A stretch of 64,000 bases of DNA from Amphiura filiformis. Its lineage: Eukaryota; Echinodermata; Ophiuroidea; Amphilepidida; Amphiuridae. The notes beneath the pieces were generated by a model. That model saw nothing but the letters and a program-made list of their open reading frames with translations, did not search any database and was not told where the DNA came from. Each line of letters opens with the position of its first letter. The first letter of the stretch is position 1. Made by a program: the position numbers and the translations under genes. Of this stretch, positions 1-64,000 are shown piece after piece. Where the stretch lies: contig NC_092641.1 of assembly GCF_039555335.1 (NCBI RefSeq), positions 34,125,548 through 34,189,547 of the forward strand. The letters run 5' to 3'.

Positions 1-267
1 ATTGTGTGCATTCATATCAAAAGGATGCACTTGTGCCTCTTTTTACATAATATCTCAGACACGTCTCAGACTCATCTCAAGTGGAGGTCATCCCCAAGTC
101 ACAAGGTTTAGAAATGTTCTAGCTGTATTCTTAAACCATATGACTTGGGGATGATTTGGATTGACCTCAACTTGAGATGAGTCTGGTATTTGTTCCTAGC
201 TAATTATGTAAAGAGAGACACATATAGCAGCTGACAAGTGCATCCATTTGATATGGATGGACACAAT
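1..267. mobile_element. Foldback element (near-palindromic MITE)
   Basis: The left end, ATTGTGTGCATTCATATC, is the reverse complement of 250-267 with few mismatches. The inner arms, AGACTCATCTCAAGT at 67 and its complement near 170-185, with CATCCCCAAGTCA and its complement, also pair. Almost the whole segment can fold back on itself. It may extend beyond the window start. Confidence 0.7.
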
Positions 268-436
268 TTCTTATTGGTCTTAAAGTAGCTGGACAGTGAT
301 ACTGTTCATGAGCTCTTTCGTGATAGTTTTTTTGAAATTTGATGTCCCCCATTTTGTTTTTCATATCACCATCAATAAAAGGAAGAATGATAGTGTTTTT
401 AGAATAATATTAATCTGCTTACAAATTGTATTTTCA

Positions 437-738
437 GAACAAGAGCGCCAAATAGATGACCGTGGTCAAGTATCCACACAAAGCAGCCCAGACCTCGGCA
501 ACTTAACTGATTTCCACCAGCTCATCCTTCTACGCATCATGCGACCAGACCGTCTTCCATCGGCCATGTCGCGATACGTCAACCGACATTTGACCTCCGT
601 CAAGCCATTGGTTAGCTCCATTGGTAGCATCATAGGTAGCTCAGAGAGGTTGCTAGGAGTGATGGTGCTGCTGCCTCCGACACCGGCATTTGGTAACAAG
701 CAGCTGATGAGTAATTTCAGCTTGAAGCAAAAAGCCTA
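437..738 (+). CDS. Dynein exon: start of AAA6 (3' boundary unresolved)
   Basis: The acceptor is a TTTTCAG ending at 436. The frame reads SPDLGNLTDFHQLILLRIMRPDRL and then a strand ending VMVLLPPTPAFG, before a stop at 737-739. GT sites inside the exon (624, 636, 693, 711) are all phase 1, while the next exon begins in phase 0. Either a small exon between 740 and 1690 was missed or the donor is unusual. The end given here is the limit of the open frame, not a splice site. Confidence 0.7.
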
Positions 739-3700
739 AGAGTGTGCTACAAGCTGTTGCACATGTAAGACAGGTGGATACAGACTGTATCAAAATGATT
801 GGTATCCATCAGTTTCCAGTGATATGGACATGACTGCCACATCAAAATACAACATAGGATCCACATAATTTGTTGATTAATGTCATAAACACTTATATAA
901 CAGTAAATTATGGTCATTTCAAGATGATACAATGTTGCATTTGGAAGAAGTAGGCTTTTCAATAACCATCAAAACTGATGGGTACCAATCATTATTGATA
1001 CAGCCTATATATAATTTTGTTTGTCTATTTATATCTGCTTGTTTGTTTTCAGCTAAAAAGGGATAAATTTTCTTGTTAGGAGTTCTACATCTCTGTCATT
1101 TGGGTCAAAAGAAGTTTAAAATCTGTTGATGTTTGTAACTTAATCAAGCAAAATGGGAAGGTGAAGAAAGAATTTTGGATTTTGAAGTTTTTCACATGAA
1201 GTCTTTCCTTTATGGTCCAGATATACTTGAAAAACTAATGGTAGTAAAAGAAGAATTTGCCTTTTAGGCAAAAGCTTTGGTGATATTCAAAGGACTTTTA
1301 CCAGCATAAACTGTAATATATTGCAGATTTCCTTTTACAAATTGAGCGTACTGCTACCATCCAGCGCATATTTTTTTGCACAAGGTCCTATGCACATGCT
1401 TGATGTTGTGAATTTATGCGATGGTTAATGCTTGAAAAGAACCTTGCAAAAGATTTTAGTTAAAGCAAAAATGTGCCAGAGCCAATTTACAGAGACCAAA
1501 CAAAAATGATTAGCAGTATTTGTCATTTTGTCATGAAAAGTATTGACTTCATGTTTATTAAGAAATTAATTACCACACCATGTTGGCTAATTAATCATTG
1601 TGCAGACCTCTACAGTGTTTGCTACTTCATTATTGGTTCCTCATGTTGATAATATACTAACATTGAGTGCTGTCATTATTATCCCACAGCAAAAGAGCAT
1701 ATCATTTGAATGTCTCAGCATGGGTGAGGGTGTGGAAACACGCCTGACTATGGCCATAGATACTGCAGTAGATAACGATGGATGGCTAGTGATAGAAAAC
1801 CTGCACCTTGCTTCAGAGAGCATCCTATCAGCACTCAGGCATCAACTGAATAGAGTGGGCAATACAGGAGGTGAGTGAAATTTATCTGCTGCAATTTACT
1901 GATGGTTCTATAGAAAGTGAAATGTTAATAAAAATGTGTCTCTTCACAATACTATGATAAGAAGTAGTTTGTATCCTGCAAAATTTCATGCAAATATTAT
2001 TTTCTCCATCAGGACCACTTGGTATGATGCCCATCGGCAAGAGCAGCCAATCACGGTTCTGTATCTGGTTGACCACCGAGCCTAGCGCTAAGATCCCAGA
2101 AACACTGCTACAATCCATGCGCATAATAGCGTGGGATAACATCACTAACCATCTGCTGCAGACAGAAGCGTCCTCTAGTGGTGGGCAAGATATAACGAAG
2201 CACTCACTTTTGGATGATGTCCTTAAAACGGGTGAGTAGCTACAGTGAACTACTAGTACTTGCAGATTTCCTTATACTTTTAGTGGATATCTACTGAAAA
2301 GTGTAGGGGTGGGGGGGAGAAGAACAATGGCAAACAGGGACACACACCCCCCCACCCACACACACAAGAAATCTGTACAACAGTCGATAGATGTCTACAA
2401 TTCCTCGTTTTTCTGGACGTAAAACACCACAAGAAAGCATTACAGCTAATAACCACAGTAATTTTTGTGTGTATACGGCGAGTCTACACTTAATAGTGAT
2501 AACTTAATTTTGTCCAGATTAAGGCAAACTAAATCAAATGTGTGTCCATCGTTAGATAGTAAAACCTTGGAGTATTTTTCCCACCCTCAGTTGTGGGTTG
2601 TTACACATAGATGGTGTGCGGGTATGTGGGGGACTCAGTAAATGGGATTTCTTATCTTCTTAGCCAATTTCAGGTCTGGGTAAAGGATTAGTGGTAAAGT
2701 TAGAAGTATGGCTAGTTGTAAACTGTTTAAAAGGGGATTTGAGGAGTAAATGAATCAACAGAGTATAGCATTGTTCATATGATCCACATTCACATCATAC
2801 AGTTCATATTTAACCTTTGACCTCCAAGTTTCACTCTTTTTTTTCTCAGAAAGACAAAATATCAAATTAATACAGGCTTACAGCATATTACAAAAGTTCC
2901 CAAAGTTAAGCTTATACCCACATGGTTAGTGTGATAGTTCGGACGTCCGATCATATTGAAATAAAGAAAAGTGAAGCATCACACATGCAAGGCTCAAATG
3001 ACAAAAATTAGAATATCCCATTCATCTGGGATGTTAAGTATAATTTTTTAATAAGTTGCCAGAAATCATGTGATGTGAACTCATTTGCACACTTGTCTAA
3101 CATAAATGAACATATCTTATTTCCTTAATTTCTCTTCATTTTCTGTTTCAGCAATATCATCAGCCCTAAATGCCATTTCCTTGGACACATGGCAAAAAGT
3201 TCATGAGCAGCCCATGGCTATTAAGGACATGGTGTTTGGAGCTTGCGTCATACATGGTCTGCTGGTTGCCAGGCAGATGTTTGGTTGCCGTGGTCTCACC
3301 CAGTCATACGCTTTAAGTGAGGTGCAACCTAATCACGCAGTGGGGGTCATCTTGAGGTCAAAAGGTGAAGGTCAGAAGGAGCTGAGTGTGGAAGATGTCT
3401 GTCAAGTTTTAGTAGAGGCGAGTTACAATATTTTCATTTACTCTTTTTCCCCTGAATAAGTCAAGTCTGTACATTTTGATACAATCTGATCCAGTCATAC
3501 CAAAGTCAGCAATAATGAAGTTGAGATGTGGGAAAACTAAGGAGTAAAAAGCAATTAAAAAACAAACTCAAGGAAATCAACATGTAACAAGCTTATAACT
3601 TTACAACCAAGTATGCCAGGAATTACTCATGGTTTTCTAAAGCATTTTCCAGCCTGATGTGGCAGTGACGTCAAAGCGTTGAGGCAGCTGTTTTGCGCGT

Positions 3701-6700
3701 GCATCTATGCGGTGTCTTTAAGCGTGTGCATGTGTACGCCAGCATTTTTGGCAAACACTAGCAATTTGTAGCTGCGGCCATGCAATGCGCACTGACGTCA
3801 CTGCTGCATCAGGGTGGAAAATGATTTACATCAATAAGATTGAGCAAGTTGGCAATGGTAATAACTCAGTTTTCAAAATTTTTGTTCAAATGTCATTTGA
3901 GGTCATTTTACAAATGTGTTTATTCTTCACAATTTTTTACATTTTACACACTAATTGACTGCTCTACTTGTTCAAGGGATGAGTGCATTAGTTAAGCATC
4001 TAATTCAGGTACATTCAGTGACACTTGTCTTACTCAAAGTATTAAACACAAATGCCAATCAACCTGTCACGATTGACATTTTGTAACATGTTGTTTGTTT
4101 CCTTCATTGTACTTACAGATTGTGTATGGTAACATCGTCACCAATGAATGGGACATGATGTACCTGTCCTCCATTGTCCGTTACGTGTTGACAACAACCA
4201 GCCGTCAATCAGGCAAGCTACGTCTTGGTGATACCATGCTAGGCACACCACCTGCAAATGTGGACCCGACGGAATATTCCAAATGGCTGGAAGAAAAGTG
4301 GGATGATAGTAATAGTGCTGTGAATGCTTTGTCACTGGATAAGGAGGTGGAGAAATTCACTAATAAAGCTAGGTGAGAAAGAAACAGCATATTTATTCAG
4401 AGCAGTGCATTCAGATTTGTAGATTTACATCAAAGTTTCTAAAGTAGAAATTCAGATCTTATGCCCACTAAATAGGGAGGGTATTTGATTGTGGTTTCTG
4501 GACCATTTTTCTGTGCAAAATCATTTTGGGAATAGACATGCATCACCAAAGTGTTTGGGAGCACAAGTTTGAATACTTTTCCAAATGTTTAGCAAAGTGC
4601 CTTTTAATGTAGCACTGTTCTCTCAAAAATATTAATGATTTTTTTTAAAAACTGTTTACCATAAAGTAGTAAAGAATTATTTTTGCAATAGTAAAGGTAA
4701 ACATTCATGCTTGTGTTCACATGATCAGCTATGACCTATTCAGCAGTGCTTGTAATGAACAATATGATTTTATTAGTGTGGTATCTGCTTTTAAAAAGTA
4801 TTAGAAACTGTTAGTAATCATTAGAGGGACAGACATGTTTTAACTCTCTCCCCGCGCATGTCGACTGCAGACGACAAGTTTTTTTTTCAATTCAAAATTT
4901 TCCGAATATTTAATGTTCATCACCATAATTGAAATTTGCGTGAAAAATACATTAAGATGTCAAACAAGCCTAGTATTAGTTTAGTGGTTCTTAAGATAGT
5001 TGTTGATATTTTGAGAAAATATCACAAAACTTGGGACTTATTATGTTGAAACATGGCTAGCATGCAGAACATTAATATTCTAACCTCTTGCAGACTTCTT
5101 TGTCCCCAAATCATGTGAAAACCATTCTATCATTCCTTACAGTGGCCAAGACTTCCTGAAGTATCTTGACAACCTATATGAGCTTCAGCATTCTGGACCT
5201 CTCAGCGACATCATTGAACAGAAAGATGCCCTCAACCTGACCAAAATCCAGACTGCAATGGATACAGTGTTGGAGCAATTACCTCCCATGTTAGACCTGG
5301 GTGAACTGCCATTGCATATTGTGAACGAGACTGAGAAGTACACATTCCCATACCATGCGCCCTCGTTGATGAGTTTGTTGAGTGTTGCAAGCATTGAAAT
5401 GCCACAGAGCATTGGATTTGTGCTTCTGCAGGTAAAGAACAATTCAAAATAATCTGTTAGGTTTTTAGGCACTAAATGCGAAACAGTGTATTACTATAAT
5501 ACCCTGGTCCCTTCACAGTTCTTTCAAATTATTTTGCAACTGCTGTTTATGAATTTGCAAATATCTTATCTTATCTATAAACAGATATATACTGGGGAAT
5601 GCAAGGTATTTTAATCACATTACCTCAGTGTTGGCAGAGCATTTGAAGCATATCCATCAAATCAAATCAGTCAGATCAGATCAGATCAAATTTATTTACA
5701 AATCACAACAGCAATAGGACTTCAAGGGACCATATTAATATTTTCCTATTTTTCCTATATTTTTGAACTTTGACTATTTTTTCCTATATTGTTACAAAAT
5801 ATTTTTTTTCTCCAAATTTAGGAAATTAAAAAAGTGTTGTTTTTTTCACTTGCACTGGTGAATTCTATGTAAAATTGGCAATTTCTATGCACTTTACGCA
5901 CAGTTGTCATATATCTTTAACAGGTCAGCAGCTAGATTGTACAGGTCTCTATTTTTTATAGACATCAAACCAGTCCAAAATAATGCACACATCATGCAAA
6001 AATTAAAGTATCTTTGAGACTTTTCCCTGTCACAGTTACTAGTCTCTGATACCCTCTTCTGCTATCCTATATTTGTCCTATATTTTTATTCAGACTATTC
6101 CTATTTTATTTCTATATTTTTTGCAAGGGAGGACTTGAAGCCCTGCAACAATAAATACCAAAAACAAGTGATATGGGAATGTGATAAGAAGGCCGGCAAA
6201 TTATGCCTTCGTTCTTATGTCAGTATAACTATTCAAAATCACTCTCTTGTAGTATGATTTTGAATAGTTAGATGGGCATAAGCACCAAGGTGTAAGCCCT
6301 GTCATATAAACCCTGTGATACCTCACCCCTTTATAACAGCCTTAATTACATAGTAAAAACAACAACATAAACAAATTGCACAACACATAAAACTTCACAA
6401 AAGACATATGTTTCATAGTATGAAATTAATACTTGCAATTTGACTGCTGGTTACAGAGTTTAAAGAATAACTTATCCTTGACTTATTTCACAGGAATGTC
6501 ACTGGTTCAACTCCCTGCTGTGTCATGTGCGTCAATCCTTACATGAGTTAGAGGAAACTCTGCTGGGAGGAGAGCATGCCATCACACCTGCGTTACAAGA
6601 GACAGTGAAGGCTTTGCAGCAAGATGCTGTACCTAAATCATGGCTACATCCTAACCAACAACCAACAGGTCATACTGTCATGTCATGGATTGAAGGTAAG

Positions 6701-9700
6701 AAAACATTCAATTAATAAGAAAGGATGAACAGTTTTACCAACCCAAAGTGTTACAATTAAACATGACGCCAAATAAACACAAATCTCGACCCGGCATGGG
6801 GATCGAACCCACGACCTTCCAATCTCTAGACGGACGCCTTATCCATTTAAGCTACTTTACATTCAATTAATATCTAAATGAAAAATAAAGAAAATCTCAT
6901 TTTTCTTTAATTTCTCCCATTATCCCTTAAATACAAAGTGACTTTAGCATTTCATTTCACAAAAACTGTTGGTTCTTGATTTATCACACATATAAAGTCC
7001 TATTGTTAAACCAAACTTAATGGCAATTGTAAGCATTTGTGAAATGGGGCCCAGCGACCTGTTCCCACAAAATGAGTGTAAAATTGCAAGTTGGTGGTTG
7101 TGATTGAGACCATGCAATTATCGAGTGCTGTTCTTTGTTTGAAGACATCTGTATAGTCAGTGGTATGTCCTTTTGTGAATAGGAACATAATATGCTATAA
7201 TCTGTACTCTGTCCCCATTCACAAAGGACATACCACTGCCAATACAGGTGTCTTCAAGCAAAGAACATCAGTTCAACAGTTGGAATAATTTCAATCCTTA
7301 GTTATCTTTCAATTTCAATTCATTCTTTCAATAGGTGTGATCAAGTGTCATGATCAGATGGAGGTTTGGATGAAAGAAGGCAAAGTCCCTAGCTCATCAC
7401 AAGACCCAACAAGACCACCACCTCCACGAGGACATCTGCTATCTGTATGGATGGGTGGACTTGCCAATCCTAAATCAGTCATCACTGCATTAAGACAAGA
7501 GAAGGCAGTACTTGCTAACTGTCTCCTGTCTGAGGTAAGAAAATAAAAAAATTTCTCCCATTTACAAAGTGATAAGACAGTCACTATATGATAATATGAG
7601 ATACAGTAGGGGGATAGGCACAAGCAAAATTATTTAAATTTCCATGGGAGGATGAAATTAACCAATTTTTGGCAAAATTTAGCTAATCTCCCCCTAAACA
7701 CCCCATGAAATACAGTTTTTCTCCAAATGCACCCACACCTCTGGGAAATAAAATTATGGTCCTGCCACTGATAAAAAAAATACAGATACTAATACACAAT
7801 AATGAAAAAGATAACATATTCACAAGGTCAAAAAAGTCCCCACCCCCAATGGGGTTACCTGTAGCTGTCTGGACTTGTTGACATTGCTAACTGCACTATC
7901 AAAAAAGCACTGTATGAACCTTGCAAGTTGCAATCCCCTGTGTGTTCATGGGAGGATGAAGGGCTTGAACCATACCCTTCAGAAACAGGTTTGATCCTCT
8001 TTTTGCTTTTGGGTTTGAGACTGCAGTTGCAAGCTTGTGAAATCTGTTCAATCAATTTCAGGTTGGTATTGAGTGTGATGTGTCAACTTCCATGACTACC
8101 GACACAATGGAGATTACTCATGAGGGCGGTATGTACCTGAGAGGCGTTTGGTTGGAAGGTGCATCATGGGATTTGAAGAACAGCTGCATGACTGATGCTG
8201 GGTAAGGACTATAAGATTTGGAAAAAATGAAATAATATTTAGTTTTATAACATGCTTGAAATTACAGCCAGTATTTTATCTTCAAACCATTTTGAGGTGA
8301 AAAGATTGTTGGTTGTGCTCTTCTGCAAGAGTTACTTTGAGTTTCCAAAGATAGAGTCTTTCCATTAGAAAAATGGGATCTGTGACCCATTTCACTAAAA
8401 CATTTGATCAATTTTACGATTGATTTGATAGGGGTTTATGTGTGGTAAATCAATTGTAAAATATCATTCATAAGGCTTGGTGAATAATATATGTAATATG
8501 TTTATCTTATTTTAGCTGTTCCCTAGCTGCCATGCCAAGTATCTACATCCGACCAGTCATCAAGTCAGATACAGACAATACTGATGAAACAACCCCTGAT
8601 GATCCTCAGCCAGATGATGAGGGCGCTTCACAAGATGGAGAGCCATCACCGCCAAAACAGCGCACTGAGATCATAGAATGCCCAGTATTTATGAATAGAT
8701 CGCGTCAGGTGTGTGTATTTAAACTGAAGTTGAAATGTCCAGAGCCTGCTGAGAAATGGGTCATGGCTGGCGTGGCGTTGATACTTGATCCGGGTAAGAT
8801 TTTTATGTCAATTTTTGTCAAGCTTAAAATATTATAAATGAAACATGTCTTAACAAACAAAGTTTTAATTAGAAGAAAACATTTTCAAGTCAAATTCAGT
8901 AGTAGGGTTAGGTTTTCATCATAATTTACATATTGGGCTATTCTATCAAATTATGTTGGTCTGATATACCCTACATGGAATACATGACCTTAATCTTCCA
9001 GAGGGTGTAGAATGGAATTGCCAATTCAGATAACCCTGTTTGAAATTCACATTCCCTGTGTGAAAGATTAAGGTCATGTCTTGCCTTGGGGTGTACTGGA
9101 TTTCAACTGGAATAGCACAGTGACTGTATCCCTTTAATATCTGGTCATAAATATTCATGATGTTATTGTTGTGTCTGAAAAAAAATCTATAACACATCAA
9201 ATATTAAAACTCTTTGAAATGTAGAATATAAAGTTCGTTTTTCAAAACCAAGAAAATACTGTTTTTTCACTGACCTGACAGTTTCGAGTGTCTTGGGCGA
9301 CACTCTTCTTCAGAGTGATCTATGTCCACACACCTCCGGCGGATTTCGCCTGTAGAGGAGCACTACTCATGGAGATGATTGGGTCATAGATGTGACTTAG
9401 AAAATGGGCCCCCTCGTCTCTGTTCATGACTTGCGGGGATTTCTTCCTTATCCAGATGGATTCCATAATTCTTCTTGATCTCGCGTCGTATTTGAAATGT
9501 ACCATAATTCATTCAACTTATCTTTGATTGTTTCTCTTGTACTTACTCCTAACAATACTTCTTTCATTTTCATCTCTTACTCATCAACTAATACCTTCCC
9601 TAGTTTCACAGTTCTCTGTACCCATACCAAAACCACCAAAGGCCGTTGAAGAGACTCCTAGTACATCTTTCAAGGGCACAGTGATGTCTGTACAAATTCA

Positions 9701-12700
9701 GAGCTCATTACTGAAATTGAAAAACAACTTATTTGGTAAATTGGATGTGAAGTAGCCCTATGACCGCAGTCTACCTTCCCTACATGCTTTCCCATTTGTA
9801 AGCTAAAAGTCTTGATTTGAACAAGAACAGAACAATCCCAACCATAATCGCAGCCCTAACCATAATCCCAAGCTAATCCATTAATGCTACCCCTAATCCC
9901 TAACCCTAACCCTCAGTGTAATCCTAACCCTAAAACATATTCTTAAACACTAGAAAAAGTGCCTGCAATCTTATTGGTTCTTATGACACGACATAACACT
10001 GTTCAGCGCATTCGAATTAACATGATATGCGTACACACTATATGAACTAATCGGAGGCGCATAAAAACAATGTCACTGATCGATTTAAGCCTGAGGTAAT
10101 TCCTTGTAAAATGATTTAATTTGATTAAAATGTGGTATACTTATGATTAATAGTTTTATTTGAATTGAAGTGTTTAAGAATGAGAATAAAGATTTTGTTT
10201 TTAGCTGCTGCTGTGCACCTATCATCACCATTATTTTGGGAATAAACAACTCGGCTTTGCCTTGTTGTTCTACTTAAAATAATGATGTCACCCGTGTTAT
10301 ATGAGACTATAGATACACAGCAGCGGCTAAAAACAATACATTTATTCTCTAAATCCTAACCCTAATTCTAAGATGTTGATGTTGCACCAGTTATTCTTAA
10401 GTTTTGCCAGTTTTAATTATAAATGCCTTTCCCTTGCTAATCCAGAACCAAGATTCTGCTGCCTTATGTGATCAACAGCTCAGGTCGCCATTAACAAAAA
10501 GTGTAACATAGTTCACTTCTTTTTCATACTGTCCATATAGCTCCATATGGTCCTTTTAACCTTTTCTGTGTTGCTTGTTCTTGTTAGGTAGTGTTTATGA
10601 TGGTCATTTTCACTCTTTTTTTCTTTGATTCACTTGTTTAGTGTAGCTATAATATGTGATGCAACTAAAACAGAATTCATTGAGTTGGTGACAATTATGC
10701 TGAAATACTGTCAAAGTTGGAATAATTCCATGTTCCTGAAATGTGATTTATTTTCACATGTATTTCTGAAAACAATGAAGTACAAAAGAATTAGAATTTA
10801 GATACTTTTATGTGTAATTCAAAATCAGTTGTTTTCAGCACAAGAGTTCAGTTTGGCTCTAATTTGCATCACATAAAATTTGTTATTATTGTTATTATCA
10901 AATATTAATTATTAATTTTTTAGATATATTTGCATACATTTGCCGCATGCTCCCAAGTTTACATGCTGTCATCCATTCCATTTATGAATACACAAGTTAC
11001 TAAATTATTCCTCAAAACTTTGAAATACTTTGTTAATGTTATTTTGTAAAATGTTGGCACCACCTTCTTCAAGCTCGTAGCCAGGAGCTTTTTGGGGTGG
11101 GTTTCATTGAAAAAGTTGACTTTGGCATGTCCGTTCTTGTCTATAGACGGCATGACCTTCATAAATGTATACACAACATTGATTGGTAGCTGAGGAAGGG
11201 GATGGAATCATTTGCCATATAGCAAAGCAATTGATAATGGAAAAGTATGTGAAATTGGATTTGCCGCATGGCCCTACGCGATCACCTTTTCCATTTTGAA
11301 ATCAAAATCAATTTGGCCACAAAGCGGCAAAAAATTGGACCGAAAATGCAATAAAAAAGAAATCTTGCATAGCGCATAGCTTCCCCCCCTCAAAAAAAAA
11401 TTGCATTGCACATAGCTTTCTGACGAAATGTTTTTGAGACAAACACTTTTGTTTTGGCGTAAGAGATCAATTAGAAGTCATGAATTTACCTGTTTGTAAT
11501 AGTCAACACTTCCTTGCATGCATCAGTTAATGTCATGTTTACAAGCACTGCATAATTGACTCAAATCTAATGGTATCTTTTCCTTACATTGTCATGTTTA
11601 CAAGCACTGCATAATTGACTCAAATCTAATGGTATCCTTTCCTTACATTGGCATGTGATTCAAACAAGACAGATAGCCATAATAATATAAACCATGCAAA
11701 TGTTCCAAATAATTTCAGCAGAGTTTTTAGTAAATAGTGTGTTAAAATCAAATTTGAATAACTGTAACAATATCATGTCACTAATTCTATTAATATTCCT
11801 GTTTGTTATAGGAGCACCAGAAGACTTCAAGAAGTCTGTGAAATTTGTCAAACCAGAAACAGCAGCAGGAAAAGATGATTCTAGTGAGCGCACCGGATCC
11901 ACCGTGCCATCCAAAATGGGCACCCCATTGGTGCAACATGATGGGCGAGACTCGGTGGACAATGTACGCTTATCACGTGCGTCCAAACACTCGGCAAAAT
12001 CAATGCGCAGTCAGAGATCTCGACAGTCTGTGAGATCTGCGCAGGTGACTGCCAATCACCAGATATTGGAAGAAGCTGAGACTGAAGAGGGAAGTGCCCA
12101 AGAAGAAGAGCATGAGGAACCAATCAGAAGTGGAGAAAAACATGAAGATGAAGAGGAGGAGGAACTGGAAGCTTTGTTGACTGCAAGGTCAGAGACATTA
12201 GAAAGACAGCGCCATCTAACATCAACATTTGATTATCGCACCGAAAACATGTTGACTGAGTCGCAGGGAATGGCTTACAACATAAATCAAAATGCAGATG
12301 ACGATGTCCAGGACGATGATGAGAGCTCATATGCGGCGTCATCACAGGCTTCATCAAGAATCAGCGGATTGTCTGCAGACAAGAAGGATAGCTCAAGACC
12401 TGTCAGTGCCCGTTCTAGCATTGCTAGTAGACAAGGTGATGATGATGAGAAAGAGATGAAGACATCTAGACCTGGAAGCTCCAGACCAGTGAGTGCAAAG
12501 CCTAAGAGTGCTGCATCAAGCAATAGAGACTCTCCACAAGAAGGTAAATTAGTGATGTGATATTGCATGCAGTTACAGGTTTTTACAAAAAAGAATGTTT
12601 GCTAGGATATGATTGAGACTAATATCATCTTTTTTACATGGAAAAACAGTGGCATGATGGGAATTATATAAATAAACATAATTTTTCACAAGGTTCGCCA

Positions 12701-14884
12701 TCGCAAATAATGAAGGAGACTTGCGAGGAATATATTTGCGGGGAGTAGATAAGTCAAGTGACCGCTTATGGGTTCGAATTTCAACCAGCCTAATCTTGAA
12801 GTTCCTGTGGCCGAGTGGTTAAGGCACAGGTCTCGTAAACCTGAGGTCCTGGGTTCGATTCCCAGATGGGATCACTTTTTCTACTTGTCTCCTTTATTAT
12901 TTGCGACGGTGAACCTGGTGAAAAATTATGTTTATTTATCATATTTTTTCTTCAAAAATTTCACATGGAGGATTTGAAAATGGGCAAAGTAATAGGGCAG
13001 AAAGGTTGAAATTACAGGCTGTTACTATGTTGATTTTCTGATTTTAATGAATGACTGCCTTTACTTATGCCCTTTGGCTCAATCATGTTTGCACCAAACC
13101 AGCACACTCTAATACACACATCTACTCAAAGAAGACCTCCACAAGTGCGAACAACTGATGATACATGGAAATCGCGGAATGATAAAGTTATGGATGAATT
13201 TTTATGATAGATATTTTTCTTTTTGAATTTTCAGGCAGGTTAGTGCGGCCCATCTACAGCAATGACAGTGATGATAACAATAAGTCAACTGATGAAAGAC
13301 CAGCTGCAAAAGATGATGAAGATCGCAAGTCAGTGGCTAGTCAGAGATCTGCAAAGTCACAAGTGTCCTTTGCCAAAGATACAAAAATGGATGCAGAAGA
13401 TGAAGAGAAGAAAAAGGAGGAGGAGGAAGCTAAGAAGAAGGAAGAAGCAGCCAAGAAAAGACAGGAGGATTTCCAACAAAATGCTGCTAGAATGAGATTC
13501 AAAAGGTGAAGTTTTTTTTTTAATTTGTCAAGGCTAATCTAGCATTAAACAACAGAAATCTATTTAGGTAATGCAGACAGCTGGTGCAAAGAATGCCCTC
13601 CCGCTAGAAGCTCTGCAAATCCTGGTTTGAAACTGCATGTGCTGGTAGGGCATTCCATTCTGTGGGAGACCAAGTTAAATGTTGGGATTTTTACAGGATG
13701 GTTAAGTTTGTGTGATCTGATGAGAAGATTTAGGCAGTTTAGGCTTGAACAGACTGAAAAGTTTGTTTTGGTATGTTTGGTTGATATTGTATCACTCTAT
13801 TTTTAAAGACAAAAATTATGATGTTGTACTTAAGTCACACCCACCCACAAAATGGATTAGTCTTACTGACAGTGATTGCAAACTAGGTCTGAAAATTAGC
13901 ATAAATGTAATCAAGTGGTGAATGATATTTGTCAGTCAGATGGCCTGGTGCACCCAGTCGGGGAAATTGAGACTTATTCAAATTTATTGTGAATTTTTAA
14001 ATTGCAACTGAATTGTATATTGTTACACCTGTTTCCATTTATAGCACAAACAAATCAATAACAATCTGGTCAAATCAATTATGATCAACTCAAATCAATT
14101 TGTTTTTGTATGAAAATATATGGTTCGCCATAGAACATTTGATTAATTTCTGCAATTCTTACCTCTTCACAGAGTACCTGGTGGAACTACAATAACATCA
14201 GCTCCAAGGAAAGAGGCCCCTCCCAAGGACGACTCCCCTCCGAGTCGTACTGCATCGGCACGTTCCGACACCTCCAAGACTTCACAGCGAACAGCAAGCG
14301 CTACATCTCAGAAATCCATTGATGACAAAACTGGCGATCCTTACAAGCAAGACCCTAAAAACATGTCTGCATCAAGGACTAGTTTAAGAGATGATAGTAA
14401 GACAATACCAGCCAAAGTTGCTGGATCACGGGAGAGTGTTAAGTCTAAACAGAGTGTACAGGGTTCTAAAGCAAGTTTTATATCGGCCCAGTCGCTGTAC
14501 GGTGCACCAAAAACATCCGATAAACGGAGTATCACCAAGTCGCAAGCATCTCTTCGTTCCAATCGTAGCAATAAAGAGCGCACAGGATCGGCCGAGTCCA
14601 GAAAGTCGGTCGCTGCTGCAAACCAGGATGCAGAGGGTAAAAGTGGTTCATCGAGAACGCCATCGGCTAAGTCGGTATCAAAAGCGCCCACTGTTGGTGA
14701 TGTGAAGGAAGCAACTGATGCAGAGAATGCTACCGCTGATAGTGGTAGCAGACCTGCAAGCAGTAAGTCTCAAAAAGATGGAAACAATCAGAAAGATGAT
14801 GATGTTGAAGTGAAAGATGAGGACAAAGTGGAAACAGGGGATGATGCGGAGAGTAGGCACAGCAAGGAACAACCATTGTATTAA
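437..14884 (+). CDS. DNHD1: Dynein heavy chain (DNHD1-like), 3' part of the gene with a long C-terminal tail
   Basis: The window enters this gene at an AAA6 exon. Exons read as 437-~700, 1690-1870, 2013-2231, 3152-3417, 4119-4372, 5143-5431, 6494-6695, 7335-7534, 8062-8201, 8516-8793, 9604-9735, 11812-12543, 13235-13505 and 14173-14884. From 1690 onward every junction I checked is phase-compatible. Dynein hallmarks in order are LTDFHQLILLRIMRPDRL (AAA6 entry), GWLVIENLHLASESI (AAA6 Walker-B-like strand), the lid helix with LLVARQMFG, IVYGNIVTNEWD, then ECHWFNSLLCHVRQSL, VWMGGLANPKSVITALRQE and GVWLEGASWD of the C-terminal domain. Dynein heavy chains are microtubule motors; DNHD1 is linked to sperm flagella in mammals. 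The divergence from ordinary axonemal chains and the LLPP motif after AAA6 favour DNHD1, but another divergent axonemal chain is possible. The exons from 9604 to the stop encode 615 low-complexity residues not seen in typical dyneins. The family call is firm; the symbol and the tail joining are inferences. Confidence 0.8.
1690..1870 (+). CDS. Dynein exon: AAA6 core
   Basis: Acceptor ATCCCACAG ends at 1689 and donor GGAG|GTGAGT follows 1870; the exon leaves phase 1. The 60 codons contain ECLSMGEG and GWLVIENLHLA, matching the dynein pattern of an LGQG-like turn followed by a Walker-B-like strand (usually W-V-V-L-Q-N-C-H-L). The Q-N-C-H of canonical chains is replaced by E-N-L-H. Confidence 0.88.
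2013..2231 (+). CDS. Dynein exon: AAA6, RFxIWLTTEP segment
   Basis: Phase 1 in and out (acceptor CCATCAG, donor ACGG|GTGAGT). The residues SRFCIWLTTEP followed by IPETLLQSMRI correspond to the conserved dynein segment F-R-L-F-L-T-S-x-P, then the I-P-x-x-x-L-Q-x-S stretch that follows AAA6. Confidence 0.9.
3152..3417 (+). CDS. Dynein exon: AAA6 lid, probable GC donor
   Basis: Acceptor TGTTTCAG; enters in phase 1. The frame includes MVFGACVIHGLLVARQMFG, equivalent to the conserved lid helix with F-H-A-x-x-x-x-R-x-x-F-G. The next exon starts in phase 0 at IVYGN. The best phase-0 donor is GAG|GCGAGT after 3417, a GC donor, which restores the family pattern E-I-x-Y-G. The alternative TTA|GTAGAG after 3411 is also phase 0 but a weaker donor. 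Confidence 0.82.
4119..4372 (+). CDS. Dynein exon: IVYGNIVTNEWD segment
   Basis: Acceptor TACTTACAG, donor CTAG|GTGAGA; phase 0 in and 2 out. It begins IVYGNIVTNEWDMMYLSSIV, the counterpart of the very conserved dynein I-x-Y-G-G-x-V-T-D-D-W-D. Gly-Gly has become Gly-Asn, and the second Asp has become Glu. Confidence 0.9.
5143..5431 (+). CDS. Dynein exon: C-terminal linker
   Basis: Acceptor CCTTACAG, donor CAG|GTAAAG; phase 2 in and 0 out. It encodes a helical stretch, SGQDFLKYLDNLYELQ through IPEMPQ-like SIEMPQSIGFVLLQ. This region is poorly conserved across dyneins and links AAA6 to the C-terminal domain. Confidence 0.85.
5640..5720 (-). repeat. Retroelement 3' tail with (TGATC)n-like microsatellite
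   Basis: On the minus strand TTTGTAAATAAATTTGATC leads into a run of degenerate pentamers (GATCT, GATTT). A polyadenylation-like AAATAAA followed by short tandem repeats is typical of CR1-like LINE 3' ends, as also seen at 40.2 and 56.7 kb in this window. Confidence 0.45.
6494..6695 (+). CDS. Dynein exon: FNxLLxxVRxSL segment
   Basis: Acceptor TTTCACAG, donor GAAG|GTAAGA; phase 0 in and 1 out. ECHWFNSLLCHVRQSLHEL and the downstream VPKSWLHP with TVMSWIEG match the dynein run R-F-N-x-L-L-x-x-I-R-x-S-L ... V-P-x-x-W ... L-x-x-W. Confidence 0.92.
6785..6857 (-). repeat. tRNA-like sequence in a dynein intron (SINE or pseudogene)
   Basis: On the minus strand an A-box-like GTAGCTTAAATGG is followed about 40 bases later by GGTTCGATCCC, a perfect B-box core. 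The anticodon arm pairs poorly and no reliable anticodon can be assigned, so this is a tRNA-derived repeat rather than a working tRNA. Confidence 0.5.
7125..7275. repeat. Inverted repeat in a dynein intron
   Basis: The segment containing CAGTGGTATGTCCTTT near 7160 recurs as its complement AAAGGACATACCACTG near 7225. The flanks (GAAGACATCTGTAT against ATACAGGTGTCTTC) also pair. The arms are about 55 bases with a short loop. Confidence 0.65.
7335..7534 (+). CDS. Dynein exon: start of C-terminal domain
   Basis: Acceptor CAATAG, donor GAG|GTAAGA; phase 1 in and 0 out. GHLLSVWMGGLANPKSVITALRQ aligns with the family pattern of a W-x-x-G-F-x-x-P-x-x-F-x-T-x-x-x-Q stretch. A proline-rich insertion (DPTRPPPPRG) precedes it. 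Confidence 0.9.
8062..8201 (+). CDS. Dynein exon: C-terminal domain, GVWLEGASWD
   Basis: Acceptor AATTTCAG, donor GCTGG|GTAAGG; phase 0 in and 2 out. GGMYLRGVWLEGASWDLKN matches the hallmark G-x-x-x-x-G-L-x-L-E-G-A-x-W-D of dynein C-terminal domains. Confidence 0.92.
8516..8793 (+). CDS. Dynein exon: end of the canonical C-terminal domain
   Basis: Acceptor TATTTTAG, donor CCGG|GTAAGA; phase 2 in and 1 out. MPSIYIRPVI and IIECPVFMNRSRQ correspond to the final dynein strands (M-P-x-I-x-x-x-P ... Y-x-C-P-V-Y-x-x-x-x-R). WVMAGVALILDP is the usual last strand, where most dyneins stop. An acidic and Pro-rich insertion of about 40 residues lies between the two strands. Confidence 0.92.
8935..9117. 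mobile_element. Foldback MITE, family A copy 1
   Basis: It begins GGGCTATTCTATC and ends in the complementary CAACTGGAATAGC. Inside, ATGACCTTAATCTTCCA pairs with a diverged AAGATTAAGGTCATG. Relatives lie at 16.4, 26.2, 58.8 and 60.2 kb. It sits in a dynein intron. Confidence 0.75.
9235..9510 (-). mobile_element. Penelope-like retroelement, 3' fragment
   Basis: On the minus strand the frame RRIMESIWIRKKSPQVMNRDEG is the characteristic end of the GIY-YIG endonuclease region of Penelope-like elements (pattern E-A-x-x-I-R-K ... M-N-R-D-E-G). It stops at 9320 and is followed by the usual SEEEC-coding tail. Only the C-terminus is present, so the copy is 5'-truncated. It lies antisense in a dynein intron. 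Confidence 0.6.
9604..9735 (+). CDS. Probable linker exon between the dynein domain and its tail
   Basis: Acceptor CTTCCCTAG, donor TTTG|GTAAAT; phase 1 in and 1 out, fitting both neighbours. It encodes SQFSVPIPKPPKAVEETP and then SLLKLKNNLF. If the donor is not used, the frame stops at 9753-9755, which would give a short isoform ending soon after the motor domain. It is less certain than the flanking exons because the residues are not diagnostic. Confidence 0.55.
9853..9935. repeat. Interstitial telomere-like repeat
   Basis: A perfect core CCCTAACCCTAACCCT at 9898-9913 lies within about 80 bases of degenerate CCTAA words. Further single units occur at 10351-10372 and 60369-60380. Confidence 0.7.
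10182..10350. mobile_element. Foldback repeat, family B copy 1
   Basis: GAGAATAAAGATTTTGTTTTTAG at the left pairs with its complement at 10328-10350 across an inner inverted repeat. A second copy with the same left flank (TTATTTGAATTGAAGTG) is at 54769-54940. Confidence 0.65.
11531..11648. repeat. Tandem duplication, 59-bp unit
   Basis: TGTCATGTTTACAAGCACTG and the following 40 bases occur twice back to back, with one substitution near the end. It lies in the intron just before the first tail exon. Confidence 0.85.
11812..12543 (+). CDS. Disordered tail exon 1 of the dynein gene
   Basis: Acceptor TTGTTATAG, donor GAAG|GTAAAT; phase 1 in and 1 out. The 244 residues have no recognisable fold. 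A basic Ser/Arg stretch (MRSQRSRQSVRSAQV) is followed by an acidic one with HEDEEEEELEALL, then repeated SRPVSA-type words. The frame is open over 867 bases, which is exceptional here. It could belong to a separate gene, but no promoter or clear start codon precedes it: the nearest in-frame ATGs lie before the acceptor. Confidence 0.75.
12801..12873 (+). tRNA. tRNA-Thr(CGT)-like gene or tRNA-derived repeat
   Basis: The 73 bases fold as a cloverleaf: D arm GCC/GGC, anticodon stem CAGGT/ACCTG (827-831, 839-843), loop CTCGTAA with anticodon CGT, T stem CTGGG/CCCAG around TTCGATT. A- and B-boxes are good and a TTTTT Pol III terminator follows at 12876. The acceptor stem is weak: only five of seven positions can pair (two as G:U), and the discriminator is C. 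It lies in an intron of the dynein tail. It may be a decayed gene or part of a SINE. Confidence 0.55.
13235..13505 (+). CDS. Disordered tail exon 2: Lys/Glu-rich helix
   Basis: Acceptor AATTTTCAG, donor AAAAG|GTGAAG; phase 1 in and 2 out. After RLVRPIYSNDSDD comes a Ser-rich segment and then a charged run (EDEEKKKEEEEAKKKEEAAK) likely to form a single alpha helix or coiled coil. Confidence 0.75.
14173..14884 (+). CDS. Disordered tail last exon with stop codon
   Basis: Acceptor CTCTTCACAG; enters in phase 2 and runs to TAA at 14882-14884. The 237 residues are Ser/Lys/Arg-rich with repeated SxRS and SKxS words. ERTGS occurs here as well as in the first tail exon, which supports the two exons belonging to one protein. 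The last 40 residues turn acidic. Confidence 0.78.
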
Positions 14885-15233
14885 TGCAGACAAATTTTGT
14901 AAATTATATATTTTTCTTGCCTGTAAAAAGTCTTTGGGTGCGAGGATTTGTTAGGGGTAAGAACTGTCTTAGGTATGACTAACATGAGGTTATTGTTAGC
15001 AATACACGGCGCTTACACATTCAAAATTATTGTACTTGTAGTGAATTATATTTTGTGAGCTTATTTTTGGTAAACCCTAGACACCAGAATTCTAAAAGGG
15101 AAAATGTTGTTAAAAGTGTGGGGGTTTCTTTTGATGAATTTTTGCAAACAAGTAGATTTCTTTTTAATATAGTGAATTAGCAAAAATCATATTTTATTAT
15201 TGTATAGTTTGTATAATATGTATACATGAAGTA

Positions 15234-15998
15234 AATAAATAGTTATGTTGAACATTATTTAATACTAAATTGAATTGTGATTCAAATAGGACCTCTTATT
15301 TGATGTGTTACGATAATATGATTTTTTGTTTGTTTGTTTAGTTTCTTTTGTTTTTATAAAACAAAACTATTTTTCTGTTTGTGCAATTAAATGTGTATTA
15401 TATCAAATATGAATATGTCCACTGTAAATATGAAATATATTTATGAGGCTTAAAAATAACATGTATTTTGATTCAATTCAAAGAAATATTAATTTTGAAC
15501 CGTCCAAATTGTTGTAAAATTTGATGCCACTTAAGAGTGAAATTTAGAAAATATTTTGTAAAGTTATTAAGTAATCAAGTTGAAATTGTCTTCTGTGCAA
15601 GAGCTTATTTTGTGAGAATCAATTCTAACTCTTGCAAAGTAGTTTTGCAGGCATCGTTTGATTTTCCAAAATTACATTCCAAGTAAGGGCTCATATTGAA
15701 ATACCCTACCACGTTTTCACACAGAAAGAAGGCAGGATTCCCCTCGCTAAGCTAAGCGCGCCTCAGGAAAGCTCGGTCATAAAACGGATGGATTATATGC
15801 ATCAGTGATACACTCTGCCCAGGATTTTAACAAAAGAAGGCTAGCACAGGAAAGCTGCAGGATAGCGCACACCTTCCTGTGTAAGGGAATTTCAATATGA
15901 GCCCTAATGTTATATGTAAAATGTAAAGGCATTATCCGTGAATCTGGCAAAGGATTTGTTTAGGAGCTTTAAAATTAAAGTGAATAAAAGTCAATAAA
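15234..15998 (+). terminator. Candidate poly(A) signals
   Basis: AATAAA at 15234, 15983 and 15993, all downstream of the stop codon at 14884. Which one is used cannot be told from the sequence. Confidence 0.45.
15687..15904. mobile_element. Harbinger-like MITE in the 3'UTR
   Basis: The terminal inverted repeats begin GGGCTCATATTGAAAT at both ends and extend imperfectly for about 40 bases. The flanks show a TAA duplication (15684-15686 and 15905-15907). The 3-bp TAA target and GGGC terminus are typical of PIF/Harbinger MITEs. At 218 bp it cannot encode a transposase. Confidence 0.8.
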
Positions 15999-16375
15999 GT
16001 TGTATTTTAAGAAAAAATTGCAAACTGCAGTGTTGGTAAATGTAAAGCTCCGTTAAATTTTGTGTAGCTATGAGTGTCTGTATGGACAAACTCTTTTTTT
16101 AAGTCATGATCGGTCTTATCACCTGCAAGGTACTTTGATACTTTCGTTTTTCCTTTAACTGTTTTTGTATTGTGCCTTGAATATCTTGTTTTGATGGTAT
16201 GCATATGCGTTATAAATCCATTAAGTTAATTTTAAGTGATTTTCAATGATATTATTTTTAGATTTTTTGATGCAGCGAATCACTGATGCCTTTAAAAATT
16301 TGTGCAAAATCAACTTTGATTCACACAAATTCTGTCATGATTGAGATCTCAACAAAATTCTATCCTGGTATTCAT

Positions 16376-16530
16376 GGTAATGGACTATTCCAGTTGAAAT
16401 CCATACACCCCAATGGAAGACATGACCTTAATCTTTTACACAAGGAGTGTGAATTTCAATAGTGATTACACTGAATTGGTGGGAGATTAAGGTCATGTCT
16501 TCCATAGAGGGTGTATGGATTTCAAAATGG
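16376..16530. mobile_element. Foldback MITE, family A copy 2
   Basis: GGACTATTCCAGTTGAAATC at the left and its complement ending GGAATAACC at the right, with GACATGACCTTAATC and GATTAAGGTCATGTC pairing inside. Confidence 0.8.
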
Positions 16531-18090
16531 AATAACCCGTTGCACTTACCAGAAAACTTAACTAGTAAAATAGATATACCGGATATGATATAATATAGAT
16601 AAGGTTAATAGTTAATATCAGATATGAAATATGTGATATTGCCAATGAAGCAATTATTATACCCTTAATAGTACCCATGTAAGTGGGAAGAAGAAATTGT
16701 GGCATGTACCCTTAACAACCACATCCGTCCATATGAAATCCGTCCATATGAAATCCGTCCATATGAAATCTGTCCAGTACAGTATTGTGCTTACAATATG
16801 TTTATTCTAAGTGTATAACAATGTAATTTAGAAATTATTATTATCTTATGAAATTCGTCCAGCCGTGTGGTGCTTACAGTGTTTATGCAAAACCACCAAA
16901 TCATTACACTTGGTGAATCAAGGTAAAATCACAGATACTTTTATTAGGGTTTGGAGCTCCATGCTAAATACTCCATTTTATGGGAAATTTTTTAGTGGCT
17001 TGAAAAGATCATGTTCCCTAGGAACACTGCGTAAGTTTGTTTGGCATTAATTGGTGAAAATTATTTGTTTTTTGTTACTGCGTGCATCAATGAAGTCCCA
17101 ACTCATGCTCACGTGAGACTTACATAAGCATGCGCCAGCCACACATTACACAACATACAACCTAGCCTAGTGCAACGCCTAACTGTGTGCACGCCATTCT
17201 ATATATACACAGTGTCAAGGGTCTCAAATTTTTCTCACCAATTATAAGCCAAGCATAGGGATGACAGTTTTCAGGCAATTTTAAGCCCATTTTTAGGCTT
17301 TACAGCCCAAATTTGCATGTTTTTTCAGGCTTTTCCTGCAAGCATCCCTGTAAACAAACTTTAGCTACAGTATATTAAATTGTGAAGACCCCGGAGATGG
17401 TTTTCAACTCAACTTTTGTGAAGGCCATTGCTTGAGTGAGATGGGGAATCAATTTACATGGGGAATCAAAATTTGCATCCAAGATCAAAGATTTTGGACT
17501 TGTATGTTGCTTCATGGGTGTGAGCAACCAACCAATGTCGGACACAATTATGACAATAGGGATTTGTTATGGACAGTGTTTTTCAAATAGGCCATATATT
17601 TATAGTATGATCAGTTCGTAATCGGTGGGCCTTATAACATCACAGATATATATTTTATTTTGTTTTGTGACATCTTGCCAGAAGCATCGCAAGCTATTAA
17701 TTGAAGTCCTATTCTTGGTCTACACTCTTAACATCAGTTTACTTTTCGGCGTAGTGGTAAAAGCTTAACAATTCCCGCCGATTACAAGCTGATCAAAGTA
17801 TAGAGAACCCTATTATTGAAGATGGTCCCCAAGTGTACTATAGGTATGTAAGATTTTAATGACTTGAGATGTACATAAAATAATTCATTCCGTCCATCCT
17901 GTAACATAGCATGTTGTAAAAATGCGCCAAGTGTGTGAAATTATGAATTAAAACTACTTGACCTGAAAGTTGGTAAGTCTTGTATTGATTTTCATTCAAG
18001 TTTTTGGTTGGTTTACATTGTTGTCAAATTTTTCTCTTTATCACAATATTTGTGCATTCACCCGTGATGCCAATGTCTCGACTTTTGATA
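16530..18090. other. Intergenic, nothing recognised
   Basis: Apart from the 15-bp tandem repeat, I see only short open frames without family resemblance or splice context. Confidence 0.5.
16723..16775. repeat. Short tandem repeat, 15-bp unit
   Basis: Three and a half copies of ATCCGTCCATATGAA. A diverged half-copy appears again near 16849. Confidence 0.85.
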
Positions 18091-18094
18091 TAAA

Positions 18095-18470
18095 ATTGGA
18101 TGATTTGAACCCATTACACAAATTTATTGGTCAAGCTACGCATTTAAAAATATTATTGGATGAGAATGAGATGTTAAATTATTGGACGAGACGTAGTAGA
18201 GTCCAATATTTTAACTCGTAGCGAGACCAATAAATTTTGTATTGCCAAGAAACCATCCAAATTTATCATCATTTTATTGTGTTTTCAAAATCTTTTCTTG
18301 GTCAAATAATGTGATTTCGTTTAAAATTTGACTTTTGATCAACAACGATTTTTGGTCAAAAATTGTTGGAGAAAAATGTTGGAATGCCTATCCAACAGTC
18401 CAAGTGTTGAATATATTGGACTCTATATAAAGTATATTATAGGAAGGAAGATTCTGAGAACATAAATGTG
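18095..18470. mobile_element. Foldback repeat, family C copy 1
   Basis: TTGGATGATTTGAACCCATT, then CAAATTTATTGGTCAAGC, pairs with its complement at about 18215-18265 around the centre GGACGAGACGTAGTAGAGTCC. A diverged 3' half (TTTTCTTGGTCAAA ... ATAGGAAGGAAGATTCTG) follows, as it does in the second copy at 57.3 kb. Confidence 0.7.
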
Positions 18471-18880
18471 CCAAATTGGGCTACTTGCTGTGACTAACAG
18501 CGACTTGCTTAAAATTGGACTATAGCAATGGGTTTTGTGACCATATACTGCAGGCTTTGTCATTCAAGTGCTCCTCCACCCAATTGGGTGATTTATGTTC
18601 TAAATAACTGCCTAAATGTCTGGTATTGGGTGCTTTTTGAGTTGGACTACTCGAGCCAATTTGCAGCATCGGGTACTGAAGTGTTTTGGCAACACTGGTA
18701 TCATCCAGATAAAGGGCACAAACCAGTGATTTTCTGATCTTGCAATTGCTTTAAAATGAAGCTGCAGGCGCAACTTCAAGGCAGTGCAAAAACTTTTCCT
18801 TCTTCACTTCACTCTTGGCGAACCATTCAGCATTCCATTTAATTGGGGACAGCTTAAAATCACAAGTGCTGGCGTACATA

Positions 18881-19983
18881 CAGGCTGAGTCAAAAAGAAG
18901 TAAACTCATGTTTGAGAAGCTGTAACTCGAGATCTGTAAGGAGCCTGCTAAAAATAAAAATACCACTAAAAAGAGCAACTTGTACACGTCTACATAAAAA
19001 AAGAATTGTTGCAATTGCTCACAGCAAACTAAAGTTATATTCATTTGAATACAACCACCCATTTTTGTAGCTGCACACGGCTGGTTGATTTTCATCCTTT
19101 TCAATTTCGACGAATCAGCAAAGTGCTAACAGGATTTATTGTTGAAACTTTTGCTTTTTAAAAATTAATATTCAACAAAGTCCATGACGGCCTTATAGTT
19201 TGTAGGGATACCAATTTTTAAATTAATTTTAAATTAATTTTCAAGCTTCTGCGATCGTTCGCAAAGACTTAAAAGTCTTTTGCAAGCGATTCGCAGAAGC
19301 TTGATTGGGGAATGTTGGGTAAAGGATTGAGCTGATCTTTGGTCTTGCTGTAACTAACTCTAGCAATGTTCACTTGTGATCTAGCAGTTCATGGTCTGTC
19401 TGAAGCTTCCGGCTGTCTGTTCCTTAGTGTCCCATGCACATTGAGCTTATTCACATTCTTTTATACTGCTTCCTTACATGAAACCCGGTTAGCTGTAGGA
19501 AATTGGAGACGAAAAAGACGCCGAACTTCAGTGGGACTCGTAGTTTCATGATACTTAGTCGACAGAAACGTGCGCTCCCGTGCGGTAAATTGTGGTGCCA
19601 TGTTGTCATTTGGCCCGTTTAATTGTAATGTAGTGAAATGAGGTAAAATTCATATTGAAAAGAGCCCTTTAACATGTAGGAATTATTGATCGAAACCACA
19701 CCTGCCACAGAACTTTATTTGTATTTGAATATCGCGCCTTACCAATCAATATAATAGGTAGGCCTCTACTTGGGAAGTGAAACCGTGTGCAGCTACAAAA
19801 ATGGGTGGTTGTATTCAAATGAGTATAACTTGAGTTTGCTGTGAGCAATTGCAACAATTTCTTTTTTTATATAGACGTGTAGAATTAGCTCTTTCCAGTG
19901 GTATTTTCATTTTTAGCAGATTCCTTACAGATCTTGAGTTACAGCCCCTCAAACACGAGTTTACTTCTTTTTGACTCAGCCTG
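18881..19983 (-). mobile_element. Tc1/mariner-superfamily transposon, decayed, long inverted repeats
   Basis: Both ends begin CAGGCTGAGTCAAAAAGAAG and are inverted for about 205 bases, to TGTAGCTGCACACGG. TA dinucleotides flank at 18879 and 19984. The element is 1103 bp, shorter than an intact one, and its middle holds a broken transposase start on the minus strand. Confidence 0.8.
19330..19601 (-). pseudogene. Transposase N-terminal helix-turn-helix remnant
   Basis: From the ATG at 19601 the minus strand reads MAPQFTARERTFLSTKYHET and then SPTEVRRLFRLQFPTANRV. This is the N-terminal helix-turn-helix of Tc1/mariner-type transposases (the DUF4817 pattern with E-R-x-F-L and F-R-x-x-F-P). It runs into a stop after about 46 codons; KNVNKLNVHGTLRNR continues after the stop, as expected for the family, and a second stop follows. 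No catalytic DDE/D region remains. Confidence 0.75.
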
Positions 19984-22900
19984 TATATGCATATATTGAC
20001 AATTATATAAATACAGAACAAATAGACACAATTGGACCATCAATACTTTTTTAATCAGAATAAAATAATTTATTGTTTTGGCAACCATTATACAATGGTT
20101 TTACTAGTTACTTATTTATACATAACAACATATGATAATACTGCACGCTGGGATACATACACATCAAGCAGTTTTCTTGGGCAAATGCTAAATGATACCA
20201 ACAAAACTACCATAAATAAATTATACTACGACTCATGAATGAAACTAACAGGTTTTCAATATTTTCAGCTGGAGGGAAAATCTCCTGGTGTCTTTAAAAA
20301 ATTTAATTTAAATTTAAAAAACACAAGCCCAAACATTTTGACCCACTTTAGAAAATAGAATTTCTGAATATATCTTGATTATTCACTGCATTTCCTCGAT
20401 TCGGACTAATTCTTGGCATCAGCCTCAATTCAGTAACTGATAGTCAAATGTGAATGAATACTTCTTCAAAACTGCTCTGGCTTCAATAACATATGTGGTG
20501 TGATTATGCAAAATCAGTCTGATGTCGGACATATTCAATTTTCAGTTTTCTACATGATTGTATAAAGCATTTGCAAAGGGGGCATTTTGCAGAAAATCCC
20601 ATTAAAATCAAACATTTAGTTCTAAAGTTAAGAACAGTTTCCAAAACAACAAAAGAAAGTTTTTCCTTTGTCAACATGTATATCAGGAAATCAATATTTC
20701 CTATTTAATTTCCAACTGATTTTGCTTGATCACATCACATATATTGCTGTCCCCATTCATCACAAAAAAAAATCATGAGGTAACCTCTATCCAGACACTT
20801 TCGTGTATCAGGGCTGGAAAAAATGAAAATTCCCTGGAAGATCAAAATTTCCCTTCAAAAAGACAAATTTCCCTCCAAATTCTTTTGTATTTCTTTGTTT
20901 TAGGACCTTAATTTTCCTCCAAAAACTTCCAAATTTCCTGGGAAGGAGCTTCCCAATTTCCACATTTTTTCCAGGCCTGGCATGTATATGTGACTGGTTC
21001 TCACAAAATAGGTATAAAATTGACAGAACAACTTATATAACAGAATTGAAATCCTTAGTTTACAAAATTTAAAGAATGTACCAAACATGTTGCTTTGGCC
21101 TTCAAAAATCAATTAATCATTCCTCCAGAAATTCCTGTATTTTGTATTGAATTTTGCTGTATTTAATTGACTGAATCTTGGAGAGTGCATTTTATGGGTG
21201 CAGGTCACTGGTCACATTTACTGTGATCACAGCATATAGCAGAATTTTGTATAAACCTTACTGATAAAATATCGCTAACATCAGTCATTTTAATGGTATG
21301 TTTGAAGGCACAATTGTACAAGACTGAGTAATAAAATACATAACATGAATATAAGGCAAACAATGGCACCTCAAAATACACATCATACTAAGTAGTTGCC
21401 ATATAAAATATAACCAAGACATATTTTTAATCCAAAATACATTCAATCGGATGAAGTTTCTTTTCAAGTACCAAACTCTTTTCCAATATTAAAAATATGA
21501 CATCTTTCATTAATTACACCAAATTTTACAATTAATTTTATGTTACTTTTTTTAAGGCACATGATAAAATACCATGACTGGGTAAGAAATTAATTGAAAT
21601 TTTCACAATGAAATATATGCACATTTAGTATACTTTCTTTTTTGGGGGAAATTTCATACCACACTGTGGTGAAACATGTTTTTTTCAACAAGGCGGCCCT
21701 TCACACTTTATTCTGAATTTCCCATTATCCAGCCTGTGTATGAAATTCACACGGGTCCGTATTTGAATTCTTGATTGTGATTTTTTTAAGGTGTTTTTGC
21801 GGTAAAAAACTTATTTAGGACTCTGAACACATTTGCTTCACATACTACACCCGCTGGAATATGCCTATAGTAAATCCTTCAATACGTAATTAAGCTGAAT
21901 TCGGTTTGAGGACTGTTTCATTCCTCATATTGACTGATAATGAAACTCGGGAAAAGTGATTAATGAAAAAGTTTGCCGCCTTTGTTTCTGAAAATAATGT
22001 GACTGGAAAACTGTGAATCAAGTGTGAAGTGGCCATTAAGCACACTTATACAACTTAAGCTTGCATTTGATATTAATATCAGCGATACAAATGTCAATTG
22101 TCAAAACAACAAATCAAACTTACATCTATTTTCTTTATCTAACCAAACAATGAAAGCCTCTCTGAGCAAAGTTCACTTCATACTGTAAAAGTGGAAATTT
22201 TTGCGGTGCATTAATTTTGCACTTTTCCCGCACAACACAGCTACCGCGAATATAAAACACACAAATATGTTCTTTTAATGCATAGGTCTATATACACTAA
22301 GAAAACATAAATCGCAAAATTAAAAACAAGCAATGTAGTTAAAAAGCACAAAAAATTACACACACAATAATTGGCACTTTTACAGTATGTGTGATTGTCA
22401 GACCATCAAAACTCACAATACACTAAATGCTTGCTCACCAGGATTCACAGAATTTTTAAATTACCACTTGCCCATTAGGCAAGTGCATGTAAAAATCCAC
22501 TGCCGACCTAATATTTTACTTGCCCTGTACATACTTATTCACCTTAAACCTTTAAAATTATGATACAGTCATCAGCCAAGGCCTAGCATACAGTGCATCA
22601 TATTTCTTTTTTAAGGGGCACCTTTTATACAGTTCATGCAAAAATATCAATTTGCATTTAACTTCACATCTGTCTCAAACATTTGGTTGCCCACTGGGTA
22701 GTGGTCCTGGGCTGCTGGGCAAGGGATTCTGTGAGGTCTTTCGTTTATACATGTGTGTACCTCAAAAATTGAGATGGATAATGATATTAAATAAAATGAA
22801 TCAATGCATATTTTGATACACAACATATTTCTATATAATATTAGCCTCATTTACTTGTGGTAGGTCACACTTCACACAAATATCTATGTACAGAGCACTC

Positions 22901-25751
22901 TTGTTTTTAATAAAAGTGTTATACATATTTTGATAATTAAACAATAATAGTATGATAACAAACCATTCATTTATCACTTATCTTTTAATATAATGCACCT
23001 TGATAAAGAACAAAGTTCATGTCACAGATGTCCTATTGTTTTATAAACAACTTTTTTTCTCACAACCAAATTGTAAACTGCCCAATATATAGATATTGTA
23101 TCGTATTAAAACATTACAAAAAACATTGCCATTCAGCCAAATCAACTATGTTAAAAACCTTAGAATACCAGGGTTGCTGATTTTTTCCCCTAAGATTCCA
23201 AGAACTACTATAATATACCCCATGATAAAGTCAAAAGAGACCAGTGGAATGCTAAATTTCAACACAAAAAAAAGAAGAAAAAAAAAAGAAAAAAAAGAGG
23301 TAAAATCATGGGAAAAGCCTGAATTTTGCAACTTGAAGATAAATTTTTATCAATAGATAAAATGACATCATCGAGGTATTTTAATTTTATCCAAAAGTTA
23401 TAGAAGCATTAGGAATGAAGTAAAACAGTCAATGTAAAAAAGAAATTAACTTTTATTTCTCAAAAAAAGTAAAAAATGAAAAAGTTGATTTAAATCAGTG
23501 ACTTTTTTTTGTTGAAAAAAATCATGTGATTTGAAGTAACCCTGTTGAATGCCTGTGTAATCTTCTGTATTTAGAGAATCTGTGTACTTACATGTAGGAT
23601 ACATTTCATACAATATTTGGATACACTTTTGTTATTTCTTAAAACTTAGGGAAAAAAACATTCACCTCTCAAATTTTATATCTTGGTATAAAGCATGAAT
23701 CAAAATTCAGCCATACCTGCATATAGCACATACATGTAAAGGTGGGACACTTCAATGCACACAGCCAAACTTGAACATCAAATATTATATGAATACATAG
23801 CAATATTATGTGAAAAGCAAAGGTATGAGAGTACAAAACTATTAAATATCTCTTCACAATGACTGATAAATCAAACTTTCTACAGATAACCTTTTCACAT
23901 TTAGCCAATAAATATCAAGTGTTTACGATCAATTTACAGAGGTCAAAGTTTAGTGCAATGGAATCAGCCGGATCTGAAGCGTTGTTTTATAGGAAACATT
24001 ATAAAATGTGCACAAATCATAATTCTTTTTGCTAAACAATAAACTGATAAGACATTTGATGTTTTTTTTGTTATTTTATTTGATTGTCAAATTCTGGTAA
24101 AACCAATACATCAAATTTAATCCACAACAATGCACACTAAGAAAATAGACATAAAAGCCTGACATAAAAATCACATTGCAACCGTAATTTCATTACTTAC
24201 AATCTGCATAAGGGCTTTATAACAACAAAATCTTTACTTACTTAACTTGAAAGTGGTCCAATGAGGACAAAGTTTCTATTGCATTTCAAAAATGACAATC
24301 ATATTTCACAAATGGGTTTTTAACCAATGTTTCAAAAGCATTTGATTTATGCTTACCCCACCACTGCCATTTAAAACACACACAAGGTTCCTGAAGCCAC
24401 CAGGGCCCCCAAATCTCTACTTCACCTTCATGGATCACTTGAATTCAATCAAGCTGGGTAATTGAACACTCAAATTGGCCACATTACCAAATACAATGTA
24501 ATGCTCCAGACAGGGAAACCATTTAGTCTGCACAGCACAGATGCTAGTTGTTGAGCGATGAAGAAATCTCTCTTTTGGATTTCTAGCCTCTGGGTGGGTG
24601 TATAAGATCACATGATGCCCCCTTAAGGTTCAAGTCACACATGTGATGTTTACCTCTTTAGGAGGAGCTATGTCCTACTTGGTCTTGATTGAACTTTAAA
24701 GCAATTTTCAATACATCAGTGTCATGGATTAATCGGGAAAAGTATCAAATCCATTTAGTTTTTCTTGAAATCCCAGAAAAGGGCAGTGAAAATCCTAATT
24801 AAAAATGTTAGAAAAGGTAGGCCTATATAAACATAGAATTTCTTTCTAACCTAAAACAAAAATCCTGTGCACATGAATAGGAAATCATTTGAAAAACCCT
24901 CAAATCCAAGAAAAGGTCAACATAAATGCCAAAATGTTCCAAGTGGTGAGAAAAAAATCATGTGCAGTTCATTTTCTTGACTGAAAATGAAAATGTTCCC
25001 AAAAATAAAAGGCCTCTGCTTTACAAGCAAGCAATTTATTTTTCCTGAAAAACAGACACACTTTGAAAGTCCTGCCCCCAATAAATCATGGCTAGGGCAT
25101 GAATTGCAATGGGTGCACTGGTGCTCAAACCATCTACTTTATACCAAAATACATGATACAATAAGCTCTGCAAAAAAATACACAAGTTCACACATAAGAT
25201 CAGACAGAGTATATTTGGCATCATCACACACTTATAAGAGGTCTTGACACCATCTCTGAATGTGATCAAGTGTTTTCTTTAGCAAGGAGTGTAAATCTTG
25301 ATCTGAGCTCAGATATCTGACAAACAAAACAAAATTCAGCTGAGTGCAATATCAAGTGTCAGTAGTGTAGTAACACAGTTTTTAAACTTTCTGGATAAAA
25401 CACTTTTCACCTGCACAACTTTGGTATAATATTAATAATTAAATCAGAATCATGGAGTTTGAATCTCTTTTTTGTTGGGAAATATTTGTATAAAATAATG
25501 AGGTAAAGTTTCATTTTCAGTTCATCAAAATTAAAATTGTGTATAAAATAGTAGGTATATTCCTGAATAATAAGTATATAATGCTGATATTAATTAATAA
25601 AGTTAGGATAAAAATACATACATGTCTTTATCATACATGTATTTCATTCTATAATTTAGTTTGTACATGTAAGAAAGTTGGGAGACAAAACTAATTTCAC
25701 TTTCTTGTCTCAAAGAAAACACAATAATCTATAAATAGGTCTAATAAAATG

Positions 25752-25840
25752 CAATAAGGATTCACTTTTTCTAGAAAATGTAATAAGGCTTCACTTTTTC
25801 CAGAAAATGTAATAAGGCTTTACTTTTTCCAGAAAATAAC
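25752..25840. repeat. Tandem repeat, about 29-bp unit, three copies
   Basis: CACTTTTTCTAGAAAATG followed by TAATAAGGCTT recurs three times with small changes. Confidence 0.8.
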
Positions 25841-26171
25841 CTATATAAATAATAGAATGGATTTTAACTATATCACAAAAGTTTCAATTTCACAGAAAAC
25901 TAGTAGGGGATATGGTCAAGTTTTGTGTCTTGAATAGTAATACAAACTTCATCATTTTACTTCCATGAAAAACATTTATGAAATATGAATCTGTGGTATA
26001 CACAGATAAACAATACAATTTGAATCCCTGGTGCACAATAATTAATAAATCTTATCATAAAGCTCCATTTTACTTTCTCAGAAAACTGGTCTGCCAGACA
26101 AGATTGAGTTTCGTTTCTCATCTAACAAAGGCACGATTTCACTGACACCGGAGTCAAAGCACCCAGAGGCA

Positions 26172-26392
26172 TTGGGCTATTCCAGTAGAAATCCATACAA
26201 CCCCTATAGATGACATGACCTTAAATACACACAACCCCTATAGAAGATGTGACCTTAATCTTCCACAAAGGGAGTGTGAAATTCAAATGGGTAACCTGAA
26301 TGGGCAACTCCATTTGAATTCTTCACTCCCTGTGTGGGAGATTGAGTTCATGTCTTCCACAGTGGGGGTATGGATTTCAAATTAAATAGCCC
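26172..26392. mobile_element. Foldback MITE, family A copy 3
   Basis: GGGCTATTCCAGTAGAAATC at the left; AAATTAAATAGCCC at the right. The left arm contains an internal duplication (ACCCCTATAGA occurs twice with a ...GACCTTAA repeat), so this copy is longer than the others. Confidence 0.75.
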
Positions 26393-29293
26393 TTGTTCCC
26401 TTTATCAAAGGATTTTGAACTTTCAGTTGATGACATTGTATCTATGTGTGCTTAATCTAGTTTCTTGGTGTGCTCATAGACTCAGCAATTTCAGGGTTTT
26501 CATATATGGTGTGCTTTTACAATACACTGTTGGTCTAAGAGTGTGCATTTTTCAAACTTTGAAAAAACTTCACCAGGCTTTTCTAACACATGTATTTTGA
26601 AGGAAAAGGAAAACCAGTGCATGTGTACAAAAAAATGTAGGCCTATGTGGGGCTTCTTTATGTAGCACACAGAGTGATCCTGTAAATATACATGTTTACA
26701 AGACTATTTTCATGGCATGTACATGTAGGGGGCCTATTTCTATATTGCAGCATAATTTCCAGGGCTTCAAGGGTCTTCCCACATTTAATTGAAATGATGT
26801 TGTTACTTGTTCATTTTTCATTGCCAAATTGTGTTGCATTCTAATTTTGGCACAAAAAAGTGAAAAACAAATTGAATAGGGCTACAAGCACAATTCAAAT
26901 TTTACTGGTCAGACACTGTTTACTTTTGCTTTTTTTCCACATACCAAAGCATTTGTGTAGGTTGTAGGCCTACACTTGATCCAGTTTGACACACTTTTGA
27001 TTGCCCTATATAATTTTGCATTTCTTCAGAAACAATTCTGTGTACATGTACTTGTTCTAAAAAGACACGCTTTGCAGACAAAGTGAAAATATTGTACAAT
27101 TCTTATGCTTCAGTGGGTGCAATGTTACAGTGCATTTTTCAAATTCAGCAAATGTTGCCTTTGTGTGGGCCTTCATTGCACAATTACCCATACAGCAGAA
27201 AATTGCAAGCTAAATTTTTGTCACAATTTTTGTGAGTGAAAAATCATGCATGAATATCAAGCCTGTTTGAGCTGTTGGTTTGGCATGGAAAACCCTGTTG
27301 GGGATGAGAGGTTTAAAATTCCAAAACCAACCCTTTTTGGCATATCCAATGATACAGTTTTAAGCAAACATACATTTAGATTTATGAGTTAAGTGCCCTT
27401 TTCAAATTCATGGCACCAGTGCCCTCAAACCACCTTTCATGTAAAATGTATTTTCATATAGGCTTTAAATATGTCTACCTTCAGTTCCTTTACTGAATGA
27501 ACTTTCAACAATCCATCTTAATGCATTTTTAAAATTTCAACTATGCAAAATTCTTGTGTATTGTGTCTTGTTGACCAATTTCACACTAAATACAAATAAT
27601 TATTATGTATTTCTTTACTGTATTTAAACTTCATGCACGACTGCATAAACACCTGCATATACGCACACGCCATACCTGCACCACTGCACGTACTTATGTT
27701 AACTACGCAATTTTGTATTTATCCAATGATACTGGCACAGTGGTGCAGAACCAGTTCTGGATCCTAGCCAAATAGTGAACTTGCACTAATTACCCCAATC
27801 AACCATATATATATAATACTGTATGCAGATCAAAAATCCTTTTCAAATGCCTTTACAGTATTCCGCCTTAATTCACCAAATTACACAATTTTGAGCAAAA
27901 CAAGATTTTGAGCTAAAATGTCAACTCCAACCATAGCACCTGTCATTTAAAGCAACAACTGAAATAGGTTTGATCAGTAAAAAGAAATTAAAATTCTTTC
28001 ATTTAAATTGGAAAATAGGCCTGTTTGTCATGCATCTGTATCATATCATGTGCTCTTCCAGCTTGTAATTTAACAGATAATCATATGTATGAAAGTCTTC
28101 TGAAGTCTAAGTAAATATATTATAATCTATAATTAAGTATAGGCACAACAAATCTACACTGTGTAACTTTCTGAGCTAGAGAAAAATGCTACAATTCGGT
28201 GGGGTTGATAAAAAGAACCCAATAAAATAGGGTTATATAAACTTGTAAAATCAAACACCTTAAATAGCAGTTAGTCCAATCACAGTAAGGCAAACACGCT
28301 AAATTGACACAACATTATTATAAACATGACACCTCATTACTAGTGCAAGCAGATGATTTTCAGTCAGAATTCATTACTATTTTCTTAAAATTTTCACACA
28401 CAAAAAGTGTGAAGATATTAGTACAGCTTCAATGTAACAAGATATTTTCATTTCATCTCCCAAGGAAATTTGATCCGTTAAATGAAATTGCAGCATCTAT
28501 TTCCAGCTAGAACAGCGGGCTGCCATCACACATTTGCCATCAAGTATAAATATCTATAACATGGATGATAACTTTATAATTGACATCATGGGCAATCTTT
28601 CCTCCTGGATATCAAATATTATCCTTATAATAAAACTTTTTTTTAATTCTTAAATTAAAATCCTGGGTTTAAAACATTTTTGTATAAATAATAACAAAAA
28701 AAAGTTGATTTCATTTGAGTAATTACACTTCAATATATGTACTAACGACCTATTCAAAATGCAGCATATATAATTCCTAAAACATATGTCATTTTACCAG
28801 ATGATAATTACACTTCCTATTATGCATAAGTCGATGGTAGTGATACACTGAGCAAATTGGATTTCTTGTGGGGATGGCAAAACTGATAAATTTCTAGAAT
28901 CATTTCAAACACAATTTGCGATAAATATGGCTCAGCATCATCAGCGATTAATTTTACTCAAGACAAGCAAGAGTGGTTGCAAATCCGTTTCTGAATAAAA
29001 CCCACAGCTAACTGTGAAATCAGCAATAGGCCTACCTTGGGTCGGTCCCTCTATATGTAAGAGTAGCCTCTTGGACAGGCCAGCATTGAAACGGTGAGAT
29101 CACAGTCAGTTAAAAATAAATACACAAGCAAGCCACACAAATATATGTGGTATATACCATCCTGATGGCATTGTCTTGATGTAACAGCTTTCTTTGTCAC
29201 CAGCAAGACCTTTGACGGATCACTCCAAGATGATATAAAAGTGGTCTCTTGGGCAGGCCGCTCCACGAGAACTGATGACAAAGCGGAGTCCAT

Positions 29294-29424
29294 TTACTTG
29301 TTATATGTGGACCTCATGGCATTTTCTTGGCGCACCAGTTTTTCAATCATCTGATGTCTCATCCTCATTTCATGTTTCAGTTCATCTCTCTCTTCAAGAA
29401 GATTCACCAGGTCACTGGAAATAT
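29294..29424 (-). CDS. Last coding exon with stop: coiled-coil C-terminus
   Basis: Minus-strand acceptor TGTTTTTGCAG before 29424, phase 1. It reads DISSDLVNLLEERDELKHEM and ends ENAMRSTYNK, then TAA at 29296-29294. The intron before it is 7.2 kb. Frame and helical periodicity continue smoothly from the 63-bp exon. Confidence 0.85.
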
Positions 29425-32400
29425 CTGCAAAAACAAGACAAAACTTGCATTTAGTAATAATAGTATTCAATATTTTCTCTTTAGTAGTGTAATGATATTA
29501 GGTACACTAACTGTTTGCTTTTCCTCAACCGACTGCCCCTAATCTTGAAAATCTGAAAAAGAGATTTTACCCTAATTTCAGAAATCCCAGAAAAGTTTTT
29601 TCTTTTAGAATTTTGACATCCTGAAAAGTTCTGTGTAACCCCATCAACAGCCTTATCCCCATTTTCTTCATAAAAGCTGAGATTTTGGTATCAGAAGTAA
29701 GCTCATATGATAGTGAAATGTAGTTACCACAACCAGAAGTATGCACTTTCGTCATGCTTTTGCCTCTTGTATCAAACCGCTGCACCCGCTGGGGCAATAC
29801 AACCCAGGGAATACAACTCCATTTAGCTTAGTTTGCTATTTCCAGGATGGGCAATACCTGTTTAGTACCGTGCTGAAACACTTCAAAGTGCTGCATCACC
29901 AAAGCAACAAGTATATTTCTTTATAAATTTTGTGATATCAACTTCAAACATTCAATGTTTGACATATTGATTTGACAACCATTCTCTGATGAACTCAACT
30001 ACACTGCATACATATCCATCATATCGGAACATGGTTGAACTGGTATAATTTACTCATATAATACGCTAAATAACCTACTGAAAAAAACTCTTTGAATTTG
30101 CTTTAAACACCCATTGTATCACCACATGTTATATTATTATTAATATTATTATTGATTTTCATATAACCAGAGGGTCCGTGTAAATATGTAATAATAATCT
30201 CACACAATGACAATGCAAATTGCTCTGGGCTGTGAGTGAGGTGAGCACACGTGTTTGCTAGGCTTCTTGCTTGGTTAATTAGCATCATTAATTCTAAAAG
30301 CACTTTGCCTTATTTTCATCCACGAGTTTCATACACTTCCTTTTCATTAATAATGTATATATTTCCTTTACAAATTAATGCTGCTTTTTAGACCATATTT
30401 TTTCTTATAGTGCAATTTTTTTGGGCAGGCCCCTGTCAACTTTATTATGCTATATATATTTTCTAAAAAGTAATATTTTGATTTTTTCCTTTATTATACA
30501 GCAATATTTTGTTGTATTGCTGGTGCATAATATGCCTCAACTCAACCCTCCTGTCTAGCCTTAACTGTGGTCCTTTTCAATATACCGGTATTTGATTTTA
30601 TGTGTATTATGAATAAAATTGAAATGATGAAAAGTTATAATTCTATATAAATGTGACCTTCGTTTTTAAGATGCCTAAGATCAGATAAGATAATTAATAT
30701 TAAATTTATTTATTGTCAATCAACTTATGAATTTGTTAACTTCCTTTTTTCCATAAATATGGTAAATTATAAAAATTAAGTTATTCTGTTCCCCTCTGAG
30801 ATAATCAGTATTTATTATCTGTTCCAACTCAGTGACACCTCATGCATATTTTCCTGGGTGGGATTAGGCAAATGGTCACTGGAGGGGTATGAAAACTGTA
30901 CTACAGCGCTGCTAATTGATTTTTCTAAGTAAAACACTAATACCTATTATAACAATGCATCCAAATGCCCAGTGAAATTAATGAGGTGTTACTGGAGCTG
31001 GAAAATAATAATTCATGTTGCTACAAATAATAATATGTATTATTTTTTTTAATGTGAAATTGAGCATTCTTTCAGGTCACATCGTTTGGGGATATTCTAG
31101 TTTGGTTTGAGTAGGTCTGCCTCCAAAAATCAAATTGTGAATCCATTGTATCATAGGGCCTACCAATTTTGGTAAACAAAAAGCCCAAATATTCTGTCAA
31201 ATTCAAAATGAATTGGCACACAGAGTTCAAGCAATTTTTGGCATATTTTGACAATTTTGACTACAATGAGGCAACAAAAAAGTTAACAGTCTGAAAAATA
31301 TTGAAAAAAAATCCATATTTATATCAAAATTGATATCTAGAATATGACCCATGTATGTGGCACATGCCCCCCTTGGTCATTTGTTCCCCCTTCCCTTGGC
31401 CATATCTCAAAATTAATTTCAAGCAATAAATATTGCCAGTGACCACAGTACCTATCACAATCCAATTGTCACTGTTCATAAATGTACATGTAACAAGTAC
31501 AATGTAGATACCATACAGGATACTCAAAGGATATCATATTAGGATATTGCTTGAAATAGATAGGCTAGGATAATTAGGTTATATAGCCCTATTAATTATC
31601 ATAATTGACTTGATAATAGTTTTGAAGTTGACAAGACACAAGTTCAATGTTGCATTGCAGTAATAAATGAGTACTTTTCCTACTTGATATTGCACCAAAA
31701 GACCTTTAATTTGTAATTCTTAGCTTGCTCATATCCCCCTGTGTTGTCACAGAATGCCCTCTTCCTTCAAATTTCATCCATATCCATTTCTCCTCTCCAA
31801 CCCTTCAACACGAGTTGTATCAACCACCAAAACCCTCCTTTAAGGACAAAAATAATGAGTGAAAGCAATGAAGCATTGGACTTTACAAAAATCAAATATT
31901 GCGGACTAAGAAACCAAAAACATGTACATTGTAGGCTCAGTTATCCACTATAGCCTTTTATTTTGTAAGTTTATATATAAATTACTACACAACAAGATTA
32001 GATTATTATACTTCCCTGTGTTGAGTTTCATCATATCCATGTTAACTATCTCACAAGACCCACATTTGTCTGTACATTACACAATGATCATGACAATAAC
32101 AAAAAATGTCAAACTTGAATGTACAACATGTTCAACCACTGTCTATGGTTCAACCTGCCTGCACCTTTCTGTCCAGTTTGTTCTATAACTAACATTTTGG
32201 TATCAGAACAAATATGTTTCTCACTACCCCAGTAAAATTTAATGCACAAGATATGTTTTGTTCAGATGTTGTGAATAAAAACATGGTGAAGTAGTAACCA
32301 CTACCAGAAGTACAATAGTACATGTATTCTATAAGGCATTGTCAACTTGTTATACTGTACCCATTTTTTTTCATATCAAAACTGCTGGAGCAATACAACT

Positions 32401-35400
32401 TTTTGGAAACATTGTTTTAATTTAATGATACTATTATGGTAGGCCTCAGTGTAAGATAGAAAACATTATAACATGAAAACATTGGACCATGCCCCTTTAT
32501 TCAAATACTAAATCCCTTTAGATAAAATAAAGCAAAACTAGAAACGTCGCGGTTTTCGACGCAAGGCGTCGAATGGGATGCCTCCACCCTGATGACCCAA
32601 AAATGACCTTGCACCCTTGGTGACCCTGAAATGACCTTCCAAAAATTTGGCTCTAAATGTTGAGTGTACCCACCAAGTTTCATGCCCATACGACTAATTT
32701 GATTAATTTGACCTCAGATGACCCCTTGGTGACCCCGAAATGACCTTCCAAAACTTTGGCTCTAAATGTTGTCTGTACCCACCAAGTTTCAAGCCCATAT
32801 GACAATTTTATTAATTTGACCTCAGATGACCCCTTGGTGACCCCGGATGACCTTCCAGAAATTTGTCTCTAAATGTTGACTGTACCCACCAAGTTTCAAG
32901 CCCATATGACAATTTTAAGTAACTTGACCTCAGATGACCCCTTGGTGACCCCGGATGACCCCAAAATGACCTTCCAAAAATTTGGCTCTAAATGTTGACT
33001 GTACCCACCAAGTTTCATGCCCATAGGATTTGAACTGTCCATATGAGACCAAATTTACAAGTTGACCTCAAATGACCTTTGACCTCAGTATATGACCTTG
33101 AACCCCACCCAAAAAAAAGTATCCAGGGTTTCTGACCATGACCAACCTATCCTGAAAATCTGAAGTCAATCCGCCCATCCATGCCCGAGATACAGCATCC
33201 GGACGGACGGACGGAAGCTCGGACATTGCAAAAACAGTATGCCTCGCGGTGGAGGCATAAAAATACACCTTCAAACACATTTCATATCTGCTCTTGATGA
33301 AATCGGGAGGAAGTCACATCTTGCAGTTTCATGATTTAAATATATAAATGTAGGTAGTGGGCACTAGCAAATAAGCTTTTTTTAAATGATACCAATAATT
33401 TTCAATGAATTTATCCTTTTTAAGATATAATTTTGTAATGCCACCTTGATATTTTTGCCTCATTGCTACATGCATGTATTCTGAGAAATAGGCTAATTAT
33501 TTTTCTGCTTTACACACAATTGAATACAGATTCACAATATTCAAGTGTTAATTATTGATTAAATAATCTTCTTTTCAATATAGTATTAAGTACTTTAAGG
33601 GTAGACGAGGTATTGTTGGTCGAAGCAACTAAAAAATCAATTTTCATTATCTAGATCCATATATTATAATGGAAAATAACACCTTGATGTTTTGCAAAAC
33701 TTCATTCTACTAATCCTATACCTTGAAATCTTGCTTAATTTATTGTTGTTAATGAGTTATGTACGTTTTACAAAAGTGTTGTTGTCTCAGCCCTCTTTAC
33801 AACATAACTCAAGAACCACAGGACCTACCAAATATATCTGTGATATTTCAATTCTTTTACACGTTCGCTATGAAATGAGCAATGCAGTTTTTGCCAAAGC
33901 TCACTACCAATTCGCAAGATGCTGTGAATGACCAAATCGCAACAGTTTAAAATAATTAATAACCTTAAAGGATTTGAAAATCCACTTAGTCTCATCAGTT
34001 GATATCACGGTCAAATACCAAGAAATTAAGAATTAAAAGAAATTATGGGAGTGTGATCTTTTACAAGCCTGTGCAACTCAAAAACTTGTCAGCGAATTGT
34101 ACTGGGTTTTGTCTCGGAGTGGGACACACATTTTGTTGCCAATATTATTTTCCTCACAAAAATCAATTTAATCCTTGTGCCTGAAACCTGTGAAATGCGA
34201 TTATTCATAATATTCACTCTTGTGGGTTGATCTACATTTGCCTGTGTTTCGTAGAATAATCAGGTGAATTTTGTTAAGCTCATGCTGATGCTACGTCATA
34301 CTACGTATAAAATACCTCATAAGCCACTATTTATAAGCTCTTGAACTGTTTTATATTATAAATAATAGATGAGGCAACCATTTTGAGGCTGGCCACAGAA
34401 TTCAAAATTTACTTTGCTTTTAGTGTAAAATGCATACAAACATTAATTGTCACACTTTAAAACATTAAGGGCACTATAATAAATAAATTCAACAAATTTG
34501 TCATTTTCTCTTGAACACTTTTAATTTTGCATCTCTCATTAAATATATAATATTATTTTTAAAATTTGTGTTTTAATTTTGTTTCAATTAAAAAGCAGGA
34601 GTCGATAGCACAATTAATGTCTCAAAGCTGCTGAGTGCATTCGTCTTGGAGAATTGGTTAATTCAATTTTTTCTCTTGATTTCTTTTATATATTTAATTT
34701 TGTGTAGAGGTACTAGAGGTAGGCCTATGGAATTTTTAAAAAATGGGGGAAAAACACATTCCACATTTGGATTTTAAAATCAAGTTTTGAGTCATACTAT
34801 TATTTGATTTTTTCCTTGGGTTGCTTTCAGGTTATCATTTGCAGGATATGTTAGCACCTATGCTTCTTTTATACAGTAATTAATATGCAAACATGGCGAT
34901 TTCTTTGGATTTTCAGACTTGGCTATCATAGTAACATTTAAATCTGAGACGAAAATTCACAATTCACTTCCTTTAAATTTGTCAAAATCAGCATTGCCAT
35001 ATAGTATATTGAAATAAATTATTTGCAATACTGAATGAGACAAAATCTTGTCTACTACTAGTCAGGGTAATCATGCATAACATCAAGGCCACTCTAATAC
35101 AAAACCTTCTGCTTCTTTCCATTCATTAGGTCACCTAAAGAATGCTGACAATTATATTGTAGTACTACAAAATATTTGACTAGAAACATCGCATGATTCC
35201 AGCAGATCCGGTGTGATCAATTGGGGCTAAATTTGGGGTTATTTGTGGTGAAATAGTTTTGGAATTGGGAATTTTTACAAAGTCCCTTTTGGGTTCACTG
35301 TACCAAGGCCCTACATGGTGTTGCAAATAGTGGTATATGGTGATAATAATTATGGAAACAAAATGGCCACAATTAATACAAAATAAGCTAAAATCATCAA

Positions 35401-38346
35401 AGGCTATTTGAGTCCTTGGGTTTTGAAAATGTATGGGTCATCATCATTTTCACATACAAGCCCATACTCAAATTGTAAAATTTCAAAGTTACACTGGTCC
35501 ACACTACTTCCCAACATGTATCAAATGAAATAGTCATTTGGTACACACGGGATTCGAACCTATTGACCCCGGGCACTCAACTTTGGAAGTGACGGTATGT
35601 GCCTGTCAATAGGCCCCTCTTTTGAAGTAGACTATACCCGATGACCCCCTGTTTAAAAAAGTCATACCCGATGACCCCCCCTTTTTTAGTTGCGGCTACC
35701 CAATGACCCCCTTTTTTTTGTTGCGGCTACCCAATGAGCCCCCTTTTTTCTAGATTTTCTAGAATAGCATCATCAAAATGCCAAAAAATAATGCCGAAAC
35801 TTTCCAATTTTCTCAAAATTATGCAGAAATTTTCAAAATTTTGCTCCATTTTTTCAAAATTTTCTACCCGATGACCATTTTTTTGAAATCTTATACTCAA
35901 TGACCCCCTTTTTTCAAAATATTATACCCAATGACCCCTTTTTTATTTTGTTTGTACCCAATGACCCCTTTTTGAAATAACGCTTTGTACCCGATAGGCA
36001 CTTACTTCGCGACGCCGGTAGGCACATACCCGTCACTTCTAAAGTTGAGTGCCCCCCGGGCTATTGACATGCAAAGCAGATCACCGACCTGTAGTCACAC
36101 AGGGTTTTCGCTGGCCCAGCCAGCGATTCTGTGGGTATGACTATAATTTACCCTGTGGGAATACCAGTATTTATTGTAAATATGTGACCATCCACAACGA
36201 ACCCCAGTGACGAACCAAGTAAAGTCGCCAGTGCTTATTCAGAGATATGGACCAATGAGCACTATAGAAATCAACAGAAAACAAAAGAATTTCAAGAGCA
36301 AACTTGATGAGTACCTTATTTCCCACGCAGCTACATTTGTACAACGTACATGTATGACAAGTGATATCATTTTAAAGCTTGTTTTCTGGAGATTTCAATT
36401 GTTCAATAATACTCAAAATTGCGACTTTACACTGGCAGTGGCGGCACCAGGAATTTTTTTGGGGGGCATGCGGGGCAAAGTGAATTTCGACAGGGGGTCG
36501 ACAAATTTTGCAAAATTGCGGAAATTTATTTAAATTTGGGGTTTTTTGCCACAAAACTGGGGGAAAGAAAAATATTTTTGGGGCGCCACCACTTTACACT
36601 GGGTTTGCTGTGGATGGTCATATACATTATATGCTTACCTCTAACAATACTGCTCATGGCATCTATTTTATCTCTCAGGTGGTTGCTGCTCAATTTGAAC
36701 ACTGAAAAAAAAAAAACCAAAAAAATACAAATGAAAAATGTTTAATTTAATTCATTTAAATTTCATCTCTGTCGCAAATTGAGCTTAATACATGATATAA
36801 AATTTTGAGGGTCAAAGATTTTGACCAAATACAAGTGCTCAAAAAGATTCCAATAAGGGGCTGTGCAATAATTATGAGCCCAGGTGGAAGGTAAAATTGT
36901 GGAGGGGCAAGAAATTTTACCCCCTCTTGCCACGGGGGTCTACATTAGGCGACTAAGCTTTGATAGTTCGCATGATAATGCAATCACATCGCATGGGATA
37001 CCAGCGCTTGCAGATGTTTTGTGAATTAAGGTTTTTTTGTGTTTGGTTCGGTTAGGGTTATGGGGAGTTATGGGGACCTTTTTTATACAAGACAGTACAA
37101 TGCATAACTAAAACTTACAGTCTTCTTTGTCTCTCTTTGGCTGCTCTTCAGTCACTAGAACTGTTGGCATCCCCTGCCGACTTCCACTCTTCACTTCCTG
37201 TGAGGGCACTTTTGTCGAACTATCTGGTATGATTCTGCTTCCACCACCATTATTGTTATTATACTGAGTTGTCCTGCTTCTGTTACTCGTGTCCGGTTTA
37301 ACATCCCGCCTTCCGACGATAGAGTTTCTTTTCTTATCACCACCTGACTTGCCATTACCAGAATTGTTTCTAGCTTTGTCGGCATCAATTGGATACAACC
37401 TCACTTCAAAACCAGAAACGTTCTTAACTTCCTGTCCATCTGGTTTGACAGCGGAACTATCTACAACAGTGGTGTTCGTAGGAGGGGTAGGGACAGTCGC
37501 TTGCGGAGCAGACTGCTTTCGTCTACCACCAAAAATGTCCCTTGGTCTTGAAAATATACTTTTACCAAATAAATACTTGGCATAACTTTGTTTCAAGGCA
37601 AGATATTTAGGATCGGCTTCCTTCTGGACGGATGATGAATTTAAGTTTGTTAAGTTTTTATCGCTCCTACTTTTGTGTATGCCGCCCTCGTTGTTGATCA
37701 ATGTTGGGCTAGAACATCTCGTTGTCGGGGTACTATGCACTGTCAAACCTGTGTCATTCCTTTTATTCTCATAAATCTCCTTCTTCTTTGCTTTTCTAAG
37801 AAGTTTTTGCAACTTACTGTTAAAGGCATGCTTATTCAGTTCATTGTAACTTTTAGATTTCTCATTCAAATCATCTCCTGGAACCGGACCGCCAATTACG
37901 GTATACCTCCTATGTTTGGAGCTTGGACTTTGCGTGCTTGGACTTTGAGTGCTTGGACTTTGAATGTTTGGTGGTGTAGCTGGTTGACTCACACTACGAA
38001 ATCTAGGTGAACTTGGTCCACCAGTCATTAAATCAAATATACTCCCGGATCGTGAACGGGCTGGGCTCACGGACGGACTGCTGCAAACCGGACTCTGAGC
38101 CGGAGAAAACGGAACACTTTGTCTTTGCTGATGCTGTTTCCACAAGCACCCTTTATGTGCCTGCATATCGGAATGCGTGGGCATTTCATTAAATCCTGTT
38201 CTTGTGAAACTGCTATTGGCAATCTCTTGACGGCAGATGCCACATGGTACAAGGTCTTCTCCGGTGTCCAGATGGCAGATGTCACATCTACTGCTGTCCA
38301 GGTTGACGTTGACAAAGTCATCCTCTACCTCTACTGAATCCAACAT
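29294..38346 (-). CDS. Unrecognised protein: Cys/His cluster, Ser/Pro-rich middle, C-terminal coiled coil
   Basis: Coding exons are 38346-37119, 36701-36639 and 29424-29294, with phases 1 and 1 matching at both introns; the product is 473 residues. Near residue 20 is CDICHLDTGEDLVPCGIC, followed by a His at about 57, another near 64 and a Cys near 67, so a zinc-binding cross-brace or treble-clef fold is possible. Residues 75-135 are Ser/Pro-rich with three tandem QSPSTQSPS words. Later come a basic LRKAKKKE stretch and SIFSRPRDIFGGRRK. The last 64 residues are a heptad-like helix containing DLVNLLEERDELKHEMRMRH. The L-V-x-L-L-x-E-R-D-E-L run recalls the SCHIP1 C-terminus, but the N-terminus does not fit SCHIP1. 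I infer a cytosolic scaffold or adaptor and claim no function. Confidence 0.85.
29425..32530. other. Intron, nothing recognised
   Basis: AT-rich intron sequence. No repeat with clear ends and no further exon that fits the phase. Confidence 0.5.
32540..33262. repeat. Complex repeat with four internal ~110-bp units and TGACCT words
   Basis: It starts with a perfect hairpin, TTCGACGCAAGGCGTCGAA, at 32557. GCCTCCACC at the left faces GGTGGAGGC at the right. Between them a unit containing TTGGCTCTAAATGTTG and CACCAAGTTTCA is repeated four times at spacings of 106-120. About 12 TGACCT hexamers occur. It ends with a GGACGGACGGAC run near 33200. Confidence 0.75.
33263..35540. other. Intron, nothing certain
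   Basis: AT-rich. Short open frames only. A weak repeat-like character at 33590-34330 has no clear ends. Confidence 0.4.
35541..36120 (-). repeat. tRNA-Ala-like SINE or pseudogene split by an insertion
   Basis: On the minus strand 36120-36061 gives GGTCGGTGATCTGCTTTGCAT, an Ala(TGC)-like anticodon arm. After the insertion, 35567-35541 continues GTCAATAGGTTCGAATCCC with a perfect B-box. The two halves become adjacent when the 493-bp element and one copy of its duplication are taken out. Confidence 0.65.
35568..36060. mobile_element. hAT-like non-autonomous element, 8-bp duplication
   Basis: Identical CTATTGAC octamers flank it at 35560-35567 and 36061-36068. The ends are inverted: CCCGGGCACTCAACTTT at the left against AAAGTTGAGTGCCCCCCGGG at the right, continuing to GAAGTGACGG. 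The 493-bp interior is a run of degenerate ACCCGATGACCCCC-T-tract units. An 8-bp target fits hAT (or P) elements. There is no coding capacity. Confidence 0.85.
36436..36590. mobile_element. 155-bp insertion flanked by a 12-bp direct repeat
   Basis: ACTTTACACTGG occurs exactly at 36424-36435 and 36591-36602. The insert begins CAGTGGCGGCACC and ends GGGGCGCCACC, so its tips are roughly inverted, and it contains G-runs. Similar G-rich, GGCG-tipped pieces occur at 38.8 and 48.4 kb. Confidence 0.7.
36639..36701 (-). CDS. Second coding exon, 63 bp
   Basis: Minus-strand acceptor T-tract then CAG before 36701; donor AGAG|GTAAGC after 36639. Phase 1 in and out. It encodes LFKLSSNHLRDKIDAMSSIV, the start of the coiled coil. 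Confidence 0.85.
37119..38346 (-). CDS. First coding exon: Cys/His cluster and Ser/Pro-rich region
   Basis: The exon begins at 38350 after a minus-strand acceptor (ATCATTACAG), with the ATG four bases inside. It ends GAAGACT|GTAAGT at 37119 in phase 1. It is the longest clean coding frame in the window (409 codons). Opposite-strand frames over the same bases are shadows. Confidence 0.9.
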
Positions 38347-38559
38347 GATCCTGTAATGATGACAATGTTTTTAACATAAAATTAACAAATTTATTGTTTG
38401 CAAATTCATGAGACATCGTATTCGCCCAGTAAAGATTAAAAATAGTATTTATTTTTAGGCATAAATTGTCTGTATTATAATTATTTTAGACAGGCAGGAG
38501 GGCAGATACCAACGTTTTCTTTTTACCTCCCCTTCGGATGCTACTGGAAGAAACCCCCC

Positions 38560-38890
38560 CCCCCCCGAAATCAGGATACTGTTGATTTTGACAGGTCGCC
38601 ATTGTTCTCAATGTTATTGTTATTGCTCGCTCTAAAAAGGCTTAGGAAATAATGGAAATATTTAAAATGTATACTATGTACAATCTCCTTGTGGAAAGGG
38701 GGGAAGCAATTTTTGACATTGTTAACTCCGGGGCTTATTATTGCACAGCCCTTGGTTTAATTCTGGGGGTAAGGTATATCGGTGGTGGTGGGGGTCAAAT
38801 GTTTGTTGCCGAAATGGGGGGGGGGGGGGTGTCATAATTTTATTGATGCTGACTTTTTGTAAATTTGGGACACCCCCCCCCCCCTCTGAA
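38560..38890. repeat. Poly-C and poly-G tracts
   Basis: Runs of 12 or more C (38559, 38870) and G (38818) surround a short segment. GGGGTGTCATAATTT and GGGACACCCC make an inverted arrangement around 38818-38885. Confidence 0.7.
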
Positions 38891-39579
38891 GAAAATGGCA
38901 GCCCCTAAGGAAGGATCAAAATATTTCAGAACCGTTTTGGTGCATATAGATATGCCTACATCATAAAATTGCATTTCTGTAATCATAATTATATAAAGAC
39001 CTTGATAATATGCCACATTTATGTTGTCATGGTGACATCGTTTTAGCATTGTTATTAGAACAATAGAAGCAGTCAATGCAAGCTATGAAACAAGTCACAA
39101 AGCCTGAGGCTGAAATTAATTCTCAAGGAAAAATACAGTTTGTTTTATCCATCATGTTCTACACATTCTGTTCCTGCATGGCCCTGCACATCCTGTTCAC
39201 AATTATTTCATCTTTTTCCAGGCCCCTAACCAGGAGGGGGGGTCACCAAATCTCCCCTATTTTGCCCCAAAAAGTCCCATTTGCGAGCATAGCAAGTGAA
39301 AAAATAGACGTTTTTAATGCCTTTTTGGTCTAACAAGGTCCAAATTTCGAAAAAAAGTCCACCTTTTAAAAATCTGCCCCAGTTCAAAAAGGTCCACATT
39401 TTGAAAAAAAAGTTCACTTTTTCAAAATCAGCTCCTCCAAATAAATCCTGGTTACGGGCCTAGAGAACATTTATTAAATACATGCCAAGTGCATTTACAA
39501 TCAAAATTAAACCATGGTTGTGAATTTGTGATAACAATTTGGGATTTGAATAGATTTAAATCATCCTGAGGGGGCCGCC

Positions 39580-40212
39580 ACTTTCAATGTTCAATCTTAC
39601 AGGGAGCGTCTTCAACAACTCAATCTTATGGATCTTAATAACAGGAGGAAATATTTATCTATTTGTTTTGCTTGCCAGTGTATTTCAAATTCAAATTCTT
39701 ATGTCTTTCATTTCAGCAACTGGACTGTAAACATTCGCCATCTTGACAATTTGCTTTTTAACAATCACATCACCCCAAAAACCGATAGTTTTAAATATAC
39801 CATCAGTGTCAATTTTCCCCGTCTTTGGGATGCACTCCCAGTGTCCATCAGGGATCAGTTTATTTTGTATAAAAATATGAGGCCATAAAAAGCCACCTTA
39901 AAACACATTTTATTGAAATGACTATGCAAGAGCTGGAGCTGGACTCCTAAATTTTATGTTATTGTTGATGAAATATGTGTAATGTGTAATATGTAACTTA
40001 TTCTAAATGTGCAATATTTAATACTTAATATTTATGTTTTGAGTTCACTTGTCTCGGTGGGTTGGAGGGTCACACCCCTTGGGTGATAGTGTTCACGCCC
40101 TGGCTCCTCCTGGCTAGCCTACCGGGTCAATCTTTTATAATTTTTATTTTATGACATGCTTTGTATGTGTATTTTTGATGTATTTTAGCCAGTTATGTAA
40201 ATAAATAAAAAT
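39580..40212 (+). mobile_element. CR1-like LINE, 3' end only
   Basis: The frame reads RLQQLNLMDLNNRRKYLSIC and later FPRLWDALPVSIRDQF, the usual C-terminus of CR1/L2-type reverse transcriptase proteins (the R-L-W-N-S-L-P-x-x-I-R pattern). A frame break follows at 39888, with KATLKHILLK in another frame. The 3'UTR has GTCACACCCCTTGGGTG and ends GTAAATAAATAAA. It is 5'-truncated. Confidence 0.75.
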
Positions 40213-40956
40213 GACTTTCTTTGGAAAGGGAGGGTCCCAAATATATATGTGACCATAAACTTGTAACCCCTCTACCTGAAGTTGAAATTTATTATGATCC
40301 CTTTCGCACATAACAGCAAATGCAATGTAACTTTTATGACCCTATTAAATATAATTGCCCCTTGATTTAAGGCTAATGAAATGAAATGATTAGTTTCTCT
40401 CACATTTTTTTCAGTGAAATATGAGGTCATGATTTCATTCATTATTTTGGAAAATTTCATTAATTGTCAAAACTTTCATTTATATGACTATAAATTACCT
40501 TATTGTTTATGAAAGACCATCTCAAAACGTGTATTAATGGTTAATGCTATCATCATTAAAGACATTTGGCAACAGATTGAGAAAAGATTTGAATTTCTTT
40601 TCATTAAAATGAAAATAAGATTTTCCCCTTCCTTTTGCATACTACTTTGTCCAATTTTTTTTCTCATTTTCTGCCCAAAATGCAAAAAAAAAAAAGCGAA
40701 AAAAATGCAATGGATGTAGTACCGCTTTAAATTTCCATTATTTACTACATCCTCTACCCCTGCAACTAAGAAAAACTGCTGTTTATGATCAGCAGGGGAT
40801 GTCAGACATTTTGAGAGTTTCAATTTTGATTATTCCCATCTCAATTTTCAGATAATTGACTTTTTTAATGAAAATAATGAAAGTTTTAGTCAAATTGAAA
40901 ATTAATGCGGGTGGGTGACTGGAAACGTGGAATCAACTTTCATTAGCCTAGATTAA

Positions 40957-41293
40957 AGTGATCCACAGCCCCCGGCCACAGCCTCATCAGATCAGCTCTC
41001 ATCCCCCACGTTTCACAAAAAAAAACTGTGATTTTTATACTACGGTACTGGAAACCTCTGGCTACATATATTGTTTATGTATCAAAAAAATTTTGCAGAA
41101 AATTCGTTTAGCAAAAATATTGTCAAATTTGTAACAAAATTACATAATGGGTCCCAATAGAAGCATTGTAATACACATAATAAAATACGGCAAAACTTGT
41201 CACAAAATTTTGGAATTTTGGGAATATATGCTTTTTTTGTGGATATCTACTGAAAGGCGTCATAAAAATATGATAGGTTCACGAAATACTCCT
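40957..41293. mobile_element. TTAA-flanked MITE, family D copy 1
   Basis: TTAA at 40953-40956 and 41294-41297. Shared with copy 2 are GGAAACCTCTGGCTACAT, ATTCGTTTAGCAAA and GTGGATATCTA, and the right end CACGAAATACTCCTTTAA. The left terminus is degenerate. Confidence 0.7.
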
Positions 41294-41779
41294 TTAAAGC
41301 ACATAATAAACATCAAAAACATGAATTACCGTACTTTTTTATACTACCTATATTTTATGCTACTTTTATAAGTTCCAAGTTTTGGTTTGAAATTCTACAA
41401 TTTTGATAATACAAAGTACATGTACTGATGATGTAGTCATGTTATCATTCCATTTTTCTTAATCTTATTTCCTTGTAGGCCTACAATGTACATGTTGTAA
41501 ACATAGAAATTACAAAATTCCCCTTGGGATTCCCCTCCAGGATCTATAAGATCCTGTATTGGGGTTCTGACATAGTTGCCTATTGTATTGTACTACATGT
41601 ATATTGTCAATCAATGATCATGTACATTGTACAAGTACTACGATACTACTGTACATACATGATCATGCATTTTATAGCATCATCATCACGTACATCATCA
41701 CCAGTATAAAACAAACGCAATTGCCGTTGAAGATCCAAGTACAATTTTTATAGAATGAATGTTACCATCTAAAACTTAC

Positions 41780-41890
41780 CTTTTCAAATTCTCTTCTTAA
41801 ATCCTTGTGCAAAAATCAGACATCATCTTCACCAGATCGGGACATCCGTGTTACTTTGTTTTGGCTTTGTTGACTAGCTACGGGTATACC
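41780..41890 (-). promoter_or_regulatory. 5' noncoding exon and promoter region of the minus-strand gene
   Basis: A strong minus-strand donor (GAAAAG|GTAAGT) lies at 41780/41779, upstream of the coding exon acceptor at 38351. The exon carries a short upstream frame starting ATGTCCCGATCTGGTGAAG and closing after nine codons, so it would be a 5'UTR with a uORF. The sequence just beyond 41890 is less AT-rich and could hold the start site. The upper limit is a guess. Confidence 0.5.
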
Positions 41891-42436
41891 ACATGATAAG
41901 GCGCTCGCTACAGGTGTTTCTGACGTAGACAGGTGCATGCATATGAATATAGAGGCTGTCAATTAACGTTTTGTTGACCATGGAGCAATCGATTGGTGGT
42001 GGGTTGCCAGTTTAATGATAGTTACCGCAATGCTGCAAGCCGGTGAGAAATCCTTAGTGCAGTCTTGTGAAATCACATTCTTTCATTATCTACTACTATT
42101 AAAAACTGATGTGTGCCTATTTCTTCATAAGAGGAGTTGGTCATACGAGACTAGGTGGGTTAATACTGAAGAAATCAGACCCCATTTGAACTGTTAACAA
42201 AATTAGATTCCCCTTCTCCGCAGACTACCGGTATGCCATAGTCGAATTTTATTAAAAATATGTTATTATTTAATGATGAACCCATTTCGTTGAACTCAAA
42301 ATTATACTGATGTTTATTAAAATTAAAGTATTCAATAGTAAAATGGTCATAAAGAGTTAAAAATATCAGACGATTAGTTACAATAAAAGTAATTGAATGC
42401 AACATTATCTTGCATAATTATAACGGCTCACTTTAA

Positions 42437-43233
42437 AGGGGCATTTCGTGATCCACAGCCTCATCCCCCACTTTTCTCAAAAAAGTTGAGATTTTTATAT
42501 CACTGGAAACCTCTGGCTACATAATGTTTATGTACAAAATATTTCTTGCAGATTAATTCGTTTAGCAAAGATATCGTGAAATTTGAATTTCGTTCTGGTG
42601 CACCAGAACGAAATTACAACGCATTGTCTATGGAGCAGTGTAATACACATAATTATGCAACTGAAATTTTGGGAATAGGTTTTTTCGTGGATATCTAATG
42701 AAAAATGACATAATAGTATACAAATATTGACTGCTATGAGGGGCATGGTTAAAATTATAGGCCCAAGGTGATCTCAAAACCATGACTAGGCCCCGAGGCG
42801 TAGCCGAGGGCATAGTCATGGTTTTGAGATCACCGCGGGCCTATAATTTTAACCATGCCCTGAATAAAAAGCAGTCAATATTTGTTTTATATACCAAATC
42901 TTAAGATTCTTGTCATCTGTTTGGTTAAAAGCATCGATTTTGGGAAGAGAAATTAATAGTTTCAAACGAACGGCACACAGATTACAATCTGCGATTTATG
43001 CGTAATTATAGCGCGTGAAAACATTAACGCATGCGTAATACCATTTTACGCTGGGAAAAACGCGCAGTTTTATCGTGACGCACGTGACCGGTCCATAGTT
43101 CATTTCCATGGACCGGTCCATAGTTCATTTTGCGGGCATAGTTAATTCAATGACTGCACTTTCATCCAATCAGATGATAGGAATCTTTATATGAGGTTAT
43201 ATATAAAGGATGCTAGGATCACGAAATACTCCT
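42437..43233. mobile_element. TTAA-flanked MITE, family D copy 2, interrupted
   Basis: Inverted ends AGGGGCATTTCGTGATCC (left) and GGATCACGAAATACTCCT (right), with TTAA on both sides. The body matches copy 1 up to ATAATAG at 42717, then other sequence intervenes until 43206. Confidence 0.75.
42721..42884. mobile_element. Palindromic element nested in family D copy 2
   Basis: CAAATATTGACTGC at 42721 is inverted at 42871-42884. Between them, GGGGCATGGTTAAAATTATA and GGTGATCTCAAAACCATGACT face their complements. The centre is GGCCCCGAGGCGTAGCCGAG. The arms are about 75 bases. Confidence 0.85.
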
Positions 43234-43339
43234 TTAATACTGAACAATTCTGATTTTAGAATCAACCAGTTTATTGATAGCGAACCCCGAAATTTGGGAA
43301 GCTAACAAACAGAGGGTTTACCGTCGTAACTAAACCATT

Positions 43340-43640
43340 CGATCAAATTTTTTTAAATTGACATATTTTGTACATTAATATGTGTAGATAATAAATCAGT
43401 AAAAAAAACTGGGGGTGCCGGACCTCACTTTTGAGCTACAGCCGTTTTAAAAGAGGTGTACATTTCCAAAAATCTCTGTACACTTCAACGGCAAAATCAG
43501 CAATTTTCTCAAAATAGACAACCTTTTGCGTTGTAGAAAAAAATTGTATCGATCAAATTTTTTAAATTTTATATATGTTATGAAAAATAAAAAGCTCTGT
43601 AAATCGCGCAAAAAAAATTGGGGGTACCGGACCTTGTTTT
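43340..43640. repeat. Imperfect direct repeat, about 210-bp spacing
   Basis: CGATCAAATTTTTTTAAATT with a following AAAAAACTGGGGGTGCCGGACC recurs at 43550-43640 as a diverged copy. No function is apparent. Confidence 0.55.
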
Positions 43641-44316
43641 CGCGTAAATTGACCAAAATAGGTCAAAAATGCATTTTTTCTGCGACACCATGCGTAGTTA
43701 ATTGCGTACATGGATATTTTGGTGCGTACCAACGCGCTGGTATACACGTGCGATCTGATGCCGGATAAGCGTTCGTTTACACATATGGCCACAAAAAAGG
43801 AATTGTCTGTTTACGCAGGAAAGTTTTCACTGTAAAAAAAGTTACCTAAGAAGTTACCATAATAGGAACAATTATTCTAATGATGTCGATTATTAAGATT
43901 TCATGCCTTAATATTCTTACTAATTTGGAGTATTTTGGTCATAAACGGGTGTAAGAAAGACTCCCATTCTGCAATCTGCAAAGATATTGGACCAAAGAGT
44001 TATCAAGTTAGTAAGTTACACAAAGTGAGGAATTGTCAGCTTTCACCATGTTCACCTGACTCGATCGACCAAAAAGAGGATTTATTAAACATGTTAAAGC
44101 GAAGCGTTTGACACCATGGCCGGAAGTGTTTGACTATAATAGGCCTACAATTATCATAGGCATAGGCCTACTTAGCATGCTTAGTGCCGTTTACCGAGAG
44201 GAAAACTTTTTTGGTCACAAAAACTATATAATACGGAATTATCTCGAGGTGGATTCATATCACAAAGCAGTTCAATTAAAGCAAAGTTAAACACTGGGTT
44301 GCCTATAGACATGATA

Positions 44317-44829
44317 GACGAATCCAAATACACGCATTCCTACACCTGACTAGCAGCCTTTAGTTGGGTAGCCGTCGGCTACAATGCACTCAAAATGTGA
44401 AATGATTCGGCCTTGGCGGAAATTTTAAACTGCATTCCATCACCCGTTTTACACCTTCCGCGAAAACACAGGCAGACAAAAGAATAACACAATACAATTC
44501 CTTTTACAAAACACACAGCATGGTCTATTCGCTGTTGAAGTGACATAATAATCGGATTAATACACGCGGTATCTATGCATTGATGTACTCAAGTTGCGAA
44601 CAAAAGGGCTATATGTATGAATAGATGCGACGGGATTACCTGCGGAATTATCTCCATTATATATATAATTAGCTATTATTCTATTAACCCTCCTCGTCCT
44701 TGCATCTTCTCTAGGTGTTAGGCGGCTTTTATTTGCACAATTGGACGCTCAAAGCACCAGGTTGGTGCTAGCGGCTACCCAAAGATGTCCGACCAAATCC
44801 TGACCATGACTTGGCTACTTGGATTCGTC
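44317..44829. mobile_element. Tc1/mariner-like MITE, TA-flanked
   Basis: The ends are GACGAATCCAAATA and TACTTGGATTCGTC, inverted, with TA on both sides (44315, 44830). An inner pair, GGGTAGCCGTCGGCTAC and GCTAGCGGCTACCC, also faces itself. It is 513 bp and noncoding. Confidence 0.7.
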
Positions 44830-44831
44830 TA

Positions 44832-47240
44832 TAGCTGTAGAAAAACGTTTGGCCTATTAGGCTATGATATTATTTTTGTAAATGTATGACACATGTTTTT
44901 GAAATTGAATAGTTTTGATGCATGGTGTTGTCTATATCGCATGCATTATGAATTCAGTGCACGTAGTAGGCCTAGGTCTTTACCCAATAACACAAAATGC
45001 TTTAAAGATTTAAATGTTGGATTATAAACTTGCCGTGTGGTGCGTTTCATTATGAAACGTTCTACAAACGTATAACCTTTAATAATAGGCCTCTTTGTGT
45101 TTGGATCAAAAGTTTAAATCAAAATCATGTTCACCATTGTCTTTCATTTTACTTTTAATCATTTGGAACAATAATATTAGTATAACTTGAATTCCAGCAG
45201 TTTCATCTTTCTAGTTTTCGTATCTGCTTTCCATTGTTGTTTTGACAGATATTATGTAAACATCTTTGTCTTTAACATATTTGAGAATACGAGCGTACAT
45301 GTACAATACTAAATTAGAAGCAAAATAACAGAGAAGAATCGTCAACAATAAAAGAAAAAATTAGCTAAAGAATGAGCTCCATGAGTTGATCAAATGTGTT
45401 GTGAGTCGTTTACGCTGGAAATGAAAAGCAGGATTTTCATCGATTTTACATTATTGCATGCCACGCCAAAACAAATATAGGTAGCGTGCTGAAATTAACA
45501 GAATAAGTAGGAGACATGTCCAACATCATAATGCAGGTATCAAAAATAGATACACTGCCCGTCTTCTATTTTTAGTTATTTTTGCAAACACGGTATAAAT
45601 CATTCTGGGACACCCTGTATGATACCGGATCAGTGACCAATTTAATGGCGGAACCCTTTTGTTCGAAACTATGGTACCACTTTTAGGAATAGCCCGTCGC
45701 AAACTTCTAATCGGCATCACACGAACAAAGCATTACATAATCTATTGCCACTCTATTTCTATTAAAAGCTCTTTGGGGATAAGGATCATTTCAGCAATAA
45801 GTGTTACGAGTCGTACTTGACTCAAGGCCAAAATCACCTTTTTCCCGAACTCACACGAATGCACAACACAAATACACTGTTTGTTTAAGCTAACAAAATC
45901 TAAGTCTTTAATTGAAAACAGAGTCTGATTGGTACATATAATAACAATATCGCATATACAATAAAATCACACAATGACAGTTTTACTATATCAGTACTTA
46001 ACCAGCTGTCTTCTTGTTGGTGATCCTAGAGTTCTTGCAATGTTCTGGACGACTGATGTAATATATCCTTATTCACTTGTCCTGCGAAAATCAGCGAAGT
46101 CCATAGTACACTTGCATTTATAAATCCTTGCGTATAAAATCCTCACACGAAAATGATGATGCTTCCTCCAATCTCCTTTGCGCTGCTATCTCCACAAATA
46201 TATCTCCTTGCGATGCTTTCTCCACAAATATATCTCCTTGCGCTGCTTTCTCCAAACTTGGTGTTTCTTTCACCAATCACTCTTTTCCAGGGAACAGGTT
46301 TCTTTAACACAGCTCCGCTGTTTTTGACAGATGCGTGGCCTTCACAAACCCAGCAAACTCCAGCAATTTGACAGAAGAACTTTTAATCCTTTGATGAGGA
46401 AGAGCACTTTTGTGTGTGCTCGCTGTCTTCTTTGTTGCTGTACTAAAATTAGCTCAATTATTGGCTATATAAACTGGTTAAAATGTACTTCTTTTTTGAA
46501 GCACGAAGACCATCACACACATGTGGAGTTTCTCAATCTCCCACGGCATTCTGTAAAGTCCCAACAAAAGCCTCCAGCTTTTTATATCAGTACTCATACA
46601 AAAAAACCCATCATCTATTAATAAACCATTACTTCAATCACATTTTCACAACATTGCTGCAATCTTGGGATTTCCCAATATTAATTATACACATTCACCT
46701 TTCACATTACATCACTTCCTGGGGGGGGGGGGTTCTGACTATGGTGCAATATCCTGAACTGGGGATTTCCAAGTTCCAAACATAGATTTGACTTTGTTTA
46801 CAATAATTTGGGGGAATACCAAAATGACTTTCCACACCATTGTCTTGCACGTACAAGGGGGTTTCCCATCTCATGAAATACTTTCAGCTTGTAAACAAAG
46901 TTAAATGATTAAATTAATTTACTCAGGGCACATCACACTATCCCTACATGCATTGCAGTGGATCTGAAGAGTAGACGTACAAAACTGAAAATAACTAAGA
47001 CCATGCTCTCAGATTGGGGAATGTGAATTTTGTATGTTTCACAAACATTTGTTGGGGGCCTGATGCAAAAAAAATGTATGAAGATGCCCAGGACTTTGGC
47101 AGATGAAACAAAAGAAAGCAATGAATTGCCTATCTTCAGAATGGGATGAGAAGGTGGGTTTCTCATGAAACAGATTTGACTGATGGCTTATTAACATTTG
47201 TCAGGGTTGAGTTTCAGGTGGTTACTCAAAAAAAAAAGCG
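44832..47240. other. Intergenic, little recognised
   Basis: A lone mariner-type end (TACAGGGTGTCCCAGAATG on the minus strand at 45620) and a short tandem repeat at 46182-46255 (TCCACAAATATATCTCCTTG units) are the only structure I see. TGTTACGAGTCG at 45802 could be an LTR start, but no second copy is present. Confidence 0.45.
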
Positions 47241-47710
47241 CAGTGATTTATATAGTGCGCTACACACAGGCACAACGCCTAGACGTTGATCCACAAGCCT
47301 CAGCACACTTTACAGGTTGTCGCTGACCACAACGGCCCCACATCATTCCGTAAACCATTAAACAACATTATTACTAACAGACCAGTCCAGGAAATCATCA
47401 AGATCCGAATAAAGGTTGCCTTTCTCACTACATGCACGGTTCTCAACGAATGTGAGATCGCCGACGTATTTCCAGTAGTGAGAACTGCAACCTTGAGCAG
47501 CGTCGTTGATGACAGCCTGGAAAATGATAGGACCAAGTTTGGTACCTTGCGGGACACCAGTACACAAGGGGGCATAATCAGAGATGGTTTGGTTATATCT
47601 CAGTATAATCTCACACACTGAGTGCGATTATTGAGCAAACTGCAAACCCAAGGAACGATAGCACCCGGACCCCCAAAGCAATCAACTTTTCAATAACTTC
47701 TGGATCCCGC
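47240..47710 (-). pseudogene. Non-LTR retrotransposon reverse transcriptase remnant
   Basis: The minus strand reads CTGVPQGTKLGPIIFQAVIND and then SSHYWKYVGDLTFVE, reverse-transcriptase motifs B and C of non-LTR elements. The catalytic Y-x-D-D is Y-V-G-D, so the first Asp is lost. Upstream sequence (VIEKLIALGVRVLSFLGF) is in another frame with stops. It is dead. Confidence 0.75.
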
Positions 47711-47759
47711 ATGACAACAGGAATAATTTGGTGACCTTTTGTCAACTTTTAATTTTGAC

Positions 47760-49400
47760 ATCTGTATGAACTTTAAGGGGTTCAAAGGGGTTGGGGAAAG
47801 GCTAGGCAATTTTCGGGTGGGGGTGGGGGGTTTAAATTTGACAAAAATGACTCAATAGGTTTAAAAGTCTAAAAACAAAACATGCCTAAAAATCTTAAAT
47901 ATCAGGACGGTCAGAATCCAACAGGGGGCAAGATTTATCACAAAAGATGACCCCTTTCCCCGACTGCATAGGCTTACTGACTTGCTTTAAGACTATTAAA
48001 GTGACCCTTCCTTACACTCAGGACCCAGTGAACCCGCGGCCAAGTACTGATTCTATTATATTGTTAAGCAATCGAAACAAAATCACTAACTCAAGAGTTT
48101 AAAAGTTTTTCTTTTTCAATGTGGCAACAGGAATGTGCCCAATACCGCGCTGGCGAAATGAAGTTGATGAACCTCTCGCAGCTCTCATGGTTCATTGGAC
48201 ATTGCACGCGTATCGCCTTTTGTAAACTCTTGACGCAACAGACTGCTGAATATATAAGCTTTTTATTTGCTATTATTTTATAAATTAATCACTACGTACA
48301 CACGCCCTTATTGATCGATACATTGGAATAAAAATAGAATAATAGTCGTTATAGTTGAATTCAGGGCGCGGTCATCATGGTCATGCAGGATATCCGTTTG
48401 TTTTGAGCAGGAGGATCAAGGCCCGGATCAATTTCTTTTTGACAGGGGGGTGGGGGGGGGGGGGAAAACAATTCTTGAAAGAATCTGGCACCTTTTGGCG
48501 ACAGAATAAGTTGCCCGAAGCGCGCGAAAAAAATTTTGAAGCTAATGATGAAATATTGTGCAAACGTGGAATAAATCCGCGCGTAGCGCCAATAAATTTG
48601 GGCTTAGGGGTTAAAATGGCCAAATATGAGGTTAATTTGGTCAGAAACCCACATACAGGCATGGGGGGGTGATTGAATGGACCATTCCCTCTGGCAATAT
48701 GGGGGGAGGGTTATCCCCCATCCCCCGGGATCTACGCCTATGGGATCAAAGATGGGGACAGTCCGCTGGTGGTGGTGGGGGGGTCAGTGTGGTAAAAGTT
48801 TTTCCGCCCGCTCCTGGGGGCACTCAACAGTAAATTTTGGTGTGTCATGGTGTGGCACGGAGCTGAGCGCCGAATTTTGGGAACTAAAGAACTGTTTGGG
48901 GGAAAAATATGGGTGTACCCACTGAGAAACCAAGACCGGGGGGGCTGATGAACGAAAAATTTGTTATCGTCTAACATCGCTTGCGCGACAGCGGTGTCTG
49001 AGGGGGATGTGCCCCCTCAGAGTTAGAAAATCTTTGAAAGTGAAAGCCCTAATGGAGCAGTGGTGCAACATTTTTACACATTTGTAGGTTATTTTCGGAG
49101 CATAATATTTCAACAAATTTCCTATACTGAGCCGCGAATTTTAGTTTAATATGAACACTCTTGCTCAATAACTCAGCGAGCAGTTACATATTTGAACGTG
49201 TTCCTAATTAGGGGTTTTCCAGACACCTTTTTAGGGCGTAATAATAGAAACGGTGCCCAAAAATCGCTTGCCCACCCCCCTAGACTACTTGCCCATTGTG
49301 CATACTCTTAGGCCTAATTTGTGCACAATTGATAAATTTTCACATCTGATCTGCTCTTGCTACGCCCCTGCGACCTGCCAAAATTGCTTGACCCCCCCCC
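47760..49400. repeat. G/C-run-rich repetitive region
   Basis: Multiple runs of 7-12 G or C (47826, 48445, 48665, 48775, 49392) with diverged insert-like pieces. Open frames here are Gly/Pro-rich by-products of these runs and are not gene-like. Confidence 0.55.
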
Positions 49401-49408
49401 CCCCTTTC

Positions 49409-50816
49409 CAGGGAGGTAAATAACATGTTAACTGGGTGGGCAATTGCCCACCCAGTAAATTATTTTGCCCACCCAGTAAATTCAACTTGCCCATTGCCCA
49501 AAAGTGCCCACCCAGTAAATTATTTTGCCCACAAAAAATTGGGCACCATATAATAATTATCATAAAACTAGTACCGTGGTGAATCTCTTGAAATCAACTT
49601 GCAGAATTTGAAAGTGTTGTTGAATAATTGCCGATTTATTCATTTACCATGTTTACAACATCAGAGTAAGAAAAAATATCATAACAGTACACAATGGTAC
49701 AGGAAGCTAAAACTTATTTTGAACTTATTTTGAGCAATTTCCACACAAAACCTGAAAGAATTCATTTAGCCCATAAATGTGGATTCTTGAATGAGGTGTG
49801 TATTTTAATAAACTTGAAACATTATTTGAAACTTATTCCAGATATAATACATTGCTCATTTCAAGTCTTTGATCATGCATGAATAGGTAATATTACCGTA
49901 TTAGGCCTACTTATAATTCCGGTTATAATTATGAAAATAATTTCCTGCAATGTTGAAAAAATACATGTTATTTTTTGTTCATTACTTTTTACACCTTTCT
50001 ATACTGCGTTTCTACATGGCTCTTTATTATTTTGTGCAACATTGCGACCTATGTATAAATTTGGATAAAAAGTCCCAAAATGGGCTGAAGATAATTAGAA
50101 GTGCGGAAATGTTGACTTTATAAAAGAAAGAATTCAGACAAAAGAAGGAAAGGTGGCATCTCTGATACCGAAAATTGCTGGGAAAGACTTGTAAACATTG
50201 AAATTAGGCCTACTAGTAAACATGGTAAATACCTGGTAATAAATACTGTTTTAGTAATTCTTTATATTTTAGTAATATACATAGTTTAGTTCGTGTTTTT
50301 AACAGATTTTCATAATTTCTTAACAAATAATTTCGACACATTTTAGAAAATGCCACTCATCCAAAACAGATGTAACTAAATTTATATTTCTTTAATCTGT
50401 GAGTGATGGGTGTCTCTGACAAAAATTTACACAGTAAAAGTCAAAATATTATTTCACTAGTATACTACCAAATAAATATCATTCTAATTTTACTGCTTTT
50501 TTCCTACCTAGGCTAGGAGTAAATGGCGAGTAATAATAATATGTCCAAAGTGAAATATAATATAGGCCTACGATATACAATTTTTCTTGAAAGTTGCTAC
50601 ATTAATATGCCAATATCGGCATTAAGATGTATTTAGGGGAGCCATTTACATCAAAACCAAATTCTACGCAAAATCAGGTCTACATTATTTTGCAAAAATC
50701 CAAACGCCAGGATTTAATTAATTACCGCTGCCCACCCAGTAAATTATTTTCCCTATTTTGAGGGCAAAAATAAATTAAATTGCCCACCCAGTAAATTATC
50801 CTTATTTACCTCCCTG
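49409..50816. mobile_element. hAT-like non-autonomous element, 1.4 kb
   Basis: CCCCTTTC octamers flank it at 49401-49408 and 50817-50824. Both ends are CAGGGAGGTAAATAA, inverted, with subterminal ACTGGGTGGGCAATT also inverted. TGCCCACCCAGTAAATTA recurs inside at 49448, 49468, 49506 and 50732. An 8-bp duplication and a CAGGG tip are typical of hAT elements. No transposase is seen. Confidence 0.88.
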
Positions 50817-50866
50817 CCCCTTTCGACCCCCCCCCTTATAATTCACCCCGGTGCTGCGTGCAAAAC

Positions 50867-51040
50867 CACATACCTTTGCAAAATATGATATTTTGCATAT
50901 GCAAAATTACATACTTTCCAAAAGTATGTAGTTTTGCATATGCAAATTACATACTTTCCAAAAGTATGTAGTTTTGCATATGCAAAACTACATACTTCGG
51001 CAAAATATGTAGTTTTGCATATGCAAAATATCATACTTTA
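50867..51040. repeat. Palindromic octamer-motif array, 41-bp period
   Basis: TTTTGCATATGCAAAA (or ending AAAT) starts at 50891, 50932, 50972 and 51013, spaced 41, 40 and 41. The third copy lies in a perfect 36-bp palindrome (50962-50997) bounded by AAGTATGTAG and CTACATACTT. Neighbours are joined by TTCCAAAAG spacers. ATGCAAAT is the POU octamer word. It may instead be a simple satellite or a transposon end. Confidence 0.8.
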
Positions 51041-51750
51041 CGATCACTATGAAAAAATACAAGTTTTGCTGGGAAACCCCGTGCAGTTCGTGTTTGTGAA
51101 TAAGGGCGCATGTCACAATGATTGGTAACTTATATTTTAAAAGGTAAAATATAGCGGACTGTGTATGTAAACAAATGAATTAGCAATATCTGTATCTGTC
51201 TCCACAATCCTAAAGTATTAGGCTACATATAATATAAATTATTCTTTGAAAGTAGAGAATATTAGAACAGTGACCGTATGGATCCATTCTGCCCCTAAAG
51301 CGGCCGATACCGAGCAACACATAGGGCCTACAAGGCCTTGACCTGCGGTTGTCTAAATTCTGAGGGATTTGCATGCTGGTCAGGTAGAAGATAAATAACA
51401 GGGCAGAGTGACCTTCAGCTTCTCCGTGTTTTGTCAGACCTACCGTATAGGCGTAGGCTGCATGGGGTGTATCCTGCATAAATTAGTGTTCTTGGTCAAA
51501 CCTGGGAGTAGTATCATAGGGCCTACCTCAGGTTCAAACATGTTTCACATTGGGGTGTACGCTGCATGACTATATGTTTCTGTTTTCAGGGATGATTATC
51601 CTAATGTCTAATAAATGATGAGGGACATTAATTTGGTGGTATGCACCCTTACAACACACATCGCGCGGTGTTTCTTTATGCAAAATAAAAGTTATGCAAA
51701 ACATCATACTTTGTTAGTATGTAGATATGAATGCTATACCGGGTTCACAT

Positions 51751-51998
51751 AATTATCAGGCTGATAATTATTGCACCACCCTTTTGTGCATAAATCCACG
51801 CTCGGCAAGTTGGGATGGTGATTTTGACAGCTTTTGACGTTGAATTATAGTTTTGCGCACCCTGAATAAATACCTTTCGGGCATACCATCTCAACCATTC
51901 AGGCAAAATCCACAAATACACCCACGTTGTGCATTACAATAAACGTGCTCCACTGTTCGTATGACGCGGGAGATGAGGATAGATAGAGCCAACACAAA
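51751..51998 (+). promoter_or_regulatory. Putative 5' flank and 5'UTR of the UBASH3-like gene
   Basis: The sequence before the ATG at 51999 has a 19-bp palindrome AATTATCAGGCTGATAATT at 51751. It becomes richer in CG dinucleotides near 51960 (GACGCGGGAGATG). No TATA box at a convincing distance. Two out-of-frame ATGs (51961, 51973) precede the start. Confidence 0.4.
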
Positions 51999-52147
51999 AT
52001 GTCTGCGCCCGTAGAACCAGTGGGTGCCGCATTTGCGGCAGCCCCACCGCAGCTCACCGAAAGAAGGGCAAGAAAATTCAGTGCTGTTTTAAAAGCTGGC
52101 TCATCAATTGATATATTAATGAGCATGGGATTCCCTAAATTAAGAGT
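51999..52147 (+). CDS. UBASH3: UBASH3-like (STS/TULA) exon 1: first half of UBA domain
   Basis: ATG at 51999, then 49 codons and two bases to donor AGAGT|GTAAGT. The product begins MSAPVEPVGAAFAAAPPQLT and ends GSSIDILMSMGFPKLR. This matches the start of the UBA domain of UBASH3A/B, with the M-G-F ubiquitin-contact loop. UBASH3 proteins combine UBA, SH3 and histidine-phosphatase domains and damp signalling downstream of tyrosine kinases. Joining to 63165 gives PKLRVEKALAATGHQDVQLA, an uninterrupted UBA. The SH3 and phosphatase exons lie beyond the window. I cannot tell the A and B paralogues apart; an invertebrate would be expected to have a single gene. Confidence 0.85.
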
Positions 52148-52705
52148 GTAAGTTTCTATGGAATTATTTAGTTTCGGTGACTGTTTTTTTTAGTTGTAAA
52201 TTTTGGTGTCAAAGTACTGTGTTGGCAATACGCCCTACTGAAGTGCATGAGTGGCAATTTCACTCGTGGGAAGTTGACGTTTTGAGCTTAATCATGCATA
52301 AATCACCAGCTTAAAGAGTGTCAGCTGATTCAGGACTTACTACTCCACGTAAATATTTAACTAAAACAATTAGACGTTCGTTATTTTAGGTCCAATTATG
52401 CGATTTTTGTAGAAGGGATTCCCTTCTCCGCGGGTTGTATTCGCGCTGTGAGGTTACGGCACGTTCGGGAAACACGAACCCGGAAGTGGACCGCGCGGTG
52501 CAGTCAACCGGCATGACTGACCGGTATAACATGCATGTATAAACATTTGCACTATCAGAGATCTTCTATCAATAGCATTTATCATGATAACACTTGGGGA
52601 TTTCTCTTCTTAAATGAACAAGGAAACATGTGTGCAAACTGCAACTTCAAAGTGCAAGTTCAAAATGTATTTGAAGTACACTAACCAGTTTCTGAATAAT
52701 ATTAA

Positions 52706-54651
52706 GGGGGTACTACACCCCTGCCCAATTTTGTGCCTATTTTTGCATTTTTCTCAAAAATTATAGCACATTGGTGACAGGTAAGATATGTATATTATAG
52801 GGGCAAGGACTACAACTACTGTACTGAAAATAACTCAAAGTAGGCATTTCAGGCCAAAATAAAGTGACAATGCTGGTGGAAAATATAAACTACCACCGCT
52901 GCAAAGAACACACTTTCCGAAACTCAAAACTGTTTAAATTTTTCAAATCGGCCAAGCAATTTTGATGTAGCGGTTGATTTTGTGACGCAAATGTAGGCAC
53001 AAATGGGGAACAATTTTGAAAATAATTTCTTTTTATTTTCTTTATTTTCTAATGGCACCATCAAACTGATTGAAAATTCAAAGGTTTATTTTTTCTAATT
53101 TAATAAACAAATTATCATGCCATAGTATTATTATATCAACATGTTCAATCTTTTCCAATAAAAATTTTTAAGTAACAGTGTTTTAATTTAAAAGCTAATT
53201 TGCATAATTATTACTGTAAATTTGATGAGAATTCGTCATTTAGATATTTCTTATCATTTCTACCATTTTCATTCAAAATTCAAACTGGATTTAGACAGAA
53301 AACAAAATTAAAAGCATGTAATTACATGCTCTGATAAATTTACAATCTAATAATTAACAAAAATATGCATTTGTGAAGAAAATAAATCACAAATTTATTC
53401 ATGTTTGAGAATTGGGTGCATGAACATACCTAAAATTGGCAACACCGGTCATGCTTGGGCCCAAAGTACACTGCAAAAAACAAGTTTCTTTCAATTGGAG
53501 AGCTATCCTCTGATTAATTTTCTTCAATTTTTGGTATTTAAATAATAAACTATATACTAACAATGATATTTATTTATACTGCAAAGTTTTCATTTATAAA
53601 ATTCAGGTGCAAATTTGGAACCTGTACTATCTTTGGATCCCAATATCCGATTTCCAAATATCAAATATCTCAATAAGGCTGCGTTCACATAGAAGTATAC
53701 TATTCGGGTATACGGTGCACGTTTTGCAGGTTCACGCGTATAGCTTAAATCGAGCAAGGCAATTTCATAGTACCGGGTCACATAAGGCTACGATCGCATA
53801 GAAGTATACTATTCGGGTATACGATGCATGTTTTGCAGGTGGACGCGTATACCTTAAATCGAGCAAGGTAATTTCATAGTACCGGGTCACATAAGAGCTA
53901 TTCGAAAAGGCCGTACACCTGCGTTTAGTATAGTATAGTGGGAATCGCGTGTTCGATTTTAGTGCAGCGTATACCGTCCAAATTTTAAAAACCTAAACCA
54001 TATGTGGGTAAATTCATTTTTTAATAGATGCACTATCTAATTCTGCACATTATGACACCTCATTGAATGCAATGTGACCTCAAGAAGTAAAGTTACAAGC
54101 ATTTGATAAGACGAAGAAAATGGGTAAACTGACATATACTAAGCTGTTAAGCTATCTGAATGAAATACGCTCATTCGATCAGGCTGAGTTCACATAGTAT
54201 ACTCCTATATGAACTCAGCCTGATCGAATGAGCGTATTTCAGATAGCTTAATACCGATACCGTATACTTCTATGTGAACTCAGCCTAAAGCTTGTTATTC
54301 CCTCTCTCATAAAATCAATGACTAAAAGTAACATTTCACCCCAGAGCTGACCTGTTTAGCTAAATAATGAATGCAGTACTGGTTTTATGGCAACACTGAG
54401 CTACACAGCTCAGTGCTGTGGGATTTAGTCTTAACTGTGTGGTCAATGGAGTATCACTTTCCCCCCAAGGTCACTTTATGACTGAACTGCCTACTCAAAG
54501 CAAGTAGTTATTGATTTATTGATCAAATATTGGTTTTCCCTCATTTTTGACTGTAACTCCACAACTGTTGTCTGTGCTGAAATAAAATATGTAATATACA
54601 TATCTTACTTGTCCCCATAGGCACAAAATTGGGCAGGGGTGTAGTACCCCC
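52706..54651. mobile_element. TTAA-flanked element, family E copy 1 (interrupted)
   Basis: GGGGGTACTACACCCCTG at the left and its complement at the right, each bordered by TTAA (52702-52705, 54652-54655). Subterminal TTTTGTGCCTATTTTTGC and ATATGTATATTATAGGGGCA match copy 2. It is 1946 bp, including a nested Harbinger-like MITE. A TTAA target suggests piggyBac-like mobilisation. Confidence 0.82.
53677..54285. mobile_element. Harbinger-like MITE nested in family E copy 1
   Basis: Ends GGCTGCGTTCACATAGAAG and CTTCTATGTGAACTCAGCC are inverted and flanked by TAA (53674-53676, 54286-54288). Inside are two tandem 108-bp units (AAGTATACTATTCGGGTATA near 53693 and 53801) and a palindrome at 54148-54252 whose centre repeats the terminal motif. 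Confidence 0.8.
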
Positions 54652-54768
54652 TTAATGTACACTAAAAGGGCAATCCTCTGCAATTCCGTGCAAAATGTAG
54701 GATTTCATTTGATTAAAATTTGTAATACAAGTTTGTGTTATTTTTATTTGAATTGAAGTGTTAAAGAA

Positions 54769-54940
54769 TGAGAATAAAGGTATTGTTTTTAGCCGCTGTG
54801 GTGCATCTATCGTCTCAAACATGGGCGACATCATTATTTTTGGCATAAAACAACGAGGTGAAAAATAATGATGATTATATGAGACGTCATGATAGATGCA
54901 CTCCCGCGGCTTTAGCCCGGGCTTTAGCCTAGCGAGGGCT
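54769..54940. mobile_element. Foldback repeat, family B copy 2
   Basis: GAGAATAAAGGTATTGTTTT and TTAGCCGCTG, with an inverted partner near 54885-54915 (GATAGATGCAC, GCGGCTTTAG). The left flank is shared with 10182-10350. Confidence 0.65.
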
Positions 54941-55771
54941 GCATTCGAGGACTGTGATTGGTCAATTCTAAAACTGTCACACTTACTCCATAGCGTTTTT
55001 ACGTTGTACATGTATGTGCAATGCCTGTGGGTACCGAGTGAGCACAGCAGGGCCTAGATTTCGACAAGAATCACAAAATCAATTCTCGTAAGATTCGGTT
55101 GCGAGAATCACCTTCTCTCATTGTATCATACAGTAAAGTGCAGTGACTAGGATTTTGAATCTCCCAAACCAAGACGAAATCTAAGCCCTGCACAGGTAAT
55201 TGAGAATTAGACATTTTGGTTGTAAATGTTTTTTTCATTCCTTACCTAAAAACACTGTTCGTATTTCACATAATTGTTTCAAAATTTTGGGAGGGGTCAT
55301 CAAAGTTCAGTCACATGACATCAGACACTATAATTTTATTGCGAATTTAAAGAACTCACCCAGCCACACCTAGAGTAAGACTGATCCAAATGTTTTTCAT
55401 ATAAAATAAGAACAAATTAGACCAGCTGCCTTAAAAGTAATCCATTTCTAAAACTCCACTTCAAAATTTGATTGTATTGCAACATTGGAGTTTTGGAGCG
55501 CATAAATAACGGCTTATGTTTGTGGTCTCCCACTCCTAATGGAGAAAAATGGTTGATTGATATCATTGATATAATACCATGATGATGATATGATATTATT
55601 AGTTATCCCCTGTTTGTTCATGCAATACGATAAATATCACTGGTTTGACAACCTCAATATTTTTGGAATTACATGAACAGACTGGGGTAACAAATTTATC
55701 ATTCAGTAGACATGAATTTAATATAAAACAAACAAACAATATACCACAATCCTTAACTTTATACTCCTTAA

Positions 55772-56122
55772 GGGGGTACTACACCCCTGTCCAATTTTGT
55801 GCCTATTTTTGCATTTTTCTCAAAAAATATAGCGCATTGGCAACAAGTAAGATATGTATATTATAGGGGCAATGACTACAACTACTGCACTGAAAATTTT
55901 ATTTCAGCACAGACAACAGTCGTGGAGTTACAGTCAAAAATGAGGGAAAACCAATATTTGATCAATAAATAAATATTTGCCTTGAGTTGCTGAATTTTCA
56001 GTGCAGTAGTTGTAGTCCTCCTTGCCCCTATAATATACATATCTTATTTGTCACCAATGCGCTATAATTTTTGAGAAAAATGTAAAAATAGGCACAAAAT
56101 TAGCCAGGGGTGTAGTACCCCC
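55772..56122. mobile_element. TTAA-flanked element, family E copy 2
   Basis: GGGGGTACTACACCCCTG and its complement with TTAA on both sides (55768-55771, 56123-56126). It is 351 bp with inverted arms of about 130 bases, including ACTACAACTACTGCACTGAA and its inverse. It is a compact, intact MITE. Confidence 0.88.
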
Positions 56123-56732
56123 TTAACTCTTCCATGTGTGCTTTTACAGTTTTATGCCATGCGACTACCGCCAGGCCATTTAATATGGTGTGCCATTGCC
56201 AACGCACGACGCACAGTTAGCGTGTGATGTGAGGTAATGCGTAATTGCCGTCTCTACCGCATACTGCGATCAGCATGGTTGCAACACTCCACAAGTATGC
56301 AAACCCGCTGATGATTAATAGCTGATAAATACAGCTACTGTATCGTTCCTAATAAGCGCTCAGTCTCTATTAAACGCTCATCCCCAAAATTACAAATGTA
56401 AGTGCATACATGAAAAGAAAGTTAGATCATTAGGTCTCACTGGATATTATAGGAAATTCATTTCTCATGATAAGCCATTCCTTCTGCAAACAGACGCGTC
56501 TAAAACTGGAATGGGAGGTGTTATTTTGGTCATTTAATGTAAAAACGTATACAAAAATTGATCCCAAATAAACGCCCACCCTTGATGAAATGTCACGGCC
56601 CATGGGCGCTTATTAGGAACAATGCGGTATATACATGTATTGTACGGTAACTTATGAAAACTGAAAGATACAGAATTATATTATTTGGCTATTAACCATT
56701 GAAATGTTGTTATTCATGTCTACTGAATGATA

Positions 56733-57080
56733 AGATATGATATGATATGATATGATATGATATGATATGATTTTATTTACCTGTCCAACATGACAGCCAA
56801 CAGGCCGAATTGTAGATTAATATTGTATTACAAGATCACTGCAATAATTATGAAAGGGATAACACAATCGCAAAAAGATGAGGAAAGGCACTAAGGCAGC
56901 ATGAATCACAAAGCAGCTGAGCACTACTAAGGATACAAAAAACATTCATCAAACAAAAAAGAGCGCACACCCCAGACATTCCACAAATAACCTTCGCAAC
57001 CAGGATCAGCTCCACAAGTTTCGTACGGGTTGCAACAAGACAATTAGCAGCAAGTTCCTTGTCCAGGGGAATTTCAAGCT
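56733..57080 (-). mobile_element. LINE 3' tail with (GATAT)n microsatellite
   Basis: Read on the minus strand, GGACAGGTAAATAAAATCA runs into a perfect pentamer array at 56733-56770. AAATAAA plus pentamer repeats is typical of CR1-like 3' termini. The upstream part (56.79-57.08 kb) looks like a 3'UTR and has no coding motif I recognise. Confidence 0.5.
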
Positions 57081-57284
57081 AACTCAATTTTCCCATGAGA
57101 GTGTATTAGGAGATGTCGGTGTGCGCTAGTCAGTCGATGGCTGTTGTTTAACAAAATCCACTCAGTCACTTAATTAGGCGCTTGAAACGATCAAATTTGG
57201 TGTTGAAATGAGCAAAATTTTTAGTTACACCTTTTCACTTCATAATTAAGTTCTTGGTCAAATGAAAAGCAATAATTTTCATTT

Positions 57285-57690
57285 AAAATTGGATGGTTTG
57301 AACCCAATACACAAATTTATTGGTTGAGCTATGAGTTTTAGAATATTGGACGAGACGAAGTCGAGTCCAATATTCTAAAACTCATAGCTCAACCAATAAA
57401 TTTTGTATTGGGTTAAAAAAAACATCCAATTTTAGATATTATGTTTTCAGAATCTTTTCTTGGTCAAAACATGACTTCTGGTAAAAAATGTGATTTTGGG
57501 TAAAAAATGTGATTTTGGGTCAAAATGTGATTTTGTCAAAAATGAGTTTTGGTCAAAAAATTGTAGAAAACAAAATTTTTTTGGGAAAAGTGAGCCTATC
57601 CAACATAGTCCAAGTTTTGAGTCCAAGTGTTGATTATATTGGACTCTTCAACTCTGTACAGTACAAAGTATAGGAAGGAAGATTCTGGGA
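57285..57690. mobile_element. Foldback repeat, family C copy 2
   Basis: A near-perfect palindrome at 57285-57440 with arms of about 65 bases (TTGGATGGTTTGAACCCAAT, AGCTATGAGTTTTAGAATAT) and centre GGACGAGACGAAGTCGAGTCC. It is followed by TGATTTTGGGTAAAAAATG tandem words and the same 3' end as copy 1 (ATAGGAAGGAAGATTCTG). Confidence 0.8.
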
Positions 57691-58840
57691 ACATAATAAT
57701 ACTTGGTACTGTATATTTTTTTCAAACCCTGATGTTTAACTCAGGTGTGAAATTTAGGTTTCTAGTGTAAGCTTCAACTTGCCCCAAAAGCTTTTTTTTG
57801 GGTCAACGTTTTTGCTTTTCAAAGTAACATAATTCGCTAACAGAAGATATAAAGCTATATGTCATAGTTTTGTCAGAATTTCGGTTTTGATTGCACCATT
57901 TTTCAATTCTGACTACCAATTTTGTCAAAATCAACTCAGGAATGTACCCATGGATGGATGATTTTACAAGCCACAAAAGAAATATCGATTATTTCTGCTG
58001 GTTATATAAGAAATGAAGTACTGGTTGGACATTTTGGCAGTCGCAAGTGACAAAAGGTGAAATCAAAACGGATAATATGAAAAAACTATAATATATAGAC
58101 CTTCATGTGATGATGTGCCTTACAGAGGTGGGAAATATCTTTCATTAGCAAACTATATTAGTTTCAAATGCAAAAAAATTTATTCTGAAAAAAGCTCGTG
58201 GGCGAAGTTGAAGCCTGTAAAAATCAAAAAGCGTACACAATTTCATGCCTAATTTTAATACCAAGATTTAAAAAAAGGTATATCCAAGCACCTCTACATG
58301 TACACCTTACATCCAAATGTACACTAGTTAATAACTGCATATTTTGTTAGTTTGCTCTTCTTTGCCAAAAACTATATAATAATGAAGACATATTAGACAT
58401 TAATTCAAAATTGCCTTGTTGTCGAACAAACACATCAAATTTGGTTGATTCCATTTTAAAAGTGTAAGTTAGGACATGTGTAAACATTACAAATATAAAA
58501 AAACATCAGGTTTAAAAAAATCATATTCTGGCTTTAAGTTAAGAGTTAATTATGTGATTGCCTACCTCTTGATTAATGACTCAGTAGCTTGTTAGAGGGA
58601 AATCATGCACACACAACAGTGATATCACTGGCCACTCAGTAGTCACGAGAGGGACTGACTGGCTACAAATATAGTTTGGCTTCAGTTTTATGCTGATTTA
58701 ATTTTAGGAGGTGATTTAATTTTGCACCACCGATATTCATTGCAAGTAATTATCATAGATTTGAAAGGTTTGTGTTTTTTCAAAATTTGCCAAACCATTT
58801 GAATTTGTTCCAGGTTCCCATGCTCATGCAATGTGATATT

Positions 58841-59009
58841 CCAGTTGAAATCAATACACCCCCGGTGGAAGACATGACCTTAATCTTCCACACAGGGAGT
58901 GTGAATTTCAAATGGGTTACCTGAATCGGTGACTCCGTTGAAATCTACACCACCTGTGAGGGAGATTAAGGTAACGTCTTCCATTAATAGGTGTATGGAA
59001 TTGCCCAAT
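58841..59009. mobile_element. Foldback MITE, family A copy 4
   Basis: ATATTCCAGTTGAAATCAAT at the left; GGTGTATGGAATTGCCC at the right. GAAGACATGACCTTAATC and GATTAAGGTAACGTCTTCC pair inside. It adjoins the minisatellite. Confidence 0.75.
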
Positions 59010-59019
59010 ACTAATTTTC

Positions 59020-60048
59020 AACACCAAACTGACTGTGATATATATTGTACATGGGTGTGGTGGCTTACCATCCCCTCTGAACACCAAACTGACTGTGATA
59101 TATATTGTACATGGGTGTGGTGGCTTACCATCCCCTCTGAACACCAAACTAACTGTGATATATATATTGTACATGGGTGTGGTGGCTTACCATCCCCTCT
59201 GAACACCAAACTGACTGTGATATATATTGTACATGGGTGTGGTGGCTTACCATCCCCTCTGAACACCAAACTGACTGTGATATATATTGTACATGGGTGT
59301 GGTGGCTTACCATCCCCTGAACACCAAACTGACTGTGATATATATTGTACATGGGTGTGGTGGCTTACCATCCCCTCTGAACACCAAACTGACTGTGATA
59401 TATATTGTACATGGGTGTGGTGGCTTACCATCCCCTCTGAACACCAAACTGACTGTGATATATATTGTACATGGGTGTGGTGGCTTACCATCCCTCTGAA
59501 CACCAAACTGACTGATATATATTGTACATGGGTGTGGTGGCTTACCATCCCCTCTGAACACCAAACTGACTGTGATATATATTGTACATGGGTGTGGTGG
59601 CTTACCATCCCCTCTGAACACCAAACTGACTGTGATATATATTGTACATGGGTGTGGTGGCTTACCATCCCCTCTGAACACCAAACTGACTGTGAATGTG
59701 ATATATATTGTACATGGGTGTGGTGGCTTACCATCCCCTCTGAACACCAAACTGACTGTGATATATATTGTACATGGGTGTGGTGGCTTACCATCCCCTC
59801 TGAACACCAAACTGACTGTGAATGTGATATATATTGTACATGGGTGTGGTGGCTTACCATCCCTCTGACACCAAACTGACTGTGATATATATTGTACATG
59901 GGTGTGGTGGCTTACCATCCCCTCTGAACACCAAACTGACTGTGATATATATTGTACATTGGTGTGGTGGCTTACCATCCCCTCTGAACACCAAACTGAC
60001 TGTGATATATATTGTACATTGGTGTGGTGGCTTACCATCCCCTCTGAA
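59020..60048. repeat. Minisatellite, 60-bp unit, 17 copies
   Basis: Unit words are ACACCAAACTGACTGTGATA, TATATTGTACATGGGTGTGG and TGGCTTACCATCCCCTCTGA. TTGTACAT occurs 17 times between 59045 and 60020. Copies differ by small indels (extra TA near 59160, lost CT near 59318, two GTGAAT insertions near 59695 and 59818) and by single changes in the last two copies. Because 60 is a multiple of 3, long false open frames appear on both strands. Confidence 0.95.
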
Positions 60049-60217
60049 GGACAGAGTAGTCTCATGGTTTATCCAATTCTAAATGATTCATGGGGAGAGC
60101 AAGAGTCTTCGGTTTGATCTGTAGATGTTGCCAATTAAATTTTGACTTTTTACAGGTCTGCGCGAGCTGGCAAGTGCCAAGTGAACTTGCTGAGAAATGT
60201 TCCAATTCACCCATAGT

Positions 60218-60345
60218 GCTATTCCATTTAAAATCCACACTACCCCTGTGGAAGATTTTGGAAATATCTTCCACAGAGGGAGTATGAATTTATATTGTTA
60301 TTATTATGAACATGGGTAGTGTGGATTTTTAATGGAATAGCCAAT
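60218..60345. mobile_element. Foldback MITE, family A relative (copy 5)
   Basis: TGCTATTCCATTTAAAATCC at the left against GGATTTTTAATGGAATAGCC at the right. GGAAGATTTTGGAAATATC and CTTCCACAGAGGGAG pair inside. The copy is diverged and short. Confidence 0.7.
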
Positions 60346-60499
60346 TTGATGAAATGGTGGGGCTATCTTAACCCTAACCCGCCAGAGTACTACAAAATAC
60401 TACTTGATATATGCGCTGTTTGTGTGCGCATCCATATGGTGTGATGACGCAATCGCCCTAAGTGATATATAGGCACGGTTTCGCTGGCCAGGGAAGCCC

Positions 60500-60575
60500 A
60501 AGACCTGTGGCAAAGTGTCGCCGACCATCTGCTTGGCATGCAAGGGGTCTCGGGTTCGAATCCCACCCAGAGCAA
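60500..60575 (+). repeat. tRNA-Ala(GGC)-like repeat
   Basis: CTGTGGCAAAGTGTCGCC resembles an A-box region, GCTTGGCATGC an anticodon arm with GGC, and GGGTTCGAATCCC a perfect T loop and B-box. The acceptor stem does not pair and the pyrimidine-rich run after it is not a simple terminator, so a SINE or pseudogene is likely. Confidence 0.5.
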
Positions 60576-61549
60576 ACAACTTCTTTCTTTCTTTTCTCTC
60601 TTTATTCCTTCCTTCTTTCCCTTAGGGTTATTGTCACATGAACCTATTTGGGTGACAACCACTTACAAAGCATGACAAAATTGTCATCATATTTTGGTCT
60701 ATTATTTAAGCATCTGGATTTGTTGTGGTTAAGCTGTTGGTCTTAAGTAGCAGCAGTGATGAAAAGATTTGTAAAGATTAGACAATGACATTAAAAACAG
60801 GACAGGTTGCAGATCATCAACTTTATGAGGCTTTAATTTAGTCGGAGGAAATTCATCATCACATGTTGTGTCATGCTTTGTGGAAATCAAAAAACAAAAA
60901 ATCACTGTTGCTATATTTTCACTCTTGTCATAGGCATGGAATGGTATTGATGTATACCTCTATTCTTAAAATATATTTTTGGACACGATAAGTTTGTGTA
61001 ATATACTGTAAGGCAACAACCCCCGAACCTGTTTTATTGGTGGACAGACTTTTCAGTTGGTCAGGATTTTTTTTCTGCAGGCTAAAATGATATCACTGAA
61101 AGCTTGAAAAATCTAGCAAAATATGATATGATTTTTTTTTACAAACATTTGTTTCGCAAATTTTCAATCAAAATTTGGGCTGATTTTATGTGATTTTGAT
61201 CTAAAAAGCCTCAAATCTAAGTCAGTCGGGTTTGTAAAACAGGGTTTTTTTTCGTCAACTAAAGCAAACATTTTGGTTGGCAAATGACAAGGATACTGAA
61301 ATTTTCTTGCTGGCAGATAATAATTTTTTTTTGTACACCTTTAGACAAATTAACCAATCTTGTGAAAATATCAAACTTCATATATTATGAGGTTTCTTTC
61401 CAAATATATATCAGGCTGTGAAAAGTTTGCGTTTCACTGGCTTAGCAACTTAATAGTAGTTACTAGTTAGTATGAATGAAGTTTGTGAAAATAAAGTATG
61501 AGTGAAATATTTCTTAGGACTTAAACTTGGATAAGACTAAGAGAAATAA

Positions 61550-62576
61550 GGCAGGTCTTGAAGCTGTCATTTGAATCTCAGACTTTTGACTGTTACACCT
61601 GTTGCATGATTCAGTTTACTTTGATGAGATACAACTTGGACAACAATAACAAAGTTGTTAGGAGTAGTGGATTGTGTACATACTGTACACTTAGAACTGT
61701 AAAAGTGTTGAATGAATTGACTACTTGTAGTATTTACAACTGAGACATCATTGTTTGTGTACGTTCATCAATGAAGTGTACTGCACTTGCGTGCATTGTT
61801 ACTTCCTGCTCTGTTCAAGTCTGTCGGTGACGTATACGATGATTTCATCACCCGCCCGCCCACACGAGTCAACGTGGAGTTGTATTCACAGGCAAGTGAG
61901 TGGTTCTAGGAATCGCACATGGACTTATATGGCATAGCAGTTGGCAGTAGGTACACTTGTACGAGTCATACTCTTCATTGATACACGGTTGTGTGTAACC
62001 CGTCTAGAAGAAGTGTGAACTAACTTTGTTTTACTGATTTTAGTAGCTGATAGTACGTACTCACATCTCGTTCAACTTGCCCAAATTTGATTTGAACTGT
62101 GACTTTGAAGCATAGTGAAGAATTGGAGTGGATTGTGACTTTCTGAAGTAAACTGAATAAAACTGAACTGATTGGATTTTAGGACACATTTGTTCGATGG
62201 TATACAAGGAAGGTGACCAATATATGCAACATACTCTACTACTGAAAAGTGAAAACTGTGATAAAATCATCCACTTGAACTTGGATTGAAGTTTCCTCAG
62301 TGATTTGAAGAGGGAACTGTAACAAGTGGGATTGATTGTGTTCATTTTCAGCACATGGAATTAGATTTTGTAGATGGATTGAATAAGCAGTATGTAACCA
62401 ACAACAACTAGGGCTTGTCTAGTTTTGCAACTGACAATATACAATTGTTTATTTCAAAATTATGTCTGAAACATTTGTTACTTCATGACTTGTGCAGAGT
62501 TAATGGTATTAATATATGCAAATAAGTGAAGTAACGGTCCTGTTTTCCTGATATACGATCTAAGAAGGACATATTA
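61550..62576 (+). promoter_or_regulatory. Possible second promoter and 5'UTR of UBASH3
   Basis: This stretch is unusually free of repeats and holds a CRE-like GGTGACGTATACG at 61827 with a CCCGCCCGCCC run at 61852. It leads directly to the putative alternative exon at 62577. The start site is not defined. Confidence 0.3.
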
Positions 62577-62848
62577 ATGTCGCTGTGTGTTTTACCATAC
62601 AAGGGTGATTTCAAAGTATCCACAATGCCACAAGGAGAAGCTGTAGTCATCAGCAACAATCTGCTGAACAGTCAGCAACATTTTCTTCATCATCATAATC
62701 ATAACCATAAACAGCAACAGCAGCTGCAGCAGCAGCAACAACATCAGTATCAGTGTTTACGGCATGGCCATCGTAGTTGTGAGCGGAGAAGCTGTCGAAG
62801 GTCAAAGGGCAAATCGGGAGGAAGTAGTAGAAATGGGTCATTGAGAAG
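62577..62848 (+). CDS. UBASH3: Possible alternative first exon of UBASH3, His/Gln-rich
   Basis: ATG at 62577, 90 codons and two bases, then donor AGAAG|GTGAGA. The phase (2) is the same as exon 1, so it joins exon 2 in frame as NGSLRREKALAATG. The product has a run of His (HHHNHNHK), a Gln run with one Leu, and then a Cys/Arg/Ser-rich basic stretch. It would replace the first UBA helix and the M-G-F loop. A long region with many ATGs precedes it, so translation start is uncertain. Support is open frame, donor and phase only. Confidence 0.45.
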
Positions 62849-63164
62849 GTGAGACGTGAGTTGCATTCATGCGAATGGCATGACGTGACAATGTCAAAAT
62901 TGCTCTATTGACGTGACTTGACAAACACACCAAATTTGGCCGATTCCATGTATCCATTAAGGTGGAACTTGGAAGATGGGACATATTACAAATATGCCAA
63001 AAAATATGGTTTGAAAAAAAATCCCAAAACTATTTCATATAAGATTGTACATTATGGCTTTAACAGTAGACTTCGGTTCCACCATGAGCGACATGTGAAG
63101 TATTTTAAAACAAATATACCAATAGTTAACTTTTGGTTCCTTGTTTTGTTTCTTTGTTATACAG

Positions 63165-63218
63165 AGAGAAAGCATTAGCAGCAACAGGCCATCAGGATGT
63201 CCAGCTTGCTTCAGACTG
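63165..63218 (+). CDS. UBASH3: UBASH3-like exon 2: second half of UBA domain
   Basis: Acceptor TTGTTATACAG, donor ACTG|GTAAGT; phase 2 in and out. It encodes EKALAATGHQDVQLASDW, helices 2 and 3 of the UBA domain, with the conserved A-L-A-x-T-G and the terminal W that continues to L-F in the family. The short length explains why it is not visible as an open frame. Confidence 0.9.
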
Positions 63219-63329
63219 GTAAGTTCATATTCATACCATTGATTTCTCCATGTCCAGCATGTGTAAATAAATAACATGTAGCAGATACTATATTTTTTAA
63301 TCAGAAGGGATAAAAATTTTTTGTATCTA

Positions 63330-63530
63330 CAATACAAGATTCCTGTTGTGACCGCCTGCTTTGGTACATCATCGCCAAGGTACCAGACTGGTACTCAAGA
63401 GTACCCACACAGTACCAAGTCAAATGCTGCTACTGCACAGGACCCACCAGCAGTGGTACTACACTGGTACTACACTGGTACTGTACTGTACCAGCAGTAC
63501 CTTGGTGTACCTATGCAGATGGCCCCAATA
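63330..63530. repeat. Inverted and tandem GGTAC-rich repeat
   Basis: TTGGTACATCATCGCCAAGG and CCTTGGTGTACC face each other. Between them CTGGTACTACA is repeated. It lies in the second UBASH3 intron and is probably a foldback MITE. Confidence 0.6.
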
Positions 63531-63534
63531 TGAA

Positions 63535-64000
63535 TCTTGTAGTATAAGAGAATGCAGATAGTCGTGAAGATCAGATATTCATCAAATATTCATCATACTT
63601 GGATCTGGTGTGTGATCCATCAGTCTGATACCATTCAAGAGTGCCGATTGATGACAGTGCTTGACATGACATAAAATTGACACCACACATTCACGTACCA
63701 CTCGGACCAGTTGCTATGGCTAAAAATGTACCTGCAAGCATTTCAGCTTGCTTGGAAATATGTGGCTTTAGTTAAGGTTGGTCTGAACCCTGGAATTATG
63801 GAAACTTTCGGGCCTCATAAGTCATAACTGCTAAATTGTTGGTCTAAAGTATATAAAAGTATACATATTTAGAATGGCAAAGACTTGATAAGTTCATCTG
63901 AGGTCAAATTTGGGCCAAAATGCTAATTTTTGGCCCAAAATCCTCAAAAAACGGTTTTTGGCCCACTTTTTTTCGTACAACGTAAAAAAAATTCTGGGGC
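63535..64000. other. UBASH3 intron 2, nothing recognised
   Basis: No exon with the expected SH3-proximal UBASH3 residues is visible before the window end. Confidence 0.5.

Follow-up and report, generated by a model that had tools for sequence, protein, structure and literature searches.

A divergent, putatively DNHD1-like dynein heavy chain of Amphiura filiformis with a probable 615-residue disordered C-terminal tail

Introduction

Does the dynein heavy chain encoded in this stretch of Amphiura filiformis DNA (the window, analysed over its full 64,000 nucleotides) end, as dyneins usually do, at the last strand of its C-terminal domain, or does it run on into a long disordered extension? The usual end, which does not strictly define a dynein, is not what is found here, with 615 extra residues following the strand. 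From the sequence, motor and extension are probably parts of one gene, a divergent DNHD1-like dynein in which a 615-residue disordered tail follows on from the C-terminal domain. Dynein heavy chains bind their partners mainly through the N-terminal tail, and a long tail beside the C-terminal domain, if it proves true, would provide an attachment point that differs from the N-terminal one.

Gene model and reading frame

The intron structure marks the DNA as eukaryotic, and the first 8.8 kb of its forward strand hold the 3' end of the dynein gene. The model comprises 13 exons on the forward strand, from 1690 to 14884, forming a single open frame of 1291 residues (676 of motor and 615 of tail) in which the phases agree throughout and the sole stop is the terminal one. 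It had originally been predicted that the dynein frame runs on from exon 8516 through exons 9604, 11812, 13235 and 14173, and this is borne out, the joins having phases 1, 1, 1 and 2 and the frame adding 615 residues after GVALILDP before it closes.

1690-1870, 2013-2231, 3152-3417 and 4119-4372, + strand: motor exons with Dynein_heavy (D6) and AAA_lid_11, placed by Pfam and phases
5143-5431, 6494-6695, 7335-7534, 8062-8201 and 8516-8793, + strand: motor exons with Dynein_C and GVALILDP at the end, placed by Pfam PF18199, PDB matches and phases
9604-9735, + strand: first tail exon, 132 nt, phase 1-1, tail residues 1-44
11812-12543, + strand: second tail exon, phase 1-1, residues 45-288, with SR-rich, acidic and DDD blocks
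13235-13505, + strand: third tail exon, residues 289-378, with a Lys/Glu-rich stretch judged by eye to be helix-like
14173-14884, + strand: last tail exon, residues 379-615, with the stop (TAA 14882-14884)
15234-15239, + strand: AATAAA 350 nt past the stop, which could serve the long transcript as its poly(A) signal
438-692, + strand: probable additional motor exon outside the 13-exon model, with an open frame and an acceptor

Other exon boundaries were considered and rejected. A start at 5094 for the first exon of the C-terminal domain breaks the phase, and acceptor 5143 suits both phases; the C-terminal motor queries (Pfam, PDB, relatives, identity and word count) began at 5094 and so included 15 wrong residues, which fall neither in the Pfam match (query 24-383) nor in any of the best PDB stretches (starting at query residue 18 or later). 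Donor 8708 (score 9.5) would cost the motor its conserved last strands, and an end at 13506 for exon 13235 breaks the frame, 13505 being correct.

Exon 438-692 presumably encodes the RPDR stretch upstream of AAA6; no micro-exon linking it in phase to 1690 was found above the thresholds used. The intron after 3417 is likely of the GC-AG type (GAG/GCGAGT, 3417-3418), and its GC donor gives the phase fit to exon 4119. Another motor intron holds a long inverted repeat (7126-7270, with 48-nt arms that are 90% complementary), distinct from the MITE-like family mentioned below.

Motor domains and dynein class

AAA1-AAA4, the stalk and the microtubule-binding domain lie upstream of the window, and the motor is known here from its 3' part. 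In this part, Pfam identifies the D6 P-loop region of Dynein_heavy (PF03028; E 2.4e-10, 40.8 bits against a cut-off of 30.5), the AAA lid AAA_lid_11 (PF18198; E 1.6e-10, 41.8 bits against a cut-off of 31) and Dynein_C (PF18199; E 5.3e-45, profile positions 8-309 of 309). The last match reaches the final profile position, and the C-terminal domain is thus complete up to GVALIL. The D6 P-loop region, the AAA lid and the full Dynein_C are shared with the solved axonemal and cytoplasmic dyneins (DNAH9, DNAH17 and the Chlamydomonas beta chain), as is the last Dynein_C strand, common to this motor and the solved chains:

KWVMAGVALILD

Unlike the solved dyneins, this motor carries within Dynein_C an acidic insert some 35 residues long. 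The insert is Pro-rich and falls late in the domain (8565-8669, SDTDN...KQRTE); DNAH9 lacks it, and Chlamydomonas beta nearly lacks it.

The best solved relative is DNAH9 (E 6e-18 for a 430-residue query against the PDB). Identities, computed for DNAH9 and Chlamydomonas beta only, are 33.1% for the motor against DNAH9 (79/239) and 37.5% against the Chlamydomonas outer-arm beta chain (84/224), as compared with 50.4% between those two (114/226). Both values fall below the mutual identity of the pair, which places the motor outside their class. Together with the modest scores obtained with the other chains, this suggests that the motor belongs to none of the matched solved dynein classes.

The motor is provisionally taken here to be DNHD1-like, a reasonable name for it. 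An identity with DNHD1 itself is plausible: that gene is a vertebrate orphan, and lying outside the solved classes, as this motor does, would fit it. DNHD1 has been described in one report as an orphan dynein-related gene (PMC8754002), and another describes mutations in it that disturb the sperm flagellum (PMC9916431). For the 385-residue C-terminal part, relatives were looked for in collections made up of sequences other than animal genomes, where 0 of 1 pattern matches (viral_contigs) and 0 of 20 (genome_contigs) were confirmed.

Where dynein chains end

The expectation that dyneins normally end just past the last strand agrees with the solved structures. In all 60 of the 60 matched PDB sequences, which are partly redundant and include a few engineered constructs, the chain stops at most 88 residues past the matched stretch, and in the 10 of these 60 whose last strand falls in the displayed match, only 1-12 residues lie beyond it. 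Solved chains end near this strand, and the 615-residue extension is therefore unusual among solved dyneins, to which the comparison refers. Among the listed titles and abstract openings of papers on DNHD1 and on dynein C-terminal extensions, none describes a dynein with such a C-terminal tail; an earlier description may exist elsewhere.

Composition and coding signal of the tail

The tail is rich in Ser (16.3%), Lys (10.1%), Ala (9.8%), Glu (8.9%), Asp (8.6%) and Arg (7.2%), with 106 basic and 108 acidic residues and neither Cys nor Trp. Its hydropathy is low and the charge-hydropathy line classes it as disordered; its segregation of charge was matched by 2 of 1000 shuffles, so that the original description of a charged, patterned and disordered-type sequence stands. 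The 44 residues of exon 9604 are an exception and fall on the ordered side of the line. The tail matched no Pfam family and no PDB sequence at E values up to 1.

The three large tail exons are clearly coding. When first-order sequences were simulated 2000 times, fitted exon by exon, the tail frame remained free of stops by chance in 0/2000 for exon 11812, 12/2000 for exon 13235, 0/2000 for exon 14173 and 205/2000 for exon 9604; a stop-free stretch of at least 240 residues appeared in 0 of 40 first-order random 64-kb sequences. A codon score trained on the nine motor exons (687 codons) placed exons 11812, 13235 and 14173 above 3000 of 3000 random stretches, which were drawn from 15300-36000, a region assumed to be noncoding. 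Exon 9604 has the lowest score among the tail exons, standing above 2899 of the 3000.

The join between motor and tail

The evidence is least favourable to a fusion at exon 9604. Its acceptor scores 2.6 (93rd percentile of AG) and is the weakest acceptor in the 13-exon model, and its donor at 9735 (ttgGTAAAT) scores 5.0 (93.7th percentile of GT) and is the weakest GT donor. The two joins that connect motor and tail are the weakest ones, and this is counted against the fusion. Exons 9604 and 11812 are both of phase 1-1, so each could be skipped or added with the frame kept. Downstream are two elements at which a shorter product might end:

9753-9755, + strand: in-frame TAG, possible end of a short isoform, 17 nt past donor 9735; closes the open frame 9528-9755, 50 residues after GVALILDP
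10185-10190, + strand: AATAAA, possible end of a short isoform, within an interspersed repeat (10098-10226)

A second AATAAA downstream of exon 9604 begins at 10241. The original prediction that no poly(A) signal separates motor and tail is not supported in that form, given these two hexamers, both of which follow an in-frame stop.

These features allow the dynein to end normally at 9753-9755, in a composite last exon, with the tail at most a minor alternative product. The weak donor and the stop so close behind it speak for such an end, as does the pair of AATAAA hexamers, two or more occurring in 17.9% of the 500-nt stretches of 15300-63000, and the codon score of 9604-9752 is slightly above that of 9604-9735 (equalled or exceeded by 42 of 3000 random stretches, as opposed to 101). 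A single AATAAA is common, however, with at least one in 48.7% of the same stretches, and that at 10185 is borne by the repeat, which has an approximately 80% identical copy at 54682-54814 with AATAAA in both. The three large tail exons, moreover, are strongly coding and in phase, and no alternative first coding exon that fits their phase passed the thresholds; a normal end at the TAG is considered unlikely. The fused gene remains the preferred reading, to which the weak donor and the nearby in-frame stop may add a second, nearly tailless isoform.

The first tail intron contains one of several palindromic, MITE-like interspersed repeats in the window (8940-9125, with others at 16371-16545, 26167-26392 and 58827-59002).

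Tail exons as a possible separate gene

Alternatively, exons 11812-14884 could form a small gene of their own, which would encode a disordered protein, begin with an ATG at 11916 or an unseen noncoding first exon, and match the dynein in phase by chance. At a single join, such a match has a chance of one in three, and a gap of 2 kb lies upstream of 11812. The original prediction found no clear start codon here, which does not hold, since an in-frame ATG in strong context is present:

11916-11918, + strand: ATG in the tail frame, flanked by A at -3 and G at +4, the best candidate start of a separate gene

Unspliced in-frame ATGs also occur at 11694, 11700 and 11775. The coding signal, however, precedes ATG 11916. 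The 104 nt upstream of it resemble coding sequence when read in the tail frame (a score reached by 13 of 3000 random stretches), with another frame slightly higher (0.274 as against 0.221), whereas the 121 nt before acceptor 11812 (11691-11811) are not coding-like (785 of 3000 as high). Furthermore, 9740-11790 contained no candidate for a first coding exon that would join 11812 in phase with a GT donor score of at least 5.0. In nine equally long control stretches the counts of such candidates were 1, 2, 0, 0, 2, 5, 2, 1 and 0, and as six of the nine contain at least one, their absence here weighs only mildly. No CpG-rich window was found in 9701-11700, where observed/expected values range from 0.00 to 0.64. 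On balance a separate gene appears quite improbable, and the exons are treated below as the tail of the dynein.

A tRNA-Thr (CGT)-like sequence, either a gene or a tRNA-derived repeat, occupies 12801-12875, in the intron that follows exon 11812.

Recurring words in the tail

Two words, SRPVSA and ERTGS, had been noted as recurring in separate exons. This holds for ERTGS, which is found in two exons, but not for SRPVSA, both copies of which (tail residues 239 and 268) are in exon 11812. Both are members of a broader set, R-[TP]-x-S-[AST], of which the tail has nine examples; exon 11812 holds four of them and exon 14173 the other five. The pattern was picked after the tail had been viewed; in 5000 shuffles its mean was 0.26 and its maximum 3. 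Neither the 385-residue C-terminal part of the motor nor the other stop-free stretches of the window, at 19,824 residues, contained it. A second pattern, [RK]-x-S-V, likewise chosen post hoc, occurs seven times, where 5000 shuffles averaged 0.84 and never gave more than 5, and its distribution over exons 11812, 13235 and 14173 ties these three exons together.

Tests set beforehand gave a similar picture of repetition, with 7 repeated 5-mers in the tail against 0.71 expected and 26 repeated 4-mers against 8.0, values that 0 of 1000 shuffles reached in either case. In a blind scan of residue triples, four exceeded the top of 200 shuffles (z 5.69), three of them Glu-rich and one S-x-x-S-x-R; the triples of the R-words reached z 4.7-4.8, under that top value. 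RxxS/T sites showed no significant enrichment in the tail (14 as compared with 9.7; at least 14 in 80 of 1000 shuffles), and S/T-x-x-D/E sites are depleted (13 as compared with 24.2; 999 of 1000 shuffles as high or higher).

Arginine in the words is encoded by CGC, CGT, CGA and AGA, and serine by TCC, TCG, AGT and AGC. This mixture of codon families indicates that the words recur as protein and not as recent copies of DNA. An origin of the tail as copied DNA was rejected on this ground and because the tail exons have no other match in the window.

Proposed role of the tail

Composition and repeated words together point to a tentative model, in which the tail would be a flexible polyampholyte tether emerging from the final strand of the C-terminal domain. 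Its R-[TP]-x-S-[AST] and [RK]-x-S-V words would serve as repeated weak docking sites or as sites for basophilic kinases, whose preference they would suit. The words could then attach the motor, in a phosphorylation-dependent manner, to a partner that is either axonemal or located where assembly takes place. Anchoring or clustering by the tail is putative, and the tether mechanism, taken alone, is regarded as possible but doubtful.

The same tail could be real and fused and still be a fast-drifting, low-complexity extension with no specific function, an explanation that competes with the mechanism only and that is likewise possible without being probable. Low hydropathy and the lack of a Pfam or PDB match speak for such drift; on the other hand, the words have been retained at the protein level despite differing codons, and the observed charge segregation is rare among shuffles. 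The fullest form of the proposal combines an orphan dynein, a multivalent Arg/Ser-word tail acting as a phosphorylation-controlled tether, and a weak donor that competes with an intronic stop and repeat-borne poly(A) signal to switch between tailed and nearly tailless chains; as a whole this would be a long shot.

Rest of the window

Two further features lie well beyond the dynein. On the reverse strand, 37111-38370 is an open frame of 420 residues that is probably the next gene, in opposite orientation; its match to zf-RING_15 (the KIAA1045 RING finger) is weak and below the cut-off (E 0.00098). At 59020-60048, a 60-bp tandem repeat is present in 17 copies with 95% matches, and is open in several frames.
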